From positions 1 through 64,000 of the forward strand of contig JACQCA010000014.1 of assembly GCA_016201865.1 (NCBI GenBank): a stretch of DNA of 64,000 nucleotides, read 5' to 3'. The notes below the pieces were generated by a model. The model had not been told where the DNA came from and did not search any database. It saw only the letters and a program-made list of their open reading frames with translations. This document shows, piece after piece, positions 1 to 64,000 of the stretch. The position numbers and the translations under genes are program-made. This DNA is from Nitrospirota bacterium (lineage in GTDB: Bacteria > Nitrospirota > Nitrospiria > JACQBZ01). Position 1 is the first letter of the stretch. Each line of letters opens with the position of its first letter.

Positions 1-2
1 AA

Positions 3-101
3 GGGCAAATGAATGAAGCGATCGCTGCATTCAAACAGGCTTTGCAGATCAAGCCGGACTTTCTTCCCGCACAGAAGGCGCTTGAATCCCTAACCAAATA
101 A
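3..101 (+). CDS. C-terminal end of a TPR-repeat protein (partial)
   Basis: The last 32 codons of a gene that begins before the window. The translation contains EAIAAFKQALQIKPDF and then a short tail ending ALESLTK, which is the second helix of a tetratricopeptide repeat plus a capping tail. It is clearly paralogous to the end of the gene at 6179-8260, which finishes LQIKPDF...KALESIPR, so two related TPR proteins flank the priA-TonB receptor block. Nothing can be said about its N-terminal domain. Confidence 0.75.
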   Translation, partial: GQMNEAIAAFKQALQIKPDFLPAQKALESLTK

Positions 102-103
102 TC

Positions 104-135
104 AGCCGCCTCACCGATTGAGATGGGGCGGCTTT
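104..135 (+). terminator. Probable intrinsic terminator after the TPR gene
   Basis: AGCCGCC (104-110) and GGCGGCT (127-133) can form a GC-rich stem two bases after the TPR stop codon, with a short T run after it. The loop is long (16 bases), so efficiency is uncertain. Confidence 0.5.
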
Positions 136-433
136 GGACCTTTCATCTGGACTTTCTGTATCTAAATTCAAATTCCACACCGGCCATTTTCTAAACCTCA
201 TCTGAGGCAGAAGTTCGGGTCACTCAAAAACTGAGGCTTACCCGTCGCGGTAGTCGTGGATGAAACAAGCCGGAGCATACACTTCTTGAAAATTATGTCA
301 AGCCACAAAATATGGTGGAGTATCCTATGTGCACTACCAGCCGTCCTATTGAATCCGTTGATTCTGACCCCTCGCTCTTTTATACCTCTTATTGGAGATT
401 GTGTTTGTTTCATAGAGTTGTTAGAATCCGGTC
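136..433. other. Intergenic stretch with no supported gene
   Basis: About 300 bases between the terminator and priA. Short open frames exist on both strands but show neither a convincing ribosome binding site nor protein-like composition. I see no tRNA, repeat or clear promoter here. Confidence 0.5.
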
Positions 434-2695
434 ATGACTTCGGAAACGTCTGATTTGTCCCGCCCCATCGCCGAGGTGGTCCTGCTCAAGCCGCTCGACC
501 GCGTCTTTCATTACGCCGTGCCGGAGGCCTTCCGGGATCGGCTTCTCCCCGGCATGCGCGTGCGGGTCCCGTTTCGGAGCGACCGGCGGACCGGGATCGT
601 GGTCCGTCGCCTCCGTCGGACGGACGGAATCGAGCTGAAACCGATCCTGGAGATCCTGGATTCGTCCCCGCTGCTCGACCGCCCGATGATGGCCTTGGCC
701 CGCTGGCTCTCGGAGTACTACATGACGGGATGGGGTGTTACGATCAAGGCGATCCTCCCGCCGGGATTGGAGGCGGCGACCCAACGACATTATCGGATGA
801 CCGCGGCCGGGCGGAACGCGATTTCGGGACCGTTCCGTCGAGGCGAAGCCGGGCGGCGGTTTTTATCCGCGCTCGAGCGCGTGCCGCGCGGGCTGCGACT
901 TGCGGCCTTGATTCGCCGAGCCCTTCCGAACGAGCCGCCCCCTCGCGGAGGCCTTCGGCGATTCACGCAGCAACTGTCGGCGCTTGTCCGGAAGGGCTGG
1001 ATCGAAGAGACGAGGGTCTTGCCCCGCCGTCAAGAGGCGTTTCCATCGAGATCGGCCCCGTCGTCCGTCGGCTCGATGCTGCGGACGGGTCCTGAGAATG
1101 AAGGGCCGTTCGTGCCGGAGGAGATCAACCAAGCCGTTCGTTCCGGGCGGTTTGCGGCCTTCTATTTGGAAGGAGAGCCGGAACGGTCGCGGTCCGTCGT
1201 GACGGCGCTGATATCCGAAACGATCCGTCGGGGACGGTCCGTCGTCGTCCTGGTTCCCGAGATCGATCGCGTCGGCGGCTGGGCCGCGCGGCTGAGAAGC
1301 CGCGGAGATGAGGCCGTCGGGATACTCCACAGCGGACTTTCTGATCGGGAGCGACGGGCCGAGTGGGAGCGGATCCGCCGCGGCGAGAGGCCCGTCGTCG
1401 TCGGAACGCGACTGGCGGTTTTGGCGCCGATTTCAAATCCGGGCCTGATCGTGGTGGAAGCGGAAGAGGACCCGGCCTACAAACAAGAAGAATCGCCACG
1501 GTATCACGCGCGCGACGTGGCCGTGCTTCGGGCCGCCCATCACGGCGCGCTGGCGATTCTGACCGGCCGGTTTCCGTCGGTCGAGACCTACGCCAATATC
1601 CAAAACGGGAAGTACCGGTCGGTCCGGTTGACGGACCCCGCGGCCGAAGGCCCGGTGCGTCCGTCGGTGCGGATCCTGGATCTCGCCCGTCAACCGCGGG
1701 GCGCGTTTGTATCGGAGGATCTCCTTTCGGCGGTGGGGGCGCGGCTGGAAAAAAAGGAGCCGGTCGCGCTGATCCTGAATCGACGGGGGTTCGGATCGGC
1801 GCTTTACTGCCGGGACTGCGGTTCCGTCGTCCGTTGCGTCCGTTGCCGGGTAGCTGCGGTCTATTCAAAACAGACCGGCCGGCTGATCTGTCCCTACTGC
1901 GGCTCGGTGTCCATTCCTCCGACGGCCTGTTCGGAATGCCGCGGAGCGCGGCTTGAGATCCTGGGCGCCGGAACGGAGCGGGTCGAGGAGTTTTTCAGCG
2001 CCCGCTTTCCATCGGCCCGGATCGCCCGATTGGACCGGGACACGGCGCGTCCGGACGAGGCGGCGGCCGCACTCGAGCGGCTCGATCGCTCGGAACTGGA
2101 TATCCTGATCGGAACGCAGCTCCTGATCAACGGCCCCGGCATGGCCCGATCCGGTTTGGTCGGCCTGTTGCTGGCGGACGGGGCTTTTCATCTTCCGGAT
2201 TTCCGCGCGGGGGAACAGACGTTCCGACTGATCGCCCGGATCCTGGCCTTTTCACGGGGCGGTGAGGTGATCCTCCAAACGTATCATCCGACCCACGAGA
2301 GCATTGTCTGGGCCGCCGCCGGCGATCCGAAGGCGTTTTATGAAAAGGAGCTGGCCCAACGGAAGGCGTTGGGTTATCCGCCCTTCACGCGTCTTGCTGT
2401 CGTCACGGTGAAGGCCCTGAAGGAATCCGAGGCCGAGGCCGCCGCGCTTCGGTTGAGCGAGCGATTGAGGCGGGCAATACAGCGTCCCGGTCTGGAGGGC
2501 ATTCAGATTCTGGGGCCGGCGGCGGCGATGCGGTCCCGGCTGTACGGAAAATACCGCCGTCAGATACTGATCAAGGCCCCCGACAGCCGCCGCCTTCACG
2601 AGGCGCTCCAGGCCGAAGTGCGATCGGCCCGATCCGAATCCGGCCGATCCCGGGTCTGGCTGGAGGTGGATGTTGATCCGCAGAGGATTTTATAA
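434..2695 (+). CDS. priA: PriA-family primosomal protein N' with degenerate helicase motifs
   Basis: PriA restarts stalled replication forks. Overall architecture is that of PriA: an N-terminal 3'-DNA-binding domain (about residues 10-105, including VFHYAVPE), a helicase-like core, eight paired zinc-binding cysteines (CRDC, CVRC, CPYC, CSEC, about residues 460-510) and a C-terminal domain with KALGYPPFTRLAVV. The length, 753 residues, is normal. The ATPase motifs are not: the Walker A loop (normally GVTGSGKT) reads EGEPERSRS at 246-254 with no GK[ST]; the DEEH box reads EAEED at 342-346, although the following YKQEESPRYHARDVA is kept; and motif VI (GRAGR) reads IARILAFSRGG at 600-610. It is therefore probably not an ATP-driven helicase. 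Actinobacterial PriA is a known precedent for loss of helicase motifs. The reading frame is intact. Confidence 0.88.
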   Translation: MTSETSDLSRPIAEVVLLKPLDRVFHYAVPEAFRDRLLPGMRVRVPFRSDRRTGIVVRRLRRTDGIELKPILEILDSSPLLDRPMMALARWLSEYYMTGWGVTIKAILPPGLEAATQRHYRMTAAGRNAISGPFRRGEAGRRFLSALERVPRGLRLAALIRRALPNEPPPRGGLRRFTQQLSALVRKGWIEETRVLPRRQEAFPSRSAPSSVGSMLRTGPENEGPFVPEEINQAVRSGRFAAFYLEGEPERSRSVVTALISETIRRGRSVVVLVPEIDRVGGWAARLRSRGDEAVGILHSGLSDRERRAEWERIRRGERPVVVGTRLAVLAPISNPGLIVVEAEEDPAYKQEESPRYHARDVAVLRAAHHGALAILTGRFPSVETYANIQNGKYRSVRLTDPAAEGPVRPSVRILDLARQPRGAFVSEDLLSAVGARLEKKEPVALILNRRGFGSALYCRDCGSVVRCVRCRVAAVYSKQTGRLICPYCGSVSIPPTACSECRGARLEILGAGTERVEEFFSARFPSARIARLDRDTARPDEAAAALERLDRSELDILIGTQLLINGPGMARSGLVGLLLADGAFHLPDFRAGEQTFRLIARILAFSRGGEVILQTYHPTHESIVWAAAGDPKAFYEKELAQRKALGYPPFTRLAVVTVKALKESEAEAAALRLSERLRRAIQRPGLEGIQILGPAAAMRSRLYGKYRRQILIKAPDSRRLHEALQAEVRSARSESGRSRVWLEVDVDPQRIL

Positions 2696-2700
2696 CCGAT

Positions 2701-2724
2701 TCTCGCTCGCCGTGCTCGCTGGGT
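2701..2724 (+). repeat. Short dispersed repeat, copy 1
   Basis: The 24 bases starting TCTCGCTCGC and ending TGCTCGCTGGGT recur at 55221-55244 on the same strand with two mismatches. Both copies lie just outside coding regions. Confidence 0.5.
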
Positions 2725-2727
2725 AGA

Positions 2728-2756
2728 TTGACAGCATCGCAAAAATAGTTTATTTT
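2728..2756 (+). promoter_or_regulatory. Sigma-70-type promoter for the sigma-54 response regulator
   Basis: TTGACA (2728-2733), a 17-base spacer and TATTTT (2751-2756), placed about 30 bases before the start codon at 2790. Confidence 0.55.
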
Positions 2757-2789
2757 TAGGGGCATTTGTTTTTAAAGGAGCTTCTTCCC

Positions 2790-4169
2790 ATGGACGAGAA
2801 ACGCCCCACCGTTCTCATCGTGGATGATGATGAGGGCATCCGGGACACCTTAGAGGCGGTTCTTCGAAAGGACTACGCCGTCCTGAAGGCCGCCGACGGC
2901 CGGACGGCGCTCCAACTCGTCAACGAGCACGAGGTCCAGATCGTCCTTCTCGATCTGTTGCTGCCGGATCTCAACGGCCTGGAGGTGCTCCGGGAGATCA
3001 AGGACCGGTTTTCGGACATCGAAGTGATTATGATCACGGCCGTGAAAGAGGTGGGCGCGGCGGTCCAGGCGATGAAGCTCGGGGCCTATCATTACATCAC
3101 CAAGTCCTTCGACTACGACGAAATCCTGGCCCTGGTCGGGAAGGTGGTCCAGCGCCAGCAGGATACCCGTGAGCTTTTGTACCTCCGGTCCGAGATCGAG
3201 CAGCGGGCGGAGACCGAGTTCATCACCGGCCGGACCAAGAAAATGCAGGAGATCTATGACCTCGCCCAAAAAGTGGCGCGGCTTCCGGCGACGATCCTGA
3301 TCCTGGGCGAGTCCGGGACCGGGAAGCAGCTCCTCGCGCGGTTCATCCACAAACAGAGCAGCCTGGCCGATCGGCCTTTCGTCACGGTGGATCTTGCGGC
3401 CGTTCCGGAAACCCTGGTCGAGAGCGCGCTGTTCGGCCATGAGAAGGGCGCCTTCACCGGCGCCTACCGACAGCACATCGGAAAATTCGAGTTGGCGGAT
3501 GGCGGGACGCTGTTCCTGGATGAAATAGGCAACCTCCGGTCGGAACTGCAGGCCCGGCTGCTTCGCGCGATCCAAGAGGGCGAGGTCGAGCGGGTGGGCG
3601 GGAACAAAACCATCCGGGTGGATGTCCGCCTGATCTCGGCGACCCATGTGGATCTGGCCGAGGCCGTGCAGAAAGGGATCTTCCGGGAAGACCTTTATTA
3701 CCGGCTCAACGTCATTCCGATCAAACTCCCGCCGCTTCGCGAACGGATCGCGGACCTGCCCCAGCTCGTGGAGTTTTTCCTTCAACGGTACAACCGGCGC
3801 TTTAAAAAGAACGTCCGACAGATCGGCCAATCGGCCCTGGAAATGCTGTCTTCCTACGACTGGCCCGGCAACATCCGGGAACTGGAAAATCTGATCGAGC
3901 GATTGGTGGCCCTTTCCGAGGGCGATATGATCCTGAAAGAACACATTCCGCTGGAATACGGTCTCGGCGGCCTCAGTCACCCGGACTCGAACGACGGGCT
4001 GTTGAAAAGGGCTGTGGATGATTTGGAGCAGCGGCTCATTCTCAAGACGCTCGAAAAAGTAAAGTGGAACCGCACCGCCGCGGCCCGGATGCTCGGCATT
4101 TCCTTCCCCGCGCTTAAATACAAGATGAAGCGAATGAAGCTCGACCGATCTCTTCAACAAGAAGAATAG
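2790..4169 (+). CDS. NtrC-type sigma-54-dependent response regulator
   Basis: A 459-residue transcription activator with three domains. The receiver domain (about 8-125) has an acidic DDDEG cluster and phospho-acceptor Asp55 in LLDLLLPD. The AAA+ domain (about 145-375) has Walker A GESGTGKQ at 173-180 and the sigma-54-contacting GAFTGA loop at 220-225. A Fis-type helix-turn-helix ends the protein (RTAAARMLGISFPALKYKMK). ATG 2790 is chosen because AAAGGAG lies 9 bases upstream; an in-frame TTG at 2766 has no such support. No kinase gene adjoins it. Two sigma-54 promoters occur downstream in this window (8672, 13738), and the kinase at 11906 lacks a regulator of its own, so a regulatory link is possible but inferred. 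Confidence 0.92.
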   Translation: MDEKRPTVLIVDDDEGIRDTLEAVLRKDYAVLKAADGRTALQLVNEHEVQIVLLDLLLPDLNGLEVLREIKDRFSDIEVIMITAVKEVGAAVQAMKLGAYHYITKSFDYDEILALVGKVVQRQQDTRELLYLRSEIEQRAETEFITGRTKKMQEIYDLAQKVARLPATILILGESGTGKQLLARFIHKQSSLADRPFVTVDLAAVPETLVESALFGHEKGAFTGAYRQHIGKFELADGGTLFLDEIGNLRSELQARLLRAIQEGEVERVGGNKTIRVDVRLISATHVDLAEAVQKGIFREDLYYRLNVIPIKLPPLRERIADLPQLVEFFLQRYNRRFKKNVRQIGQSALEMLSSYDWPGNIRELENLIERLVALSEGDMILKEHIPLEYGLGGLSHPDSNDGLLKRAVDDLEQRLILKTLEKVKWNRTAAARMLGISFPALKYKMKRMKLDRSLQQEE

Positions 4170-4184
4170 CGCCGCGGCCTATCG

Positions 4185-6131
4185 ATGCCCCTTCCGCGCA
4201 TTCTCACGTCCGACCGGCCGGTCTTTGCTCTGATCGTTTTCACCCTCTTATCGTTCGCCGATCGTCCGGCCGTTGCGGATGAGACCGTCGCCTCATACGA
4301 AGTCCGTCTCGGCATAACGGCCACCACACCCGCCCGGCTGGAGGAGCCGGTCGAAGCGTCGCCAGGCTCCGTCTCGATCCTCACGGAGCCTGAGATCCAA
4401 GCCCGGAACCCGGTGTCGGTAACGGAGATCCTCAGGGACCTGCCGGGGGTGAGCCTTCAGGAGTCGGGGACGATGGGCGAATCGGCCGCGCTGACGCTCC
4501 GGGGAGCGGAGCCGACCCAGACACTGATTCTGTTGGACGGCATTCGACTGAACTCGCCGTTTCGCGGCGGCTTTGATTTGGGCAACTTGGTTGTGGATCA
4601 AATCGAGCAGGTGGAGGTCGTTCGGGGGGCGCAATCGGTTCTTTATGGTTCCGACGCGATGGGCGGGGTGGTCGATCTGAAGACTCGGAGAGGGAGGGGA
4701 TCGTTTGAGACCTCTCTTACGGCCGAGGCCGGTAACGAGGGGAGCGTTCGCGAGGTTTTATCGGTCGGCGAGGAGCGGCCGCGGGCGGACTATAGGCTGA
4801 CCGTTTCGCGCACCGACACCGATGGCCGGTTCGACCGCGACCGTTTCGGGGCATCGGCCTTCTCCGGGCAGGTGGGAGTTCCGATACGGGATACCGGCCG
4901 CCTCCAATTCATTTCGCGTTTTCAGATTGATCGCAAGGAGCTGGCCATCGACATCCTCCCGGTCTCGGCCGACACCGTCCAGGTCGTTTTTGATCAAAAC
5001 AACGAGCTCCAAAGGCGATTCGTTTTTCATTCCATCCAGCTCCAACATCGCGTCGCTTCGCGGCTTGAGCTGTCCTGGAAGGCGGCCGTGGTCAACACGG
5101 AGCTGAACTGGGACAATCCGGCCGATTCCGGACCGGCGAGCGGCGATTATTTTGAAAAGACGGATACGCGGACGCTCATTCTGGATCTTCAACAGAACCT
5201 TCTTCTCGGCCGATCCGATACGCTCTCTTTTGGGATCGAGCGGCAAAGGGATCAAGTCGACAGCACGATCGTCACGTTCGGGTCGTCATTTCCGGTCGAT
5301 CAATCCCGCGGGAACACCGCCTATTATCTCCAAAACCTGTTTAAGCGGGAAGACCGGCTTGTGGTTCAGGCCGGGGTCCGGCGGGATGAGAACGAAAGCG
5401 TCGGGCCGGTGACGAATCCGAAGATCTCCTCGGCGTATCAATTGAAATCCACCGGAACACGGCTGAGGGGAAGCTGGGGCACGGCGTTTCGCGCGCCCAC
5501 CATCCAGGAACTCTTCTTTCCCGTCTTCGGCAATCCGGACTTAAAGCCCGAGCGAAGCTGGAGCTGGGAGATGGGGCTTCAGCAAAAGTTCCTGGGCGAG
5601 GCCGTTCTTTTGGATGCGGTCTTTTACAGGATTGATTACCATGATCTGATTGAGAAGAGCCCGACCGGCGTGGCCAATATCGGCCGGGCCCGGACTCAGG
5701 GCGTCGAGTCCGACCTCACGATTCATCTCCATCCGACGTTAACCGCCAAGACGAATTATACCTATTTGAAAGCCACGGACCGAACCACGGATGAGGAACT
5801 GCCTTTTCGGCCGAGGCATCTTGGAAATATCGCCCTTCTCTACACGCCCACGGTTCATTTTATCGCCGAGATGACGATTCATATGGTTTCAAGCCAGGCG
5901 ATCACGGCCGATTTCATACTGCTGGACGGTTCAGTGCTGCAGGACCGAAGTCCGGGTTATACCGGCGTGGACCTGTCGGCCGCCTACCATCTTTTCGGCG
6001 GCGCCTTGGGTCTTCGAGAGAGCCGGATTTTTGTCCGGATCAAGAATCTCTTCGACCGGGAGCATCAAGACGTGCCCGGCTTTCCGGCGCCCGGAATCCA
6101 GTTCTGGACCGGCGTAACGGCGATGCTCTAA
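4185..6131 (+). CDS. TonB-dependent outer-membrane receptor (BtuB/CirA-like)
   Basis: A 648-residue outer-membrane transporter. A signal peptide (about residues 1-31) precedes a plug domain with SVSILTEPEIQARNPVSVTE, LRGAEPTQTLILLDGIRLN and VEVVRGAQSVLYGSDAMGGV, all hallmarks of TonB-dependent plugs. The rest is a predicted 22-strand barrel with the typical late motif WGTAFRAPTIQELFFPVFGNPDLKPE (paraphrased: FRAPT...ELF...G.P.LKPE). The substrate (cobalamin, siderophore or another metal chelate) cannot be told from sequence. It starts 15 bases after the response regulator stop, so co-transcription is likely. The protein ends TAML rather than in a terminal Phe. Confidence 0.88.
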   Translation: MPLPRILTSDRPVFALIVFTLLSFADRPAVADETVASYEVRLGITATTPARLEEPVEASPGSVSILTEPEIQARNPVSVTEILRDLPGVSLQESGTMGESAALTLRGAEPTQTLILLDGIRLNSPFRGGFDLGNLVVDQIEQVEVVRGAQSVLYGSDAMGGVVDLKTRRGRGSFETSLTAEAGNEGSVREVLSVGEERPRADYRLTVSRTDTDGRFDRDRFGASAFSGQVGVPIRDTGRLQFISRFQIDRKELAIDILPVSADTVQVVFDQNNELQRRFVFHSIQLQHRVASRLELSWKAAVVNTELNWDNPADSGPASGDYFEKTDTRTLILDLQQNLLLGRSDTLSFGIERQRDQVDSTIVTFGSSFPVDQSRGNTAYYLQNLFKREDRLVVQAGVRRDENESVGPVTNPKISSAYQLKSTGTRLRGSWGTAFRAPTIQELFFPVFGNPDLKPERSWSWEMGLQQKFLGEAVLLDAVFYRIDYHDLIEKSPTGVANIGRARTQGVESDLTIHLHPTLTAKTNYTYLKATDRTTDEELPFRPRHLGNIALLYTPTVHFIAEMTIHMVSSQAITADFILLDGSVLQDRSPGYTGVDLSAAYHLFGGALGLRESRIFVRIKNLFDREHQDVPGFPAPGIQFWTGVTAML

Positions 6132-6142
6132 CCGGTCTTTGA

Positions 6143-6178
6143 TTTACACCCCGCAGGCCGTCTGGTATAGTAGCCCCC
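6143..6178 (+). promoter_or_regulatory. Promoter giving a leaderless transcript of the TMTC-like gene
   Basis: TTTACA (6143-6148), a 17-base spacer and TATAGT (6166-6171). The GTG start codon is only 7 bases after the -10 box, at the expected transcription start, and there is no Shine-Dalgarno sequence, so the mRNA is probably leaderless. Confidence 0.55.
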
Positions 6179-8260
6179 GTGAGCAAGACGAAGCGGAACA
6201 AAGAGCGGCAAAGAGAGACCGAACCTCATCGGTTGCAACCGGCTGCTCCACAACAGAATCCGGAGGGTCGGGCATCCCGTTACGGCTGGCTTTTTCCACT
6301 GCTTTTAGCGGTCATCGTCAATGCCAATGTCTTGCTGAACGGCTTCGCCTGGGATGACAAGAAATTCTTCGTCGATCAATCGAATCCGGCTCGGAAGATA
6401 GACGGCCCCACCATTTCACCGGATGTTTATTACCGTCCGCTGATCGAGCGGAGTTACCGGTTCGATCAGGAAATCTGGGGTCTAAACCCCTTCGGCGCGC
6501 ATCTTCCGGTCTACCTGGCGCACGTTCTCACCACCGTGTTCATCTATCTGAATATTCTTGCCCTTCTGCGTCTCTACCGCAAAGACGAATCCATCGTCCT
6601 TCTGGCCGCTTCCCTTTTTGCCGTCCATCCCATCCATGCCGAGGCCGTGGCTTGGATCTCCGGGCGAAACGATGTCTACATGGCCTTGTTTATGATGGTC
6701 GCGCTCTATGCCTACCTGCGGTATCGACAGGGAATCGCATCCCGGATCATGCTCCCGTTATTCGCCTTGGGCTGTGTTCTCAGTCTGTTGAGCAAAGAGA
6801 CCGCGATCCCCTTTCTCATGATCTTCCCGGTCTTAGACGTTCTGTTTCACCGTTCGGGTGTGATCCCGCCTATGGCGGGCGGGGGGATGAAAGATCCTCT
6901 CATCTGGATCGGGGGCATGGCCCTCATCGCGTTTATCCTTTACCGTTTTTCCAACGTCCCAATGCCTTCGGCTCATCGAGAGGGGGCGGCATCGTTTGGA
7001 AATGAGATCATGACCCTGCTCATTGCGCTGGGCTATTACCTCAAATTGCTGTTCATCCCCTATCCCTTGAACCTGTTTGTCTCCGAGCTGCCGAAGGGAG
7101 ATCTTCAGGCGGCGTTCTATCTCGCGCTCGGAATCGGCGGAATCGCCGTGCTTCTTTGGATGCTTCTGCGATGGAGCCGTACGCTGTTTGCGGTGGGGGC
7201 GGTCTGGTTTGTGTTGGGCATGGCCGCCCCATTGGTGGTGCCGTTGGCCAAGGTCGCCGTGACGCCGGTGGCGGAGCGGTATACCTATCTTGCATCGGGG
7301 GGGTTCCTGTTGCTGGTGAGTCTCGGCATTTTTGAAGGCCGGCGGTGGATCGAAGCGCGGGTTGCCGCGCCGATGAATGCCCGATGGGTCGTCGGAGGCC
7401 TGCTTCTAATCGTGGGTCTGTTTTCCTGCCTCACCGTGGAGCGGAACGGCGTGTGGCGGGATGAGGTCACTTTATGGAAGGACACCATTCGAAAATCGCC
7501 CAAGGCGGTGTTGCCCCACAACAACTTGGGGGTCGTCTATAAAGATCTGGGACAATCCGAGCCGGCCTTGCGAGAATTCCAGACCGCCATCAGTCTGCAA
7601 GCGAACTATTTCCAGGCTCACTACAATTTGGGAATCATCTACGAAAAACTGGGACGGATCGATGAGGCGATCCAGGAATATCAGACCACGCTAAAGCTTA
7701 GACCGGACGATGGCCAGGCCCACAATAACCTGGGAATCGTCTATAAAGATCTCGGGCGGTTGGAGGAAGCCGAGAAGGAGTTTCAGGCCGCGCAAAGACT
7801 GCAACCGGATTCTCCCGTCGCCCACTACAATCGGGGCACCAGTCTGATTGAACAACGACGCTCGGAGGAAGCGATCCGGGAATTCCAGACCGCCGTCCGT
7901 CTGGACCCCAATTATCAAAACGCCCATTACAATCTTGGGCTGGCCTATGCCGACCAAGGAAAAATTCCAGAGGCCATTGAAGAATTTCAAACGGTCGTTC
8001 GCTTAAAACCGGACGATGCAGGGGCCCATGCCGTCCTTGGAGACCTCTATAAGGATCAGGGGAAGCTGAATGAAGCGATTGCCGAATATCAGGCCGCGCT
8101 GAAGCTTGATCCGAACCCGGTCGAGGTCCATTATAGTTTAGGTTTGGTTTACGGCCGCGCCGGGAAGTTGGAGGACGCGAAGAAAGAATATCAACAAGCT
8201 TTACAAATCAAGCCCGACTTCATTGCCGCCCGGAAGGCCTTAGAGTCCATCCCTCGATAA
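6179..8260 (+). CDS. TMTC-like multi-pass membrane protein with C-terminal TPR repeats
   Basis: A 693-residue two-part protein. The N-terminal half (about 35-425) is a multi-pass GT-C-type membrane domain beginning FPLLLAVIVNANVLLNGFAW, then DD at the first lumenal/periplasmic loop, and carrying HPIHAEAVAWISGRNDVY, a signature of TMTC-like O-mannosyltransferase relatives common in bacteria. The C-terminal half (about 444-690) has seven 34-residue TPR units (NLGVVYKDLG..., NLGIIYEKLG..., and so on). The likely role is glycosylation of periplasmic proteins, or assembly of them; the donor and acceptor are unknown. GTG is used as start and the transcript appears leaderless. Its last TPR resembles the fragment at 3-101, so the genome holds at least two paralogues close together. 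Confidence 0.8.
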   Translation: MSKTKRNKERQRETEPHRLQPAAPQQNPEGRASRYGWLFPLLLAVIVNANVLLNGFAWDDKKFFVDQSNPARKIDGPTISPDVYYRPLIERSYRFDQEIWGLNPFGAHLPVYLAHVLTTVFIYLNILALLRLYRKDESIVLLAASLFAVHPIHAEAVAWISGRNDVYMALFMMVALYAYLRYRQGIASRIMLPLFALGCVLSLLSKETAIPFLMIFPVLDVLFHRSGVIPPMAGGGMKDPLIWIGGMALIAFILYRFSNVPMPSAHREGAASFGNEIMTLLIALGYYLKLLFIPYPLNLFVSELPKGDLQAAFYLALGIGGIAVLLWMLLRWSRTLFAVGAVWFVLGMAAPLVVPLAKVAVTPVAERYTYLASGGFLLLVSLGIFEGRRWIEARVAAPMNARWVVGGLLLIVGLFSCLTVERNGVWRDEVTLWKDTIRKSPKAVLPHNNLGVVYKDLGQSEPALREFQTAISLQANYFQAHYNLGIIYEKLGRIDEAIQEYQTTLKLRPDDGQAHNNLGIVYKDLGRLEEAEKEFQAAQRLQPDSPVAHYNRGTSLIEQRRSEEAIREFQTAVRLDPNYQNAHYNLGLAYADQGKIPEAIEEFQTVVRLKPDDAGAHAVLGDLYKDQGKLNEAIAEYQAALKLDPNPVEVHYSLGLVYGRAGKLEDAKKEYQQALQIKPDFIAARKALESIPR

Positions 8261-8324
8261 AACGGCTCTCCTTACCCTCTCCCGTCCCGCAATGGAGCAG
8301 CCTTCAACACGATAAAAACGAAGC

Positions 8325-8367
8325 AAACCGAAAAAAATAATCCAGAATGGATCATTTTTTTCGGTTT
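8325..8367 (+). terminator. Strong hairpin terminator after the TMTC-like gene
   Basis: Two 20-base arms (8325-8344 and 8348-8367, beginning AAACCGAAAAAAAT) pair with one mismatch around a GAA loop. The A-rich left and T-rich right arms give the T tract of an intrinsic terminator and could act in both directions. Confidence 0.75.
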
Positions 8368-8671
8368 GATACATAATCCCATGTAATAAGGGAATTCTTG
8401 TACCCATGCCCGTCTGGTTCTGTAACCGATCAGTTAAATTTTGATCGGTCCCGGCCGGAAGATATCACGGCCATTGCCGGCAACTCGATCGTAACATTGA
8501 TCGGCATCAGAACACGAATCGTTATAAATGAATCGTCGCTTGGCCCGGCAGAATTCTATTGAAAATTAAACGGTCAAGTCTCCGAGGCGGTTTTTTATTG
8601 AATGCGATTCGACAAATCCGGCGCGTAGATTTCCGGCCCTGCCGGAGCGGCTGATCAAGGTTGCCCGCAAA
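8368..8671. promoter_or_regulatory. Upstream regulatory region of the peptide-maturase operon
   Basis: About 300 bases without a supported gene. It contains inverted repeats suitable for an enhancer-binding protein: CCGATCA (8426-8432) with TGATCGG (8442-8448), and CGATC (8486-8490) with GATCG (8499-8503). They lie about 170-250 bases before the sigma-54 promoter, the distance range expected for NtrC-family binding sites. Their function is inferred. Confidence 0.4.
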
Positions 8672-8688
8672 AGGCACGCCTCTTGCTC
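8672..8688 (+). promoter_or_regulatory. Sigma-54 (-24/-12) promoter of the peptide-maturase operon
   Basis: AGGCACG-CCTC-TTGCTC matches the sigma-54 consensus TGGCACG-N4-TTGCW, with the invariant GG (8673-8674) and GC (8685-8686) exactly 10 bases apart. Transcription would begin near 8698, about 43 bases before the ATG at 8741. Confidence 0.8.
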
Positions 8689-8740
8689 TTATAGCTTTCG
8701 TGTTCTCCATGCTGTTCATCCATGAGGGGAGGAGACAACC

Positions 8741-10090
8741 ATGAGACCTTCCAAGTTCAATGTCTTGGTTCCTAACTTCCCCCGTACCGGCGAGGTTCTT
8801 ATCTTTAATACTTTCTCCGATTCCCGTCTGGTAATCAACGAGCAGCTTAAAAGCGTCATGGACAGGGCCAAAGGCCTGACCGACTTAACCGTCCTGACGG
8901 AGGAGGAGCGAAGCCATTTGGAGGCGCTTCGGGACTTGGGCGTGATGGTGGATGAAGATGTCGACGAAGACCGGGAGCTTGAGTATTGGTTCCAGAGGCT
9001 TAAATTCGACACCGCCACACTGGACCTGACCGTCCTGACCACCTCGGCCTGCAATCTGGGTTGCACCTATTGCTTTGAAGAAGGAATCAATCTGAAGGGG
9101 TTTATGAAGGAGGAGACAAGCCTGCGTGTGTCGGCCTGGGCAGCACAGAAACTTGATGAGGTTCGTCCACGAACTCTCCACTTGACCCTTTTCGGCGGTG
9201 AGCCGCTCCTGAATCCTGAGGCTGCCCAGCTCTTGAGTCGCTCACTGTATAATTTAGCCCGTGCGCGCGGGATCGAACAAGAGATCAGCATCATCACGAA
9301 CGGAGTGCTCCTCACCGAGCAGATCGTCAATGACCTTACTCCCCTCGGACTCAAGCGGATCAAGGTGACGCTGGACGGGGATGAAGCGGCGCACGACTCC
9401 AAACGCCGGTATAAGAACGGAAAGGGCTCGTTTCAGGTCATCATCAAAAATCTTCTTGCCGTCAAAGGCAAGGCGCCTATTTCCATCGGAGGCAATTTTG
9501 ATGACACGACCCGAGAGAGCATTCCTCGGCTTTTGGATTACTTAATCGCCCGCGGGTTTACTCCTGATGACATCATGGATATGAGCTTCAAGCCGATTCT
9601 TTCTCCGACCGGCAGTCTCCCCGTTTTGAACAACGCGATGGACTCCGGCCATTCCTGCACCTTCTCGGACATGAAGGTCTCGGACATCGTGTGGTTGCAC
9701 GATGAGGTTGAGAAGCGGGGTTTTAAGAATACCATTGATGGAATCGCCCTCGGGCCCTGCTGCGCCACGCGGGAGCACACCTACACGATTGACCCTTGGG
9801 GGAAGATCTATAAATGCCCGGCGCTGGTCGGCCGTGAAGAGTACATCATCGGGGATGTCCATGAATCGCAGACGAATTATCGAAATACTCAATTTATGAC
9901 GGTGGATCTATGGCGCGATTCCTTCTGCCAACCCTGCGCCTACCGTCCGATCTGCGGCGGCGGCTGCCGCGGAAGTTCCGTCTCCCAGTCCGGGAATTTC
10001 GAAAAGATCGCCTGTGAGAAACCTTATTTCGACAATGTGGCCATTGAACTGGTCAAGAGGGAGTACCGCATGGAACAACAAATCCATTGA
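8741..10090 (+). CDS. Radical SAM/SPASM peptide maturase (RiPP-modifying enzyme)
   Basis: A 449-residue enzyme of the family that cross-links or epimerises ribosomal peptides. An N-terminal domain of about 95 residues (starting SKFNVLVPNFPRTGE) could bind the peptide leader. The radical SAM core has C104-x3-C108-x2-C111 (ACNLGCTYCFE) for the SAM-binding [4Fe-4S] cluster and the FGGEPLL strand. The C-terminal SPASM domain has GPCC...YKCP, then C396-x2-C399-x5-C405-x3-C409 and a further Cys (IACEKPYF), ligating auxiliary clusters. AGGAG lies before the ATG. The only nearby substrate candidate is the 25-residue peptide encoded 16 bases downstream. The arrangement recalls the 'geopeptide' class of maturases, but I cannot confirm the subfamily. 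Expression is predicted to depend on sigma-54. Confidence 0.9.
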   Translation: MRPSKFNVLVPNFPRTGEVLIFNTFSDSRLVINEQLKSVMDRAKGLTDLTVLTEEERSHLEALRDLGVMVDEDVDEDRELEYWFQRLKFDTATLDLTVLTTSACNLGCTYCFEEGINLKGFMKEETSLRVSAWAAQKLDEVRPRTLHLTLFGGEPLLNPEAAQLLSRSLYNLARARGIEQEISIITNGVLLTEQIVNDLTPLGLKRIKVTLDGDEAAHDSKRRYKNGKGSFQVIIKNLLAVKGKAPISIGGNFDDTTRESIPRLLDYLIARGFTPDDIMDMSFKPILSPTGSLPVLNNAMDSGHSCTFSDMKVSDIVWLHDEVEKRGFKNTIDGIALGPCCATREHTYTIDPWGKIYKCPALVGREEYIIGDVHESQTNYRNTQFMTVDLWRDSFCQPCAYRPICGGGCRGSSVSQSGNFEKIACEKPYFDNVAIELVKREYRMEQQIH

Positions 10091-10106
10091 AAGGAGGGAT
10101 GAAGCC

Positions 10107-10184
10107 ATGAAGCTACAGATTGTCAAGAAGGGGGAGAGGAAGATTAAGTCAAAACCATCGTTTTGTGGCTGGTACGCACGTTGA
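10107..10184 (+). CDS. Putative RiPP precursor peptide, 25 residues
   Basis: A very short gene, 26 codons with stop. AAGGAGG (10091-10097), which abuts the maturase stop codon, lies 9 bases before ATG 10107 and is one of the best ribosome binding sites in the window. The peptide has a lysine-rich N-terminal part, MKLQIVKKGERKIKSK, and a C-terminal part, PSFCGWYAR, holding its only Cys, Phe, Trp and Tyr. A basic leader with a Cys/aromatic-rich end is what a radical SAM maturase substrate should look like. A 14-bp terminator hairpin follows 17 bases later, so maturase and peptide form a closed two-gene operon. The modification, and whether the peptide is exported, cofactor-like or a signal, are unknown. 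Confidence 0.75.
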   Translation: MKLQIVKKGERKIKSKPSFCGWYAR

Positions 10185-10201
10185 GATCTTTAAGGTCGTA
10201 A

Positions 10202-10236
10202 AGAAAAGGGATCGCTTTGATGGCGATCCCTTTTCT
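10202..10236 (+). terminator. Perfect 14-bp hairpin closing the maturase-peptide operon
   Basis: AGAAAAGGGATCGC (10202-10215) and GCGATCCCTTTTCT (10223-10236) pair perfectly around a 7-base loop. The right arm ends T-rich, giving a probable intrinsic terminator that isolates the peptide gene from the gene at 10279. Confidence 0.8.
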
Positions 10237-10243
10237 AATATTA

Positions 10244-10278
10244 TTGACTAAATTTTCTCGCCGACTTATGCTGCCTAC
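10244..10278 (+). promoter_or_regulatory. Promoter giving a leaderless transcript of the oligopeptide-binding gene
   Basis: TTGACT (10244-10249), a 17-base spacer and TATGCT (10267-10272). ATG 10279 is 6 bases beyond the -10 box, so transcription and translation should start at the same place. No Shine-Dalgarno sequence is present. Confidence 0.55.
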
Positions 10279-11913
10279 ATGCTCAAGGAGCGAAGTAGAC
10301 CACTTTTTATCTTCGCGCTCTTCTTTTTTGCGGCAAACATTTCATGCAACCACACACTGCCATCGAACGAACAAACGACAGGCGACGCACTTATTATTCC
10401 CGAATACCAAAAGCCTGCCTTTGTTAATCCCTTATTGACTGAAACTACGCTTTCTGCAAGGTTAAGCGAGATCATCTTTGATGGCCTCATCCAAGTAGAT
10501 GAGCGTTTTGAGCCTAAGCCACATTTGGCCGAGTCCTGGGAGCGATCAAAGGATGGACGGACATGGACCTTTCATTTAAGACCAGGGGTTGGATTCCATG
10601 ACGGCATGGAGCTTACGGCCGAGGATGTAGCTTTTACATTCGGAAAGATGCAAGAGCTTCAAAATGGAATCCCTTTTGGCTTTATATTTCAGGACGTTGA
10701 CACCATAACAGTTGAAGATAAGTACACTGTTCGAGTCAAATTCAAAAACCCCATGGCTTCTCTCATTCAAGCCCTCGTTGTGGGTATCTTGCCGAAACAT
10801 CTGCTTGGTGGAGAAGATATCAAAAAGACTTCCTTCAACCAACATCCAATTGGCACCGGTCCCTATAAACTTAAATCGTGGTCCGAGAAAGAGATCATCT
10901 TAGAAGCCAACAACGATTATTTTCTCGGAAGGCCTCACCTTGATCAGATCCAAGTGAGAGTTTATCCCAACCGTGAGGCGGCCTGGGCGAAGCTCATGGC
11001 GGGAGAAGTGGATTTCTTTGATTTATTGACTCCTGACAATTATGAGATCCTAAAACAAGTTCCCACTTTTCATTTATATTCAGTTCCGATGCCGTACTAT
11101 TACCTTGTGGCCTTTAATCTTAAACAAAAGCTGTTTAGTGATCTGAGAGTCCGCCAGGCGCTCAATTATGCCATCAATAAAGAAGAAATCGTGGCCAAGG
11201 TCTTAAGAGGTCAGGGACAGGTCGCTGCCGAGACGATCTATCCTGGATCCTGGGCCTATAGTCCGGGTGTCAAACCCTATTCATATGATCCAAAGAGGGC
11301 GCTAACCCTCTTTAAAGAGGCTGGATGGGCGGACCACGATGGTGACCATTTTCTTGATAAAAACGGAAAACCTTTTGAATTCACGGTCAATGTGAATGAG
11401 GGAGATGACCTAAAACAGAAGGCATTGTTTTTCATCCAACAGCAGTTACTTGATATCGGGATCAGGATGAAGGTGATGCTTTTCGATGCCACCGACACCG
11501 GCTTCCTGTTTAAAAAGAAGTTTGATGCGCATTTCCCAGAAATCGTGGCGAGGGGCGATCCCGATTTCAGCTATAAATACTGGCATTCCTCGCAGATCAA
11601 GGATGGTTTTAATGTCTCTTCCTACCGAAACGGCAAGGTGGACCGGCTTCTGGAGGAGGGAAGGACCGAGTTTGACATGGAGAAACGGAAAGCCTTATAC
11701 TTCTCCTTCCAGGAAGAGATCCTCAAAGACCCTCCAGGGATTTTCCTTTTTTGGACGAATTATCTCGTCGGAGTCCACGAGCGCTTCAAGGGAGTTCAGA
11801 TCAGCCCTGTGGGTCCGTTTGCGAATATTCGGGAATGGTACGTTCCGAAGGCCGAACAAAAGTACACAGATACGAAATTCGGAGACCCGATCACTTTAGA
11901 AAAAGATGAATAA
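10279..11913 (+). CDS. Peptide-binding lipoprotein, ABC transporter solute-binding family 5 (OppA/DppA-like)
   Basis: A 544-residue extracytoplasmic solute-binding protein. A lipoprotein signal ends in AANISC (Cys at residue 23). The mature chain has family-5 features: ISARLSEIIFDGL-type opening (here TTLSARLSEIIFDGLIQ), LAESWERSKDGRTWTFHLRPG paraphrased as AESW...W.FHLR, DVAFTF, PIGTGPYKLKSW and LRVRQALNYAINKEEIV. Such proteins bind oligopeptides and either feed a permease or pass ligand information to a receptor. No permease or ATPase genes accompany it; instead it overlaps a sensor kinase gene by 8 bases, which favours a sensing role. Its base composition is clearly more AT-rich than the flanking genes, suggesting transfer. 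Confidence 0.85.
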   Translation: MLKERSRPLFIFALFFFAANISCNHTLPSNEQTTGDALIIPEYQKPAFVNPLLTETTLSARLSEIIFDGLIQVDERFEPKPHLAESWERSKDGRTWTFHLRPGVGFHDGMELTAEDVAFTFGKMQELQNGIPFGFIFQDVDTITVEDKYTVRVKFKNPMASLIQALVVGILPKHLLGGEDIKKTSFNQHPIGTGPYKLKSWSEKEIILEANNDYFLGRPHLDQIQVRVYPNREAAWAKLMAGEVDFFDLLTPDNYEILKQVPTFHLYSVPMPYYYLVAFNLKQKLFSDLRVRQALNYAINKEEIVAKVLRGQGQVAAETIYPGSWAYSPGVKPYSYDPKRALTLFKEAGWADHDGDHFLDKNGKPFEFTVNVNEGDDLKQKALFFIQQQLLDIGIRMKVMLFDATDTGFLFKKKFDAHFPEIVARGDPDFSYKYWHSSQIKDGFNVSSYRNGKVDRLLEEGRTEFDMEKRKALYFSFQEEILKDPPGIFLFWTNYLVGVHERFKGVQISPVGPFANIREWYVPKAEQKYTDTKFGDPITLEKDE

Positions 11914-13708
11914 GGTTTCAATCAAACTCATCATCATCTTGATTCTTTCGGCCTTGGTGCCCATGACTCTCTTCGGGATGATCGCGGTTTGGACGGCCCG
12001 CAAGACGGCCCGGGAGATCGTGGCGGAAGAAAATCTTCAGGTGGCGAAACGGGCCGCTCAACAGATCGAACAGCACATCACGAACAATACCATGGTCTTA
12101 GAAGCGCTGACTCAGAACCTGGCCAAAACAGATTTGAAGGATTGGCAAAAAGAACGTATTATTAAAAACTATACGCTCCAATTTGAACAGTTCCGCTCGA
12201 TTGATCTAACTGATCGTCTTGGTCGAACGGTGACGACCAGCCGATTGGATGCGTCGGCTCAGAATGAATCGCAAACCGAGGCGATCCGGACCGCGCTCTC
12301 CGGCGAAGTTTACCGATCCGAGGTTTTCATTTCCAAGAACTTCACCCCCGACATGACGGTTGCGATTCCACTCAAACTGCTGGGCGAAATCCATGGCGCC
12401 GTTGTGGGCGAGCTAAACCTCATCGAGATGTGGAGATTAGTGGACAGCATACGGATCGGGCGTGAAGGTCATGCGTTTGTCGTATCAAAAGAAGGTCTTT
12501 TGATAGCACACGGACTGGATTCGGCCAAAGAGCGGGTTTTTAGGCAGGAACAAATCGGCCAACTCCCGATCGTTCAATCGGCATTAAAAGGAGAAATGAA
12601 GTCGTTTATCTATGCCGATCAGGACCGTTTAGAACAAATCGGGGTGTCTGTTCCCATCCCGAGTCTGGGTTGGGCATTGGTCATTGAGCAGCCGACACGA
12701 GAGGCTTATGCCGCTGCCGCACGGCTGACGTATCAATTGACGATTCTCGTTGTCGTTTTCCTTCTTCTGATGATCCTGATCGGACTGATCGGTGGAAGGC
12801 GGTACATCGTGACGCCGATTCAGGATCTTATCCGTGGAATCCGTGCGGTAGGGGAAGGAAATTTAACCGACAAGGTTAAAATTTTAACACGGGATGAGTT
12901 CCGGGAATTGGGGGACGCCTTTAATCAAATGACGGAGCGCCTTTCGGCCCTAAAAGAGGATATCCGACGCAACGAACGGGCCGTCTTTCTCGGCCGGATC
13001 GCAAGCGGGCTTGTCCATGATTTAAGGCATCCGGTCAAAAACTTAGAGAACAGCAGCCATCTTGTGCTTAGGCATTTTGACGACTCCAAGATTCGTGACG
13101 TCTTTCGCGGGATTGTAGAACGGGAATTTCCGAATCTTAATCGCTTTTTCGATGATCTCTATAACCTGACGCGTCCGACACCCATCAGCCCCGTGTTGTT
13201 AAACCTTTCCTCTTTCATTAGCGACCTCTTGGAGCCTTTCCGGATCCATCCGCATTGCGTGATTGAAGGACCGGGCGGATTGCCCGTGAGCCCTTCAAAG
13301 CCCGGACCGCCCGAAGATAAAAAGATCCTGATTTCGGTCCGGATTAACCCGCCCGATCTGAAAGTCTGGGCCGATCGGTTCGGGCTTGAGCGGGTCCTCA
13401 AAAACGTGATCGTCAATGCCGTTGAGGCCATGCCGAAGGGAGGAAGGCTTTTCATTGCGGCCGAGACCGTGTCGCTTAAAGAATCGCCGGAGCCGAAGAC
13501 CGAGATCGCCGTTTCGGATACCGGCGGCGGCATTCCTCCCGAGCGACTCAACACCTTGTTTGTGGATTACGCCACGACCAAGCGCAAAGGACTGGGGCTC
13601 GGCCTGGCGATTTGTAAGAAGATCGCGGAGGAACATAAGGCCACGATCGAGGTTAAAAGCCGGCCCGGCTACGGAACCACCGTTATTCTCCGTTTCCCAA
13701 CCGCCTAG
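11906..13708 (+). CDS. Membrane sensor histidine kinase with dCACHE and HAMP domains
   Basis: A 600-residue kinase. TM1 is at about residues 8-28, a periplasmic double-CACHE sensor at about 35-270 (with AIPLKLLGEIHGAVVGEL and IGREGHAFVVSKEGLLIAHG), TM2 at about 273-295, then HAMP, a HisKA-like dimerisation helix with phospho-acceptor His371 in SGLVHDLRHPVKN, and a HATPase domain with an N box (NVIVNAVEAMPKGG), DTGGGIPPE and GLGLGLAICKK. All catalytic boxes are intact. Its ATG lies inside the end of the peptide-binding protein gene (8-base overlap), so the two are translationally coupled. CACHE domains bind small ligands such as amino acids. No response regulator is adjacent; the sigma-54 regulator at 2790 is a candidate partner. 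Confidence 0.88.
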   Translation: MNKVSIKLIIILILSALVPMTLFGMIAVWTARKTAREIVAEENLQVAKRAAQQIEQHITNNTMVLEALTQNLAKTDLKDWQKERIIKNYTLQFEQFRSIDLTDRLGRTVTTSRLDASAQNESQTEAIRTALSGEVYRSEVFISKNFTPDMTVAIPLKLLGEIHGAVVGELNLIEMWRLVDSIRIGREGHAFVVSKEGLLIAHGLDSAKERVFRQEQIGQLPIVQSALKGEMKSFIYADQDRLEQIGVSVPIPSLGWALVIEQPTREAYAAAARLTYQLTILVVVFLLLMILIGLIGGRRYIVTPIQDLIRGIRAVGEGNLTDKVKILTRDEFRELGDAFNQMTERLSALKEDIRRNERAVFLGRIASGLVHDLRHPVKNLENSSHLVLRHFDDSKIRDVFRGIVEREFPNLNRFFDDLYNLTRPTPISPVLLNLSSFISDLLEPFRIHPHCVIEGPGGLPVSPSKPGPPEDKKILISVRINPPDLKVWADRFGLERVLKNVIVNAVEAMPKGGRLFIAAETVSLKESPEPKTEIAVSDTGGGIPPERLNTLFVDYATTKRKGLGLGLAICKKIAEEHKATIEVKSRPGYGTTVILRFPTA

Positions 13709-13737
13709 GAATCCTACAGAAAAAAACCTCATCCGCC

Positions 13738-13754
13738 TGGCATGAGTCTTGCTT
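13738..13754 (+). promoter_or_regulatory. Sigma-54 (-24/-12) promoter of the signalling array
   Basis: TGGCATG-AGTC-TTGCTT fits the consensus TGGCACG-N4-TTGCW, with GG (13739-13740) and GC (13751-13752) 10 bases apart. It lies about 100 bases before the gene at 13855. Confidence 0.75.
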
Positions 13755-13854
13755 TTTCTCAATCACGAAAGATGCTTTTCCGACATTTTCCATTGAATCG
13801 AACCCACCGAAAGGCGGGCGAAGCCCGATCCTTTCGAAACGAATGGAGTGATCC

Positions 13855-15057
13855 ATGATGAAGGAACTCAAAAAAGCGATTGCAACCGCATCGAAGACGA
13901 TGGAGTCTCCGGCGATTCAGACGGGCGGTCTGACCGATCGTATTTTAGCCGAGGCGTTTCCGGCCGACGGTAAAACTCCGCCCGTCAAGATCCTGGTGAT
14001 CAGCGACCAGTACGACAATCGGTCCTTCTTGAGAAAGGAACTTCAGGCGGCCCATTACGACGTGATCATCGCCGAGAGCTGCGCGGAGGGCGCGGACTTG
14101 GCGGCGACCATCCGGCCCGACCTCATCCTTCTTGATCGGGCGGCTTCTCCGTTGGACGATTTTCAAACATGCGAACGGTTGAAAAACAATCCGATCACCC
14201 GCCGGATTCCGCTGATCTTTCTGAGCTCGCATCCGGAAGCGGAAGAAACCATCGCCGGCCTGGGGTTGGGCGCCGTCGATGATTATCTGGCGAAGCCGTA
14301 TATTCTCAATGAACTCCGGGACCGCATCCGAAAAGCGCTGGCGCGGCGGGATGAACAGCGGCGGTTTCGTCAGGAGATGCGGCGTTTCAAAAGCTGTTTC
14401 ATCGCGATGGTGTCGAACGAGATCCGAAACCAGGTCACCGTGATCACCGGCTTTGCCTCACTGTTGGAACAGAAGATGGATCGTTTGGAATCGTCCGCGC
14501 GTCAGGCCTATTTGAAGGAAGTCCTCCAGCACGCGGACTACCTTGCGGATCTTACGGACGGCTTTGACTGTCTTTTGGGCACGGAAGCGCCCACGGAAGA
14601 GATGGATCTGGTCCGGACCGTCAAGGCCGCGACGGAAAGGTTTCGCGGCCGGATTGAACAAAAAGGACAGCATCTGGTGATTGCGCCGACACCACCGGAG
14701 CCCCTCGTCATTCATGGAAGCGGCCATTCCGTATTCACGGCCGTCGGCCTTCTTCTCTCTCATGCCCATAAATTCACCGATCCGGGCGGGACGATTACCG
14801 TCGAGATCGTCCCCAAGGACGATCGTGCGCGAATCGAGGTGACCCATGCCGGCATCGGCATTGCGGGCGAGCGCAACGAGCAGGCTGCGGATGATGAAGA
14901 CGGGGGCCTCGGCCTGATCATGGCCCGATCGGTTGCGGAGCAGCACGACGGGAGCATGGGGGTTGCCGGTCAACCGGGTCGGGGAAGCCGTCTCTGGATC
15001 GAACTGCCCATAAAAGACGCGGACGCGCGGACGCGCGACGAGAACGGGGGGGATTAG
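13855..15057 (+). CDS. Receiver-kinase hybrid with degenerate kinase motifs (pseudo-kinase)
   Basis: A 400-residue cytoplasmic protein. A receiver domain (about 43-160) has the phospho-acceptor region LILLDRAASPLDD and the conserved Lys in YLAKPY. A HisKA-like helix follows, but where kinases have S-H-E-[LI]-R-[TN], this protein has SNEIRNQ: the phospho-acceptor His is Asn188. The HATPase domain is also eroded: the N box reads LLLSHAHKFTD (Asn replaced by His), and the G1 box reads THAGIGI in place of D-x-G-x-G; GGLGLIMARSVAEQH is kept. It probably binds or modulates a partner rather than phosphorylating. ATG codons at 13855 and 13858 are both possible. The next gene starts directly after its stop. 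Confidence 0.82.
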   Translation: MMKELKKAIATASKTMESPAIQTGGLTDRILAEAFPADGKTPPVKILVISDQYDNRSFLRKELQAAHYDVIIAESCAEGADLAATIRPDLILLDRAASPLDDFQTCERLKNNPITRRIPLIFLSSHPEAEETIAGLGLGAVDDYLAKPYILNELRDRIRKALARRDEQRRFRQEMRRFKSCFIAMVSNEIRNQVTVITGFASLLEQKMDRLESSARQAYLKEVLQHADYLADLTDGFDCLLGTEAPTEEMDLVRTVKAATERFRGRIEQKGQHLVIAPTPPEPLVIHGSGHSVFTAVGLLLSHAHKFTDPGGTITVEIVPKDDRARIEVTHAGIGIAGERNEQAADDEDGGLGLIMARSVAEQHDGSMGVAGQPGRGSRLWIELPIKDADARTRDENGGD

Positions 15058-16770
15058 ATGATTCAGTTGCTTCGCGTATTGATCGTGGAGGATTCGAAAG
15101 ACGATGCGGCTTTGCTGGTGCGGGAACTTGAGCGGGGCGGGTACAAACCGGAATTCAAACAGGTGGACACGGCCGCCTCGATGAGCGATGCGCTGGATCA
15201 GCAGACGTGGGACGTCGTGCTCGCGGACTACAGCCTGCCGCAATTCGACGGTCCGTCGGCCTTGGCGCTGCTGCAAGGCAAGGGATTCGACCTGCCCTTC
15301 ATCATCGTGTCCGGAAGCGTCGGGGAAGATATTGCGGTGGCCGTGATGCGGGCCGGGGCGCATGATTATATCATGAAAAACAACTTAAGCCGTTTGATCC
15401 CGGCCGTCGAACGGGAGCTGAAAGAGGCGGCCGAACGACGGGAGCATCGCAAGGCCGAGGAAACGATCCGGTACTTGGCGTATTACGACGGGCTGACGAA
15501 CCTTCCCAACCGCAGCCTGCTCCAGGATCGTCTTCAGCAGGCCATTCTCACCGCGCAGCGCGATAACAAGCCGCTGGCCCTTTTGCTGATGGACCTGGAT
15601 CACTTCAAGGAGATCAACGACACCCTGGGCCATCATTGCGGGGACCTGCTTCTGCAGCAGGTGGGATTGCGCCTGCGGCATGTGTTGCGGGAATCCGACA
15701 CGGCGGCGCGCCTGGGCGGGGATGAATTTGCGATGCTCCTGCCGCTGGCGGCCTCCGAGCATGCGATGCTGGTCGCGCAAAAGGTGTTCAAGGCGATGGA
15801 GGCGCCGTTCATCGTTGAAGGTCTGACGATGAATGTCGAGGCCAGCATCGGCATCACGATCTACCCCGATCACGGGGCGAATCCGGAGGGCCTGATGCAG
15901 AGGGCGGACGTGGCGATGTACGAGGCCAAACAAAAGGGCAGCGGCTGCGTTATCTATGACAGCGCGCACGACCGGCACAGCCATCGCCGTTTGACTCTGA
16001 TGGGGGAGCTGCGCCATGCCATCGACGACGGCCAGCTCTTTCTGCATTACCAACCGAAGATCAGCCTCCAAACCGGCCGGGTCATCGGCGTCGAGGCGCT
16101 GGTGCGTTGGCTTCATCCGCAGCACGGAATGATCCCGCCGGTCCAGTTCATCGCGCCGGCCGAACAGACCGGCCTCATCAAGCCGCTCACCCTGTGGGTA
16201 CTTAATACGGCGCTCGGCCAATGCCGGACCTGGCGCCGGACCGGTCTTGAACTTCCCGTCTCGGTGAATCTGTCGGCCCGAAACCTGCACGATCCGCAAC
16301 TGCCGGATCAGGTCGCCGGACTGCTTCAGAGCAACGGCGTGCCGCCGGCCGGATTGGCGCTGGAGATCACCGAGAGCATCATCATGGCCGACCCGGCGCA
16401 TGCCCTGGAGACGCTCCTGCGTCTGAGCAAGATGGGGATACAAATTTCGCTGGACGATTTCGGCACGGGCTATTCGTCTCTGGGATATCTCAAAAAACTG
16501 CCCGTTCATGAGATCAAAATCGACAAGTCCTTCGTCACGGACATGGTGCGGGATGAAAGCGACGAAATGATCGTGCGCTCGACGATCGATCTGGGACACA
16601 ATCTGGGCCGCCGGGTCGTGGCCGAAGGCGTAGAACAGCAAGCGACGTGGGAGCGGCTGACCGCTTTGGGTTGCGACGCGGCCCAGGGCTATTACATGGG
16701 CCGACCGATCCCTGCGGCCGAACTGACCCGGTGGCTCGGCGAGTCGCCCTACGGTTTAAAGAGTGTCTGA
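15058..16770 (+). CDS. Response regulator with GGDEF and EAL domains (c-di-GMP turnover)
   Basis: A 570-residue REC-GGDEF-EAL protein. The receiver (5-125) has LIVEDSKDD and [11 protein letters not shown]. The GGDEF domain has an intact [10 protein letters not shown] (220-224) and the RxxD inhibitory site RESD (211-214) correctly spaced before it. The EAL domain is catalytically complete: EALVRW at 346, [22 protein letters not shown] and AEGVE. It can in principle both make and degrade c-di-GMP. It follows the pseudo-kinase gene with no gap, so the two are co-expressed. A close paralogue sits at 18128 and a decayed third copy at 20672. Confidence 0.92.
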
Positions 16771-16805
16771 CGATTTCTCGAGTCGAAAAACAACGCGCCC
16801 GGAGA

Positions 16806-18029
16806 ATGAGTTTGCTTTTGCTTGGAGTCGGCGCCGCCGCTGCGGCAGTGATCGCGTGGGGCTGTTTCCTTTTTAAGCGTGATTTCGTCGGACGAACGCG
16901 CGCGGAAGAAGGGCGCCGCGCGGCCGAGGCGCGCTTTGCGGGCGTCGTTGAGATCGCCGCGGAAGCGATCATCTCGGCGGATGAGGACCAGCGCATCGTC
17001 CTTTTCAACCGGTCCGCGGAAGAGATCTTCGACTACCGGGCCGAGGCCGTCCTCGGCCGTCCGCTCGACCTGCTTCTTCCGGCGCGTTTTACCGCGGCGC
17101 ACCGCCGACACATCCGCGGCTTTGCCGCGGCGCCGGAAACGGCCCGGCGCATGGGCGAGCGCCGTGAGATTTTCGGTCGTCGTAAAGACGGCACGGAGTT
17201 CCCCGCCGAAGCCTCCATCTCCAAATTTACGCAGCGCGGCCGGACGCTCTTTACCGTCATCCTGCGCGACATCACCGAGCGCAAGCGGACGGAGGAAGAG
17301 CTGAGGGAATACCGCGAGCGTTTGGAGCACCTGGTGAAGGAACGCACGGCCGAACTGGAGGCGGCCAATAAAGAGTTGGAGGCCTTCAGCTATTCCGTTT
17401 CACACGATCTTCGCGCGCCCCTCCGGGGAATCGACGGCTTCAGCCAGGCCCTTCTCGAAGATTATTCCGATCAGCTGGACGCGGAAGGAAAAAACTGCCT
17501 CCGGCTCGTGCGGGCGGCCACCCAACGGATGGCGCAACTGATCGACGACTTGCTCAATCTCTCACTCGTGACGCGCAGCGAGATGCACCGTGAAAAGGTG
17601 GATCTGAGCGCCCTGGCCCGGGCGATCGCTGCCGAACTCCGTAAAACGACGTCGGAGCGGGACGCGACGTTTGAGATTGCGCCCGGATTGGTCGTGGAAG
17701 GCGACGCGCGGCTTCTGCGGATTGCGCTTGAGAATCTGCTCGCGAATGCCTGGAAATTTACGTCCAAACGTCCGCGGGCGAGGATCGTGTTCGGTCGGAC
17801 AACCCAGGCCGACCGGCCGGTCCATTTCGTGCGGGACGACGGCGCCGGTTTTGAGATGGCCAATGTCCATAAACTCTTCGGCGTGTTTCAGCGCCTCCAC
17901 GGGACGGCCGAGTTCCCCGGCACCGGAATCGGATTGGCGACGGTGCAGCGGATCATTCATCGTCACGGCGGCCGCGTCTGGGCCGAAGGCGTCGTGGACC
18001 AGGGCGCGACGTTTTATTTTACGCTTTAA
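16806..18029 (+). CDS. PAS-domain sensor histidine kinase (bacteriophytochrome-kinase-like)
   Basis: A 407-residue kinase. One hydrophobic segment opens the protein ([20 protein letters not shown]), then a PAS domain (about 45-165, with [20 protein letters not shown] and [10 protein letters not shown]), a coiled coil, HisKA with His in [17 protein letters not shown], and HATPase with [20 protein letters not shown] and GTGIGLATV. The start at ATG 16806 is chosen because longer in-frame starts lie inside the preceding EAL gene; the ribosome binding site is weak. The C-terminal half is paralogous to the kinase at 19848, so [REC-GGDEF-EAL]-[kinase] is a duplicated unit here. Confidence 0.85.
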
Positions 18030-18044
18030 CCGGGGGAGAAAGCG

Positions 18045-18116
18045 ATGGCGGACAAAACAATCCTGTTGGTGGAGGACAATTCGGACGACGAGGCCCTGAC
18101 GCTTCGGGCCTTATAA
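18045..18116 (+). pseudogene. Truncated response regulator (first 23 residues of a receiver domain)
   Basis: MADKTILLVEDNSDDEALTL followed by RAL and a stop. This is the beginning of a stand-alone receiver protein of the type often found after phytochrome-like kinases, with the acidic pocket intact but everything beyond the first helix missing. GGGGGAG lies before the ATG. The stop is 11 bases before the next gene, so the body was probably deleted rather than interrupted. Confidence 0.75.
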
Positions 18117-18127
18117 CGGGGACCTGA

Positions 18128-19855
18128 ATGGATATCGCGCTTCGTGTCTTGGTGGTGGATGATTCGGAAGATGATGCGGCCTTGCTGATCCATGAGTTAA
18201 GGCGGGGCGGGTACGACCCGACGTTTCAGCGGGTGGAGACGGCCGAGGCCATGCGCGCCGCGCTGGATCGAGACCAATGGGAGGTCGTCATCGCCGATTA
18301 TGCCATGCCGCGCTTCGACGGCCCGGCGGCCTTGAAGGTGCTGCAGGAGGCCGGACAGGACATCCCGTTCATCATCGTGTCCGGATCGATCGGCGAGGAG
18401 ATCGCGGTCAGCGCGATGAAGGCGGGCGCGCACGACTACGTCATGAAAGATAATTTAAAACGGCTGGTGACCGCCATCGAGCGGGAGCTGCGCGAGGCGA
18501 AGAGCCGGCAGGAGCGACGGCAGGCGGATGAAATGGTTCGGTATCAGGCCTATTATGACGTCCTGACGACGCTGCCGAACCGCACCCAGATGCGGGACCT
18601 GCTTCAGCAGGCCATTCGGGCGGGAGAGCGCGACACCACCGCCGCGACCTTGCTGCTGATGGACCTGGATCATTTCAAGGAGATCAACGACACCCTGGGG
18701 CATCCGTGCGGCGACAGTCTGCTGCAGCAAATCGCGATCCGTCTGCAAAGCGCGGTGTGGGAGTCCGACACGGTCTTTCGCCTGGGCGGTGACGAGTTTG
18801 CCGTGCTCCTTCCGAGATTGGGGACGGCGGATCATGTCCGTGTGGTCATCCAGAAAATCCTGAAAGCGCTCGAACCGCCTTTCATGATCGAAGATCTGCC
18901 GATTGCGGTCGAGGCCAGCATCGGCGTTGCGCTTTACCCCGATCATGGGGCGAATGCGGATACCCTCATCCAGAAAGCGGATGTGGCGATGTATGTGGCG
19001 AAGGAGGCTGGCAGCGTCTACACGATTTACGCCCCCGAGCTGGATCGGCACAATCCGCGTCGTCTGGCGCTGATGGGAGAACTGCGCCGGGCCATCCAAC
19101 AGGATCAGCTTTTTCTACACTACCAACCCCAGATCAGTCTCGCGACCGGCCGCATCATCGGGGCGGAGGCCCTGGTGCGCTGGCAGCATCCGGAATATGG
19201 TTTTATCCCGCCCGGTCAGTTTATTGAGCCGGCCGAACGAACCGGGCTGATCAAGCCGCTGACGTTGTGGGTGCTCAAAGCGGTCTGTCGTCAATCCGGC
19301 CTCTGGCGTCGAGCGGGAATCGAGATGCCGATCTCGGCCAATCTATCGGCGCGCAACCTTCAGGATCCCCAGTTGCCCGATCATGTGGCCGAGATGCTTC
19401 AGGTCGGCCACATCCCGCCGGGGGGGTTGGAACTGGAGATCACCGAGAGTGCGATCATGGCCGATCCGGCGCGCGCGCTGGAGGCCGTCAAACGGTTAAA
19501 GGCGATGAATTGCCGGTTCCTGATCGACGATTTCGGCACCGGGTATTCTTCCTTAAGCAACCTGAAGAAGCTGCCGGTGGATAAGATCAAGGTGGACCGG
19601 TCCTTTGTGACCGAGATGGCCGCGAATCGGGACGACGAGGTGATCGTGCGCTCGACCATCGAGCTGGGGCACAATTTAGGGCTGAAGGTCGTGGCCGAGG
19701 GCGTCGAGAGCCAGGAGATCTTGGATCGGCTGATCGCCCTCGGGTGCGATGAGGCTCAAGGGTATTACCTCTGCCGACCGCTTCCGGCGGATGATTTGGG
19801 TCGCTGGCTGAAGGAGTCGCCTTGGGGTTTGAAGGAGGCGTCGCATAATGCCTGA
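18128..19855 (+). CDS. Response regulator with GGDEF and EAL domains, paralogue 2
   Basis: A 575-residue REC-GGDEF-EAL protein aligning end to end with the one at 15058. The receiver has LVVDDSEDD and ADYAMPRFDGP. GGDEF is intact ([12 protein letters not shown], 220-224), but the RxxD inhibitory site is WESD (Trp211 in place of Arg), so product feedback is probably lost. The EAL domain keeps [28 protein letters not shown] and AEGVE. Its last bases overlap the start of the kinase at 19848 by 8 bases. Confidence 0.92.
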   Translation: MDIALRVLVVDDSEDDAALLIHELRRGGYDPTFQRVETAEAMRAALDRDQWEVVIADYAMPRFDGPAALKVLQEAGQDIPFIIVSGSIGEEIAVSAMKAGAHDYVMKDNLKRLVTAIERELREAKSRQERRQADEMVRYQAYYDVLTTLPNRTQMRDLLQQAIRAGERDTTAATLLLMDLDHFKEINDTLGHPCGDSLLQQIAIRLQSAVWESDTVFRLGGDEFAVLLPRLGTADHVRVVIQKILKALEPPFMIEDLPIAVEASIGVALYPDHGANADTLIQKADVAMYVAKEAGSVYTIYAPELDRHNPRRLALMGELRRAIQQDQLFLHYQPQISLATGRIIGAEALVRWQHPEYGFIPPGQFIEPAERTGLIKPLTLWVLKAVCRQSGLWRRAGIEMPISANLSARNLQDPQLPDHVAEMLQVGHIPPGGLELEITESAIMADPARALEAVKRLKAMNCRFLIDDFGTGYSSLSNLKKLPVDKIKVDRSFVTEMAANRDDEVIVRSTIELGHNLGLKVVAEGVESQEILDRLIALGCDEAQGYYLCRPLPADDLGRWLKESPWGLKEASHNA

Positions 19856-20615
19856 AGCGGAAGAGGAGTTGAGACGGCAACGGGACCGCCTCGAAGCGCT
19901 GGTCAAAAAGCGCGCGGCCGAACTGGAGGCCGTCAATAAAGAGTTAGAGGCCTTCTGCCATTCCGTCTCGCACGACCTGCGCGCGCCGCTCCGGAGCATG
20001 GATGGTTTCAGCCGCCTCCTGATCGAGGAGTACGGGAACCATCTGGACGATCGGGGTCGGGACTATCTCGAACGGGTGCGGGCCGGCGCTCTTCGGATGA
20101 TGAAACTGATCGAGGACCTTTTGAGTCTATCGCGCCTGGGGCGCAGCGAGATGCAGCGCGAACGGCTGAATCTCAGCGCGCTGGCCGAGGCCGCTGCGGC
20201 GAAACTGAAAGAATCTCAACCGGGGCGCCGGGTCGAATTCAGGATCGCGCCGGATTTGACGGTTGAAGGAGACCGGCGGCTGCTTCGAGCGGTCATGGAG
20301 CACCTGCTCGGCAATGCCTGGAAATTCACCGAGAAGCATCCGAAGGCCGTGATCGAATTCGGGGCGACGGGACGCGAGGGCCAACCGATCTTTTTCGTGC
20401 GGGACGACGGGGCCGGCTTCGACATGGCCTATTCCCATAAGCTCTTCGGCGCCTTTCAACGACTGCATTCCCCCGCGGAATTTCCGGGCAACGGCATCGG
20501 GCTGGCCGTCGTGCAGCGGATCATCCACCGCCACGGCGGCCGCGTCTGGGCCGAAGGCGCGGTGGAAAAGGGCGCGATGTTTTATTTCACGATAGAGAGT
20601 TCGGCCATGCTCTGA
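19848..20615 (+). CDS. Soluble histidine kinase, partner of the REC-GGDEF-EAL protein
   Basis: A 255-residue cytoplasmic kinase without a sensor domain. A short coiled coil leads into HisKA ([20 protein letters not shown]) and HATPase ([45 protein letters not shown]). It is a shortened relative of the kinase at 16806, lacking the membrane segment and PAS domain. Overlap with the upstream gene (ATGCCTGA) indicates translational coupling. It may phosphorylate the neighbouring receiver domain. Confidence 0.88.
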   Translation: MPEAEEELRRQRDRLEALVKKRAAELEAVNKELEAFCHSVSHDLRAPLRSMDGFSRLLIEEYGNHLDDRGRDYLERVRAGALRMMKLIEDLLSLSRLGRSEMQRERLNLSALAEAAAAKLKESQPGRRVEFRIAPDLTVEGDRRLLRAVMEHLLGNAWKFTEKHPKAVIEFGATGREGQPIFFVRDDGAGFDMAYSHKLFGAFQRLHSPAEFPGNGIGLAVVQRIIHRHGGRVWAEGAVEKGAMFYFTIESSAML

Positions 20616-20671
20616 AGCTTGGTCGGAATCAGCCGGGCATTGCGGGTCGCGGCCCAGAAAAAGAGAAAAAC

Positions 20672-21025
20672 GGCGGCAATCCGGACAGCCTGATGCAGCG
20701 TGCGGATGTGGCGATGTGCGCGGCGAAGCAGAGCAGCAGCCATATTATTTATGATGCCAAGCATGATCAGCACAGCCCCCGTCGTCTCGCCTTCATGGGC
20801 GAACTGCGCCAGGCCATCGAAGGCGAGCAGTTGTCGCTGCATTACCAGCCGAAAATCGATCTTAAGAACCGCCGCGTGATCGGAGTCGAGGCGCTGGCCC
20901 GCTGGCGGCATCCGGAGCACGGCTTCATCCTGCCGGATCAGTTCATCGAGCCGGCCGAAGGATATTACATGTGCCGCCCCATTCCTTCAGAGGATCTGAC
21001 CCGCTGGCTGACCGAGTCGCCCTAG
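20672..21025 (+). pseudogene. Remnant of a third GGDEF-EAL gene with an internal deletion
   Basis: The frame starts abruptly in the last part of a GGDEF domain ([15 protein letters not shown]), continues through the linker (LMGELRQAIE-like) and the start of an EAL domain (VIGVEALARWRHPEHGF), then jumps at FIEPAE straight to the domain's last helix, GYYMCRPIPSEDLTRW, and stops at TAG. Relative to the copies at 15058 and 18128, the first ~295 residues and about 190 residues of the EAL catalytic core are missing. It is non-functional as an enzyme. Confidence 0.85.
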
Positions 21026-21073
21026 GGGTTAAGCAGGACTGCATGATTTCTGCTATGCGGCATAGAAGAGACC

Positions 21074-21102
21074 TTGACAAATGGGGAGCGCTACAGCATG
21101 AT
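21074..21102 (+). promoter_or_regulatory. Possible promoter of the Cyc2-like gene
   Basis: TTGACA (21074-21079), a 17-base spacer and CATGAT. The -35 box is perfect but the -10 box is poor. It lies about 55 bases before the start codon at 21158. Confidence 0.35.
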
Positions 21103-21157
21103 TCCCGCCGAATAGTCGGTCGGCGTTTGCATTAAACCGTTCTACAGTGGAGGAGAG

Positions 21158-22447
21158 ATGAAAAAACTTTACGTTCTCACGATATCGACCGTGGTTTTCT
21201 TTTCCGTCTTATCGTTTTTCTCTAAAGAGGCATTGGCCGTGCCGGCCTTTGCACGCCAGACCGGGATGGCCTGTGCCATGTGTCATTTCCAGCACTATCC
21301 CGCACTGAATCCCTTCGGCATGGCCTTTAAGATGAACGGGTATACCTTGATCGGGTCGCAGGGGAAGGTTGAGGGCGCGGATCTTTCGCTCCCCGATACC
21401 CTGAACGCATCCCTTGTTACAAAGATCCGGTACCAGAAAAGCAACGGTGTGGATGATCCGACGACTACCGGGAATGAAAAAAAGACCGGGACCAACAAGG
21501 GCGAGTTGCAGTTTCCGGATGAAGCCGCACTGCTGATCGGCGGCCGGGCCGGAGAGCATGTCGGTTTTCTGTTGGAGGCGCAGCTTCCGGAAGGCAATCA
21601 ATCCGCCTTCGCCTCTTTTAAGATGCCGATCGTATATCCCATTGCCGGTATCACGCTCAGCGCCATTCCCTTCACGACCGACGGAGGAGGCGCGGCCTAT
21701 GGGTTTGAACTTTTGAATACCGGCGCCATCAATATGCAGCGTGTCATTGAGGAACACCTTTCCGCACAGGATTTTATCGGAACCGCAACGGAGGCCGAGG
21801 GTGTTGCCTTCGTAGCCGCAAACAGCACGGGCTTTCTGAACGTGACGCTCTGGGCACCGGAACACGGTAGTGTAGACGCCGGGCTTAAAATGTCCCATTA
21901 TCTCCGTCTCGCGGCCACCCCCAATGTAGGGGGATGGAGCATGGGAATCGGCGGCCAGTATTGGGGCGGAAAGACCGAGGTGGGAGACACCAATGCCAAT
22001 CCCGGCCAGGTTTTTCGTACGAAGGCCTGGGCGGCGGATGCGCAGGCGCAGGGGATGGCCGGCACGATGCCACTGGGTGTGTATCTCACATATGGCTCTG
22101 CTGCTGCAGATGCCAATAGTACTGGAACCATCCTCTTCAACTGCAGTGATGCCAATGCCGATGGCGTGTGCGATACCAATAATCCCAAGGATAAAACCGC
22201 TTGGTCCGCACTGGTGGAACTGGGAGTCCTGCCGGGAAAAGCCACGGTGGCCCTGGGATATCGGGCCGGGAAGAACGGCGCGGCCACCGACAACAGCGAC
22301 AACGCACTGGTCGTCGGCGCGACGTATCTACTGGCACAGAACGTGGAGTTCCAATTGAATCACGCGCTCTATAGCGGAAACGCCTATAAGCCCAAGCCCG
22401 TTGGAGGAGACCAACTCACCACGCTGATGATCTTCGCGGCGTTTTAA
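21158..22447 (+). CDS. Cyc2-like outer-membrane cytochrome c-porin fusion
   Basis: A 429-residue protein. A signal peptide (about 1-27, cleaved near ALA-VP) is followed at once by a single heme c site, CAMCH at 39-43, within FARQTGMACAMCHFQHYPAL and then NPFG. The remainder (about 70-429) alternates short polar and hydrophobic strands as in an outer-membrane barrel and ends in Phe (MIFAAF), the barrel-assembly signature. This layout, one N-terminal heme plugged into a 16-strand porin, is that of Cyc2, the outer-membrane Fe(II) oxidase of neutrophilic and acidophilic iron oxidisers. A role in moving electrons from extracellular Fe(II) or another metal is likely, but the substrate is inferred. 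GGAGGAGAG lies before the ATG. No other cytochrome gene is adjacent. Confidence 0.7.
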   Translation: MKKLYVLTISTVVFFSVLSFFSKEALAVPAFARQTGMACAMCHFQHYPALNPFGMAFKMNGYTLIGSQGKVEGADLSLPDTLNASLVTKIRYQKSNGVDDPTTTGNEKKTGTNKGELQFPDEAALLIGGRAGEHVGFLLEAQLPEGNQSAFASFKMPIVYPIAGITLSAIPFTTDGGGAAYGFELLNTGAINMQRVIEEHLSAQDFIGTATEAEGVAFVAANSTGFLNVTLWAPEHGSVDAGLKMSHYLRLAATPNVGGWSMGIGGQYWGGKTEVGDTNANPGQVFRTKAWAADAQAQGMAGTMPLGVYLTYGSAAADANSTGTILFNCSDANADGVCDTNNPKDKTAWSALVELGVLPGKATVALGYRAGKNGAATDNSDNALVVGATYLLAQNVEFQLNHALYSGNAYKPKPVGGDQLTTLMIFAAF

Positions 22448-22493
22448 CTGTGCGAAGAGATCATAAACCGCAAGATTCCGTCTGATCGGGGAT

Positions 22494-22522
22494 TTGACAA
22501 GAAACGGCCGGCTTCCTATAAT
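22494..22522 (+). promoter_or_regulatory. Consensus sigma-70 promoter of tRNA-Leu
   Basis: TTGACA (22494-22499), exactly 17 bases, TATAAT (22517-22522): a perfect match, ending 21 bases before the tRNA gene. Confidence 0.85.
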
Positions 22523-22543
22523 AGCCTCTCACAGCGACAACGG

Positions 22544-22624
22544 GCCGAAGTGGCGGAATGGTAGACGCGCACGTTTGAGGGGCGTGTGGGGCGACCCGTG
22601 GGGGTTCAACTCCCCCCTTCGGCA
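22544..22624 (+). tRNA. tRNA-Leu (anticodon GAG)
   Basis: An 81-base class II tRNA. The acceptor stem GCCGAAG pairs with CTTCGGC, the anticodon loop TTGAGGG sits on CACGT/GCGTG, the long variable arm is GTGGGGCGACCCGTG-like, and the T loop is GGTTCAACTCC. CCA is not encoded. It reads CUC/CUU leucine codons. Confidence 0.93.
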
Positions 22625-22720
22625 ATTTTTGCTTTGCAAAATTCTGGTTGTAGTGCGTCTCTACCCCCGTATCTGATCTTGTATGGGTGATGGAGGGCCT
22701 GCGGAGAGGAGACCATGCCG

Positions 22721-22909
22721 ATGGAGAAGCGGCAGCGGCACGATCGACGACAGGACGCTCGCGGGTACGGTCCGTCCCGACGAAGCCGCAGCGAGGCTCT
22801 CTTTTTCGGGCTGGAGCGACGTCGAAACCAGCGGCGGCAGAAGGACCGGCGGATGAACTTCCGTCGAACCGTCGACCGGCCGGACGAAAATCTCACCCCG
22901 CTCATTTGA
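22721..22909 (+). CDS. Small arginine-rich hypothetical protein
   Basis: A 62-residue, strongly basic protein with several RR pairs (EKRQRHDRRQD, GLERRRNQRRQKDRR). GAGAGGAG lies 9 bases before ATG 22721; an ATG six bases earlier is also in frame. No family is recognised. The charge suggests nucleic-acid or membrane-surface binding. It stands between tRNA-Leu and queE. Confidence 0.5.
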   Translation: MEKRQRHDRRQDARGYGPSRRSRSEALFFGLERRRNQRRQKDRRMNFRRTVDRPDENLTPLI

Positions 22910-22939
22910 AACGGTGGAACTGCAGCCGACTGCGTGTTC

Positions 22940-23575
22940 ATGAAAATCAACGAGATTTATAAAAGCATCCAGGGCGAATCCAGTTATGCGGGGCAGCCCT
23001 GCGTCTTCATCCGGACCGCCGGCTGCAATCTCCGATGCGACTGGTGCGATACGACCTACGCATTTTACGACGGTCGGGAGATGAGCGTGGAGGCCGTACT
23101 GGCCCTCGTCGAGACGCATGCCTGTCGGCTGGTGGAACTCACCGGCGGAGAACCGCTTCTTCAGAAAGAGGCGCCGTTGCTGGTCGCCCGACTTTCGGAT
23201 GCCGGCTATACCGTTCTGGTCGAGACCAGCGGGAGCCTCGACATCCGGTCCTTGGATCCGAGGGCCGTCGTCATTATGGACATCAAATGCCCCGGCAGCC
23301 GGATGTCCGGGGCGATGCGATGGGAAAATATCCCGGTCCTCAAGCCGACGGATCAGGTCAAGTTCGTCATCAAAGACCGAGCCGATTACGACTGGGCGGT
23401 CGAGATTCTTGAACGGTATCCGCTCTTAACCCGGCGCGTCGCTCTCTTCTCCCCGGTGTTCGGGGCCATGGACCCCCGGCTGCTGGCCGACTGGATCCTC
23501 GAAGACGGTCTATCCGTGCGTCTTCAGCTTCAGCTTCACAAATACATCTGGCATCCGGAGGCGCGGGGCGTCTGA
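22940..23575 (+). CDS. queE: 7-carboxy-7-deazaguanine synthase (radical SAM)
   Basis: QueE converts 6-carboxy-tetrahydropterin to 7-carboxy-7-deazaguanine in queuosine biosynthesis. The protein starts KINEIYKSIQGESSYAGQP, carries the radical SAM motif CNLRCDWCDT and LTGGEPLL, and keeps SGSLDI and MDIKCPGS. The length, 211 residues, is usual. ATG 22940 is preferred over the upstream GTG 22934 by similarity of the N-terminus; neither has a good ribosome binding site. The other que genes are not in the window. Its stop overlaps the next start by one base. Confidence 0.9.
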   Translation: MKINEIYKSIQGESSYAGQPCVFIRTAGCNLRCDWCDTTYAFYDGREMSVEAVLALVETHACRLVELTGGEPLLQKEAPLLVARLSDAGYTVLVETSGSLDIRSLDPRAVVIMDIKCPGSRMSGAMRWENIPVLKPTDQVKFVIKDRADYDWAVEILERYPLLTRRVALFSPVFGAMDPRLLADWILEDGLSVRLQLQLHKYIWHPEARGV

Positions 23576-24039
23576 TGCAGGAGCAGGCGGGTTCATCTCG
23601 GTCCGGCGACCGGGCGGTGCTTCACCTCCGGGCCGGAAGGCTGTTGAAAGGGGATCTGCTTGATTTTTCGCCGACGGCCGAGACGGTGCGTCTTAAGCCG
23701 GAGTCGGAGAAATCGGGATCGGACCCGGCCCCGCTCGCGGTGAAGGTCTCGGATCTCAAGGCGATCTATTACGTCCGTTCCTTGGACGGAAACAGGCAGT
23801 ACAAGAAGAAACGGTATTTCGGATCCATCGAGACGAAAGGGAAAAGGATCATGGTCCGATTCAAGGACGGCGAGATCCTGTGCGGGTTCGTCGAGGGAGA
23901 GCTTCCCTGGAAAGAAGGCTTCCTGACCTTGCCGGACCCCCGTCTCAAGGGATTTTTCCTCCATCCGGCCGATCCGGAAGGGAACAACACGAAGGTCTTT
24001 GTGGTCACGACGGCCGTCGAGGACGTCCGACGGCTTTAA
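23575..24039 (+). CDS. Conserved hypothetical protein coupled to queE
   Basis: A 154-residue soluble protein with two similar beta-rich halves: AVLHLRAGRLLKGDLLDFSP near the start, and IMVRFKDGEILCGFVEGEL about 80 residues later. Each has an R/K-D/A-G-x-x-L-x-G turn, which suggests a duplicated small barrel. A basic stretch, QYKKKRYFG, joins them. The function is unknown. The ATG overlaps the queE stop (TGATG), so the two are translationally coupled. I do not recognise an enzyme motif. Confidence 0.7.
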   Translation: MQEQAGSSRSGDRAVLHLRAGRLLKGDLLDFSPTAETVRLKPESEKSGSDPAPLAVKVSDLKAIYYVRSLDGNRQYKKKRYFGSIETKGKRIMVRFKDGEILCGFVEGELPWKEGFLTLPDPRLKGFFLHPADPEGNNTKVFVVTTAVEDVRRL

Positions 24040-24078
24040 TTTTAAAACAATCCAATCAGCGAGGAGACCAGGCCGGCA

Positions 24079-25590
24079 ATGGATGTAAAAATCAAAAAAG
24101 GAAAGATCGAAGACGAGGCGGCCGAGGCGATCGTCCTGAGTCATTACGAAGGCGAGAAATCGCTCTCTGAAGAAACGGCGGCCGTCGACCGGGCCCTGGG
24201 GGGCCGGATCCGCGAATTGATCGCCGGCGGCGAGTTCACGGGAAAGCGGAATCAATCGTTGATGCTTTATCTGAAGGGAGAGATCCCGGCCAAACGGGTT
24301 CTGCTCGTCGGATTGGGGAAGAAAAAAGAGTTCAGCGCCGAAAAGATCCGACAGGCGATGGGCACGGCCGGCCGGCCGATCCGCGAGGCCGGGCTCAAGG
24401 CCTTTTCAACCCCCTTGCACGGGCGCGGCCAGAACAAGATCACAACGGCCGAATCGGCCCAGGCGATCGTGGAGGGATCCCTGCTGGGCCTCTACCAGTT
24501 TACGGCCTACCGGACCGAGAAGCGGGATGAGATCAAGGAGGTGCAGCAGATCACCTTGGTCGATCGGAGCGACGGAAAGATCGCGGAGGTGGCGGCCGGG
24601 AGCCGAAGCGGCCAGATCCTGGCCGAGGTCGTCAATTACGTCCGCGATCTTTGCAATCATCCCTCCAACGTCGTGACGCCGTCCCGTCTTGCGGAGGAGG
24701 CCCGGACGATCGCAAAGGAGTTCGGTCTGACCTGTCGCGTGATCGAGAAGGCCGAGGCCGAATCGCTCGGCATGGGGGCCTTCCTCGGCGTGGCGCGGGG
24801 CAGCATGGAGCCGCCCAAGTTCATCATCCTGGAATATACCGGCGGGAAGAAAAAGGACGCCCCGGTCGTGATCGTGGGCAAATCCATCACATTTGATTCC
24901 GGCGGCATCTCGATCAAGCCGGCCGAAAAGATGGAACAGATGAAAACGGACATGTCCGGCGGCGCGGCCGTGCTGGGGACCATGAAGGCCCTGGCCCAGA
25001 TGAAGCTTCCCGTTTCGGTGGTGGGCATTCTCCCGGCGACCGAGAACATGCCCTCGGGCACGGCCGTCAAGCCGGGCGATGTCGTGACGGCGATGTCCGG
25101 GAAGACGATTGAGGTGATCAATACGGACGCCGAGGGCCGGATGATCCTGGCCGACGCCCTCGCCTTCGCGACGCGCTACAAGCCCTCCGCGATCGTGGAC
25201 CTGGCTACCTTGACCGGGGCCTGCGTCGTGGCGCTGGGAAATCACGCGACGGGCGTGATGGGCACGAACCCCAAGCTGATCGAGCGCCTGAAGCGGGCCG
25301 GGGAAGACTGCGGCGAACGGGTCTGGGAACTGCCGCTGTGGGACGAATACCATGAGCAAATCAAGAGCGACGTGGCCGATATGAAGAACATCGGCGGGCG
25401 GGGCGCCGGCGCAATCACGGCCGCGGTCTTCCTCCGGAAATTCGTGGGCGACTATCCTTGGGCCCATCTCGACATTGCCGGCACCGCATGGAATGATGAG
25501 GCCCGACCCTACGCCCCCAAGGGCGCGACGGGCGTGGGCGTACGGCTTCTGATCCAGTGGCTGACCGAAATGAGCCGGGGCAGGGCATGA
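24079..25590 (+). CDS. pepA: Leucyl aminopeptidase (M17 family)
   Basis: A cytosolic dinuclear-metal aminopeptidase that removes N-terminal residues, 503 residues long. The catalytic C-terminal domain has GKSITFDSGGISIKP (metal-binding Lys and Asp), the signature NTDAEGRMIL (metal ligands Asp and Glu, catalytic Arg) and DLATLTGACV. The N-terminal macro-like domain is about residues 1-165. GAGGAGA lies before the ATG. The end overlaps the nagZ start by four bases. Confidence 0.95.
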   Translation: MDVKIKKGKIEDEAAEAIVLSHYEGEKSLSEETAAVDRALGGRIRELIAGGEFTGKRNQSLMLYLKGEIPAKRVLLVGLGKKKEFSAEKIRQAMGTAGRPIREAGLKAFSTPLHGRGQNKITTAESAQAIVEGSLLGLYQFTAYRTEKRDEIKEVQQITLVDRSDGKIAEVAAGSRSGQILAEVVNYVRDLCNHPSNVVTPSRLAEEARTIAKEFGLTCRVIEKAEAESLGMGAFLGVARGSMEPPKFIILEYTGGKKKDAPVVIVGKSITFDSGGISIKPAEKMEQMKTDMSGGAAVLGTMKALAQMKLPVSVVGILPATENMPSGTAVKPGDVVTAMSGKTIEVINTDAEGRMILADALAFATRYKPSAIVDLATLTGACVVALGNHATGVMGTNPKLIERLKRAGEDCGERVWELPLWDEYHEQIKSDVADMKNIGGRGAGAITAAVFLRKFVGDYPWAHLDIAGTAWNDEARPYAPKGATGVGVRLLIQWLTEMSRGRA

Positions 25591-26690
25591 CGCTGAAGGA
25601 AAAGATCGGACAGATCTTCATGGTGGGCTTCGACGGCGTCGGACCCTCCAAAACTCTTCTGCGGTTCATAAAGGAATTTCATATTGGCGGGGTGATCCTG
25701 TTCGCCCGAAATCTCCAGTCCCCCTCACAGACGGCCGGGCTCTGCAACGCGCTCCAGGCCCAATCCCGCAAGATGCCCTTGTTGATCTCGATCGATCAGG
25801 AAGGCGGGCGCGTCTCGCGGCTGCCCAAAGGATTTTCGGTCTTCCCCGGCGGCGCAAAGCTCGCGGCCTGCCAGTCGCCGGAGCTGGTCTATCGCGCGAC
25901 CGAGGCGACGGCGAAAGAACTGCGTGCGGTCGGGATCAATATGAACCTGTCGCCGGTATTGGATGTGAATACCAACCCGGCCAATCCGATCATCGGAGAT
26001 CGGGCATTCGGCACGGGTCCGACCCTGGTCAGCACGATGGGCCTCACCGTCATCGCCGGCCTGCAGGACAACCGCATCGTCGCCTGCGGAAAACATTTTC
26101 CGGGCCACGGCGACACCGCCGCCGATTCGCACAAGGAGCTTCCCCGCGTCTCCCACGGCCTTCAACGTCTCCAGGACGTGGAGTTGCGGCCGTTTCTTCA
26201 CGCGATCCAGAACGGCCTGGCCTCGATCATGACGGCCCATGTTGTTTATCCGGCGCTGGATCCCAAAGAGCCGGCCACCTTGTCCAAACCGATCGTGACA
26301 GGGCTGCTTCGCCAGGTGATGGGATTTCAAGGGGTCGTGATCACGGATGATCTTCAGATGGCCGCGATCTCGGATACCGACGGCCCGGGCGAGGCGGCCG
26401 TGAAGGCGATCGAGGCCGGGGCGGATCTTGTTTTATTCTGCCGTGACGAGGCGGCCCAGCTCTCGGCGCTTGTGGCCGTGGCCCTTGCCGTCAAGCAAAA
26501 ACGGATCCGCGAGGCCCGGATCGAGCAGTCCCTGCTCCGAATCCTCCAACTGAAAGAAAAATTCCTCCTTCCCTACCAGCCGGCTGACCTCGCGAAGGTC
26601 AAAGAGGTCGTCGGATGCGCCTCTCACAAACACCTTCTGCAGGAAATTAAAGAAAAGACCGAGGCCCCGGCGGCCAGCAAAGTCGTCTAA
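25587..26690 (+). CDS. nagZ: Beta-N-acetylhexosaminidase (glycoside hydrolase family 3)
   Basis: NagZ cleaves GlcNAc from muropeptides during cell-wall recycling. The 367-residue single-domain protein has the family-3 signature: LISIDQEGGRVSRLP, GDRAFG, KHFPGHGDTAADSHKELP (the mobile catalytic loop with Asp and His) and GVVITDDLQMAAI with the nucleophile Asp. The start at ATG 25587 overlaps the pepA stop as ATGA. An extension of about 60 residues beyond the barrel may help oligomerise. Confidence 0.93.
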   Translation: MTLKEKIGQIFMVGFDGVGPSKTLLRFIKEFHIGGVILFARNLQSPSQTAGLCNALQAQSRKMPLLISIDQEGGRVSRLPKGFSVFPGGAKLAACQSPELVYRATEATAKELRAVGINMNLSPVLDVNTNPANPIIGDRAFGTGPTLVSTMGLTVIAGLQDNRIVACGKHFPGHGDTAADSHKELPRVSHGLQRLQDVELRPFLHAIQNGLASIMTAHVVYPALDPKEPATLSKPIVTGLLRQVMGFQGVVITDDLQMAAISDTDGPGEAAVKAIEAGADLVLFCRDEAAQLSALVAVALAVKQKRIREARIEQSLLRILQLKEKFLLPYQPADLAKVKEVVGCASHKHLLQEIKEKTEAPAASKVV

Positions 26691-26947
26691 AATAAGTCCG
26701 TCCCAGGTTTTGCTTTATCACGTCCGCGGTCGCAAATGGCCAAAGTCAAGCCCCGGCTCCGTGTCTTGTCCTAAAATCCACATGAGCGATGAGAAAAAGC
26801 AGGTGATGTGGTTGGGAGATAAATTGCGTTTACATATTGTTTACAGATAAAGCATCTGGAAGCAGCATGTAATATGGCTGGCAGAAAGTACATCTAAATC
26901 CAATGGCTGATGGAAAGACTGCCTAATACTAAAGTTGCTGGAAGTAT

Positions 26948-27199
26948 ATGGACAGGAGTAAAGGAACCGCACCTAAGCTCGAAGCTAAGTCAGGCGAGGA
27001 AAAGTTTCGCCTCAAAACTATCTGGCGTGCCACACGTTACGGCGACGAGTTCGACCCGAAGGCGATGTTCTGGAGGTTGGTCGTGCTCATACTCTACCTA
27101 CTCGTCATGGTCTTTCTTTCTGAGAAGTTCGGCTGGTTCGGCCATGGTGATGAGGATGACCTTGTCCCTCGTAGTGGCTACTCTGAGATACGGGAATGA
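26948..27199 (+). CDS. Small single-pass membrane protein
   Basis: An 83-residue hypothetical protein: a basic, soluble N-terminal part, one transmembrane helix (WRLVVLILYLLVMVFL) and an acidic tail (GHGDEDDL). GGAAG lies before the ATG. The 257 bases upstream contain no recognisable gene. The family is unknown. Confidence 0.55.
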   Translation: MDRSKGTAPKLEAKSGEEKFRLKTIWRATRYGDEFDPKAMFWRLVVLILYLLVMVFLSEKFGWFGHGDEDDLVPRSGYSEIRE

Positions 27200-27208
27200 G
27201 GGGTTAAT

Positions 27209-27424
27209 TTAAGCTGCGTTCAGATTCTCAAGCTCAACCCGGGGTTGCTTTTTGATAAAGTCCAGATACTCTGAAGCGCTTAAAATCTCAATACCGGCAA
27301 TTTCTTCGGAAGGCCCCAGATCGACGGCCACGTCTTCGTTGATTCGTATCGTGGTCACCTGAGTGGGGCCTTTTTTAAAAGAGATATAGAGCGCATCTAC
27401 GTCGGGATCATATTTGATTTTCAC
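27209..27424 (-). CDS. DUF2283-family small protein
   Basis: 71 residues starting VKIKYDPDVDALYISF, the signature of DUF2283, with the usual IRINEDVAVDLGPSEEIAGIEIL. The GTG start (27422-27424) has GGAGG upstream and overlaps the end of the DUF4258 gene by four bases. Such pairs occur widely in bacteria and look like toxin-antitoxin modules, but a toxic activity is not established here. Confidence 0.82.
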   Translation of the reverse strand: MKIKYDPDVDALYISFKKGPTQVTTIRINEDVAVDLGPSEEIAGIEILSASEYLDFIKKQPRVELENLNAA

Positions 27425-27687
27425 GGTTTGCCTCCAAAGTAGAAAACATAAACTGTGATTACAACAATGCGGTTGTTTTCTTCCACCACGATCGGCATAA
27501 CCTGCTTGGTTTCGTACCGCTTCCCTTTCCAAAGGACACGATAAGGGAGATTTTTACGGTAGGCACGTCGGCCTTCTTTGGCGGGAACAGGTTCACCATC
27601 GCGAATTGTTTCCTCGACTTCATTCCGTGTCGCCCCACGATCGGCCAACTGGTCAAGGGCATGTTGAGAAAACTCGATTCGTTTCAA
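27421..27687 (-). CDS. DUF4258-family protein, possible toxin partner
   Basis: 88 residues: IEFSQHALDQLADRGATRNEVEETI is the typical opening of DUF4258 (RelE-superfamily-like fold), and the chain ends in two beta-strands, NRIVVITVYVFYF. It is translationally coupled to the DUF2283 gene by a GTGA overlap. The role is inferred from gene pairing only. Confidence 0.75.
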   Translation of the reverse strand: MKRIEFSQHALDQLADRGATRNEVEETIRDGEPVPAKEGRRAYRKNLPYRVLWKGKRYETKQVMPIVVEENNRIVVITVYVFYFGGKP

Positions 27688-27863
27688 ATAGAAGTCCTTT
27701 TAACGACCGCGGCCAGTTCGACTCCCTGACAATCTCAATTAGTACCATATCGCGAATGGGATTAAAAAAGCAAGCGGTATAAATAGGTCGTAAAGTGGGA
27801 TATTCAAACTTGTCTTACAGCCTTTGTGCGTCTTCCAATGATCGCCATCAGTCTGGATGACGG

Positions 27864-28313
27864 CTACGTCTGCGCGAGGTACACGGCGATAAAGACGATC
27901 AGGAGGCTGACGGCGAGGATGACGTTCGAAAGCCAATAGGCCGAACGGCCGGAGGGATCCGTCGGGGTCCGGCCCAGATCGGGAGAAAGTCCGAAATCGT
28001 AAATCCCGCTGAGCGCGATCACGATCGCCACGAAGAGCAGTTTGAGCAGTAGGATGCCGCCCCAGCCCGACTCCAATCGGGTCGAGCCGCCCTCGTGGAT
28101 CAAGTTGACCATGCCCGTGCCGATCAGGATCACGAGGCTGGACCACCGGATCTTTCGGAACCGGGTCTCGAGTCGGTTTTGAATCTCCGATCGTTGCGCG
28201 GGGTGGGCCAGGCCCTTGAGCACGGGACCCACGACGAAAAAGCGGAACAGCATGCCGCCGATCCAGGCGATGGCGGCCATCAGGTGAATCCACATGATGA
28301 GCGTCTGCGGCAT
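27864..28313 (-). CDS. CopD-like membrane protein
   Basis: A 149-residue integral membrane protein with four hydrophobic helices. It starts with IMWIHLMAAIAWIGGMLF, where His and the WIGG motif are typical of the CopD / DUF4149-like family of inner-membrane proteins tied to copper handling or c-type cytochrome function. It follows rng by five bases and is probably the last gene of the mreB-rng operon. Substrate specificity is not evident. Confidence 0.72.
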   Translation of the reverse strand: MPQTLIMWIHLMAAIAWIGGMLFRFFVVGPVLKGLAHPAQRSEIQNRLETRFRKIRWSSLVILIGTGMVNLIHEGGSTRLESGWGGILLLKLLFVAIVIALSGIYDFGLSPDLGRTPTDPSGRSAYWLSNVILAVSLLIVFIAVYLAQT

Positions 28314-28318
28314 CGTCT

Positions 28319-30013
28319 TTACAGCGTCACAATGTCGTACTGTTCGATATGCAGGTTCGAGTCGGCCTTGATGATGATCTTTTTGTGCATCTCCCGCTCC
28401 AGGTCGTCGATGCTCTGCCGTTCTTCATCGTACAGAAGATTGGCCACGTCCGGGTGAACGCCGATGATGATCTTTTTGTTTTTCGGCGAGGTCCCGACCT
28501 TCCGGATCTCACGGAACAGTTCGTAGCAGACCGTGGTGGGCGATTTCGTGTAGCCCCGGCCTTCGCAATAGCTGCAGGGTTCGCACATGACGCGCAGCAG
28601 GTCCTCGCGGGTGCGTTCGCGCGACATCTCGACCAGGCCCAGCTCCGAGATCCGGAGAATGCGGCTCTTGGCGCGGTCTTTGCTTAAGGCCTCCTGGAAC
28701 AGGTTATAGACCTTTTCCCGGTTCCGTTCCCGTTCCATATCGATAAAATCGATCACGATGATCCCGCCGATGTTCCGGAGCCGCAACTGGTAGGCGATTT
28801 CCTTCACCGCTTCCAGGTTCGTCTTTAAAATAGTGTCTTCGAGATGACGTCGGCCCACGAACCGGCCGGTGTTGACGTCGATCACCGTGAGGGCCTCGGT
28901 GTGATCGATCACGATATACCCGCCCGACTTGAGCCAGACCTTGCGCCCCAGGGCCTTGGAGATCTCCAGCTCGATCTCCAGGTTGTCGAACAGGGACTCT
29001 TCCCGATCGTACAGCTCCACGCGGGACGAGAGATCCGGCATGAAGGTGTTGACGAATTCCTTGATCCGCTCATATTCCGGCTTGGAATCCACGATCAATC
29101 GGTCCACCTTGTGCGTGAAGAGATCCCGGATCGTCCGGAAGACCAGGTCGAGGTCGTTGTGCAGCAGGAGCGGGGCCGACCCCGGCTCTTTCTTCTTCAG
29201 GATGTTTTTCCAAACCAGATCCAGGAAGGCCATGTCGGCCCGGACCTCCTCCTCCGTCATCCCCTCGCTCACGGTCCGAACGATATATCCGGTTCCGGGT
29301 TTCCGGAGCCGATAGATCAGGTCCTTGAGCCGTCCGCGTTCCTCGTCCCTGCCGATGCGGCGGGAGACGCCGACATGGTTGACGTTCGGCATGAGGACCA
29401 GGTAGCGTCCCGGCAGGGAGACATACATGGTCACACGCGGCCCCTTGGTGCCCATCGGTTCTTTCGTCACCTGGACCATGATCTCCTGACCTTCCTGGAG
29501 CATGTCCTCGATCGATTTGCTTCCCGAACGGCGGGGTTTTGGCCGTTCGGACTCGCGCAGCTCGGTCTCCCGGGCTTCTCGTCCGGCGCGTTCCTCGCCG
29601 CCGGACGGCTCCTCGCCGTCATCCGCTTCCTCCGGGGGAGCGGCCGTCATCGGCGATTCGGCCTCGACGGCCTCGGCCGCGCCCGGGGCGTCCGCCGTCT
29701 TTCCCGTTTTCTCCTCGGCCCGTTCCCGGGATGCGCCGTCGGGTTTGTCGTCGGTCTCTTCCAGGAATCGCGCGTAATCATTCGTCTGGACGGTGATATC
29801 GTCCACGTACAGAAAGGCCGCCCGCTCCTGCCCGATATCCACGAAGGCGGCCTGCATGCCGGGCAGGACCTTCACCACGCGGCCTTTATACACATTGCCG
29901 ACAATCCCCTGATCCTTTCGGCGGTCGATATACAGTTCCGTCACTGCACGGTTTTCCAAGACGGCCACCCGGGTCTCTTCACGGGTCGTGTTGATCACAA
30001 TTTCGGTTGCCAT
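28319..30013 (-). CDS. rng: Ribonuclease G / E family
   Basis: A 564-residue endoribonuclease that matures 16S rRNA and decays mRNA. Family features: GIVGNVYKGRVVKVLPGMQAAFVDIG (S1 domain; quoted over two parts as GIVGNVYKGRVV and KVLPGMQAAFVDIG), GTKGPRVT, the DNase-I-like catalytic segment with VIDVNTGRFVG and IVIDFIDM, and a Zn-link CEPCSYC. An acidic, low-complexity insertion of about 75 residues (rich in Glu, Ala and Pro) interrupts the S1 domain at about 87-165. It lies in the cell-shape operon after rodA, as in many bacteria. Confidence 0.93.
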   Translation of the reverse strand: MATEIVINTTREETRVAVLENRAVTELYIDRRKDQGIVGNVYKGRVVKVLPGMQAAFVDIGQERAAFLYVDDITVQTNDYARFLEETDDKPDGASRERAEEKTGKTADAPGAAEAVEAESPMTAAPPEEADDGEEPSGGEERAGREARETELRESERPKPRRSGSKSIEDMLQEGQEIMVQVTKEPMGTKGPRVTMYVSLPGRYLVLMPNVNHVGVSRRIGRDEERGRLKDLIYRLRKPGTGYIVRTVSEGMTEEEVRADMAFLDLVWKNILKKKEPGSAPLLLHNDLDLVFRTIRDLFTHKVDRLIVDSKPEYERIKEFVNTFMPDLSSRVELYDREESLFDNLEIELEISKALGRKVWLKSGGYIVIDHTEALTVIDVNTGRFVGRRHLEDTILKTNLEAVKEIAYQLRLRNIGGIIVIDFIDMERERNREKVYNLFQEALSKDRAKSRILRISELGLVEMSRERTREDLLRVMCEPCSYCEGRGYTKSPTTVCYELFREIRKVGTSPKNKKIIIGVHPDVANLLYDEERQSIDDLEREMHKKIIIKADSNLHIEQYDIVTL

Positions 30014-30047
30014 AATGTTCCCTCTAAATGAATCGAGCTTCTTTTTG

Positions 30048-31166
30048 TCAGTAAAAGAGCATAAACCGGCGCATCTTAATATTCAAGAGAAGTCCCAGAC
30101 CGGTCATGGTCGTCAGAATGGAATTGCCTCCGTAACTCATTAAGGGGAGCGGGACGCCCACGACCGGGACGATCCCCAACGTCATGCCGATGTTGACGGC
30201 GAGGTAGAACGCCAACATCGCCACCACTCCCACCGCCAAGAAGACGCCCAACGCGTCCTTGGCCTTGTAGGCCACGTCGATCCCCCATGCGATCAAGAGA
30301 AAATACAACAGGAGCAGCACGAGCACGCCCACAAACCCCCATTCCTCGGCGAAAACCGAGAAGACAAAATCGGTATGGCCTTCCGGCAGAAATTTCAACT
30401 GGCTTTGGGTTCCGCCGAACAACCCCTTCCCGAACCATCCGCCCGACCCGATCGCGATTTTCGATTGAAGGGCGTGGTAACCGCGGCCCATCGGGTCCAC
30501 CGCCGGATTGACAAAGGCGATCAGCCGGTTTCGTTGATACGGCTTGAGCACGCCCCAAAAAATCTCCCAGATGAACGGAAAGGCCATCAGCAAGACGAGA
30601 ATCGAGGATCCGACCGTCTTCGACCGCAATCCGACTAAAAAAACCATGACCGATAGAATGAACACGAGCACCATGGCCGTTCCGAGGTCCGGCTGCTTGA
30701 GCACCAGGACCAGCGGGATGCCCACCCCTACGGCCGGCACGATCAATTCCCAAAGGCCGAGGCCGTGGGGGCCGCATCGGGTCGAGAAATACCGGGCCAG
30801 GACCAGGATGACGACCAGTTTGATCCATTCCGACGGCTGCAGATCGAAAAAGCCCAACGAAAGCCAACGACGGGCGCCCATCCCGGTCCGCCCGACCAGC
30901 AACACCAGGATCAGGAGGACGACGCAGGTCACGTAAAAGACGGCGGCAAACCGGGCGATTTCATGGTAATCGACGAAGGCCGCGATGAAAAAGACGATCC
31001 CGCCCAATGCAATCCAGACCATCTGCTTTTCATAGACGGCCAGGTGGGCTTTTGACAAAACGGTGTTCGTCACGGTGTAGATCGAGAGCACTCCCAGGGT
31101 TAAGATCAGGAGCAGGACCATCACGAACCATCCGTCAAAGCTGTTGAGGAATCTCCGGTCGATCAT
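30048..31166 (-). CDS. rodA: Peptidoglycan glycosyltransferase RodA (SEDS family)
   Basis: A 372-residue polytopic membrane enzyme that polymerises lipid II during elongation, working with PBP2. SEDS features: about ten TM helices, GARRWLSLGFFDLQPSEWIK (quoted as GARRW and LQPSE), PDLGTAMV with the catalytic Asp, and the C-terminal MSYGGNSILTTM. The start lies inside the end of mrdA (32-base overlap). Confidence 0.95.
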   Translation of the reverse strand: MIDRRFLNSFDGWFVMVLLLILTLGVLSIYTVTNTVLSKAHLAVYEKQMVWIALGGIVFFIAAFVDYHEIARFAAVFYVTCVVLLILVLLVGRTGMGARRWLSLGFFDLQPSEWIKLVVILVLARYFSTRCGPHGLGLWELIVPAVGVGIPLVLVLKQPDLGTAMVLVFILSVMVFLVGLRSKTVGSSILVLLMAFPFIWEIFWGVLKPYQRNRLIAFVNPAVDPMGRGYHALQSKIAIGSGGWFGKGLFGGTQSQLKFLPEGHTDFVFSVFAEEWGFVGVLVLLLLYFLLIAWGIDVAYKAKDALGVFLAVGVVAMLAFYLAVNIGMTLGIVPVVGVPLPLMSYGGNSILTTMTGLGLLLNIKMRRFMLFY

Positions 31167-32976
31167 TTTTCAAATACTCCTCGATTACGCGTCGGGCCAG
31201 CGGAGCGGCGGTCTCTCCCCCGTGGCCTCCGTGTTCCACCAGGACCGCCACCGCAATCCGGGGATTCTCAACCGGCGCGAAGGCAATGAACCAGGCATGG
31301 TCTTGAAGCTCCTTGGGCAATGATTTTGTTGCGACGCCCGGCTTCGCCTCCACCACCTGGGCCGTTCCGGTTTTCCCCCCGATGGTCACTTTTTTTGATC
31401 GGGCGGCCCCGCCGGTGCCGTGGGGCTCCGAGACCACGCCGGCGAGGGCCTGGCGGATCGCGTCGTAGGTTTCTTCCGCAATCTCCACTTTGCCGACTCG
31501 AACCGGCGGGAATTCGAACAGCCGTCCCGTGACCCGGTCCCGGACGGCCTTGATCAGATGGGGCTGATACCGGACTCCCGACATCGCGACGGTCCCGATG
31601 AGATTGGCCAACTGAAGCGGGGTGACGGTGACGAATCCCTGCCCGATCGAGGCCGATAAGGTTTCTCCGGGATACCACGGTTCCCCTTTGGTCCGGATCT
31701 TCCATTGGGATGAGGGAACGACGCCCCCTTTCTCGGAGGTCAGTTCGATCCCGGTGGGTTGACCCAGTCCATACCGGGAGGCATAATCCGCAATGCGCTC
31801 GATTCCCACCCGTCGGCCCACCTCGTAAAAAAAGACGTCGCACGATTGGACGATTGCGGAATGGAGATCCATGGGTCCGTGTCCGCCCTTTTTCCAGTCG
31901 TTGTAAATCCGTTTGCCGAACGGCATTCCCCCTAAACAGGTGATCTTGTCCGTCGGCGAGATCTCCTTCGTTTCAAGCGCGGCGGACGAGACGACGAGCT
32001 TGAAGGTCGAGCCCGGCGGGTACTGGCCCTGCGTGGCCCGGTTGGTGAGGGGGTGGCCCGGATCCGAAGCCAGCGTTTCCCATGCCGCGGACGACAGGCT
32101 CCGCGACAATTGATTCGGATCGAACGGGGGATGGCTGGTCATGGCCAGGACCTCGCCGTTGCGGGGATCGAGGGCCACGATCGTTCCGGAGCTCGCCCCG
32201 AGGGCCTCTTCCGCCGCCTTCTGGACATCGAGGTCGATCGTTAAATAGAGGTCGTTGCCAGCCACCGGTTCTTGAACGCGGAGGATTTTCATCTCGTGGC
32301 CGACGGCATCCACCTCAATGATCTTTTGTCCGACCTCCCCTCGGACATGAGGGTCGTAGGTCTTTTCCACGCCGCTCTGGCCGACCGATGTTCCGGGGAG
32401 GACATTGATGTTTTCCGATTCCTGAAGCTCCGCCGGGGAGATCTCGCCCACGTATCCCAAGAGATGCGCCGCCAAGGACCCATAGAGGTAATTCCGCTGG
32501 GGCTCGGCCTCCAGCACCACGCCGGCCAGGTCCAACCGGTGAGACTCGATCAGGGCCACCTCCTTCAGCGACAGCCCTTCTTTGATTTTAATCGGCATGT
32601 ACGGGACATTGTTTTTACGGGAATTCATCTTTCGGTCCAGTTCCTCGCGGTCCAGCTCAATGAGACGCGCCAGTTGATCCAAGAGGGACCTCCGGTCCAA
32701 GACGTCTTCTAAGACCAGGTAGAGGTTGAAGCTGGGTACATTATTCGCCAGCAATTCGCCGCGGCGATCAAGGATCTGGCCTCGTGGAGGTTGAACATAC
32801 ACGACGCGGACGCGGTTGTTCTCGGACTGCTCTTTGTAGTAATTCCCTTTGGTGATCTGGAGATACCAGGACCGCAAGAGGAGAGCCGCAAAAATCGCGA
32901 CGATCCCGATCAGCAAATAACCGAGACGCCGCTGCAGTTCCCGCAAATGGTCGGATGGTGTTGTATTGAAATCCAT
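31135..32976 (-). CDS. mrdA: Penicillin-binding protein 2 (elongation transpeptidase)
   Basis: A 613-residue class B PBP. A cytoplasmic tail and one TM helix (LGYLLIGIVAIFAALLL) precede the pedestal domain and a transpeptidase domain with all three catalytic motifs: STFK (in YPPGSTFKLV), a Ser-x-Asn-type motif (SCD in VQSCDVFFY) and KTGTAQ. It cross-links new peptidoglycan with RodA. It sits two bases after mreD and overlaps rodA. Confidence 0.95.
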   Translation of the reverse strand: MDFNTTPSDHLRELQRRLGYLLIGIVAIFAALLLRSWYLQITKGNYYKEQSENNRVRVVYVQPPRGQILDRRGELLANNVPSFNLYLVLEDVLDRRSLLDQLARLIELDREELDRKMNSRKNNVPYMPIKIKEGLSLKEVALIESHRLDLAGVVLEAEPQRNYLYGSLAAHLLGYVGEISPAELQESENINVLPGTSVGQSGVEKTYDPHVRGEVGQKIIEVDAVGHEMKILRVQEPVAGNDLYLTIDLDVQKAAEEALGASSGTIVALDPRNGEVLAMTSHPPFDPNQLSRSLSSAAWETLASDPGHPLTNRATQGQYPPGSTFKLVVSSAALETKEISPTDKITCLGGMPFGKRIYNDWKKGGHGPMDLHSAIVQSCDVFFYEVGRRVGIERIADYASRYGLGQPTGIELTSEKGGVVPSSQWKIRTKGEPWYPGETLSASIGQGFVTVTPLQLANLIGTVAMSGVRYQPHLIKAVRDRVTGRLFEFPPVRVGKVEIAEETYDAIRQALAGVVSEPHGTGGAARSKKVTIGGKTGTAQVVEAKPGVATKSLPKELQDHAWFIAFAPVENPRIAVAVLVEHGGHGGETAAPLARRVIEEYLKNDRPEIPQQL

Positions 32977-32978
32977 GC

Positions 32979-33476
32979 TTAAGCGACGGCCCTTTCTTTC
33001 TGACTGCGTAATCGGCCGATCCCGGCCCAGAACAGGATTCCTCCCAATGCGGCATTATACAACGCTTCGGGCAGGAGGGTCCAACGAAGCGCCTCGCCGA
33101 ACCGGATTCCGCCCATCATCAATTGATCGAAGCCGTGCACCAGGATTCCGGATAGAACGGACAGCGCGAAGATCATTCCCATGGTCGGAATGCCCGTCGT
33201 ATTCAGAAAAAAACGGCCGAGGACACCGGCCAGGACTCCCAAGATCGCCTTGGTGACGAGGTTTAAGCCCCACGGCCCTCCTGAAAAAAGATCCAAGAGC
33301 GCTCCGGCCGCCAGTCCCATGACGAGCCCGTCCAGTTCACCGGCGTAAAAGCCGATAAAGTAGACCAGAAGAAGTCCCAGGTCCGGCTTGACGTCGTGTA
33401 GACGGATTCCATGGGCCCAGGTGGTTTGCACCGGAACCAATGCCAAGACCAAAATGAAGTAGACCCATCGTTTCAT
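32979..33476 (-). CDS. mreD: Rod-shape determining protein MreD
   Basis: A 165-residue inner-membrane protein with five or six hydrophobic helices (YFILVLALVPVQTTW, DLGLLLVYFIGFYAGEL and others). MreD sequences are weakly conserved, so the call leans on size, topology and position between mreC (four-base overlap) and mrdA. Confidence 0.85.
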   Translation of the reverse strand: MKRWVYFILVLALVPVQTTWAHGIRLHDVKPDLGLLLVYFIGFYAGELDGLVMGLAAGALLDLFSGGPWGLNLVTKAILGVLAGVLGRFFLNTTGIPTMGMIFALSVLSGILVHGFDQLMMGGIRFGEALRWTLLPEALYNAALGGILFWAGIGRLRSQKERAVA

Positions 33477-34297
33477 CGTTGTCCTTCTACGGATGTGACG
33501 ATCAGAACCTCTTCCAATTTTGAGAAATCCAGACCGGGGATTACCTCGGCCTGCTGGAAGAGATCAAGCTCCTTCTTCGTGACGGGGCCGAGCGTTCCGA
33601 TCGGCAGCCCTTTCGGCAGATTCCCGATCAATCCGGAGGTCAGGACGAGATCGCCTTCCTTGACCTCCGAAAGCAAGGACAGATACTTCATGCGCGCCAG
33701 TCCGTTTTCGGCGCCTTCGACCAGTCCTTCATCTCGGGTGCGTTGGATCAAGGCCGGTATCGCACTGTTCCGATCCGTCAGAAGAAGGATCTGAGATACG
33801 TTGGGGCCGGTTTTGATCACGCGCCCCACGACGCCGGCCGGGGCGATGACGCCCATCTCGACGGCCACGCCGTCCCGCTGCCCTTTGTCGATCATCAGGG
33901 TTCGGTACCAGTTGGAGGGGTCGCGGCCGATCACGGCCGCCACAAGCACGGAGTAGGGCTTGTCCTTTTTAAATTCGAGGATCTGCTGGAATCGCTCATT
34001 GGCCCGTTCAGCCTCCTGGAGTTGGATGTTTTCGTTTCGGAGCCGCGCCAGGTCTTGTTTTAAACGTTCGTTTTCATGCCGTACGGAGGTCAGGTTGATG
34101 TACCCGTTCCATGCGTTTCCGATGCCGGCGCCGATCCAGGTCAAGCCCCTCTGCAGTCCGGAGATCAGGAATACCACCGGACGGCTCAAGGAATAGAAGG
34201 GGCGTTTCTGCAATTCCGGAAAGAGAAGCAGAATCACAAAAGCGACGATAAGGGAAAGCGTGATGACCCGTTTGTAATTTAAAAACCGCCGAAGCAT
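33473..34297 (-). CDS. mreC: Rod-shape determining protein MreC
   Basis: 274 residues: one TM helix near the N-terminus (ITLSLIVAFVILLLF), a periplasmic coiled coil (about 75-105) and a double beta-barrel domain with VIGRDPSNWYRTLMIDKG and GVVGRVIKTGPNVSQILLLTD (both cited as the family's conserved segments). MreC links MreB to the PBP2-RodA synthase. Confidence 0.92.
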   Translation of the reverse strand: MLRRFLNYKRVITLSLIVAFVILLLFPELQKRPFYSLSRPVVFLISGLQRGLTWIGAGIGNAWNGYINLTSVRHENERLKQDLARLRNENIQLQEAERANERFQQILEFKKDKPYSVLVAAVIGRDPSNWYRTLMIDKGQRDGVAVEMGVIAPAGVVGRVIKTGPNVSQILLLTDRNSAIPALIQRTRDEGLVEGAENGLARMKYLSLLSEVKEGDLVLTSGLIGNLPKGLPIGTLGPVTKKELDLFQQAEVIPGLDFSKLEEVLIVTSVEGQR

Positions 34298-34359
34298 TTC
34301 CTTGCGCGCCGCGCCCTTTCGGAAGATTCATGGCCGAAACCAGGAGGGTCTTTTAAGGT

Positions 34360-35460
<1,101 letters not shown>

Positions 35461-35952
35461 CTATGATCCTACCATGGCCGATGCCCCGGGATGGACATCC
35501 GGAGCAGACGGCCGTTGATCGACCACCTGTGTTTTCGCGATCTCGTCTCCGACGCGGCGGCCGTGCAGGTTGCCGATGACGAGGAGCGATTCAACCGTCA
35601 TGATTCCAACGCCGAACATCCAACCGATATACGGCACAACCCCGCAGAGATACGCTGCGGAAAAAGGGATATTCCGCACGATGGACTCTCGAAACGAGGC
35701 CGCCGTTCTACGATCGGTTCGAAGGGTCTCCAAACCGATCAACCGTTTTCCGATGCTCTGTCCCTTGTACAAGCCGTCCGCGATCAAGAGATAGGTCATT
35801 CCGGCAAAGAATCCCACCGGGTGAATCAGTCGGGCCAAGGCCGCGACGATCAGAAAATCGATGAACTTTGCAATAAAACGGTGAACCCCGTCCGCTTTCG
35901 GAAACTCCTCCGCCTGTTCCGGATGCGATTCATCATCCGCGACCACGATCAT
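35461..35952 (-). CDS. RDD-family membrane protein
   Basis: 163 residues with three or four TM helices. RFIAKFIDFLIVAALARLI holds the Arg-Asp pair that names the family, and GQSIGKRLIGLETLR is its conserved cytoplasmic loop. The function of RDD proteins is mostly unknown; some are linked to Na+/H+ exchange. It lies 66 bases upstream of mreB and may share its transcript. A second RDD gene is at 59189. Confidence 0.85.
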   Translation of the reverse strand: MIVVADDESHPEQAEEFPKADGVHRFIAKFIDFLIVAALARLIHPVGFFAGMTYLLIADGLYKGQSIGKRLIGLETLRTDRRTAASFRESIVRNIPFSAAYLCGVVPYIGWMFGVGIMTVESLLVIGNLHGRRVGDEIAKTQVVDQRPSAPDVHPGASAMVGS

Positions 35953-36011
35953 GGGTCACCTTCAAATTTTTCGACCCGACACCGTTCGGTTTAATTCTGC
36001 AAAACGGTTTT

Positions 36012-36039
36012 ATTATAACAGATCGCGATCTTTTTTCAA
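36012..36039 (-). promoter_or_regulatory. Promoter for the RDD / mreB transcript
   Basis: Read on the minus strand: TTGAAA (36039-36034), a 16-base spacer, TATAAT (36017-36012), about 60 bases before the start of the RDD gene. Confidence 0.5.
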
Positions 36040-36077
36040 GGAGACGGATCAAATGATCGAGAGGGCTCTTTTTTCAC

Positions 36078-36105
36078 TTGACTTTTTCAACCGATCTGGT
36101 ATCGT
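36078..36105 (+). promoter_or_regulatory. Possible promoter of the LysM-protein gene
   Basis: TTGACT (36078-36083), a 16-base spacer and TATCGT (36100-36105), about 60 bases before ATG 36167. Confidence 0.4.
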
Positions 36106-36166
36106 ATGAATGCCGGTTTTGAAACAGCGGACCGTCAATGAAGACGAAACAGGAGAAACGTTCTGC

Positions 36167-37426
36167 ATGACGAACTGCGGACGGCGAGGGCACAGTCCCG
36201 TGACCTTAGCCGTGGTCATTCTGTGGGGAGTATTGTGGACGTATCCGATGGGGTGGGGTCAAGAAACCACCCCCCCCGAGGCGTCAACCGCCGCCCCGGA
36301 CGTTTCGACGACGCTGAACAAAACTCCGGCCCCTGCTCCCGAATCCCGGGCCTTGCCCGCTCCGGAGACCAAGACCGGTCCGATAAAATATACTGTGCGG
36401 GAGGGTGATACCCTCTGGGGTATATCCAACGCCCATCTGAGAAATTCCTTTCTTTGGCCGAAACTCTGGAGAAATAACCGTTCCATTCTTAACCCGGACC
36501 TTATCTATCCGGGAAACGTGATCGAGCTGCCCGGCGAAGAACCCGCTCCGCGGACGGCTTTGGTCGAAACCGCGCAACCCACGGCGCCGGCCTTGCCGTC
36601 CCTTCCGCCGCCGACGGTTGAACCTCCAACGGTTGAAAAAATTGAAAAACCGGCTCCCGTGGAGGTCGAAAAAAGCGTAGAGGTCACGGTTCCAATACCG
36701 GAAGCGCCTGTGCCGGAGGTGAAACCCTTGGATCAGGGCCTCCTCGCAGCCAGCGGATACATCTTGACCGGCCAGCGGGGCGTGGGAGTTGTCGTCGGGG
36801 CTCGGGATAATCGTGAACTGATCGGCCTGGATGAGACGGTCTATCTCCTGGCGATGAAAGGGTCGCAGCTTCGTGTGGGGGACCGGTACACGGTTTTTCG
36901 AATGGTACGCAAGGTGTATCATCCGAGAACCGGGAAATACATGGGCAACCTCATCCGAATTTTGGGCATGGCGGAGGTCATCGGCGCGAACCCGAGAGAA
37001 AAGACCGTCTCAGCTAAAGTGCTGATCTCGTATGACTCCATTCAAAAAGGGGATTTGCTGATGCCCGTTGAAGCCCCGGAGGGGGCTTCGGATGAAAGGG
37101 CGACTGCCGTATCACCGTCCGGTCATGAACTCCGGGGGGTTATCGTGGAGGTGAAAGAGGATCGTGTGGCGCAGGCGCAGTCGGATGTGGTTTATTTGGA
37201 TCGCGGCCGACAACACGGGGTCCGGGCCGGGGACCGGTTTGCGGTCGTTCGCGAGGGGCAAAAGACGGATTATTTCTCGCCCGGAGGAGGGGTCCGCCTT
37301 CCGCGACGCGTCATCGGTGAGCTGGAAATCATCGCGGTTCAGGAAGCCACCGCGACGGCCAAGGTTCTTCAGAACACAGAGGTCATCTTCAAAGGCGATC
37401 GATTCGAAACACGCCCCGCTCCTTAA
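36167..37426 (+). CDS. Secreted LysM-domain protein
   Basis: 419 residues. ATG 36167 is chosen because AGGAG lies before it and the hydrophobic signal sequence (VTLAVVILWGVLWTYPMGWG) then sits at the N-terminus; an in-frame ATG at 36110 would bury it. A Pro/Ala-rich linker leads to one LysM domain (YTVREGDTLWGISNAHL ... LIYPGNVIELPG), which binds peptidoglycan. A second Pro-rich linker precedes a C-terminal domain with two related beta-rich parts (VYLLAMKGSQLRVGDRYTVF and VYLDRGRQHGVRAGDRFAVV), each ending in G-D-R-[YF]. It is probably an envelope-anchored protein of unknown partner. Confidence 0.8.
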   Translation: MTNCGRRGHSPVTLAVVILWGVLWTYPMGWGQETTPPEASTAAPDVSTTLNKTPAPAPESRALPAPETKTGPIKYTVREGDTLWGISNAHLRNSFLWPKLWRNNRSILNPDLIYPGNVIELPGEEPAPRTALVETAQPTAPALPSLPPPTVEPPTVEKIEKPAPVEVEKSVEVTVPIPEAPVPEVKPLDQGLLAASGYILTGQRGVGVVVGARDNRELIGLDETVYLLAMKGSQLRVGDRYTVFRMVRKVYHPRTGKYMGNLIRILGMAEVIGANPREKTVSAKVLISYDSIQKGDLLMPVEAPEGASDERATAVSPSGHELRGVIVEVKEDRVAQAQSDVVYLDRGRQHGVRAGDRFAVVREGQKTDYFSPGGGVRLPRRVIGELEIIAVQEATATAKVLQNTEVIFKGDRFETRPAP

Positions 37427-37483
37427 ATCCATTCACCGCCATCGCGTTTTTAGGATCGTCCGTCCTGCGTTGTCCATGGGGTG

Positions 37484-37513
37484 TTGACTATCTCCAACCC
37501 CGTATGGTAAATT
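37484..37513 (+). promoter_or_regulatory. Promoter of the ilv operon
   Basis: TTGACT (37484-37489), an 18-base spacer and TAAATT (37508-37513). The remaining 87-base leader has a small stem (CACCC/GGGTG) around the ribosome binding region of ilvB but no leader peptide or T-box that I can see. Confidence 0.45.
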
Positions 37514-37600
37514 GATAGTCTCATTTTCCCAAAGTTTCCGACAGATAGCATCTGAAACACCGTCCGGTGGAACTGTTTTAGAGCACCCGGGGAGGGGTGT

Positions 37601-39385
37601 ATGCGATTGAACGGCGCCCAGATTTTCGTCGAGTCATTGAGAAAGGAAGAGGTCAAGGTTATTTTCGGTCTGCCCGGAGGGGTGGTCTTAAAAATCTTTG
37701 ACGTATTGTACGACTACAAAGATCCGGCCCTGGTCCTGACTCGACACGAGCAGGGGGCGATGCATATGGCGGAGGGTTACGCGAAGGCCACCGGAAAACC
37801 GGGCGTGGTTCTTGTGACATCGGGACCGGGCATGACGAATACCGTGACCGGCCTGGCGGACGCTTATATGGATTCGGTGCCGCTTGTGGTCTTTACAGGA
37901 CAGGTCTCGACGAACCTCATCGGCAATGACGCTTTTCAGGAAGCGGACAACGTCGGAATCAGCCGTCCCTGCACAAAGTACAATTACCTCGTCAAAGACG
38001 TCAACGATCTCGCCCAGACGATCAAGGAGGCTTTTTATATCGCGACGACGGGGCGGCCGGGTCCGGTCTTGGTGGACATTCCGAAAGATGTCTCCATGAA
38101 CCAGGCCGAATTCAATTATCCGGAAAAGGTCTATATCCGCGGGTATAATCCGACCTACGAGGGGCATAAGTGGCAGATCAAGCAGGCGGCCGACGCCATC
38201 TTGAAGGCCAAGCGACCGGTTCTTTATGTCGGCGGCGGCACGGTCTTCTCCAACGCCTTTGAAGAGCTGCGGGAGTTTGCCGAGCTGACCCAGATCCCGG
38301 TGGACATGACGCTCATGGCGCTGGGCAGTTTCCCGGGAACCCATCCCCTTTCGCTGGGAATGCTCGGAATGCACGGCAGCTATGCGTCCAACATGGCGAT
38401 CCATCATTCGGACCTGATTATGGCGGTGGGATCCCGGTTCGACGACCGCGTGACGGGCAAGGTGTCCGAATTCGCGCCCTATGCGAAGATCGTCCATGTT
38501 GATATTGATCCGACGTCGATACAAAAAATCATGGATGTGCATATCCCCATCGTGGGCGATGTGAAATGCGTTCTTCGAGAACTCAACCAGCATCTTCGGA
38601 CCTCCGTGGACGGCCGGCGCAAAGAAGAGCTCAAACCCTGGTGGAATCAGATCGAGGAATGGCAGAAGAAACACCCGTTGACGTACACGCAGGAGAAGAA
38701 TCAAAAGATCAAAACTTCCTACCTGATCGACCGGCTGTACCAGCTCACCAAAGACCAAAACCCCATCGTGGCGACCGATGTCGGTCAGCACCAGATGTGG
38801 GCGGCCCAGCATTTCAAGCTGGACCACCCGCGGACCTGGCTGACCTCGGGCGGCCTGGGCACCATGGGGTTCGGTTTTCCGGCCGCGCTTGGGGCGCAAC
38901 GGGCCTTTCCCGGCCGGCTGGTCTTGGCCATCGTCGGCGATGGAAGCTTTCAAATGAATCTTCAGGAACTGGCCACCGCGATGGACCATCATCTGCCGGT
39001 CAAGGTGGCGATCGTGAACAACGGCTATCACGGCATGGTGCGTCAATGGCAGGATCTGTTCTACAACAGCCGCTACTCGGCCAGTTATCTGGGTACCTGT
39101 CCGGATTATGTGAAACTGGCGGACGCTTACGGAGCGATCGGCCTTCGCGCGACGAAACCGGATGAGGTGGACGGCGTGATCCAGGAGGCCTTAAAGATCG
39201 ATAAGCCGGTGCTGATCGATTTTCAAGTGGACCCGCATGAAAACTGTTATCCCATGATCCCGGCCGGCGGGGCGAACAACGAAATGATTCTGGAAAATCC
39301 AGCGGAACTTCAGAAGAAAGAGAAAGAAAAGGCCGGGCTGAAAAAGGCCGGCAACGGCGAGAAGGAAGGGGTCCTGACGGCCTGA
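37601..39385 (+). CDS. ilvB: Acetolactate synthase large subunit
   Basis: A ThDP-dependent enzyme making acetolactate/acetohydroxybutyrate, the first shared step of Val, Leu and Ile synthesis. 594 residues: LPGGVVLKIFDVLYD and RHEQGAMHMAEGYAKATGK (catalytic Glu of the ThDP site), GVVLVTSGPGMTN, the FAD-region RFDDRVTG, and the ThDP motif GDGSFQMNLQELATA with IVNNGYHGMVRQWQ. AGGGG lies close before the ATG. Position ahead of ilvN and ilvC confirms the role. Confidence 0.96.
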   Translation: MRLNGAQIFVESLRKEEVKVIFGLPGGVVLKIFDVLYDYKDPALVLTRHEQGAMHMAEGYAKATGKPGVVLVTSGPGMTNTVTGLADAYMDSVPLVVFTGQVSTNLIGNDAFQEADNVGISRPCTKYNYLVKDVNDLAQTIKEAFYIATTGRPGPVLVDIPKDVSMNQAEFNYPEKVYIRGYNPTYEGHKWQIKQAADAILKAKRPVLYVGGGTVFSNAFEELREFAELTQIPVDMTLMALGSFPGTHPLSLGMLGMHGSYASNMAIHHSDLIMAVGSRFDDRVTGKVSEFAPYAKIVHVDIDPTSIQKIMDVHIPIVGDVKCVLRELNQHLRTSVDGRRKEELKPWWNQIEEWQKKHPLTYTQEKNQKIKTSYLIDRLYQLTKDQNPIVATDVGQHQMWAAQHFKLDHPRTWLTSGGLGTMGFGFPAALGAQRAFPGRLVLAIVGDGSFQMNLQELATAMDHHLPVKVAIVNNGYHGMVRQWQDLFYNSRYSASYLGTCPDYVKLADAYGAIGLRATKPDEVDGVIQEALKIDKPVLIDFQVDPHENCYPMIPAGGANNEMILENPAELQKKEKEKAGLKKAGNGEKEGVLTA

Positions 39386-39400
39386 TCGGCCGTCGGAACA

Positions 39401-39414
39401 TTTGAAATTTCAAA
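39401..39414 (+). repeat. 14-bp perfect palindrome between ilvB and ilvN
   Basis: TTTGAAATTTCAAA equals its own reverse complement. It sits in the 52-base AT-rich gap in an otherwise GC-rich operon and could be a protein-binding site or a weak hairpin. No function is known. Confidence 0.4.
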
Positions 39415-39437
39415 TTTAAAATTTGAGATTAAAACAT

Positions 39438-39977
39438 ATGGAACATATCATCTCGGTGATGGTCGAAAACAAATTCGGAGCGCTGTCCCGCGTGGCCGGT
39501 TTGTTCAGCGGACGAGGTTTCAACATCGAAAGCCTGTCGGTGGGGCCCACCATGGATCCGAGCATATCGCTCATGACGCTCGTCACGCGCGGGGACGACC
39601 GGATCGTGGAGCAGATCACGAAACAACTGAATAAGCTCATCGACGTCATCAAGGTGGTGGACCTGACCGAGAGCGCCTTCGTCGCTCGTGAAACGGTTCT
39701 GATCAAGATCAATGCCAAAGGGGAAGACCGTGCCGAGGCCCTGCGCGTTACGGATATCTTCCGAGCCAAGGTGGTGGATTCCACGCCCGGCACGTATACC
39801 ATCGAGATCACGGGCGACACCGATAAGATCGAGGCGATCATCAATCTGTTGAGGCCGTTGGGGATCAAAGAACTGGTCCGCACCGGCCGGATTGCGATCG
39901 CGCGAGAAGATGTTAAGACGACGGTCCAAGACAAAAGCCAAGACAAAAGCCAAGACATAAAGCGGGTCGGAACATAA
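39438..39977 (+). CDS. ilvN: Acetolactate synthase regulatory subunit
   Basis: 179 residues. An N-terminal ACT domain (EHIISVMVENKFGALSRVAG, then LFSGRGFNIESLSVGPT) binds valine for feedback; the C-terminal ALS_ss_C domain follows (about 80-160). ATG 39438 is preferred by homology over an upstream TTG at 39423; no Shine-Dalgarno is evident. The last residues contain a short repeat, DKSQDKSQD. Confidence 0.94.
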   Translation: MEHIISVMVENKFGALSRVAGLFSGRGFNIESLSVGPTMDPSISLMTLVTRGDDRIVEQITKQLNKLIDVIKVVDLTESAFVARETVLIKINAKGEDRAEALRVTDIFRAKVVDSTPGTYTIEITGDTDKIEAIINLLRPLGIKELVRTGRIAIAREDVKTTVQDKSQDKSQDIKRVGT

Positions 39978-39992
39978 GCGAGAGAAAAAACG

Positions 39993-41012
39993 ATGACGAT
40001 GAAGATCTACTATGACAAAGATGCCGATTTAAAACAGCTCAAGGGAAAGACCGTCGCCGTCATCGGTTACGGAAGCCAGGGCCATGCCCATGCCAACAAC
40101 TTAAAGGACAGCGGAATTCCGGTCGTGCTGGGTCTTCGGGAGGGGCGATCCTGGGCGAAGGCCGAGCGGGCCGGTTTTAAAGTGGTCACTCCGGCTCAGG
40201 CCGCGGGGTTGTCGGATATCGTGATGATTCTTACTCCGGATGAGCTGCAGGCCGATCTTTACAAAAATGATCTTGAGCCGAATCTTCGAAAAGGCGGTTA
40301 TCTGGCCTTTGCGCACGGCTTCAATATCCATTTCGGGCAGGTCGTCCCAAGGCCGGATCTGAATGTGTTCATGGTGGCGCCCAAAGGACCGGGCCATTTG
40401 GTGCGGTCCGAGTACAGCAAGGGGAGCGGCGTGCCGATGCTCCTGGCGATCCATCAGGACCCTTCAAAAGATACCCAAAAGATGGGCCTGGCCTACGCCA
40501 AGGCGATCGGGGGGACGCGGGCCGGGGTGATCGAGACCAGTTTCCGCGAGGAGTGTGAAACCGATCTGTTCGGAGAACAGGTGGTGCTCTGCGGCGGATT
40601 GACGTCGTTGATTCAGGCCGGCTATGAGACCTTGGTCGAAGCCGGCTATTCCCCCGAAATGGCTTACTTTGAATGTCTTCATGAGGTCAAACTGATCGTG
40701 GATCTCATCTACGAAGGCGGCATCTCAAACATGCGTTACTCCATCAGCAACACGGCCAAATTCGGCGACGTGACCCGCGGTCCGCGGATCATCACGGACG
40801 AGACGCGCCGGGAAATGAAGCGCATCTTAGACGAGATCCAAAGCGGGCGGTTTGCCAAGGAATGGATCTTGGAGAATAAAGCCGGGCGCCCGGTCTTCAA
40901 CGCGCTGCTCAAAAAAGGGGAGGCCCACCGCATTGAAGAAGTGGGAAGCAAGCTGCGGGCGATGATGCCCTGGTTGAAAAAAGACCGGCTGGTGGACAAG
41001 GATAAGAATTAG
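39993..41012 (+). CDS. ilvC: Ketol-acid reductoisomerase (class I)
   Basis: 339 residues. The Rossmann motif [20 protein letters not shown] and the following VVLGLREG fit an NADPH-binding short-form enzyme; metal-binding [12 protein letters not shown] and [16 protein letters not shown] are intact. It catalyses isomerisation and reduction in Val/Ile synthesis, directly downstream of ilvN. Confidence 0.97.
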
Positions 41013-41038
41013 AGGCGAAGAGGGCCGCTTACCCCATC

Positions 41039-41683
41039 GTGTCCAAAGAGCAGTCACCGGTAGTTCGCGAACGGTTGCCGTTTCTGATCGGCGCGACCGT
41101 CCTGACCGCGGTCATCGCCTCTCTGAAGATCGTCTGGCTGACCGCCGTCATGGGCGCGCTGGCCCTTCAGACCTTCTGGTTTTTCAGGGACCCCCGTCGA
41201 ATCATTCCCACCGGCGAAGGTTTGATTGTTTCTCCCGCAGATGGTAGAATAATTGAAATGGCCGAGGTCGAGGAGGAGCGGTTTCTCAAAGATCGCGCGG
41301 TCAAGATCAGCATCTTCTTGAATCTGTTCGATGTTCATGTGAATCGGATCCCCTGCTCCGGCCGAATTCGCGGAATTCATTATCAACCCGGAAAATTCCT
41401 GGCCGCGAACAAGGATCTGGCCTCGACCGAGAATGAGCAGAACGCGGTCCTGCTCGAAACGCCTTCAGGAGTCAAGATCGTATTCGTCCAGGTCGCGGGG
41501 TTGGTGGCGCGGCGTATCGTTTGTTGGGTTAAAGAAGGCGATGCGGTTCAGAGAGGCGGCCGGTTTGGAATGATCCGATTCGGTTCCCGGACCGACCTGT
41601 TTTTGCCTCTCGGAACCGAACTCAAAGTGATGTTGGGAGAAAAAGTGAAAGGCGGGTCAAGCGTGATTGGAGTGCTCAAATGA
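41039..41683 (+). CDS. psd: Phosphatidylserine decarboxylase (short, PSD-B-like)
   Basis: 214 residues, the archaeal-type short family. The chain has VSPADGRI, FLNLFDVHVNRIPCSG, ENEQN and the self-cleavage site GGSSVIG near the C-terminus, where Ser becomes the pyruvoyl group. It makes phosphatidylethanolamine. One or two TM segments lie near the N-terminus. GTG start; the end overlaps pssA as ATGA. Confidence 0.93.
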   Translation: MSKEQSPVVRERLPFLIGATVLTAVIASLKIVWLTAVMGALALQTFWFFRDPRRIIPTGEGLIVSPADGRIIEMAEVEEERFLKDRAVKISIFLNLFDVHVNRIPCSGRIRGIHYQPGKFLAANKDLASTENEQNAVLLETPSGVKIVFVQVAGLVARRIVCWVKEGDAVQRGGRFGMIRFGSRTDLFLPLGTELKVMLGEKVKGGSSVIGVLK

Positions 41684-42474
41684 AAGATTATCGACTGAAA
41701 GATTATCGGCGCGGCATTTATTTAATTCCGAACCTGTTGACGACCGGAAACCTCTTCAGCGGGTTTTATGCCGTTATCGCGGTCTTTAATGCCGATTACC
41801 TGCGCGCGGCATTGGCGATCCTCGTGGCGATGGCCTTTGACGTGTTGGACGGCAAATCGGCGCGTCTGACCAAGACGACCAGCCGATTCGGCGTGGAATA
41901 CGACTCGTTGGCCGATGCGGTCTCCTTCGGCGTGGCCCCCGGGCTGTTGATCTATTCCTGGGCCTTAAGCAGCTACGGACGCATCGGCTGGGTCGCGGCC
42001 TTCCTCTTCCTGGCATGCGGCACGCTGAGGTTGGCGCGGTTCAACGTCCAGGTCGGATCGGTCGAGAGCAAACATTTCGTCGGGCTTCCGATCCCGGCCG
42101 CGGCCGGCGTGATCGCCTCGCTGGTCGTGCTGGATCATCATATCCTTCGGATGGGAACCGAGATCAAACCGATGTTGATCTTGGGGCTGATTTACGCGCT
42201 GGCGTTTCTCATGGTGAGCACCTTTCATTACCGCAGCTTCAAGGATTTTCATCTGCGGGGCCGCAAGCCGTTTCACGTGCTGGTCTCGGCCGTCTTAGTC
42301 CTGATCATTCTGGCGGCCGAACCGCAAATCTTATTATTCGTCCTGTTTGCCGGCTATGCACTGTCCGGAGTGGTCGAGCGGCCGGCGGCGCTTTTCATCC
42401 GGAAGATCTTCAAGCCCGCGGCGCCGACCCCCGCGTCGTCCGTTCCTCCCGCCGGCCGATCCCATGATACGTAA
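41680..42474 (+). CDS. pssA: CDP-diacylglycerol-serine O-phosphatidyltransferase
   Basis: 264 residues, a polytopic CDP-alcohol phosphotransferase. The active-site signature D-G-x2-A-R-x8-G-x3-D-x3-D is present as DGKSARLTKTTSRFGVEYDS followed by LAD. It produces phosphatidylserine, the substrate of the upstream psd product, with which it is translationally coupled. Confidence 0.94.
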   Translation: MKDYRLKDYRRGIYLIPNLLTTGNLFSGFYAVIAVFNADYLRAALAILVAMAFDVLDGKSARLTKTTSRFGVEYDSLADAVSFGVAPGLLIYSWALSSYGRIGWVAAFLFLACGTLRLARFNVQVGSVESKHFVGLPIPAAAGVIASLVVLDHHILRMGTEIKPMLILGLIYALAFLMVSTFHYRSFKDFHLRGRKPFHVLVSAVLVLIILAAEPQILLFVLFAGYALSGVVERPAALFIRKIFKPAAPTPASSVPPAGRSHDT

Positions 42475-42525
42475 GCCGTTTCCTTCTTCGGCGGTTTCCA
42501 TCGTCGCCACGATCCATGCGAGCAG

Positions 42526-42555
42526 TTGACAGGCGGCGGGCCGTTTGTCTATACT
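42526..42555 (+). promoter_or_regulatory. Sigma-70 promoter of rplI
   Basis: TTGACA (42526-42531), an 18-base spacer and TATACT (42550-42555), 43 bases before the start codon. Confidence 0.65.
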
Positions 42556-42598
42556 GACCTTCCTTTAGGGGCATACTCAACATGAAAAGGAGTTCGTC

Positions 42599-43042
42599 AT
42601 GAAAGTGATTTTGAGGGAAGATGTCGAGACCTTGGGCAAAATGGGCGATCTGGTGACGGTTAAAGACGGCTACGCGCGGAATTTTCTGATCCCCAAGAAA
42701 AAAGCGGTCGAAGCCACCACCAAAAGCGTCAAGGTCTTGGAACATGAAAAGCGGCTGATCGCCGATCAGGCTCGAAAACTCAAAAAGGAATTTGAGGCCG
42801 TCGCCGAGAAAATCAATGCCACGCCGATCACGATCCCGGTGCAGGTGGGCGAGGAAGGAAAACTGTTCGGCTCCGTGACCAATAAGGATGTTGCGGAGGC
42901 CTTGGCCAAGGAAGGAATCGAGATCGACAAGCGTAAGATCCGTCTCGAAGACCCGTTGAAAGAAGTCGGCAGTTTTACCATTCCGATCCAGGTTCATCAG
43001 GACGTGACGGCCCACCTAAAGCTGACCCTCGTTCAGGCCTGA
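42599..43042 (+). CDS. rplI: 50S ribosomal protein L9
   Basis: 147 residues, normal for L9. [19 protein letters not shown] and [16 protein letters not shown] are the conserved N-terminal 23S rRNA-binding part; a long helix and a C-terminal domain ([12 protein letters not shown]) follow. AAAGGAG precedes the ATG. It is transcribed alone, without the usual rpsF-rpsR neighbours. Confidence 0.97.
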
Positions 43043-43081
43043 TCTCCGACAAAAATTCCATCCCGACTCGGCCCCCGGCGA

Positions 43082-43111
43082 TTGCTATTTCTCGACGGGT
43101 TGGGCTATAAT
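43082..43111 (+). promoter_or_regulatory. Sigma-70 promoter of rph-rdgB
   Basis: TTGCTA (43082-43087), an 18-base spacer and TATAAT (43106-43111), 31 bases before the rph start. Confidence 0.6.
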
Positions 43112-43142
43112 CACCCCGCTTTTTAACGGAGAGGCGACCCGG

Positions 43143-43892
43143 ATGCCGCAAGAAGAACGCCGGCCGGACGGCCGACGGAACGATGAGCTGCGACCCGTTA
43201 AGATCACCCGGTCCTATCTGAAGAACGCCGAGGGATCGGTCCTGATCGAGATGGGGGACACCAAGGTGATCTGCACCGTCACGATGGACGAGTCCGTCCC
43301 GCCGTTTCTCCGAGGCAAAAAAAAGGGCTGGCTCTCGGCCGAGTACGGCATGCTGCCCCGTTCCTCGCACGAGCGCATTCCGCGCGAGTCGGTGCGGGGC
43401 CGCATCGGCGGCCGGACCCACGAGATCCAGCGGCTGATCGGCCGATCGCTTCGCGCCGTGACGGACTTGGACGCCTTGGGGGAGCGCACCCTCTGGATCG
43501 ACTGCGACGTGATCCAGGCCGACGGCGGGACCCGGACCGCCTCGATCACCGGGGCCTTCATCGCGCTGGCCGATGCCCTCGCCCATGCCCAAAAAGAGGG
43601 GCGGATCGACCGCATACCGATTAAGGATTATCTGGCCGCCGTCAGCGTGGGTCGGGTTCGAGGCCGGACCGTGCTGGATCTGTGCTATGCCGAAGACTCC
43701 AACGCCGAGGTGGACATGAACGTGGTCATGACCGGAAGCGACAAGTTCGTCGAGATCCAGGGCACGGCCGAGCTTCATCCCTTCACCCGGTCCGAGATGG
43801 ACGGGTTGATGGCCCTCGCCAGAAAAGGCGTCAAACAGCTCATCGCCCGCCAGAAGAAACTCTTAAAGGGGCTCCCGTTGGGCGGACCGTGA
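43143..43892 (+). CDS. rph: Ribonuclease PH
   Basis: A phosphorolytic 3'-5' exoribonuclease that trims tRNA 3' ends. 249 residues: [50 protein letters not shown] and [20 protein letters not shown]-type catalytic segment (here [19 protein letters not shown]). It precedes two tRNA genes in the same direction. Confidence 0.96.
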
Positions 43893-44488
43893 AAGAGGTC
43901 GTGTTCGCGACGAACAACCGGCACAAGTTCGAGGAGATCTCGGCGATGTTAAAAGGAGCGCCGGTCCGACTGATCCCGTTTTGGGACTATCCCGATGCGC
44001 CGGAATTAAAGGAAGAAGGCGTGACGTATGCCGAGAACGCCGTCCACAAAGCGCTCACGGCGGCGCGATTTACGGGCCAGTGGGCCCTCGGAGACGATAC
44101 CGGGCTGGAGGTGGATGCCTTGAACGGCCGGCCGGGCCTCTATTCGGCGCGATTTGCGGGAGAGGGAGTTACCTTCGCCGATAACCGACGAAAACTCCTT
44201 CGGCTGATGGAATCGGTTCCGACCGTGAAACGGACGGCCACGTTTCGCACCGTTTTGGCGCTCGTCAGTCCATCGGGGGAGACCCACGTGGTGGAAGGCG
44301 TTCTTTCGGGTCGGATCGCCGATAAAGAGCAGGGGACGGGCGGTTTCGGCTATGATGCCCTGTTCTATCTTCCGAAGTTAGGTAAGACCTATGCCGAGAT
44401 CTCGACTGAAGAGAAGAACCGCATCAGCCATCGGGCTCGCGCCGCGCAAAAAATGAGGGAATTATTGCCCGCGCTGATCGATGCATGA
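43889..44488 (+). CDS. rdgB: XTP/dITP diphosphatase (non-canonical NTP pyrophosphatase)
   Basis: A house-cleaning enzyme that removes dITP/XTP. 199 residues with [42 protein letters not shown] and GFGYDALF, then SHRARA. The GTG start 43889 overlaps the rph stop by four bases. Confidence 0.95.
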
Positions 44489-44512
44489 ATGATGTGAAGG
44501 GCCGTTTTATGT

Positions 44513-44589
44513 CGGGGTGTAGCGCAGCCTGGTAGCGCACCTGCCTTGGGCGCAGGGGGTCCCCGGTTCAAGTCCGGGCACCCCGACCA
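44513..44589 (+). tRNA. tRNA-Pro (anticodon TGG), CCA encoded
   Basis: A 77-base cloverleaf. The acceptor CGGGGTG pairs with CACCCCG, the anticodon loop CTTGGGC lies in the stem CCTGC/GCAGG, and the T arm is CCCCGGTTCAAGTCCGGG. The gene encodes its 3' CCA. Confidence 0.95.
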
Positions 44590-44617
44590 TCCGTTACACA
44601 CAACAGTCGGGAAACAA

Positions 44618-44693
44618 GCGCCCGTAGCTCAGGGGATAGAGCATCTGCCTTCTAAGCAGAGGGTCGCAGGTTCAAATCCTGCCGGGCGCGCCA
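44618..44693 (+). tRNA. tRNA-Arg (anticodon TCT), CCA encoded
   Basis: A 76-base cloverleaf. The acceptor GCGCCCG pairs with CGGGCGC, the anticodon loop CTTCTAA lies in TCTGC/GCAGA, and the T loop is GGTTCAAATCC. The 3' CCA is encoded. It lies 28 bases after tRNA-Pro and is probably co-transcribed with it. Confidence 0.95.
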
Positions 44694-44733
44694 AACTTAT
44701 ACTTGTTAGAGTCGGCGGTTTTTGGAGAGAACG

Positions 44734-45870
44734 ATGATTGAGATATTCAGACGGATTCATTCGCCGCTTCTTGCCGTTCTAATTTTTGCCTTGTTCGGCG
44801 GAACGGGCTGCTCCAGACCGGCCGACACGATCCGCATCGCGGTCGCCGGGCCGATGACGGGGGACCAGAGCAAGCAAGGCAATGATCTTAAAAACGGCGT
44901 CGAGCTGGCCGTCGCGAAATGGAATGAGACGAGCGGGCTGCTCGGCAAGAAGGTCGAGCTTCTCGTCGGGGACGACCAGCACGATCCCAAGCAGGCCGTG
45001 GCGATCGCCAATAAATTCGTCAACTCCGGCGTGGTCGGTGTCGTGGGCCATTGGAACTCCAGCGCCTCCATCCCGGCTTCCGAGGTGTATCACCGGGCCG
45101 ACATCCCGATGATCACGCCGGCCTCGACCAACCCCCGGGTGACCGATCGGGGCTATTCGAACGTCTTCCGCGTCTGCGGTCGGGATGATCAGCAGGGAAA
45201 GGTGGCGGCCGAATTCGTCGCCGCGCAGTTGAAGGCCAAACGGGTGGCGGTGCTGCACGACAAGACGACCTACGGCCAGGGCCTCGCGGACGAATTTAAA
45301 AAGGCCCTCGGAAACCGCGCCGAGGTGGTGTACTACAGCGGAATCATCCAGGGAGACAAGGATTTCCGCGGCGTACTGACGACCGTCGTCTCCAAAAAGC
45401 CGGACGTCTATTTCTTCGGCGGGATCTACCCGGAAGGGGGGCTGCTGGTCAAGCAGGCCAAGGAGGTCGGGCTGAACGTCCCGATGGTCAGCGGCGACGG
45501 GGTGATCGATCAAGTATTTGTCCAGATCGCGGGCGAGGCGGCCGACGGAACCTATCTCACCTTCAGCCCGGACACGACCAAGCTGCCGGCCGCGCAGGAG
45601 GTGCTCAAGCAATACCGGGCCCGGTACGGCGAGCCGGGACCGTATTCTTTTTATGCCTACGACGCGGCCCAGGTGCTTTTGAACGCCGTACAAAAGGCCG
45701 GCACGACGGACGGATTCGGGATCAACCAGGCGATCCGTACGACGAGCTATGACGGGATCACCGGCCGGCTCCAGTTTGACTCGAAGGGGGATCTGCTCAC
45801 GACCCAATACGTGGTCTGGATTACGAAAAACGGACAGTTCGAGGAGTTCTGGAAACCTTCGGGGAGGTAA
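44734..45870 (+). CDS. livK: Branched-chain amino-acid binding lipoprotein (LivK-like)
   Basis: A 378-residue periplasmic solute-binding protein of family 6. A signal sequence ends in a weak lipobox, GTGC; the mature part begins TIRIAVAGPMTGDQSKQGND and keeps GVVGHWNSSASIPASEVY and PMITPASTNPRVTDRG. GGAGAG lies before ATG 44734; an upstream TTG is less likely. The cognate permease and ATPase genes lie 2.3 kb downstream (48178-52339), separated by yqgE and toxin-antitoxin genes. Confidence 0.9.
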   Translation: MIEIFRRIHSPLLAVLIFALFGGTGCSRPADTIRIAVAGPMTGDQSKQGNDLKNGVELAVAKWNETSGLLGKKVELLVGDDQHDPKQAVAIANKFVNSGVVGVVGHWNSSASIPASEVYHRADIPMITPASTNPRVTDRGYSNVFRVCGRDDQQGKVAAEFVAAQLKAKRVAVLHDKTTYGQGLADEFKKALGNRAEVVYYSGIIQGDKDFRGVLTTVVSKKPDVYFFGGIYPEGGLLVKQAKEVGLNVPMVSGDGVIDQVFVQIAGEAADGTYLTFSPDTTKLPAAQEVLKQYRARYGEPGPYSFYAYDAAQVLLNAVQKAGTTDGFGINQAIRTTSYDGITGRLQFDSKGDLLTTQYVVWITKNGQFEEFWKPSGR

Positions 45871-45874
45871 AGCC

Positions 45875-46423
45875 ATTCTTCAGAGGGGAATGATGCTGGT
45901 CGCGATGCCGACGTTGCTGGACCCGAACTTCCGGCAGACGGTGGTGCTGCTCTGCGAGCACGGGGCCGACGGCTCGATGGGGCTCGTGCTGAATCGCCCC
46001 ACCGCGATCCGGCTCACTTCGATCCTTCCCGAGGCCGAGAGGCTGCGCGGGCTGGCTGATCCGGTCTATGCGGGAGGCCCCGTTCAGACAAACGCGTTGA
46101 TGATCCTGTATCGAGGGGAGCCGACCCCCGCCGCGCATCCGGTCTTGGAGGATCTCTATCTCACCGGCGACCTCCAGATGATCGAGTCGCCTGATCGTTA
46201 TCTGGGGGCCGAACCACGCGCCCGATTTTACCTGGGCTACGCCGGCTGGGCGGCCGGCCAGCTTGAGATGGAGCTCAGCGCCGGGGGTTGGAAATTGATG
46301 CCCGGCGATTCGAATATCGTCTTCCAGCCCGATCCCCTCCGCGTCTGGCCCAAGATCATGCAGACCTTGGGTCAAGAATGGGCGGTCTATGCCGACATGC
46401 CGTCCGACCCGCGGCTGAATTGA
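45875..46423 (+). CDS. yqgE: YqgE/AlgH family protein, probable ATT start codon
   Basis: 182 residues of the conserved UPF0301 family: GMMLVAMPTLLDPNFRQTVV, LCEHGADGSMGLVLNRP, YAGGPVQ and GYAGWAAGQLEMEL. The function is unknown; it is proposed to be regulatory. ATG codons at 45890 and 45893 leave the protein short at the N-terminus and have no properly spaced ribosome binding site. An in-frame ATT at 45875 has GGGGAGG exactly 7 bases upstream and gives the N-terminal length usual for the family, so I place the start there. The gene ends four codons after DMPSDPRLN-type sequence whose copy recurs at 47307. Confidence 0.85.
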   Translation: MLQRGMMLVAMPTLLDPNFRQTVVLLCEHGADGSMGLVLNRPTAIRLTSILPEAERLRGLADPVYAGGPVQTNALMILYRGEPTPAAHPVLEDLYLTGDLQMIESPDRYLGAEPRARFYLGYAGWAAGQLEMELSAGGWKLMPGDSNIVFQPDPLRVWPKIMQTLGQEWAVYADMPSDPRLN

Positions 46424-46424
46424 T
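46382..46424 (+). repeat. Direct repeat: yqgE 3' end, original copy
   Basis: These 43 bases (GCGGTCTATGCC ... CTGAATTGAT) recur at 47307-47349 with four differences. They mark one boundary of a tandem duplication covering the interval between yqgE and livH. Confidence 0.8.
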
Positions 46425-46504
46425 CTGAACCTGTTCTATTTCATGTCCAAACGCCCCTAAACGCCTCCGTACCACACAGATATAAAGGTATTACAAAATA
46501 ACAG

Positions 46505-46554
46505 TTGACTTACATTTTAACATGTGGTACAACTATTATAGGCATAGGCCACAT
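46505..46554 (+). promoter_or_regulatory. Promoter/operator region of the vapBC module
   Basis: TTGACT (46505-46510) with TACAAC 17 bases on, or TTACAT with TATTAT 18 bases on, gives a promoter. ATGTGG (46522-46527) and CCACAT (46549-46554) form an inverted repeat around it, a fitting site for autoregulation by the antitoxin. Confidence 0.45.
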
Positions 46555-46565
46555 AGGAGGATGCA

Positions 46566-46826
46566 ATGGAAACAGCGGTTACCATTAAAGGGCAGGTTGT
46601 CATTCCGGCGAAGCTTCGGCATCGTCTGGGAATCAAGAAAGGGACAAAGCTCTATATTGAGGAACGGGACGGCGAGTTGATTCTCCGCCCGTTGAACCGG
46701 GAATATTTTCAAAAGATGAGCGGTGCGTTGAAGGGAACGGGGCTTCTAAAGGCTTTGGAGGAAGAGCGGCGGGATGATCTCAAACGTGAGGAGGAAGAAA
46801 TTGACCGGCACAAAGGTTCTCGATAG
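46566..46826 (+). CDS. vapB: AbrB-type antitoxin (VapB-like)
   Basis: 86 residues. The N-terminal swapped-hairpin DNA-binding domain is clear: AVTIKGQVVIPAKLRHRLGI-type sequence followed by KKGTKLYIEERDGELILRPL. The charged C-terminal helix (EEERRDDLKREEEEI) should bind and block the toxin. AGGAGG (46554-46559) lies before the ATG. It overlaps vapC by 26 bases. Confidence 0.88.
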   Translation: METAVTIKGQVVIPAKLRHRLGIKKGTKLYIEERDGELILRPLNREYFQKMSGALKGTGLLKALEEERRDDLKREEEEIDRHKGSR

Positions 46827-47202
46827 TTGGGCCTTGATGTGTTATCTCGAACAAGAAGCCGGGCACGAGAAAGTGATCGACCTCTTCGAGCAGGCCTCGC
46901 ATTCCTCCAAGCCGCTTTTGATGTGCGTCGTCAATTGGGGAGAGGTTTATTATCAAATTATGAAGCGGTTGGGAGAAGCCAAGGCACAAGAGATCGAACG
47001 ACTCGTCCGGTCCTTTCCGATCCACTTGGTTGAAGTAGATTTAGACCTCACCCGCGAGGCCGCGCGCTTCAAGGCCACAAAACGGATGTCGTATGCCGAT
47101 TGCTTCGCGGCTGCGCTTGCAAAGCAAAAGAAGGGCGATCTGATCACTGGAGACAAAGAATTTAAGACGATCGAAAAAACCGTGAATGTTATTTGGATCT
47201 AA
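46801..47202 (+). CDS. vapC: PIN-domain toxin (VapC-like ribonuclease)
   Basis: 133 residues. The four acidic PIN residues are present: Asp in VLDSWAL, Glu in NWGEVYY, Asp in SYADCFAAALA and Asp in ITGDKEF. A TTG at 46801 is chosen as start because GAGGAGG lies 6 bases upstream and the protein then begins just before KVLDSWA, as in other VapC toxins. Confidence 0.88.
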   Translation: MTGTKVLDSWALMCYLEQEAGHEKVIDLFEQASHSSKPLLMCVVNWGEVYYQIMKRLGEAKAQEIERLVRSFPIHLVEVDLDLTREAARFKATKRMSYADCFAAALAKQKKGDLITGDKEFKTIEKTVNVIWI

Positions 47203-47211
47203 TTGACTTCC

Positions 47212-47349
47212 TTCCCTTGACGTGTTAGAACTACCTGCACCTTCACACACTCACAACTCTGACACGAATGCTCCTCCAACAAATCGTCAATGGCCTGGCC
47301 CTGGGCGCGGCCTATGCCGAGATGCCTCCCGACCCGCGGCTGAATTGAT
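47212..47349 (+). repeat. Duplicated livH promoter/5' end fused to yqgE 3' end
   Basis: Bases 47212-47310 match the livH upstream and first 15 codons (48115-48220); bases 47307-47349 match the yqgE end (46382-46424). The join falls in the shared sequence GCGG-x-x-TA-x-GC. In the 44 bases from the ATG region the two livH copies differ at three sites, all synonymous. Confidence 0.85.
47268..47348 (+). pseudogene. Chimeric livH'-yqgE' fragment
   Basis: An in-frame fusion of 26 codons: the start of LivH (MLLQQIVNGLALGA) joined to the end of YqgE (YAEMPPDPRLN, stop). It is the scar of a tandem duplication and is unlikely to be functional. Confidence 0.85.
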
Positions 47350-47366
47350 TTGCCGAGTTATCTGGC

Positions 47367-47395
47367 TTGATTGAGTCAAAGAAGTGTGGTAGTAT
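47367..47395 (+). promoter_or_regulatory. Promoter of the RHH/PIN module
   Basis: TTGATT (47367-47372), a 17-base spacer and TAGTAT (47390-47395), 27 bases before the antitoxin start. Confidence 0.5.
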
Positions 47396-47422
47396 TTATT
47401 CATACCGAGGAGGTCGGGCGAT

Positions 47423-47662
47423 ATGGGTGTGGCTGTTAAAAAGACGATTTCGCTTCCTCCCAATCTTGCCCGGGAGCTGGATGAGATGGCGGAAGAAGAA
47501 GGCAAGACCGTCAGCGCGGTCATCCACGATGCCTTGCGGCTGGCGAAAAAACAGCGTCTGGCGGAGGAGTTCTTTCAGGTGCAGGGCTACTGGAGCGCGA
47601 AGGCCAAGGAGAAAGGCATACTCACCGAACGTGATCTGAAGCGCTACCTGAGCAAGAAGTGA
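47423..47662 (+). CDS. Ribbon-helix-helix antitoxin (CopG-like)
   Basis: 79 residues: VKKTISLPPNLARELDEMAE followed by EEGKTVSAVIHDALRLA is a ribbon-helix-helix DNA-binding domain; the C-terminal part would wrap the toxin. GAGGAGG precedes the ATG. It overlaps the PIN-domain gene by four bases (GTGA). Confidence 0.88.
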   Translation: MGVAVKKTISLPPNLARELDEMAEEEGKTVSAVIHDALRLAKKQRLAEEFFQVQGYWSAKAKEKGILTERDLKRYLSKK

Positions 47663-48081
47663 GAGTCGTCTTTGACACCAACATCTTCATCTCGGCTCTC
47701 GTCATCCCCGGCGGCCAGGCAGAAAAGGCCATTCTCAGAATCACCTCCGGCCATGACACACTGCTGATCTCGAAACCGATCCTTGATGAAGTTCTATCCA
47801 CACTTGCCGGAAAATTCAGCCGGGACATGGAAGCGCTGAGCAGAGTTGCAGTCAGCCTGACTGAAATGTCGGAAGTGATCACAAGCCACAAGAAGTTGAA
47901 GGTGTTTGAAGACGAGCCGGATAACAGGATTTTGGAATGTGCCCTGGCGGGCAACGCCGAGCGCATCGCTACGGGGGACAAGGAAATGCTTCGATTGAAA
48001 CATTACAGAGGAATCCGAATCCTTTCTCTGAGAGAATACCTTGATACCCCACTCCCCTCCGGTCCATCCGTCTTGTCTTGA
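47659..48081 (+). CDS. PIN-domain toxin (COG1569-like)
   Basis: 140 residues. RVVFDTNIFISALVIPGG opens the PIN fold with its first Asp; SKPILDEVLSTL gives the Glu, EDEPDNRILECALAG and IATGDKEML the further acidic residues. It belongs to a different PIN subfamily from the VapC at 46801. A GTG start is coupled to the antitoxin stop. Confidence 0.87.
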   Translation: MRVVFDTNIFISALVIPGGQAEKAILRITSGHDTLLISKPILDEVLSTLAGKFSRDMEALSRVAVSLTEMSEVITSHKKLKVFEDEPDNRILECALAGNAERIATGDKEMLRLKHYRGIRILSLREYLDTPLPSGPSVLS

Positions 48082-48115
48082 GTCCAATCATCGCGTCCCC
48101 ACGCGTTTATCTTCA

Positions 48116-48144
48116 TTGACTTCTTCCCCCTGTCGTGTTAGTAA
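48116..48144 (+). promoter_or_regulatory. Promoter of livHM
   Basis: TTGACT (48116-48121), a 17-base spacer and TAGTAA (48139-48144), followed by AAAGGA before ATG 48178. A decayed copy lies at 47212. Confidence 0.45.
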
Positions 48145-48177
48145 TACCTCCACTTTTGTAAAAGGATTTTCACTCGA

Positions 48178-49080
48178 ATGCTTCTCCAACAAATCGTCAA
48201 CGGTCTGGCCCTGGGCGCGGTGTACGCGCTGATCGCGCTCGGCTACACGATGGTCTACGGCGTCTTAGAGCTGATCAATTTCGCGCACGGCGAGATCTAC
48301 ATGATCGGCGCTTATCTGGGAATTCTCCTTCTGACTTTCTTTACGGCCGTCGGATTGACTCAACATCATCTTGTGCTGTCTCTGTTTTTGGTATTCGTCG
48401 GCGCGGCGCTCTATTGCGCCGGCTACGGCCTGACGCTCGAGCGGGTGGCCTACCGCCCGCTGCGTCATGCCAATCGTCTCTCGCCGCTGATCTCGGCCAT
48501 CGGGATGTCGATCTTCCTCCAGAATTACGTGATGCTCGCCCAGGGATCAACCGATAAGGTCTTCCCCCATCTACTGCCGTCGGAGCCGGTCGCCGTTCTG
48601 GGCGTTCCAATCAGTCTCCTTCAGATCTTCATCATCCTGACTTCTATTTTTTTGATGATCGGGCTCAGCCTTTTTGTGAAGAAGACCCGGCTGGGAAAGG
48701 CAATGCGCGCCACGGCTCAGGACAAACGAATGGCCGGGCTGGTCGGGATCGACATCAACAAGGTCATCGCGATCACCTTCGTCATCGGTTCGATTCTGGC
48801 CTCGGCGGCCGGAGTGATGGTGGCGATCTATTACGGCCTCGTGAATTTCTTCATCGGATATGTCGCCGGGATCAAGGCCTTCACGGCGGCCGTGCTCGGC
48901 GGGATCGGGAATATCCCCGGCGCGATGGCGGGCGGGTTTATTTTAGGCCTCGTGGAAAGCCTCGGCGCCGGTTACCTCTCGAGCGAATACAAGGACGTCT
49001 TCGCCTTCTTGATCTTGATCGTCGTCCTCATTCTCCGGCCGAGCGGGTTGCTGGGCGAAAAAGCGTCCGAGAAGGTTTAG
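48178..49080 (+). CDS. livH: Branched-chain amino-acid ABC transporter permease LivH
   Basis: A 300-residue inner-membrane permease with about eight TM helices. MLLQQIVNGLALGAVYALIA and LGYTMVYGVLELINFAHGE form the conserved N-terminus; the cytoplasmic coupling loop GKAMRATAQDKRMAGLVGID is intact. It pairs with LivM. Confidence 0.94.
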   Translation: MLLQQIVNGLALGAVYALIALGYTMVYGVLELINFAHGEIYMIGAYLGILLLTFFTAVGLTQHHLVLSLFLVFVGAALYCAGYGLTLERVAYRPLRHANRLSPLISAIGMSIFLQNYVMLAQGSTDKVFPHLLPSEPVAVLGVPISLLQIFIILTSIFLMIGLSLFVKKTRLGKAMRATAQDKRMAGLVGIDINKVIAITFVIGSILASAAGVMVAIYYGLVNFFIGYVAGIKAFTAAVLGGIGNIPGAMAGGFILGLVESLGAGYLSSEYKDVFAFLILIVVLILRPSGLLGEKASEKV

Positions 49081-49090
49081 GCGGCAAACG

Positions 49091-50299
49091 ATGCGGTTGC
49101 CGATGCTGTTATTACGATGGACCGGTATTGCAGTCTGGATCGGGCTTTTGATCCTGCCGTTTGCGGGATTGCGGCAGGCCGTTCTGATCGCGGCGGTCAT
49201 CGCACTCGGCGGTCTCCTCTGGTCGGCCACGATCTGGGTGTCGGCCTCGTCCCGGATGCAGGCGCTGACGGCCGAAACGGCTCGCCGGATCCGCCCGCCT
49301 GAGGCGGGGTGGCGGTCTTTTCGGCCGACGGTCCCGCAACGACAGGCCTTCTTTGTCCTTCTACTGCTGCTCCTGATGATTCTCCCGTTGGGAATGAATA
49401 ACTACATCATGGATGTCCTGACGCTGGCCGGAATCTATGTCGTACTGGCATTGGGCCTGAACATCGTCGTCGGAATGGCCGGACTTTTAGATCTGGGATA
49501 TATCTCCTTCTATGCGATCGGCGCCTACAGCTACGCGCTCCTCTCCACGAAGTTGGGCGTCTCGTTTTGGATTGCGCTGCCCCTCGGTGGGATGGCCGCG
49601 GCCGCGTTTGGAATCGCGCTGGGCGTCATCACGCTGCGCTTGCGCGGGGATTACCTCGCAATCGTGACGCTGGGTTTCATCCAGATCGTGAATCTCGTTT
49701 TAAAGAACTGGGACAGCGTGACGAACGGTCCCAACGGCATTCTCAATATCGGCCGACCGGCAATCGGGTCGTTCGTCTTCAGCCAACCGATCCATTTCTA
49801 TTATCTCATCCTCGGTCTCGCGCTGCTGACCGTCCTGGCCGTGAACCGACTGAACCGATCCCGCATCGGGCGGGCCTGGATCGCGATCCGGGAAGACGAG
49901 GTCGCGGCCCAGGCGATGGGCGTGGATACGACTCGGATGAAAATATCGGCGTTTGCGTTGGGGGCGGTCTGGGCCGGTCTCGCCGGCGTTTTCTTTGCCG
50001 GAAAGTTCGCCTTCGTATCGCCCGAGAGCTTCACCTTTTTCGAGTCGGTCATCGTGCTGTCGATGGTGGTTCTGGGCGGGATGGGAAGCATCCCCGGCGT
50101 GATCCTGGGGGCCCTGATCGTCGTGATCCTGCCGGAGGTGCTTCGCGAGTTTGCGAGTTACCGGATGCTCATTTTCGGCGTGGCGCTGGTCCTGATGATG
50201 ATCTTCCGACCGCAGGGAATTATCGGAAATCCAAGGCGACGGCTCGAACTCCGGCCGGAAGACGAGGATGCGATCATGCGCCGCCGGACGGGGGTCTGA
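49091..50299 (+). CDS. livM: Branched-chain amino-acid ABC transporter permease LivM
   Basis: 402 residues. Two extra N-terminal helices precede the family core VVLALGLNIVVGMAGLLDLG and GYISFYAIGAYSYALL, with the coupling loop GRAWIAIREDEVAAQAMGV. It lies 10 bases after livH. Its last 26 bases overlap, tail to tail, an opposite-strand lipoprotein gene. Confidence 0.94.
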   Translation: MRLPMLLLRWTGIAVWIGLLILPFAGLRQAVLIAAVIALGGLLWSATIWVSASSRMQALTAETARRIRPPEAGWRSFRPTVPQRQAFFVLLLLLLMILPLGMNNYIMDVLTLAGIYVVLALGLNIVVGMAGLLDLGYISFYAIGAYSYALLSTKLGVSFWIALPLGGMAAAAFGIALGVITLRLRGDYLAIVTLGFIQIVNLVLKNWDSVTNGPNGILNIGRPAIGSFVFSQPIHFYYLILGLALLTVLAVNRLNRSRIGRAWIAIREDEVAAQAMGVDTTRMKISAFALGAVWAGLAGVFFAGKFAFVSPESFTFFESVIVLSMVVLGGMGSIPGVILGALIVVILPEVLREFASYRMLIFGVALVLMMIFRPQGIIGNPRRRLELRPEDEDAIMRRRTGV

Positions 50300-50771
50300 G
50301 AAAGCGCAACGGCCGCAGATAAATCGTTCCGGTTCGGTTGTAGGGGAATTCAAGCCGGCCGAAAAACGATCGGATCTTAAGCGATCCCTCAATGCGGTAG
50401 TCCGCCATATCCGAACTGTTCAGGGATTTGAGTCCCGTCACGATCTCTTGAAGATCGGTCTTCAACGGAAGGGGAATCGAGGCGACGCTCCGGCCCTTGA
50501 TCGAGACGGGTTCGCGCATCTCGCCTTGAGCCAGCAGGTGATCGCTTAGATAGACCGAATAGGAAAAGGCCTTGACCGTGACGCCGAATCCGTTCGGGTT
50601 CTCGAGATCGACGAGGAAGGTGAGCGTGGCCCCGGCCGGGTTTAGGCCGGTGACCTGGACGGACTGGATCGCCACGGTCGGTCGCGTGATCATCCGGCTC
50701 AGGCAGCCGGAAAGCAAAAACATGACCGCAAGGAGGACGGCAATCGATTTTATGGAGGACGGCGCAACCAT
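50274..50771 (-). CDS. LEA-2/WHy-domain lipoprotein
   Basis: 165 residues. A lipoprotein signal ends in LLSGC; the mature part is a late-embryogenesis-abundant type 2 (WHy) domain with VQVTGLNPAGATLTFLVDLE and NPNGFGVTVKAFSYSVYLSD, typical of bacterial desiccation/stress-related lipoproteins. ATG 50771 is chosen because it places the signal sequence at the N-terminus. It is antisense to and splits the liv operon between livM and livG. Confidence 0.85.
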   Translation of the reverse strand: MVAPSSIKSIAVLLAVMFLLSGCLSRMITRPTVAIQSVQVTGLNPAGATLTFLVDLENPNGFGVTVKAFSYSVYLSDHLLAQGEMREPVSIKGRSVASIPLPLKTDLQEIVTGLKSLNSSDMADYRIEGSLKIRSFFGRLEFPYNRTGTIYLRPLRFLRPPSGGA

Positions 50772-50819
50772 GTTAGGGTTCAAGATACCGCAGATGAACC
50801 GAAATTGCAATCACGATGA

Positions 50820-50846
50820 GGGGGACAGATTTGAAATCTGTCCCCC
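50820..50846. repeat. 27-bp perfect palindrome in the livG upstream region
   Basis: GGGGGACAGATTT (50820-50832) and its exact reverse complement AAATCTGTCCCCC (50834-50846) flank a single G. It lies between the divergent LEA gene and livG, 18 bases before the livG ATG. Motifs with GGGGACAGATTT are common dispersed elements in bacterial genomes, often associated with REP/IS200-like transposases. Confidence 0.75.
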
Positions 50847-50864
50847 CTCCCGGTTTGAACGACG

Positions 50865-51623
50865 ATGACGCTGCTTGAAACAGAAAACGTAAGCAAAGTC
50901 TTCGGGGGATTGACGGCGCTGGACCGCGTGGCGATCGCGGTTGAAGAAGGGAAGATCGTCAGCCTGATCGGGCCGAACGGGGCCGGCAAGACGACCTTCT
51001 TCAACTGCGTCACGGGAGTCTACGCGCCCGACCGGGGGAGGATCACGTTTCGCGCCCGGCCGATGATCGGCCGGGCGCCGCACGAGATCACGCGTCAGGG
51101 AATCGCGCGGACATTTCAGAGCATCCGGTTGTTTGCCGAGATGACGGCGCTTGAAAACGTGATGGTCGGCGCCCATGCCCAAAGCCGCGCCGGCATCCTC
51201 GGCGCGCTGCTTCGAAGCGGCTGGGTCCTTGAGGAAGAACGGACGCTTGCCTCAAAGGCCTTTCAATTGTTAGAATTCGTCGGCCTGACGGATCGGGCCG
51301 AAGTCTGGGCGCGCCATCTGTCGTACGGCGAGCAGCGGCGCCTGGAGATCGCGCGTGCGCTGGCCTCGGATCCGGTCCTGCTGCTTTTGGATGAACCCGC
51401 GGCCGGGATGAATCCCCGGGAGACGGAGGATCTGATGCGGCTGATCCGGCGCATCCGTGAACAGGGCGTCACGATCCTACTGATCGAGCACGACATGAAG
51501 GTGGTGATGGGAATCTCGGACCGAGTCGTCGTCTTAAACCACGGCGAGAAGATTGCGGAAGGCTCTCCGGTTGAGATCCAGCGCGACCCGAGGGTGATCG
51601 AGGCCTATCTGGGAACAACGTGA
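50865..51623 (+). CDS. livG: Branched-chain amino-acid ABC transporter ATPase LivG
   Basis: 252 residues. Walker A GPNGAGKTTFFN, the signature LSYGEQRRLEIARAL (family variant of LSGGQ), Walker B LLLLDEPAAGMNP and the switch His in LIEHDMKVVM are all present. Works with LivF on the LivHM permease. The 93 bases upstream hold the palindrome and no clear promoter. Confidence 0.95.
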   Translation: MTLLETENVSKVFGGLTALDRVAIAVEEGKIVSLIGPNGAGKTTFFNCVTGVYAPDRGRITFRARPMIGRAPHEITRQGIARTFQSIRLFAEMTALENVMVGAHAQSRAGILGALLRSGWVLEEERTLASKAFQLLEFVGLTDRAEVWARHLSYGEQRRLEIARALASDPVLLLLDEPAAGMNPRETEDLMRLIRRIREQGVTILLIEHDMKVVMGISDRVVVLNHGEKIAEGSPVEIQRDPRVIEAYLGTT

Positions 51624-52339
51624 AGCCGACCTTGCTGAAATTGAAGGATCTGCACACTGATTACGGCCCCATCGAGGCGCTGAAAGGAATTTCGTTGGAG
51701 GTGAGGGAAGGTGAGATCGTCGCGCTGATCGGCGCGAACGGAGCCGGCAAATCCACCGCACTGATGACGATCTCGGGCGCGCTGGCCCCGCGGCATGGGC
51801 GGATCGAATTTTTGAACGAGAATATCGCCGGTCTTCCGGCGCACGAGATCGTCGGCAAGGGAATCTCCCACGTCCCGGAAGGACGAAGGATCTTTCCCCG
51901 GCTCACGGTCCGTGAAAATCTCGAGATGGGGGCCTTTCTCCGACGGGACCGTCGGGAATTCGAATCCGATCTGGCCGCGACCTTCGAGCGGTTCCCGATC
52001 CTCAAGGAGCGACAGGCGCAACTCGGCGGGACACTTTCCGGCGGCGAACAACAGATGCTGGCGATCGGCCGCGCCCTGATGGCCCGGCCCAAGCTCCTTC
52101 TGATGGACGAGCCTTCCCTGGGCCTGGCCCCGATCGTCGTAAGCAAGATCTTCGAGATCATCCGGGAGATCAACCGGCTCGGAAAGACGATCCTGCTCGT
52201 GGAGCAGAACGCGCGCGCGGCGCTCAGCCTGGCCCATCGGGGTTACGTCATGGAGACCGGACGGATCATCATGGACGATGAGGCCAAGGCGTTGCTTTTA
52301 AACCCGCGCGTGCGCGAGGCCTATCTGGGCGAGGCTTAG
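51620..52339 (+). CDS. livF: Branched-chain amino-acid ABC transporter ATPase LivF
   Basis: 239 residues: Walker A GANGAGKSTALM, signature LSGGEQQMLAIGRALM, Walker B LLLMDEPSLGLAP, and the family's VPEGRRIFPRLTVRENLEMG. GTG start overlapping the livG stop by four bases. Confidence 0.95.
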   Translation: MKPTLLKLKDLHTDYGPIEALKGISLEVREGEIVALIGANGAGKSTALMTISGALAPRHGRIEFLNENIAGLPAHEIVGKGISHVPEGRRIFPRLTVRENLEMGAFLRRDRREFESDLAATFERFPILKERQAQLGGTLSGGEQQMLAIGRALMARPKLLLMDEPSLGLAPIVVSKIFEIIREINRLGKTILLVEQNARAALSLAHRGYVMETGRIIMDDEAKALLLNPRVREAYLGEA

Positions 52340-52365
52340 GTTCTCGATCACCCATAAGGAGGCCC

Positions 52366-52827
52366 ATGACTATCGAGTCGAGGCTGAAGGAGTTGGGAAT
52401 CATTCTGCAGACGGCGCCGAAGCCGGTGGCGAATTATGTCCCGGCGGTGCGGGTGGGCGAGCTTCTGTTCACCAGCGGCGTGCTGCCGATGAAAGACGGG
52501 ACGCTCGCCTTTGAGGGAAAACTCGGCCGGGAGTTGACGGTGGAACAAGGACAGGAAGCGGCCCGGCTGGCGGTGCTGAACGCGCTGGCCGTCGTGAAAC
52601 AGGAAACGGGCGATCTGGAAAAGATCGTTCGTATCGTGCGCTTAACCGGCCATGTCGCTTCCGCGCCGGGATTCACGCTTCAGCCGGCCGTGTTGAACGG
52701 GGCCTCGGATCTGTTGGTCGCCATCTTCGGCGAGGCCGGGCGTCATACCCGAGCGGCGTTGGGCGCGGCCGAGCTGCCGCTGGGCAGCCCGATCGAACTG
52801 GAGCTGATTGTGCAGGTTCGGGTGTAA
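52366..52827 (+). CDS. RidA/YjgF-family enamine/imine deaminase
   Basis: 153 residues. RidA proteins hydrolyse reactive enamines such as 2-aminoacrylate made by PLP enzymes. This longer subgroup has GELLFTSGVLPMKDG, GFTLQPAVLNGASDLLV and the conserved Arg in TRAALGAAELPLGSPIELE. It follows livF by 26 bases with AAGGAGG before the ATG, so it may protect branched-chain amino-acid metabolism. Confidence 0.88.
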   Translation: MTIESRLKELGIILQTAPKPVANYVPAVRVGELLFTSGVLPMKDGTLAFEGKLGRELTVEQGQEAARLAVLNALAVVKQETGDLEKIVRIVRLTGHVASAPGFTLQPAVLNGASDLLVAIFGEAGRHTRAALGAAELPLGSPIELELIVQVRV

Positions 52828-52849
52828 GGCTGGCGCAGGCTGCGTCCTG

Positions 52850-53470
52850 CTATTCCGGCGGCGGCCGGTTGATCCGGATATCCGCTTTTGCGCGGAGGCG
52901 GTCTATATAATCCTTTAGTTTTTGTTGCGCCTTTTCGGCCGCCCGGATCTCGGCGATCGTCTTTCGGGCCGCTTCCGGGGTCTGATTCTTGAACTCGCCG
53001 AGATGTTCCTGATAGAAGGTCTCGATCTCCTCGGGCGTGACGAACACAAAAAAATTGATCCGTTGTTCGATCAGCTTATCGATGAGCAACCGTTGCTTGA
53101 TCTGCTGTTCGATCTCGGCGTCCGTCAGGACCAGGCGGGCCTTGAGCAGCTCGAAGGTCTCGGGCCGACCGAAGCGCCGGCGGAGCTTTTGGTAGACCTG
53201 CGCGATATCGTCGTCGGACGGCGGGAGGATCTCGAGTTTCTTGGCCTCGGTGAGAAGCAGTTTTTGATCGATCAGCTCGTTCAGAACGGCCGCGTCGTTC
53301 GCGTCGCGCCGTTCCTCGAACACCTCCCGGTATTTCTGGACGTCGCTCAGCGCGATCACGTCTTTGTTCACGACGGCCATGATCCGGTCGGCGACCCCGG
53401 CCGGCGCCGGCGCCGGAAAAAGGATCAACAAGAGAAAAAGCCCGATCGGTATACATACACGGAAGCGCAT
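52850..53470 (-). CDS. SurA-N-like periplasmic chaperone without a PPIase domain
   Basis: 206 residues. A signal peptide (IPIGLFLLLILFPAPAPAG) is followed by ADRIMAVVNKDVIALSDVQ, the start of SurA-type chaperones, and by a helical domain with ELIDQKLLLTEAKKLEI and VTPEEIETFYQEHLGEF. No parvulin domain follows; the protein ends shortly after, so it should hold unfolded outer-membrane proteins without isomerase activity. ATG 53470 puts the signal peptide first. A hairpin lies in its leader. Confidence 0.8.
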   Translation of the reverse strand: MRFRVCIPIGLFLLLILFPAPAPAGVADRIMAVVNKDVIALSDVQKYREVFEERRDANDAAVLNELIDQKLLLTEAKKLEILPPSDDDIAQVYQKLRRRFGRPETFELLKARLVLTDAEIEQQIKQRLLIDKLIEQRINFFVFVTPEEIETFYQEHLGEFKNQTPEAARKTIAEIRAAEKAQQKLKDYIDRLRAKADIRINRPPPE

Positions 53471-53494
53471 GGTGGGTAGACGGTAACATAAAAC

Positions 53495-53519
53495 GGCCTT
53501 CCGATCAAATCGGAAGGCC
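53495..53519 (-). promoter_or_regulatory. 11-bp hairpin in the leader of the SurA-like gene
   Basis: GGCCTTCCGAT and ATCGGAAGGCC pair perfectly around three bases, 25 bases upstream of the SurA-like start. On the minus strand it is followed by GTTTTATG, so it could be an attenuator or an mRNA-stabilising stem. Confidence 0.5.
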
Positions 53520-53535
53520 CTACAAAATAGACTCA

Positions 53536-53564
53536 TTGACAAACCGGTTCCGACCGATGATAAT
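53536..53564 (+). promoter_or_regulatory. Sigma-70 promoter of the gene at 53603
   Basis: TTGACA (53536-53541), a 17-base spacer and GATAAT (53559-53564), 38 bases before the start codon. Confidence 0.6.
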
Positions 53565-53602
53565 ACGCGCTGCTTTTAATCTCACCGCGAGAAGGAGTGA
53601 CT

Positions 53603-53839
53603 ATGGCCTATTCGAAAGAGAAGGACAAATTGATCGAGGTGATCGGAACGGTGGAGGGACCGCGGTCGAGCATCGAGGTCGCAATCTATTCTTACGACGG
53701 CGCCGCGCCGAAGATCGCGGTCACCCGGTTTTCCGAAAAAGAAGACGGCGGCCGCGGCTTTCAGAACCTCGGCCGCCTGACGCGGGATGAGGCCGAGGGG
53801 CTTCTGCCGCTGCTGAAAGCCGCGATCGGAAAGCTTTAA
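53603..53839 (+). CDS. Small conserved hypothetical protein, possibly PC4-like
   Basis: 78 residues with the pattern VIGTVEGPRSSIEVAIYSYD, then PKIAVTRF and a C-terminal helix, LTRDEAEGLLPLLKAAI. Three or four beta-strands followed by a helix resemble the PC4/YdbC ssDNA-binding fold, but identity is too low to be sure. AAGGAG lies 5 bases before ATG 53603. It is followed 8 bases later by the EamA transporter gene. Confidence 0.7.
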   Translation: MAYSKEKDKLIEVIGTVEGPRSSIEVAIYSYDGAAPKIAVTRFSEKEDGGRGFQNLGRLTRDEAEGLLPLLKAAIGKL

Positions 53840-53847
53840 CCGTTGCG

Positions 53848-54723
53848 ATGACTCCCCAAAACCGTGCGGAGCTGTACCTCTTCGGAACGACCTTCATCTG
53901 GGGCGGGACGTTCGTCGCCGTCAAGTTGGGGCTTGCCGACCTCTCGCCGATGCTTCTGGTCGCCCTCCGATTCACGCTGGCGGCCTCGCTTCTGCTCCTT
54001 TTCTTCTTCCGACGTATTCTCCAGATCCGACGCATTCTGCTCTGGAAGGGGTTCTTCCTCGGGCTTCTGCTGTTTTTGGGGTTCGCGCTCCAGACGGTCG
54101 GCCTGAACGATACCACGGCCTCGAAGTCGGCCTTCATCACCGGCCTGATGGTGATCTTCACGCCGTTCTTTCAATTCGCGATCGAAAAACGCGCCCCGAA
54201 ATTCGGGAATATCCTGGGCGTCGCGATCGTTACGGTCGGGCTTTGGCTGCTGACGTCGCCTTCCGGCGCCGGTTTTACGTTCGGCGATTTTCTGACGCTG
54301 CTTTGCGCCGCGGTGTTCGGTTTCTACCTGGTGATGCTGGATCTGATCTCGAAGGATCAGGACGCGCTTCAACTCACCTTCCTTCAGATGGCGGCCCCGG
54401 CCGCGCTCGGCTGGGCGGCGACCCCGCTGGTCGAAACGGCATTCGCACGGCCGACCGAGGTGGCGGTCGCGGTTCTGATCTATTGCGCCCTTCTCGGAAA
54501 CGTTCTATGCGGCTATCTCCAGACCCGCTATCAACAGGATACCACGCCGACACGCGCCGCGATCATCTTCACGATCGAGCCGCTCTGGGCCTCGATCCTG
54601 GGCTATTTTCTATTGCAGGAGAGGATCGGATACGGAGGGATGATCGGCGGGGCCGTGATTATCGCGGGGATTCTGGTTTCGGAGCTGTCGGATTCTTCCT
54701 CTTCCCGCACAGCCGCAAAATAA
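53848..54723 (+). CDS. EamA-family (DMT superfamily) transporter
   Basis: 291 residues with ten TM helices in two EamA repeats. The first opens FGTTFIWGGTFVAVKLGL with RFTLAASLLLLFF; the second ends TIEPLWASILGYFLLQERIG. It is an exporter of metabolites or drugs; the substrate is unknown. Its end overlaps the convergent EVE-domain gene by 65 bases. Confidence 0.9.
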   Translation: MTPQNRAELYLFGTTFIWGGTFVAVKLGLADLSPMLLVALRFTLAASLLLLFFFRRILQIRRILLWKGFFLGLLLFLGFALQTVGLNDTTASKSAFITGLMVIFTPFFQFAIEKRAPKFGNILGVAIVTVGLWLLTSPSGAGFTFGDFLTLLCAAVFGFYLVMLDLISKDQDALQLTFLQMAAPAALGWAATPLVETAFARPTEVAVAVLIYCALLGNVLCGYLQTRYQQDTTPTRAAIIFTIEPLWASILGYFLLQERIGYGGMIGGAVIIAGILVSELSDSSSSRTAAK

Positions 54724-55165
54724 TCTCCCATTCCTTCTTCGAAACAGGCTGAACCGACAACCGCCCGTTGCGGAAGAGGACCATCTTTTGAAGCCCCGGC
54801 GTCTTTCGAAGCGCTTGAATGGGAATAACGGAGGGAAAAGCCTTCACGAACTTTAGATCCACCCGATACCATGTGGGCTTCGCCGGATCGCTTTTGGGGT
54901 CGAAATGGAGATCGTTGGGGTCAAAGGCCGTGTCGTCCGGATAACCGCTCCTCACGACCTCGGCAAGCCCGGCAATCCCACTTGGACGTGTGTTACTATA
55001 GTAAAATAGTACGCCATCTCCCACTTTTATTCCATCGCGCAGGTAATTCCGCGCCTGATAATTCCGCACGCCGTCCCAGCCGGTGACGCGGCAGGCCGAA
55101 AGATCCTGGATCGAAAAGACGTCCGGCTCGGACTTCATCAACCAATAATTTTGTTCGCGGGTCAT
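54659..55165 (-). CDS. EVE-domain protein
   Basis: 168 residues. YWLMKSEPDVFSIQDL, WDGVRNYQARNYLRD and VGDGVLFYYSNTRPSGIAGL are the conserved pocket of EVE (PUA-like) domains, readers of modified bases in RNA or DNA. Convergent with and overlapping the EamA gene by 65 bases, so its C-terminal tail is likely under little constraint. Confidence 0.93.
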   Translation of the reverse strand: MTREQNYWLMKSEPDVFSIQDLSACRVTGWDGVRNYQARNYLRDGIKVGDGVLFYYSNTRPSGIAGLAEVVRSGYPDDTAFDPNDLHFDPKSDPAKPTWYRVDLKFVKAFPSVIPIQALRKTPGLQKMVLFRNGRLSVQPVSKKEWEIILRLCGKRKNPTAPKPESPR

Positions 55166-55169
55166 GATA

Positions 55170-55244
55170 GGGGCTTGCGTCGCCCCCTCCCGCTGGCGGG
55201 AGCCAGCCGGAGCCTTCCCCTCTCGCTCGCATTGCTCGCTGGGT
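55170..55244. repeat. Structured intergenic element with dispersed-repeat copy 2
   Basis: Two adjacent hairpins (GGGGC/GCCCC at 55170-55186; CTCCCGC/GCGGGAG at 55187-55202) are followed by the 24-base sequence at 55221-55244 that recurs after priA at 2701-2724. It resembles a small REP-type element. Confidence 0.5.
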
Positions 55245-55249
55245 GTCTA

Positions 55250-55912
55250 CTACTCCGACTTGATCGTCGCCTCTTCTAAAATCACCTTATAGGTGTAACC
55301 GGCCCCTAAGTCCTTGTCCGTGTCGATGGTGCCGGAGGCGACCACTTTATCGCCGACCCTGACGGCATCCTTTGTCGTGACGGCAAGGTCATTCGTCCCG
55401 TCTTTTCCGCTCCCGTCTTGGATATGGAAGAACGTCTTTCCCAGGATCCCGGGGCTGACCTTGACCACCTTCCCTCGCACTTGGACCTGCTTACCCTTGA
55501 GATCGCTCCGCTCGGTATAGATCTGTTCCACCGTCTTCAAATCCGCAGGGCCGGCGCCTTTCTTCGCCTCCGGCGACTTGGATGAGGGGGCCTTTGCGGG
55601 AGGCGCGCCGTGCCCGATCACCTTCACCGATGAAGTAAAAATGATCGAGTCGAATTTCCGATTCAAAGACGGGGCGAAGAAATCCCGCATCTCCGAACCG
55701 GGCGCGACGTCCACACGATCACCGACCGCCAGATCCATCTTCGGCGCGGCCGCCCAGTACCGGCCGCTTGGGGTCTCGACTTCCAGGTAAGTGTAGATGC
55801 CCTTGGTCATAGTCGTCGCCACGACACCGGTCCGCTCGAAGGCCGAGACCGGGCCGGACATGATCCAGCAACCGGCGATCACGGCCGCGAATAAAACGAA
55901 ACGTTTTTTCAT
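55250..55912 (-). CDS. Periplasmic protein with OB-fold domain (NrfJ-like)
   Basis: 220 residues. A signal peptide (FVLFAAVIAGCWIMSG...VSA) is followed by a small beta domain (GIYTYLEVETPSGRYWAAAP), a Lys/Pro/Ala-rich linker and a C-terminal OB fold with VRGKVVKVSPGILGKTFFHI and QDGSG. Proteins of this type are found near cytochrome c and nitrite-reductase genes. The function is unsettled. GGAGG precedes the ATG. Confidence 0.72.
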   Translation of the reverse strand: MKKRFVLFAAVIAGCWIMSGPVSAFERTGVVATTMTKGIYTYLEVETPSGRYWAAAPKMDLAVGDRVDVAPGSEMRDFFAPSLNRKFDSIIFTSSVKVIGHGAPPAKAPSSKSPEAKKGAGPADLKTVEQIYTERSDLKGKQVQVRGKVVKVSPGILGKTFFHIQDGSGKDGTNDLAVTTKDAVRVGDKVVASGTIDTDKDLGAGYTYKVILEEATIKSE

Positions 55913-55948
55913 TTGAGATCCTCCATGTAAAATGGGCTAAATAGCCGG

Positions 55949-56719
55949 TTACATGCCCATGATATTATAACCGGCGTCGACATAGATCACCTCGCCCGTG
56001 ACGCCGCTCGAGAGATCGCTGGCAAGATAAAGGGCCGTGCCGGCCACCTCTTCGGCCGTCACCCCCCGACGGAGTGGAGCCTTGGTCTCGACGTGATGGA
56101 GCATCTCCAAAAAACCCGAGATGCCGGCCGAGGCGAGAGTCCGGATCGGCCCGGCCGAGATTGCGTTCACGCGGATTCCCTTTGGACCCAGATCAGCCGC
56201 GAGGTAGCGGACGCTGGCCTCCAGCGCGGCCTTCGCAACGCCCATCACATTGTACCGGGGAATGACCTTCTCGGCACCGTAGTAGGTAAGCGTCAGTATG
56301 CTGCCGGGGCGGCTTTCCATTAAAGGCGCGGCATGGCGGGCCAAGACTGTGAGCGAGTAGGCGCTGACATCCTGCGCAAGCCGGAACCCATCGCGGGAGG
56401 TGTTTATGAAATCGGCCTTTAAGTCCTCTTTGTTTGCAAAGGCGATCGCGTGAACGAGAATATCCAAATGGCCGAAGTTGGACTGTATCTCATGGAAGAC
56501 GGCCTGGATTTGATCGTCCTTCGTGACATCGCAGGGAAGTATCAGCTTTGCGCCAAGGCTGTCGGCTAACGGCCGGACGCGTTTTTCGAGCGCCTCGCCG
56601 GCAAAAGTAAAGGCCAGCTCGGCTCCTTCTTTATGGAGCTTCTGCGCAATCGCCCAAGCGATGCTTTTCTCATTGGCGACACCGAAGATGATCCCTTTTC
56701 GCCCGTTCAAAAGCCCCAT
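55949..56719 (-). CDS. fabI: Enoyl-[acyl-carrier-protein] reductase (NADH)
   Basis: 256 residues, short-chain dehydrogenase fold. [20 protein letters not shown] binds NADH, and [20 protein letters not shown] holds the catalytic Tyr-x6-Lys. It completes each round of fatty-acid elongation. Divergent from nirK. Confidence 0.96.
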
Positions 56720-56761
56720 TCCGTCCGCCTCCGTAAGTTATAAAGGAAACAGCATCATACC

Positions 56762-56781
56762 TGAAACCCGGCCGGGTTTCA
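56762..56781. promoter_or_regulatory. 20-bp perfect palindrome between fabI and nirK
   Basis: TGAAACCCGGCCGGGTTTCA is self-complementary and lies in the 153-base divergent gap, 43 bases before fabI and 91 before nirK. It could be an operator. A TTGACA at 56812-56817 may be the nirK -35 box, but its -10 box is weak. Confidence 0.5.
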
Positions 56782-56872
56782 ACTGTCTCAACGGACGGTA
56801 GTGGGAATCTATTGACAGTGTCGTTTAAAACATGGCATGGTGCAATCAACATAAAATGGAAGGAGAATCGCG

Positions 56873-57883
56873 ATGACGGCCAAAAGAACGATCTCCCTGT
56901 TATTGATTGTGATGACGACGTTGTTGCTCGGAACATTCTCATCGAGAGCTCAAGGTCAGGAGCCGGTCAAGGCCGTGCCGACCGATCCGCCGAACGTGCC
57001 GCCGCCGATTCTTCGGTCGAAACCGGCCCGTGTTCAGGTCGAGATCGAGACAAAAGAGCTTCGAGGACCGCTCGCGGACGGTGTGGAGTATGAGTTCTGG
57101 ACATTCGGTTCGACCGTTCCGGGACCTTTTATCCGTGTACGTCAGGGTGATACGGTCGAATTGACCCTCAAAAACGATCCGACCAGCAAATTTCCTCATT
57201 CGATTGATCTACACGCCGTTACCGGACCCGGCGGCGGCGCAAGGCTAACCCAGACCGTGCCCGGAATGAAGACGGCTTTCTCCTGGAAGGCGATGAATCC
57301 CGGCCTATATGTTTATCACTGCGCCACGCCCCATGTTCCGTCCCATGTCGCCAACGGGATGTATGGTCTGATCCTTGTCGAGCCGGAAGCAGACCTCCCC
57401 AAGGTCGACCGGGAATTTTACATCGTTCAGAGCGAGTTCTATACGACAGGAGGTTACGGGGAAAAAGGGTTGCAATCTTTTAACCTTGATGATGCACGGC
57501 ATGAAGATCCCCATTACGTTGTCTTTAACGGCCGGGTGGGATCGCTCACGGGGGAACGGCAGCTTGTGGCGAAGACGGGCGAGACGGTTCGGATCTTTGT
57601 CGGAAACGGCGGCCCGAACCTGATTTCCTCCTTCCATGTGATCGGAGAGATTTTTGACCGGGTCTATCCCGAAGGCGCAGTCGGAAGTCCTCCGAATCAG
57701 AATATCCAGACAACCGTGATCCCGGCCGGCGGCGCGGCGATCGTCGAGTTCAGGCTGGATGTTCCCGGGACCTATATTTTAGTCGACCACAGCATCTTCC
57801 GCGCCTTTGATAAAGGGGCGATCGGAATGCTTGAGGTGACCGGCCCGGAAGCCCCGGCGATCTTCAGGCCGCTTGACCGTTAA
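56873..57883 (+). CDS. nirK: Copper-containing nitrite reductase (NO-forming)
   Basis: 336 residues with a signal peptide ending near RAQGQ. Two cupredoxin domains carry all copper ligands: type 1 His109, Cys150, His158 and Met163; type 2 His114, His149 and His306. The active-site Asp112 and His255 ([14 protein letters not shown]) are also present. It reduces nitrite to NO in the periplasm. AAGGAG precedes the ATG. No other denitrification gene is nearby, as is usual in Nitrospira-type genomes where NirK stands alone. Confidence 0.92.
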
Positions 57884-57919
57884 CTTGACTTATACTTGAC
57901 TTATCTGTAAAGTAGGGGC
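57883..57919 (+). promoter_or_regulatory. Fic-gene promoter with tandem 11-bp repeats, leaderless start
   Basis: ACTTGACTTAT is repeated exactly twice (57883-57893, 57894-57904), one helical turn apart. TTGACT at 57885-57890 with a 17-base spacer and TAAAGT (57908-57913) forms a promoter whose -10 box is 6 bases before ATG 57920. Confidence 0.5.
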
Positions 57920-58960
57920 ATGACGTATCAGCCTCAATTCACTGTTTCGGTCCGGCTGCTGGCCCTCATTGAAGAGATCGTGACGCTTCGTGAGAAAATC
58001 CTCGCGGCGACGGTCCATGTGCCATGGATTCCCGCTCTGCAAAAAGACGCGCGGGTGCGCAATACCCACAGCTCGACCGCCATCGAGGGAAATCCTCTGA
58101 CGCTGGAGCAGGTGCGCCTGTTAGAAGAAGGCCGGCGCCTTCCGACCGAAAGCCTGCGTTCCACGCGAGAGGTTCTCAATTACTTCGCGGGGCTCCGGCA
58201 CATCGAGAAACACCAGAACAAAAAGTCCATCACTCACGAAGACGTGCTGAAGCTCCATGCCATTATCGCGTCCAGCGTGATGGATCAAGGAACGGCCGGA
58301 CGATACCGTACGATCCGGGTCCGCGTAGGGAACTATTTGCCGCCGGCGCCGGAGATGGTCTCGGGGCTGATGGCGGAGCTATTAGGATGGTGGAACATGA
58401 CCGGAGGAGTGGGCCGGTTACACGCGTCTTGGAAAAAGTTTCCCAGATGGTCACCGGTTATCACATCGGCCATTGTCCATTATCGTTTCGAAGAGATTCA
58501 TCCGTTTGCCGATGGGAATGGCCGCACAGGAAGGATGCTGGCTTTATGGGAGCTCTATCGGAAAGACTTCGATACCCATCACATCTTCTCGGTGGACGAA
58601 ATCTACTGGAAAAACCGACCGGGATATTATGAAGCCCTCGCTTCTGTAAGGAAACAGGGCGGTGATCTCACGGAATGGCTTGAGTACACTGCGGAGGCGC
58701 TTTACCACACGCTCGGAAAGGTATGGCTAAGAGTTCAGCGCATTTCCGCTGGGGCGGGAAACAAGAAAATCGTTTTGCGACCAAAACAGGAACAACTCCT
58801 GCAAATGCTCCGGGACCGTAAGAGTATGACGCCGCTTGAAATCCGCGAAGGGATCGGTGTGTCGAAGCAAGGCGCGATGGACCTGCTCAATCCGTTGCTT
58901 CATGCCGGCATCGTGCGGCGGATTGGAACCAAAAAGTCAGGGAAATATATTCTTGCGTAA
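57920..58960 (+). CDS. Fic-domain protein with C-terminal winged helix
   Basis: 346 residues. The catalytic motif HPFADGNGRTGR is intact, so AMP (or UMP) transfer to a protein Tyr/Ser/Thr is expected. An N-terminal inhibitory helix of class II, SSTAIEGNPLT, can block ATP binding until released. A C-terminal winged-helix region (SMTPLEIREGIGVSKQGAMD) suggests DNA binding and perhaps autoregulation. Such Fic-HTH proteins are common and largely of unknown target. The gene stands alone 36 bases after nirK and appears to be leaderless. Confidence 0.9.
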   Translation: MTYQPQFTVSVRLLALIEEIVTLREKILAATVHVPWIPALQKDARVRNTHSSTAIEGNPLTLEQVRLLEEGRRLPTESLRSTREVLNYFAGLRHIEKHQNKKSITHEDVLKLHAIIASSVMDQGTAGRYRTIRVRVGNYLPPAPEMVSGLMAELLGWWNMTGGVGRLHASWKKFPRWSPVITSAIVHYRFEEIHPFADGNGRTGRMLALWELYRKDFDTHHIFSVDEIYWKNRPGYYEALASVRKQGGDLTEWLEYTAEALYHTLGKVWLRVQRISAGAGNKKIVLRPKQEQLLQMLRDRKSMTPLEIREGIGVSKQGAMDLLNPLLHAGIVRRIGTKKSGKYILA

Positions 58961-59015
58961 AGAATAGAGTCAAAATACGAGCAAGGCCTCTCCCGCACGG
59001 CTCCCTTTTGGTTTC

Positions 59016-59108
59016 TCAATCTCCGCCCGCGGAGGCATCCTCGTCGTATTCCTCCATTCCATCATCGTTGGCCTGGCCTAAGCCGTAGAAAGGAATGATG
59101 AAGCTCAC
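59016..59108 (-). CDS. Possible 30-residue acidic peptide (uncertain)
   Basis: A GTG-initiated frame giving SFIIPFYGLGQANDDG then MEEYDEDASAGGD. The ribosome binding site is weak. It may be a real small protein or a decayed C-terminal end of a neighbouring gene. Confidence 0.2.
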   Translation of the reverse strand: MSFIIPFYGLGQANDDGMEEYDEDASAGGD

Positions 59109-59117
59109 GGACCTGCT

Positions 59118-59192
59118 TTAATTGCGTTCTGGTGGTTTCGCTTGCGTTCTTTTGAGTGCCTCCCGGGCCGCGATGGCGGTGTCGAATTTCAT
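59118..59192 (-). CDS. Possible 24-residue peptide coupled to the RDD gene (uncertain)
   Basis: The ATG overlaps the RDD stop as ATGA and the frame reads MKFDTAIAAREALKRTQAK plus PPERN. Position suggests coupling; composition alone does not prove it is expressed. Confidence 0.25.
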   Translation of the reverse strand: MKFDTAIAAREALKRTQAKPPERN

Positions 59193-59749
59193 TTTGGCTG
59201 AACCTTCACCACCACCGTCCCGGCGATGAGGTCGTGCAGTGCTCGCTTTGCAGGCGGAATGGCCGCGAGCAGAAAACCAACGCCGAGGGTAAAGATATCT
59301 AAGTTGTAGCAGATCGTACGGCCGATGGCGCGGAGCCACGAGACGGGGAGGCCGTCGGTCGTGATGACACAGATTCCGAGCGCCATCTTGCCGGGCGTCT
59401 GACCGCCGTAGAACGTGAAGAAGGAAAAATAGACGATGAACAGAAAAGTCGAGACCTCGGTATGCATCGCGGCCCATTCTAAAACCGCTCCCGACAGATC
59501 CTCGTTCACGATATGGGCCAGGGCTAGATCCTCCGCGGCGGAACCGATCCAGACAAACAAGAGCGTGATCCATTCGAGCAGCATCATGTCGATGATAAAG
59601 GCCGCCATCCGTCGCCAGAAACCGGCCTTGTCTTTTACGGAGACGGCCGCAAGCTCGACGGCGGTCGGCGCCTTGATCGGCTGCTCCGGAAACAACGGCC
59701 AGGGATTTGCGGTTTCGGGTGACAGAGGTTCTTGTCGCGCCTGTTCCAT
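59189..59749 (-). CDS. RDD-family membrane protein
   Basis: 186 residues. FWRRMAAFIIDMMLLEWITL has the family's Arg-Asp pattern, GGQTPGKMALGICVI is the conserved loop, and three or four TM helices follow. It starts two bases after the rsmE stop, making it part of the grpE-dnaK-dnaJ-rsmE operon. The substrate is unknown. Confidence 0.87.
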   Translation of the reverse strand: MEQARQEPLSPETANPWPLFPEQPIKAPTAVELAAVSVKDKAGFWRRMAAFIIDMMLLEWITLLFVWIGSAAEDLALAHIVNEDLSGAVLEWAAMHTEVSTFLFIVYFSFFTFYGGQTPGKMALGICVITTDGLPVSWLRAIGRTICYNLDIFTLGVGFLLAAIPPAKRALHDLIAGTVVVKVQPK

Positions 59750-59751
59750 GA

Positions 59752-60492
59752 TTACTCCAACTCAGTTTGTTCGTATTGTAGAACGGCCAGCACGGCCATG
59801 CCGGCCGTCTCGGCCCGCAGTATCCGCCGCCCCATCGTCACCGTCACCCAACCGGCCTTGCGAATCTTTTCGATCTCGGATGGAGAGAGCCCGCCTTCCG
59901 GTCCGATCAATACCGATATAGAGTCGCCGGCTTTAAGCCCGGCCAGCCGGGATTTAAGCGATTGTTCCCGCTCCTGCTCCCACAAGACCAGTTTATACGC
60001 GGCATCCGACGGCTTTTCGCAAAGCTCACCCAGAGAAATCACCGGCTGAACGACCGGAATATCGGTCCGTCCGGACTGCTGCGCCGCTTCTTTGGCAATC
60101 TTCCGCCATCGATCCCGTTGGCGCGATTCTCGTTCGGCGAGAGGACGGGCAATCGTGCGCTCCGTGACGACCGGGATGAGGGTCGTAACCCCAAGCTCGG
60201 TCGCTTTCTGGACGACCCAGTCCATCTTTTGGCCTTTCAGTACGGCCTGGACCAGGGTGACAGAGAGCGCGGGCAACACGGGAGGTTCATCTCTCTGAAG
60301 AATCTTTGCGATGATCCGCTTTTTTGCGACAAGATCCAGCGCGGCGCGGTATCGGACCCGCTTTTCATCCACCAGGTCGACGATCTCGCCCGCCCGACAC
60401 CGAAGAACGTTTCCCAAATGGTGAGCCAGCTCTCCGGTCAGCGTGATCTCGTCATTTCGGATGGAGCGGGACTGAATAAAGAAGACGGGCAT
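59752..60492 (-). CDS. rsmE: 16S rRNA (uracil(1498)-N3)-methyltransferase
   Basis: 246 residues. A PUA-like N-terminal domain is followed by a SPOUT methyltransferase with VQKATELGVTTLIPVVTERT, WRKIAKEAAQQSGRT and LIGPEGGLSPSEI, the SAM-binding knot. It modifies U1498 in the ribosomal decoding region. Position after dnaJ is common in bacteria. Confidence 0.95.
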   Translation of the reverse strand: MPVFFIQSRSIRNDEITLTGELAHHLGNVLRCRAGEIVDLVDEKRVRYRAALDLVAKKRIIAKILQRDEPPVLPALSVTLVQAVLKGQKMDWVVQKATELGVTTLIPVVTERTIARPLAERESRQRDRWRKIAKEAAQQSGRTDIPVVQPVISLGELCEKPSDAAYKLVLWEQEREQSLKSRLAGLKAGDSISVLIGPEGGLSPSEIEKIRKAGWVTVTMGRRILRAETAGMAVLAVLQYEQTELE

Positions 60493-60501
60493 CCGGTTTC
60501 A

Positions 60502-61611
60502 TCATTCAAAAATATTCTTGACCTTCTCGAAGAGCCCTTCTTCGCTCGCAGCCGGATCCCCGCTCAGTTTTGAGAACTCTTCGAGAAGTTCGCGTTGCCG
60601 CGCGGTAAGCTTGGCCGGGATCATGACCCCGACCTTGACCAATTGATCCCCGATTCTGTGACCCTTCAGGTTTGCGACGCCGAGGCCCTTGAGGCGGAAG
60701 GTACGGCCGTTTTGCGTGCCGGCCGGGATCTTGAGCTGGGCCTTGCCCTTGAGCGTGGGCACCTCAATCTTTGCGCCCAACGCGGCCTGGCCGATGCTGA
60801 TCGGAACCTCGCAGAGCAGGTCGTCATCCTCCCGCGTGAAGAAGGGGTGCTCCTTGACGGTCAGAACGACGTAGAGATCTCCCGGCGGACCGCCGTGGGC
60901 GCCGGGTTCGCCTTCCCCGCTCAGGCGCAGGCGGGTGCCGGTCTCGACCCCGGGCGGGATCCTGACCGATAGGGTCTTTTCATGATGGACCTGTTTCTTC
61001 CCATGGCATTGGGGGCAGGGGTCCGAGATGATCCGGCCTTCGCCGTTGCAGTGCCCGCAGGTGCGGCTGATCGTGAAGAAGCCCTGTTGGAAACGAACGG
61101 CGCCGGCGCCGTGACAGGTCGGACAGGTCCGAATTCCGCCGGATGATTTCGCGCCGGTGCCGCGGCATTCCGGGCAGTTCTCCCATTTCGGGATTCGGAT
61201 CTTGGCCTCTTTCCCGAAAACGGCCTCTTCAAAATCGATCTCGAGGTTGTATCGGAGATCGGCGCCGCGTTCCGGCCGGACGCGGCCGCCCCTTCCGGAC
61301 GGCCCGCCGAAGAAATCCTCGAAGATGTCGCCGAAAACGTCGCCGAAACCGCCCCGGCCGAAGTCGAATCCTCCCACTCCCTCGGCGCCCATCCCGGCGT
61401 GGCCGAAGGAGTCGTAGCGCTGACGCTTCTGCGGATCGCTTAAAACCTCATAGGCCTCGTTGAGTTCTTTGAATTTCTCCTCAGCCGTCTTATTGCCCGG
61501 ATTCTTGTCCGGATGGTGTTTGAGCGCAAGCTGGCGGTAGGCTTTTTTTAATTCCTGTTCGGAAGCATCGCGCGCGACGCCAAGAATCTCATAATAATCG
61601 CGTTTGGACAA
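60502..61611 (-). CDS. dnaJ: Chaperone protein DnaJ (Hsp40, type I)
   Basis: 369 residues. J domain with KHHPDKNPG, a Gly/Phe-rich region ([18 protein letters not shown]), four zinc-finger repeats ([32 protein letters not shown]) and C-terminal substrate-binding domains. It delivers clients to DnaK, whose gene lies 21 bases upstream. Confidence 0.97.
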
Positions 61612-61632
61612 GGATCAATTCTCCTAAACGTA

Positions 61633-63606
61633 TTAATATCCCCACTCCCGTTTTTGCGTTCCCTCTTTATTCTCCTTCTTCGTCTCTTCAAACTCGGCGT
61701 CGATCGGAGCCTCTCGAGGGGCCTCTTCCGTCTTGGCCTCCGCGCCACCGGGTTCCCCCGCTTGCGGGCCGGCGGCGCCGGGTTGGGTTCCCGCCTGCGC
61801 GCCCGTGTGTTTGTACATCTCTTCCGCCAGCTTGTGCGAGGCCTTGGTCAGTTCCTGAAGGGCGTTTCGAATCGCGGCGACCTCGTTGGTCTCAAGCGCC
61901 TTCCGCATGGCCGTGATCTTGTCGCGGATGATGTTCCGGTCCGCCATCGCGACCTTGTCGCCCAGCTCAGCAAGCGACTTTTCCATTGTGTAGATCATGC
62001 TGTCGGCCTCGTTCTTGGCCTCGGCCAGCTCCCGTTTCTTCTTGTCCTCCTCGCCCCGGGCCTGGGCCTCCTTCACCATCCGGTCGATCTCGTCCTTGGA
62101 CAGGCCGCTGGAGGCCGTGATCCGGATGGACTGTTCCTTGCCGGTCGCCATGTCCTTGGCCGAGACGTGGACGATCCCGTTGGCGTCGATGTCGAACGCC
62201 ACCTCGATCTGCGGGACGCCGCGCGGCGCCGGCGGGATTCCGACGAGATCAAACCGTCCGAGCGTCTTGTTGTCGCCGGCCATCTCCCGTTCGCCCTGCA
62301 GCACATGGATGCTGACCGCGGTCTGGCTGTCCGACGCGGTCGAGAAGATCTGGCTCTTACGGGTCGGGATGGTCATATTCCGCTCGATCAGTTTTGTGAA
62401 GACGCCCCCCAGTGTTTCGATCCCCAGCGACAGCGGGGTGACATCCAGCAACAGAACGTCTTTCACCTCGCCTTTGAGCACCGCGCCCTGAATGGCCGCT
62501 CCGATCGCCACGACTTCGTCCGGGTTGACCCCCTTATGAGGCTCTTTTCCGTAATAAGTCTGGACCACCTGTTGGATCTTGGGCATTCGCGTCATTCCGC
62601 CGACCAGCACCACTTCATGAACATCCTGGGCCGTCAGCCCGGCATCCGCCATCGCCTTCCGGCAGGGCTCGATCGTCTTTTGGACCAGCGAATCCACCAG
62701 TTGTTCGAGTTTCGATCGGGTCAGCTTCGTGACGAGATGCTTTGGACCGCCGGCGTCCGCCGTGATGAACGGCAGATTGATCTCGGTCTCCTGCGAGGAG
62801 GACAGCTCGATCTTGGCTTTCTCGGCCGACTCCTTCAGTCGCTGGAGAGCCATCTTGTCCTTTCGAAGGTCGATCCCCTGGTCTTTCTTAAACTCATCGA
62901 TCAGCCAATCCATGATCCGGAGGTCGAAATCATCACCGCCGAGATAGGTGTCGCCGTTCGTGGCCTTCACCTCGAACACCCCCTCGCCGATCTCCATGAT
63001 CGAGATATCGAACGTTCCGCCGCCCAGATCGTATACCGCGATCCGTTCGTCCTTTTTCTTGTCCAGGCCGTAGGCCAGCGAGGCGGCCGTCGGCTCGTTG
63101 ATGATCCGGAGGACAGTCAGGCCGGCGATGGCGCCGGCATCCTTGGTCGCCTGGCGTTGGCTGTCGTCAAAATAGGCCGGGACGGTGATGACGGCTTCCG
63201 TCACCGGTTCTCCGAGATAATCCTCCGCCGTTCGTTTCATTTTTTGAAGGATCATGGCCGAGATCTCGGCCGGGCTGTATTTCTTTCCGCGCACCTCCAC
63301 ATGGGCGTCGCCGTTGGCGGCCTCCACGATTTTGTAAGGAAGGCGTTTCATCGCGGCCTGGACCTCGGGGGCCGTGTACTTGCGGCCGATGAGCCGCTTG
63401 ATCGAGAAGACCGTGTTTTCCGGGTTTGTGATGGCCTGGCGTCGCGCGATCTGGCCGACTAATTGTTCGCCCTTATCGGTGAACCCCACGACCGAGGGCG
63501 TGATGCGACTTCCTTCCGCATTGGGAATGACGACGGGATCCCCGCCGGACATCACGGCCACGCAAGAAAACGTCGTTCCCAAGTCGATTCCGATAACCTT
63601 TCCCAT
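61633..63606 (-). CDS. dnaK: Chaperone protein DnaK (Hsp70)
   Basis: 657 residues. [36 protein letters not shown] and [17 protein letters not shown] form the nucleotide-binding domain; the linker [19 protein letters not shown] precedes the substrate-binding domain. The C-terminal tail is rich in Gly, Ala and Glu but ends REWGY, not the usual acidic EEV[ED]. Strong GGAGG before the ATG. Confidence 0.97.
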
Positions 63607-63666
63607 TGTAGACCTCCTCGCTAAAAGTGCGAATCAAATGAATCGCGATTTTAAATCCATCGGACG

Positions 63667-64000
63667 TCAGCCGTTGTCTTGATCCGGCTTCTCGTCCTGT
63701 TTTCCCGGCGTTTCCGGCGCCGTTGAACCGGACGGCTTTCGGGCCACAGCCACCATGGACGGCCGAAGCACGCGGTCATGATAGACGTAGCCTTTTTGCA
63801 GCTCCACCGCCACATGGTTTTCCGGATGCTCACTCGTGTCGAGATAGGTGACGGCTTGATGGCGGCCGGGATCAAACCGCTCTCCGACGCTGGTAATCGG
63901 CGTCACCCCGAATTTTTTCAGCACATCCAGGCATTGTCGATAGGTCAATTCGACTCCCTCGATCCACGGGGACAGCTCCTGCGACTCCTTCATGTGAGTC
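63667..64000 (-). CDS. grpE: GrpE nucleotide exchange factor (partial, N-terminus outside the window)
   Basis: The C-terminal 111 residues of GrpE, reading past the window edge. GVELTYRQCLDVLKKFGVTP and FDPGRHQAV, then NHVAVELQKGYVYHDRVLRPSMVAV are the conserved beta domain that opens the DnaK nucleotide cleft. A Met at 63993 is internal, not a start. It lies 60 bases before dnaK. Confidence 0.93.
   Translation of the reverse strand, partial: THMKESQELSPWIEGVELTYRQCLDVLKKFGVTPITSVGERFDPGRHQAVTYLDTSEHPENHVAVELQKGYVYHDRVLRPSMVAVARKPSGSTAPETPGKQDEKPDQDNG

Follow-up and report, generated by a model that had tools for sequence, protein, structure and literature searches.

A radical SAM/SPASM enzyme is encoded directly upstream of a 25-residue peptide in a Nitrospirota bacterium, and this locus raises the question of what the pair makes and where the product acts. 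An earlier interpretation made from the DNA letters (the sequence-only reading) had described an uncharacterised, sigma-54-driven RiPP maturase/precursor pair whose product may act inside the cell. The window is the whole stretch of DNA that we analysed, 64,000 nt corresponding to positions 1-64,000 of contig JACQCA010000014.1 (assembly GCA_016201865.1; Nitrospirota bacterium, Nitrospiria, JACQBZ01). Its gene order is NtrC-type regulator, TonB receptor, TPR gene, maturase, precursor, binding protein, Cache kinase and then receiver proteins. The features are:

2766..4169, + strand: NtrC-type response regulator (receiver, sigma-54 activation AAA+, Fis HTH; Pfam PF00072, PF00158, PF02954)
4185..6131, + strand: TonB-dependent outer-membrane receptor, BtuB/CirA-like (PF00593, PF07715; PDB matches CirA, BtuB)
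8671..8687, + strand: sigma-54 -24/-12 promoter (strict consensus at 9/12 homologous loci; rpoN in own genome)
8741..10090, + strand: radical SAM/SPASM RiPP maturase with N-terminal beta3-alpha3 (RRE-like) domain (Pfam/NCBIfam, alignment, AlphaFold model)
10091..10097, + strand: Shine-Dalgarno AAGGAGG of the precursor gene (sequence; purine-rich Shine-Dalgarno ahead of all 8 homologues)
10107..10184, + strand: 25-aa precursor peptide MKLQIVKKGERKIKSKPSFCGWYAR (8 homologues, codon-position divergence, HMM search of 396 genomes)
10202..10236, + strand: terminator-like perfect 14-bp inverted repeat in the precursor/binding-protein gap (sequence; comparable hairpins in the same place in G003, G008, G029 and G012)
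10244..10272, + strand: sigma-70-type promoter TTGACT-N17-TATGCT of the binding-protein/kinase operon (10/10 homologous loci)
10279..11913, + strand: extracellular solute-binding protein family 5 (PF00496; best PDB match AppA 1xoc; co-distribution with maturase)
11906..13708, + strand: membrane histidine kinase dCache_1-HAMP-HATPase_c (PF02743, PF00672, PF02518)
13855..15057, + strand: receiver + histidine kinase, peripheral (Pfam; syntenic in closest relatives)
15058..16770, + strand: receiver-GGDEF-EAL protein, peripheral (Pfam; syntenic in closest relatives)

The maturase and its precursor

The maturase has 449 aa. Its radical SAM motif CxxxCxxC is C104/C108/C111 and its SPASM cysteines are C340, C359, C396, C399, C405, C409 and C425. 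All ten, which the sequence-only reading had called intact, are invariant or at least 90% conserved in an alignment of 31 homologues, and the SPASM model TIGR04085 is matched at 55 bits over a cut-off of 27. The nearest NCBIfam family is the geopeptide maturase TIGR04280, with scores of 297.7 bits (window), 292.5 (G003) and 256.7 (G065), all below the 400-bit cut-off; the next families, also under their cut-offs, are CefB, TIGR04463, FlmE/OhkG, Clo7bot and PapB. Orthologous maturases are 66-79% identical within the class and about 50% identical in the genomes of another class, here labelled f23; among the 15 best matches, no plasmid homologue was above 30% identity. An AlphaFold model (pLDDT 82.5, pTM 0.82) has as its best PDB match the thioether-forming maturase CteB (5why), aligned over its length. 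The high-pLDDT N-terminus of the model (E7-11, E18-23, E28-33, H34-43, H54-65, H76-88) has the beta3-alpha3 shape of an RRE; no RRE family matched this N-terminus.

The maturase stop and the precursor ATG (10107) are separated by 16 nt, with AAGGAGG 9 nt before the ATG and the stop codon at 10182-10184, an arrangement that can be read directly in the sequence as described earlier. Downstream of homologous maturases, in two classes, we found 8 full precursor homologues, all with a Shine-Dalgarno sequence, including MKMKIVKKGERKTRSAPPSCPVFIR (G003), MKIVKKGERKVKIKRAYCTWFVG (G008), MKIKIIKQGMKKNKPNPSMCPWFIH (G029), MKIIKKGEKKVKSTPVHCTFLIG (G065), MKIVKKGDRKEKGTPTQCLFMIW (G105), MKIIKKGDRKENSKPVYCMFFIM (G109) and MKVIKKGIRKEDLKPVFCQFWLT (G089). 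At a ninth locus, in G004, the contig begins with the last codons of the precursor, (x)GG-Y-V-G-stop. K7, G9, K12 and C20 are invariant in the 8 homologues; K-G-x-x-K is found in all leaders, the fuller pattern being K-I-[IV]-K-K-G-x-[RK]-K, and the C-terminal core follows P-x-x-C-x-[WFV]-[FYWLM]-[AIVL]-x. Each of the 8 has a single Cys, always six residues from the C-terminus (five residues after). The conservation of Cys and aromatics, put forward as a check in the sequence-only reading, holds for the Cys and, as a class, for the aromatics, with at least one at C+2/C+3 in 8/8; the individual aromatic residues vary, and no conservation is seen for the Phe at C-1.

Divergence by codon position was 0.38/0.33/0.65, and by this comparison the precursor ORF is under protein-level selection. 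A profile built from the eight homologues was used to search 396 Nitrospirota genomes; the confident matches were confined to the 8 source genomes, all of which have the maturase, with one other marginal match (E=0.008). We therefore reject a chance ORF, given the invariant residues, the codon-position selection and the co-distribution in the 396-genome search. Judged by these homologues, the enzyme and the 25-residue peptide have been passed on as a pair in two bacterial classes. Enzymes of the SPASM type work on precursors that are guided by a leader, and this one very probably alters the 25-aa peptide chemically.

The expectation that such a small frame lies next to homologous maturases was borne out at the 8 loci and in part at the ninth, but not in G012, where no precursor is found 3' of the maturase and the maturase frame continues to the terminator. 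This locus (L052) retains the promoter, maturase, terminator, receptor, binding protein and kinase without the precursor, possibly a recent loss. No precursor was found elsewhere in the genomes of G012 or G035.

Neighbouring genes and their co-distribution

TonB receptors import scarce ligands, and binding proteins that lack a permease can serve sensor kinases. The binding protein has a signal peptide and a lipoprotein-like Cys; besides AppA, it has weaker PDB matches to NikA and CntA. No permease gene lies near its gene, which the kinase gene overlaps by 8 nt. The kinase is syntenic in G003, G004, G008, G029, G012 and the f23 genomes. The NtrC-type regulator, whose likely start is the ATG at 2790, has syntenic orthologues in G003, G004, G008, G012 and G035, and another on contig C53 of the same genome. 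In the precursor-kinase interval of two loci (L119 in G004, L049 in G029), family-5 binding-protein genes are found in tandem duplicate, the first copies having a signal peptide without the lipoprotein-like Cys.

The order in G003 is that of the window without the TPR gene (regulator, receptor, maturase, precursor, PF00496 protein, Cache kinase, receivers), and in G008 the locus is divided between two contigs. The f23 genomes keep the maturase, precursor, binding protein and kinase; inspection of their neighbourhoods found no TonB receptor adjacent to the maturase. As the sequence-only reading correctly stated, there is no exporter or peptidase gene at the locus; the flanking receptor, activator, binding protein and kinase went unmentioned there. 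Among the neighbours examined, there is likewise no conserved inner-membrane permease or metal gene.

Among 58 relatives, the maturase is present in 7. Binding-protein orthologues (at least 54% identity) occur in 6/7 of these maturase genomes and in no other of the 58, where the next best match is 40%; in the seventh, G035, the maturase lies at a contig end. All 7 have a receptor orthologue, and the 69%-complete G006 has a fragment of one. Presence is patchy within genera (in g10, G029 present and G013 absent; in g14, G035 present and G017 absent), which argues for inheritance of the maturase, receptor and binding protein as a unit, to judge from 58 genomes that are not independent of one another.

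The gene at 6179-8260, between the TonB receptor and the maturase, encodes a membrane protein with many TPR repeats and is found there in this genome only. We rejected it as part of the system; no counterpart of it separates receptor and maturase in G003, G004, G029, G035 or G012. At the other end, both peripheral genes have counterparts: for 13855-15057, a blastp homologue in G004 and a receiver-like gene at the equivalent place in G003; for 15058-16770, a homologue in G004 and a gene at the equivalent place in G003. Within 15058-20615 of the window, two receiver-GGDEF-EAL-like genes (15058-16770 and 18128-19855), each followed by a kinase-like gene, form an apparent local duplication.

Promoters and control

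The promoter recognised in the sequence-only reading was confirmed. The sigma-54 element aaGGCACgcctcTTGCtc has GG at 8673-8674, N10 and GC at 8685-8686 and lies 54 nt 5' of the maturase; its score was reached by 0/500 shuffles of the upstream region. Strict elements are present at 9/12 homologous loci (0.018 expected from first-order shuffles) and near-strict elements at two more, the element being absent only at G008, whose upstream sequence amounts to 176 nt. Across the genome of this bacterium, forward and control counts of the pattern were equal, so only the conserved position of the element carries weight. RpoN is encoded in this genome and in 9/10 genomes tested. Sigma-54 promoters require an NtrC-type activator; the GG-N10-GC element, RpoN and such an activator, features of a sigma-54-dependent operon, are all present at sequence level.

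Between the precursor and the binding-protein gene, TTGACW-N17/18-TANNNT was found at 10/10 loci (0.026 expected). From the conserved sigma-54 and sigma-70 elements, expression of the maturase and precursor appears to be inducible, and that of the sensor genes to be driven separately and perhaps constitutively. The inverted repeat AGAAAAGGGATCGC/GCGATCCCTTTTCT at 10202-10236, earlier read as a perfect 14-bp terminator, does pair perfectly over 14 bp, though a clean run of T is missing. A search for enhancers gave TTKAAAATCA upstream of several promoters and a shared 8-mer in 5/12 loci, equalled by 4/200 shuffled sets. In the upstream regions of the 12 loci, no motif reached significance as an enhancer for the NtrC-type protein.

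Relationship to geopeptides

In a tree with long outgroup branches, the window and f23 maturases form a clade with 99/99 support, which is sister to the geopeptide maturases (TIGR04280). The description 'uncharacterised' holds for function, but the maturase has a curated family as its sister group. Distant maturases of the phylum (~30% identity) score 549-585 bits and are true geopeptide maturases (5/5 tested by protein); they form a separate clade in the same tree, subject to its long outgroup branches. The precursor of the window has no TIGR04229 match (E up to 1), nor do those of G003, G065 and G105 (E up to 10). We rejected the locus as a geopeptide locus on two features, the maturase, which is under the TIGR04280 cut-off, and the precursor, which has neither a TIGR04229 match nor CC.

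Geopeptide precursors lie upstream of the maturase and have CC (15 aligned), whereas that of the window lies downstream and has one Cys and aromatics. Comparison of the two precursor profiles gave P=6e-4 but a probability of 28% over 19 columns; in this weak alignment, the leader I-x-x-x-K-G and the position of the first Cys are similar. The layouts agree in having a TonB receptor upstream and a binding protein and sensor kinase downstream. A receptor gene lies on the precursor side of the maturase at 11/12 geopeptide loci inspected; the five loci followed by Pfam have a PF04392 binding protein in the neighbourhood; and 4/4 kinases tested have HAMP plus Cache and/or HATPase domains. PF04392 and the PF00496 of the window are unrelated families in the same slot. 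The sigma-54 promoter is a feature of the window that sets it apart from the geopeptide system. With its single-Cys precursor and sigma-54 arrangement, the window system is a distinct variant beside geopeptides.

We know of no function for geopeptides, though curated family models exist. The literature that we searched does not mention geopeptides by name, and we found nothing relevant in it on Nitrospirota RiPPs or on SPASM enzymes with TonB receptors. Two loci (L067/L070 in G120 and G123) have geopeptide-like precursors (MAKRIAVKKKAMKKKATKKKAAKKK...TTCCAGALIRI) 5' of the maturase; their long leader is a Lys/Ala repeat of histone-H1-like composition.

Comparison with other known systems

The CefB family (NF038107) is the second-best match and equals geopeptide for the f23 member tested. 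However, window-family scores are 229-258 bits against a cut-off of 600, and CefB is named for a precursor with Cys at every fifth position, unlike that of the window. With the SCIFF/ranthipeptide enzymes (CteB, TIGR03974; PapB, NF047865), the maturase shares the seven SPASM cysteines and, for CteB, the best full-length fold. It falls under both the TIGR03974 (101.7 bits against 425) and NF047865 cut-offs, and SCIFF/ranthipeptide precursors have six or repeated Cys motifs where the window precursor has one Cys.

In the methanobactin system, the TonB transporter MbnT is accompanied by MbnE, an OppA/AppA relative that serves as periplasmic binding protein (PMC7558416). The window, too, has a short Cys peptide beside a TonB receptor, with a binding protein of the OppA/AppA type. 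It differs in having another maturation enzyme, no methanobactin precursor, and a kinase and sigma-54 control; a Pfam scan of the large ORFs in 2766-16770 (other than the maturase, itself a radical SAM enzyme) found no MbnB/MbnC. For uptake, methanobactin is the closest analogy in operation; the window locus would resemble it in outline and is not a member of that system. In clusters for isopeptidase-type lasso peptides, a TonB transporter likewise accompanies the RiPP, and regulation resembles that of siderophores (PMC9266682); their chemistry and enzymes are different, and sigma/anti-sigma pairs take the place of a binding protein, kinase and NtrC-type regulator.

A proposed mechanism and its alternatives

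The case for a RiPP maturase/precursor pair is strong, as the sequence-only reading had it: the ORF follows maturases at 8 loci and is confidently found only in maturase genomes. Beyond this pair, we infer the modification and its chemistry, cleavage/export, recapture, the identity of the ligand, the pairing of kinase and regulator, and hence the loop. We think it probable on balance that the RiPP is secreted, retrieved by the TonB receptor and sensed by the binding protein and kinase, with feedback through sigma-54. The RRE-like domain of the maturase would bind the K-rich leader, and the radical SAM/SPASM centre would modify the nine-residue C-terminal core. The likeliest modification is a single thioether formed by the only Cys, or else a cross-link involving an adjacent aromatic. 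An unlinked protease and exporter would release the product, which the TonB receptor would recapture, alone or with a ligand such as a metal. The family-5 binding protein would then bind it and the Cache kinase report to the NtrC-type regulator, which would fire the sigma-54 promoter of the maturase and precursor, the sensor genes being on their own sigma-70 promoter.

We favour this retrieve-and-sense reading because of the precursor orthologues with their invariant Cys, the SPASM/CteB-like fold, the conserved promoters, RpoN, the co-distribution of receptor and binding protein, and the recurrence of this layout among geopeptide loci, where the binding protein belongs to an unrelated family. 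Against it stand the lack of an exporter or peptidase at the locus, the f23 genomes with no nearby TonB receptor, G012 with no recognisable precursor and the lack of a significant enhancer motif for the NtrC-type protein; TonB/binding-protein/kinase modules may also exist without RiPPs. As a tentative extension, a real possibility rather than an expectation, window-type and geopeptide loci could be two branches of one such general system, in which a radical-SAM-made peptide leaves the cell, comes back through a TonB receptor of its own and is picked up by an orphan binding protein dedicated to it, while a Cache kinase reads it and controls its synthesis. The fold of the binding protein would have been exchanged and its slot kept.

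The retrieve-and-sense reading can take two forms, each doubtful when taken singly. The loop could be closed: what is sensed would be the secreted peptide, as a signal of cell density or for self-recognition. This would suit a permease-less binding protein whose gene overlaps that of a Cache kinase, and inducible-looking peptide genes with separately promoted sensor genes; moreover, a ranthipeptide role in clostridial quorum sensing is reported in work cited in PMC8102284. A TonB-dependent importer would, however, be unusual for a small signal, and the partner response regulator of the kinase is only putative. Rather unlikely is a metallophore working as methanobactin does, a secreted peptide that binds metal through its modified Cys region and returns via the TonB receptor to the family-5 binding protein, the kinase and regulator sensing metal or metallophore status. 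The pairing of MbnT with the OppA/AppA-related MbnE (PMC7558416), the BtuB/CirA-like receptor, the AppA, NikA and CntA matches and the one invariant Cys in the core are consistent with this form. Yet one Cys among mostly hydrophobic residues would bind metal poorly if left unmodified, and the neighbouring genes examined include neither methanobactin-type maturase genes nor a conserved inner-membrane permease or metal gene. As the kinase adjoins, we lean slightly to a pheromone over the reporting of metal or cargo.

An intracellular product, that is, a PQQ-like cofactor or protein modifier with the envelope genes as mere neighbours, would explain a very short precursor, the absence of exporter and peptidase, and the f23 genomes with no nearby TonB receptor. 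We consider it improbable, and do not favour the earlier suggestion of action inside the cell: the genes inherited with the pair encode a TonB receptor of the outer membrane, an exported solute-binding protein and a Cache-type histidine kinase, the receptor and binding-protein orthologues co-distribute with the maturase, patchily within genera, and the geopeptide clade has a matching layout. That the 25-aa ORF is a leader or regulatory small protein and not the maturase substrate seems very improbable; its place directly before the terminator and G012, with a maturase but no such ORF, would fit, but not the codon-level selection, the strong Shine-Dalgarno sequence, the Cys invariant at -6 or the co-distribution with a SPASM maturase. 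The layout offers a testable proposal for the role of orphan SPASM peptides, which may be envelope signals or metallophores. If the retrieve-and-sense reading is true, the Nitrospirota would have a new RiPP class, one that is self-sensed and whose unusually small, single-Cys precursor would suit the determination of a new maturase chemistry.

Additional copies and contig breaks

The assemblies break repeatedly in or at the maturase/precursor genes (G000 C43, G004 C54/C21, G012 C22/C72, G035 C38), as if strain variants or near-identical copies exist. The genome studied here has a second locus on contigs C43 (L054) and C53 (L118). C43 carries a maturase copy that is 88% identical, has a sigma-54 element of its own and is cut by the contig end; C53 carries copies of the NtrC-type regulator (81%) and TonB receptor (67%). 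The ends of C43 and C53 share sequence, so the stretch between the copies seems to contain several genes, one of them for a large PKD/RCC1 surface protein. The second TonB receptor gene, on C53, has one in-frame TAG.
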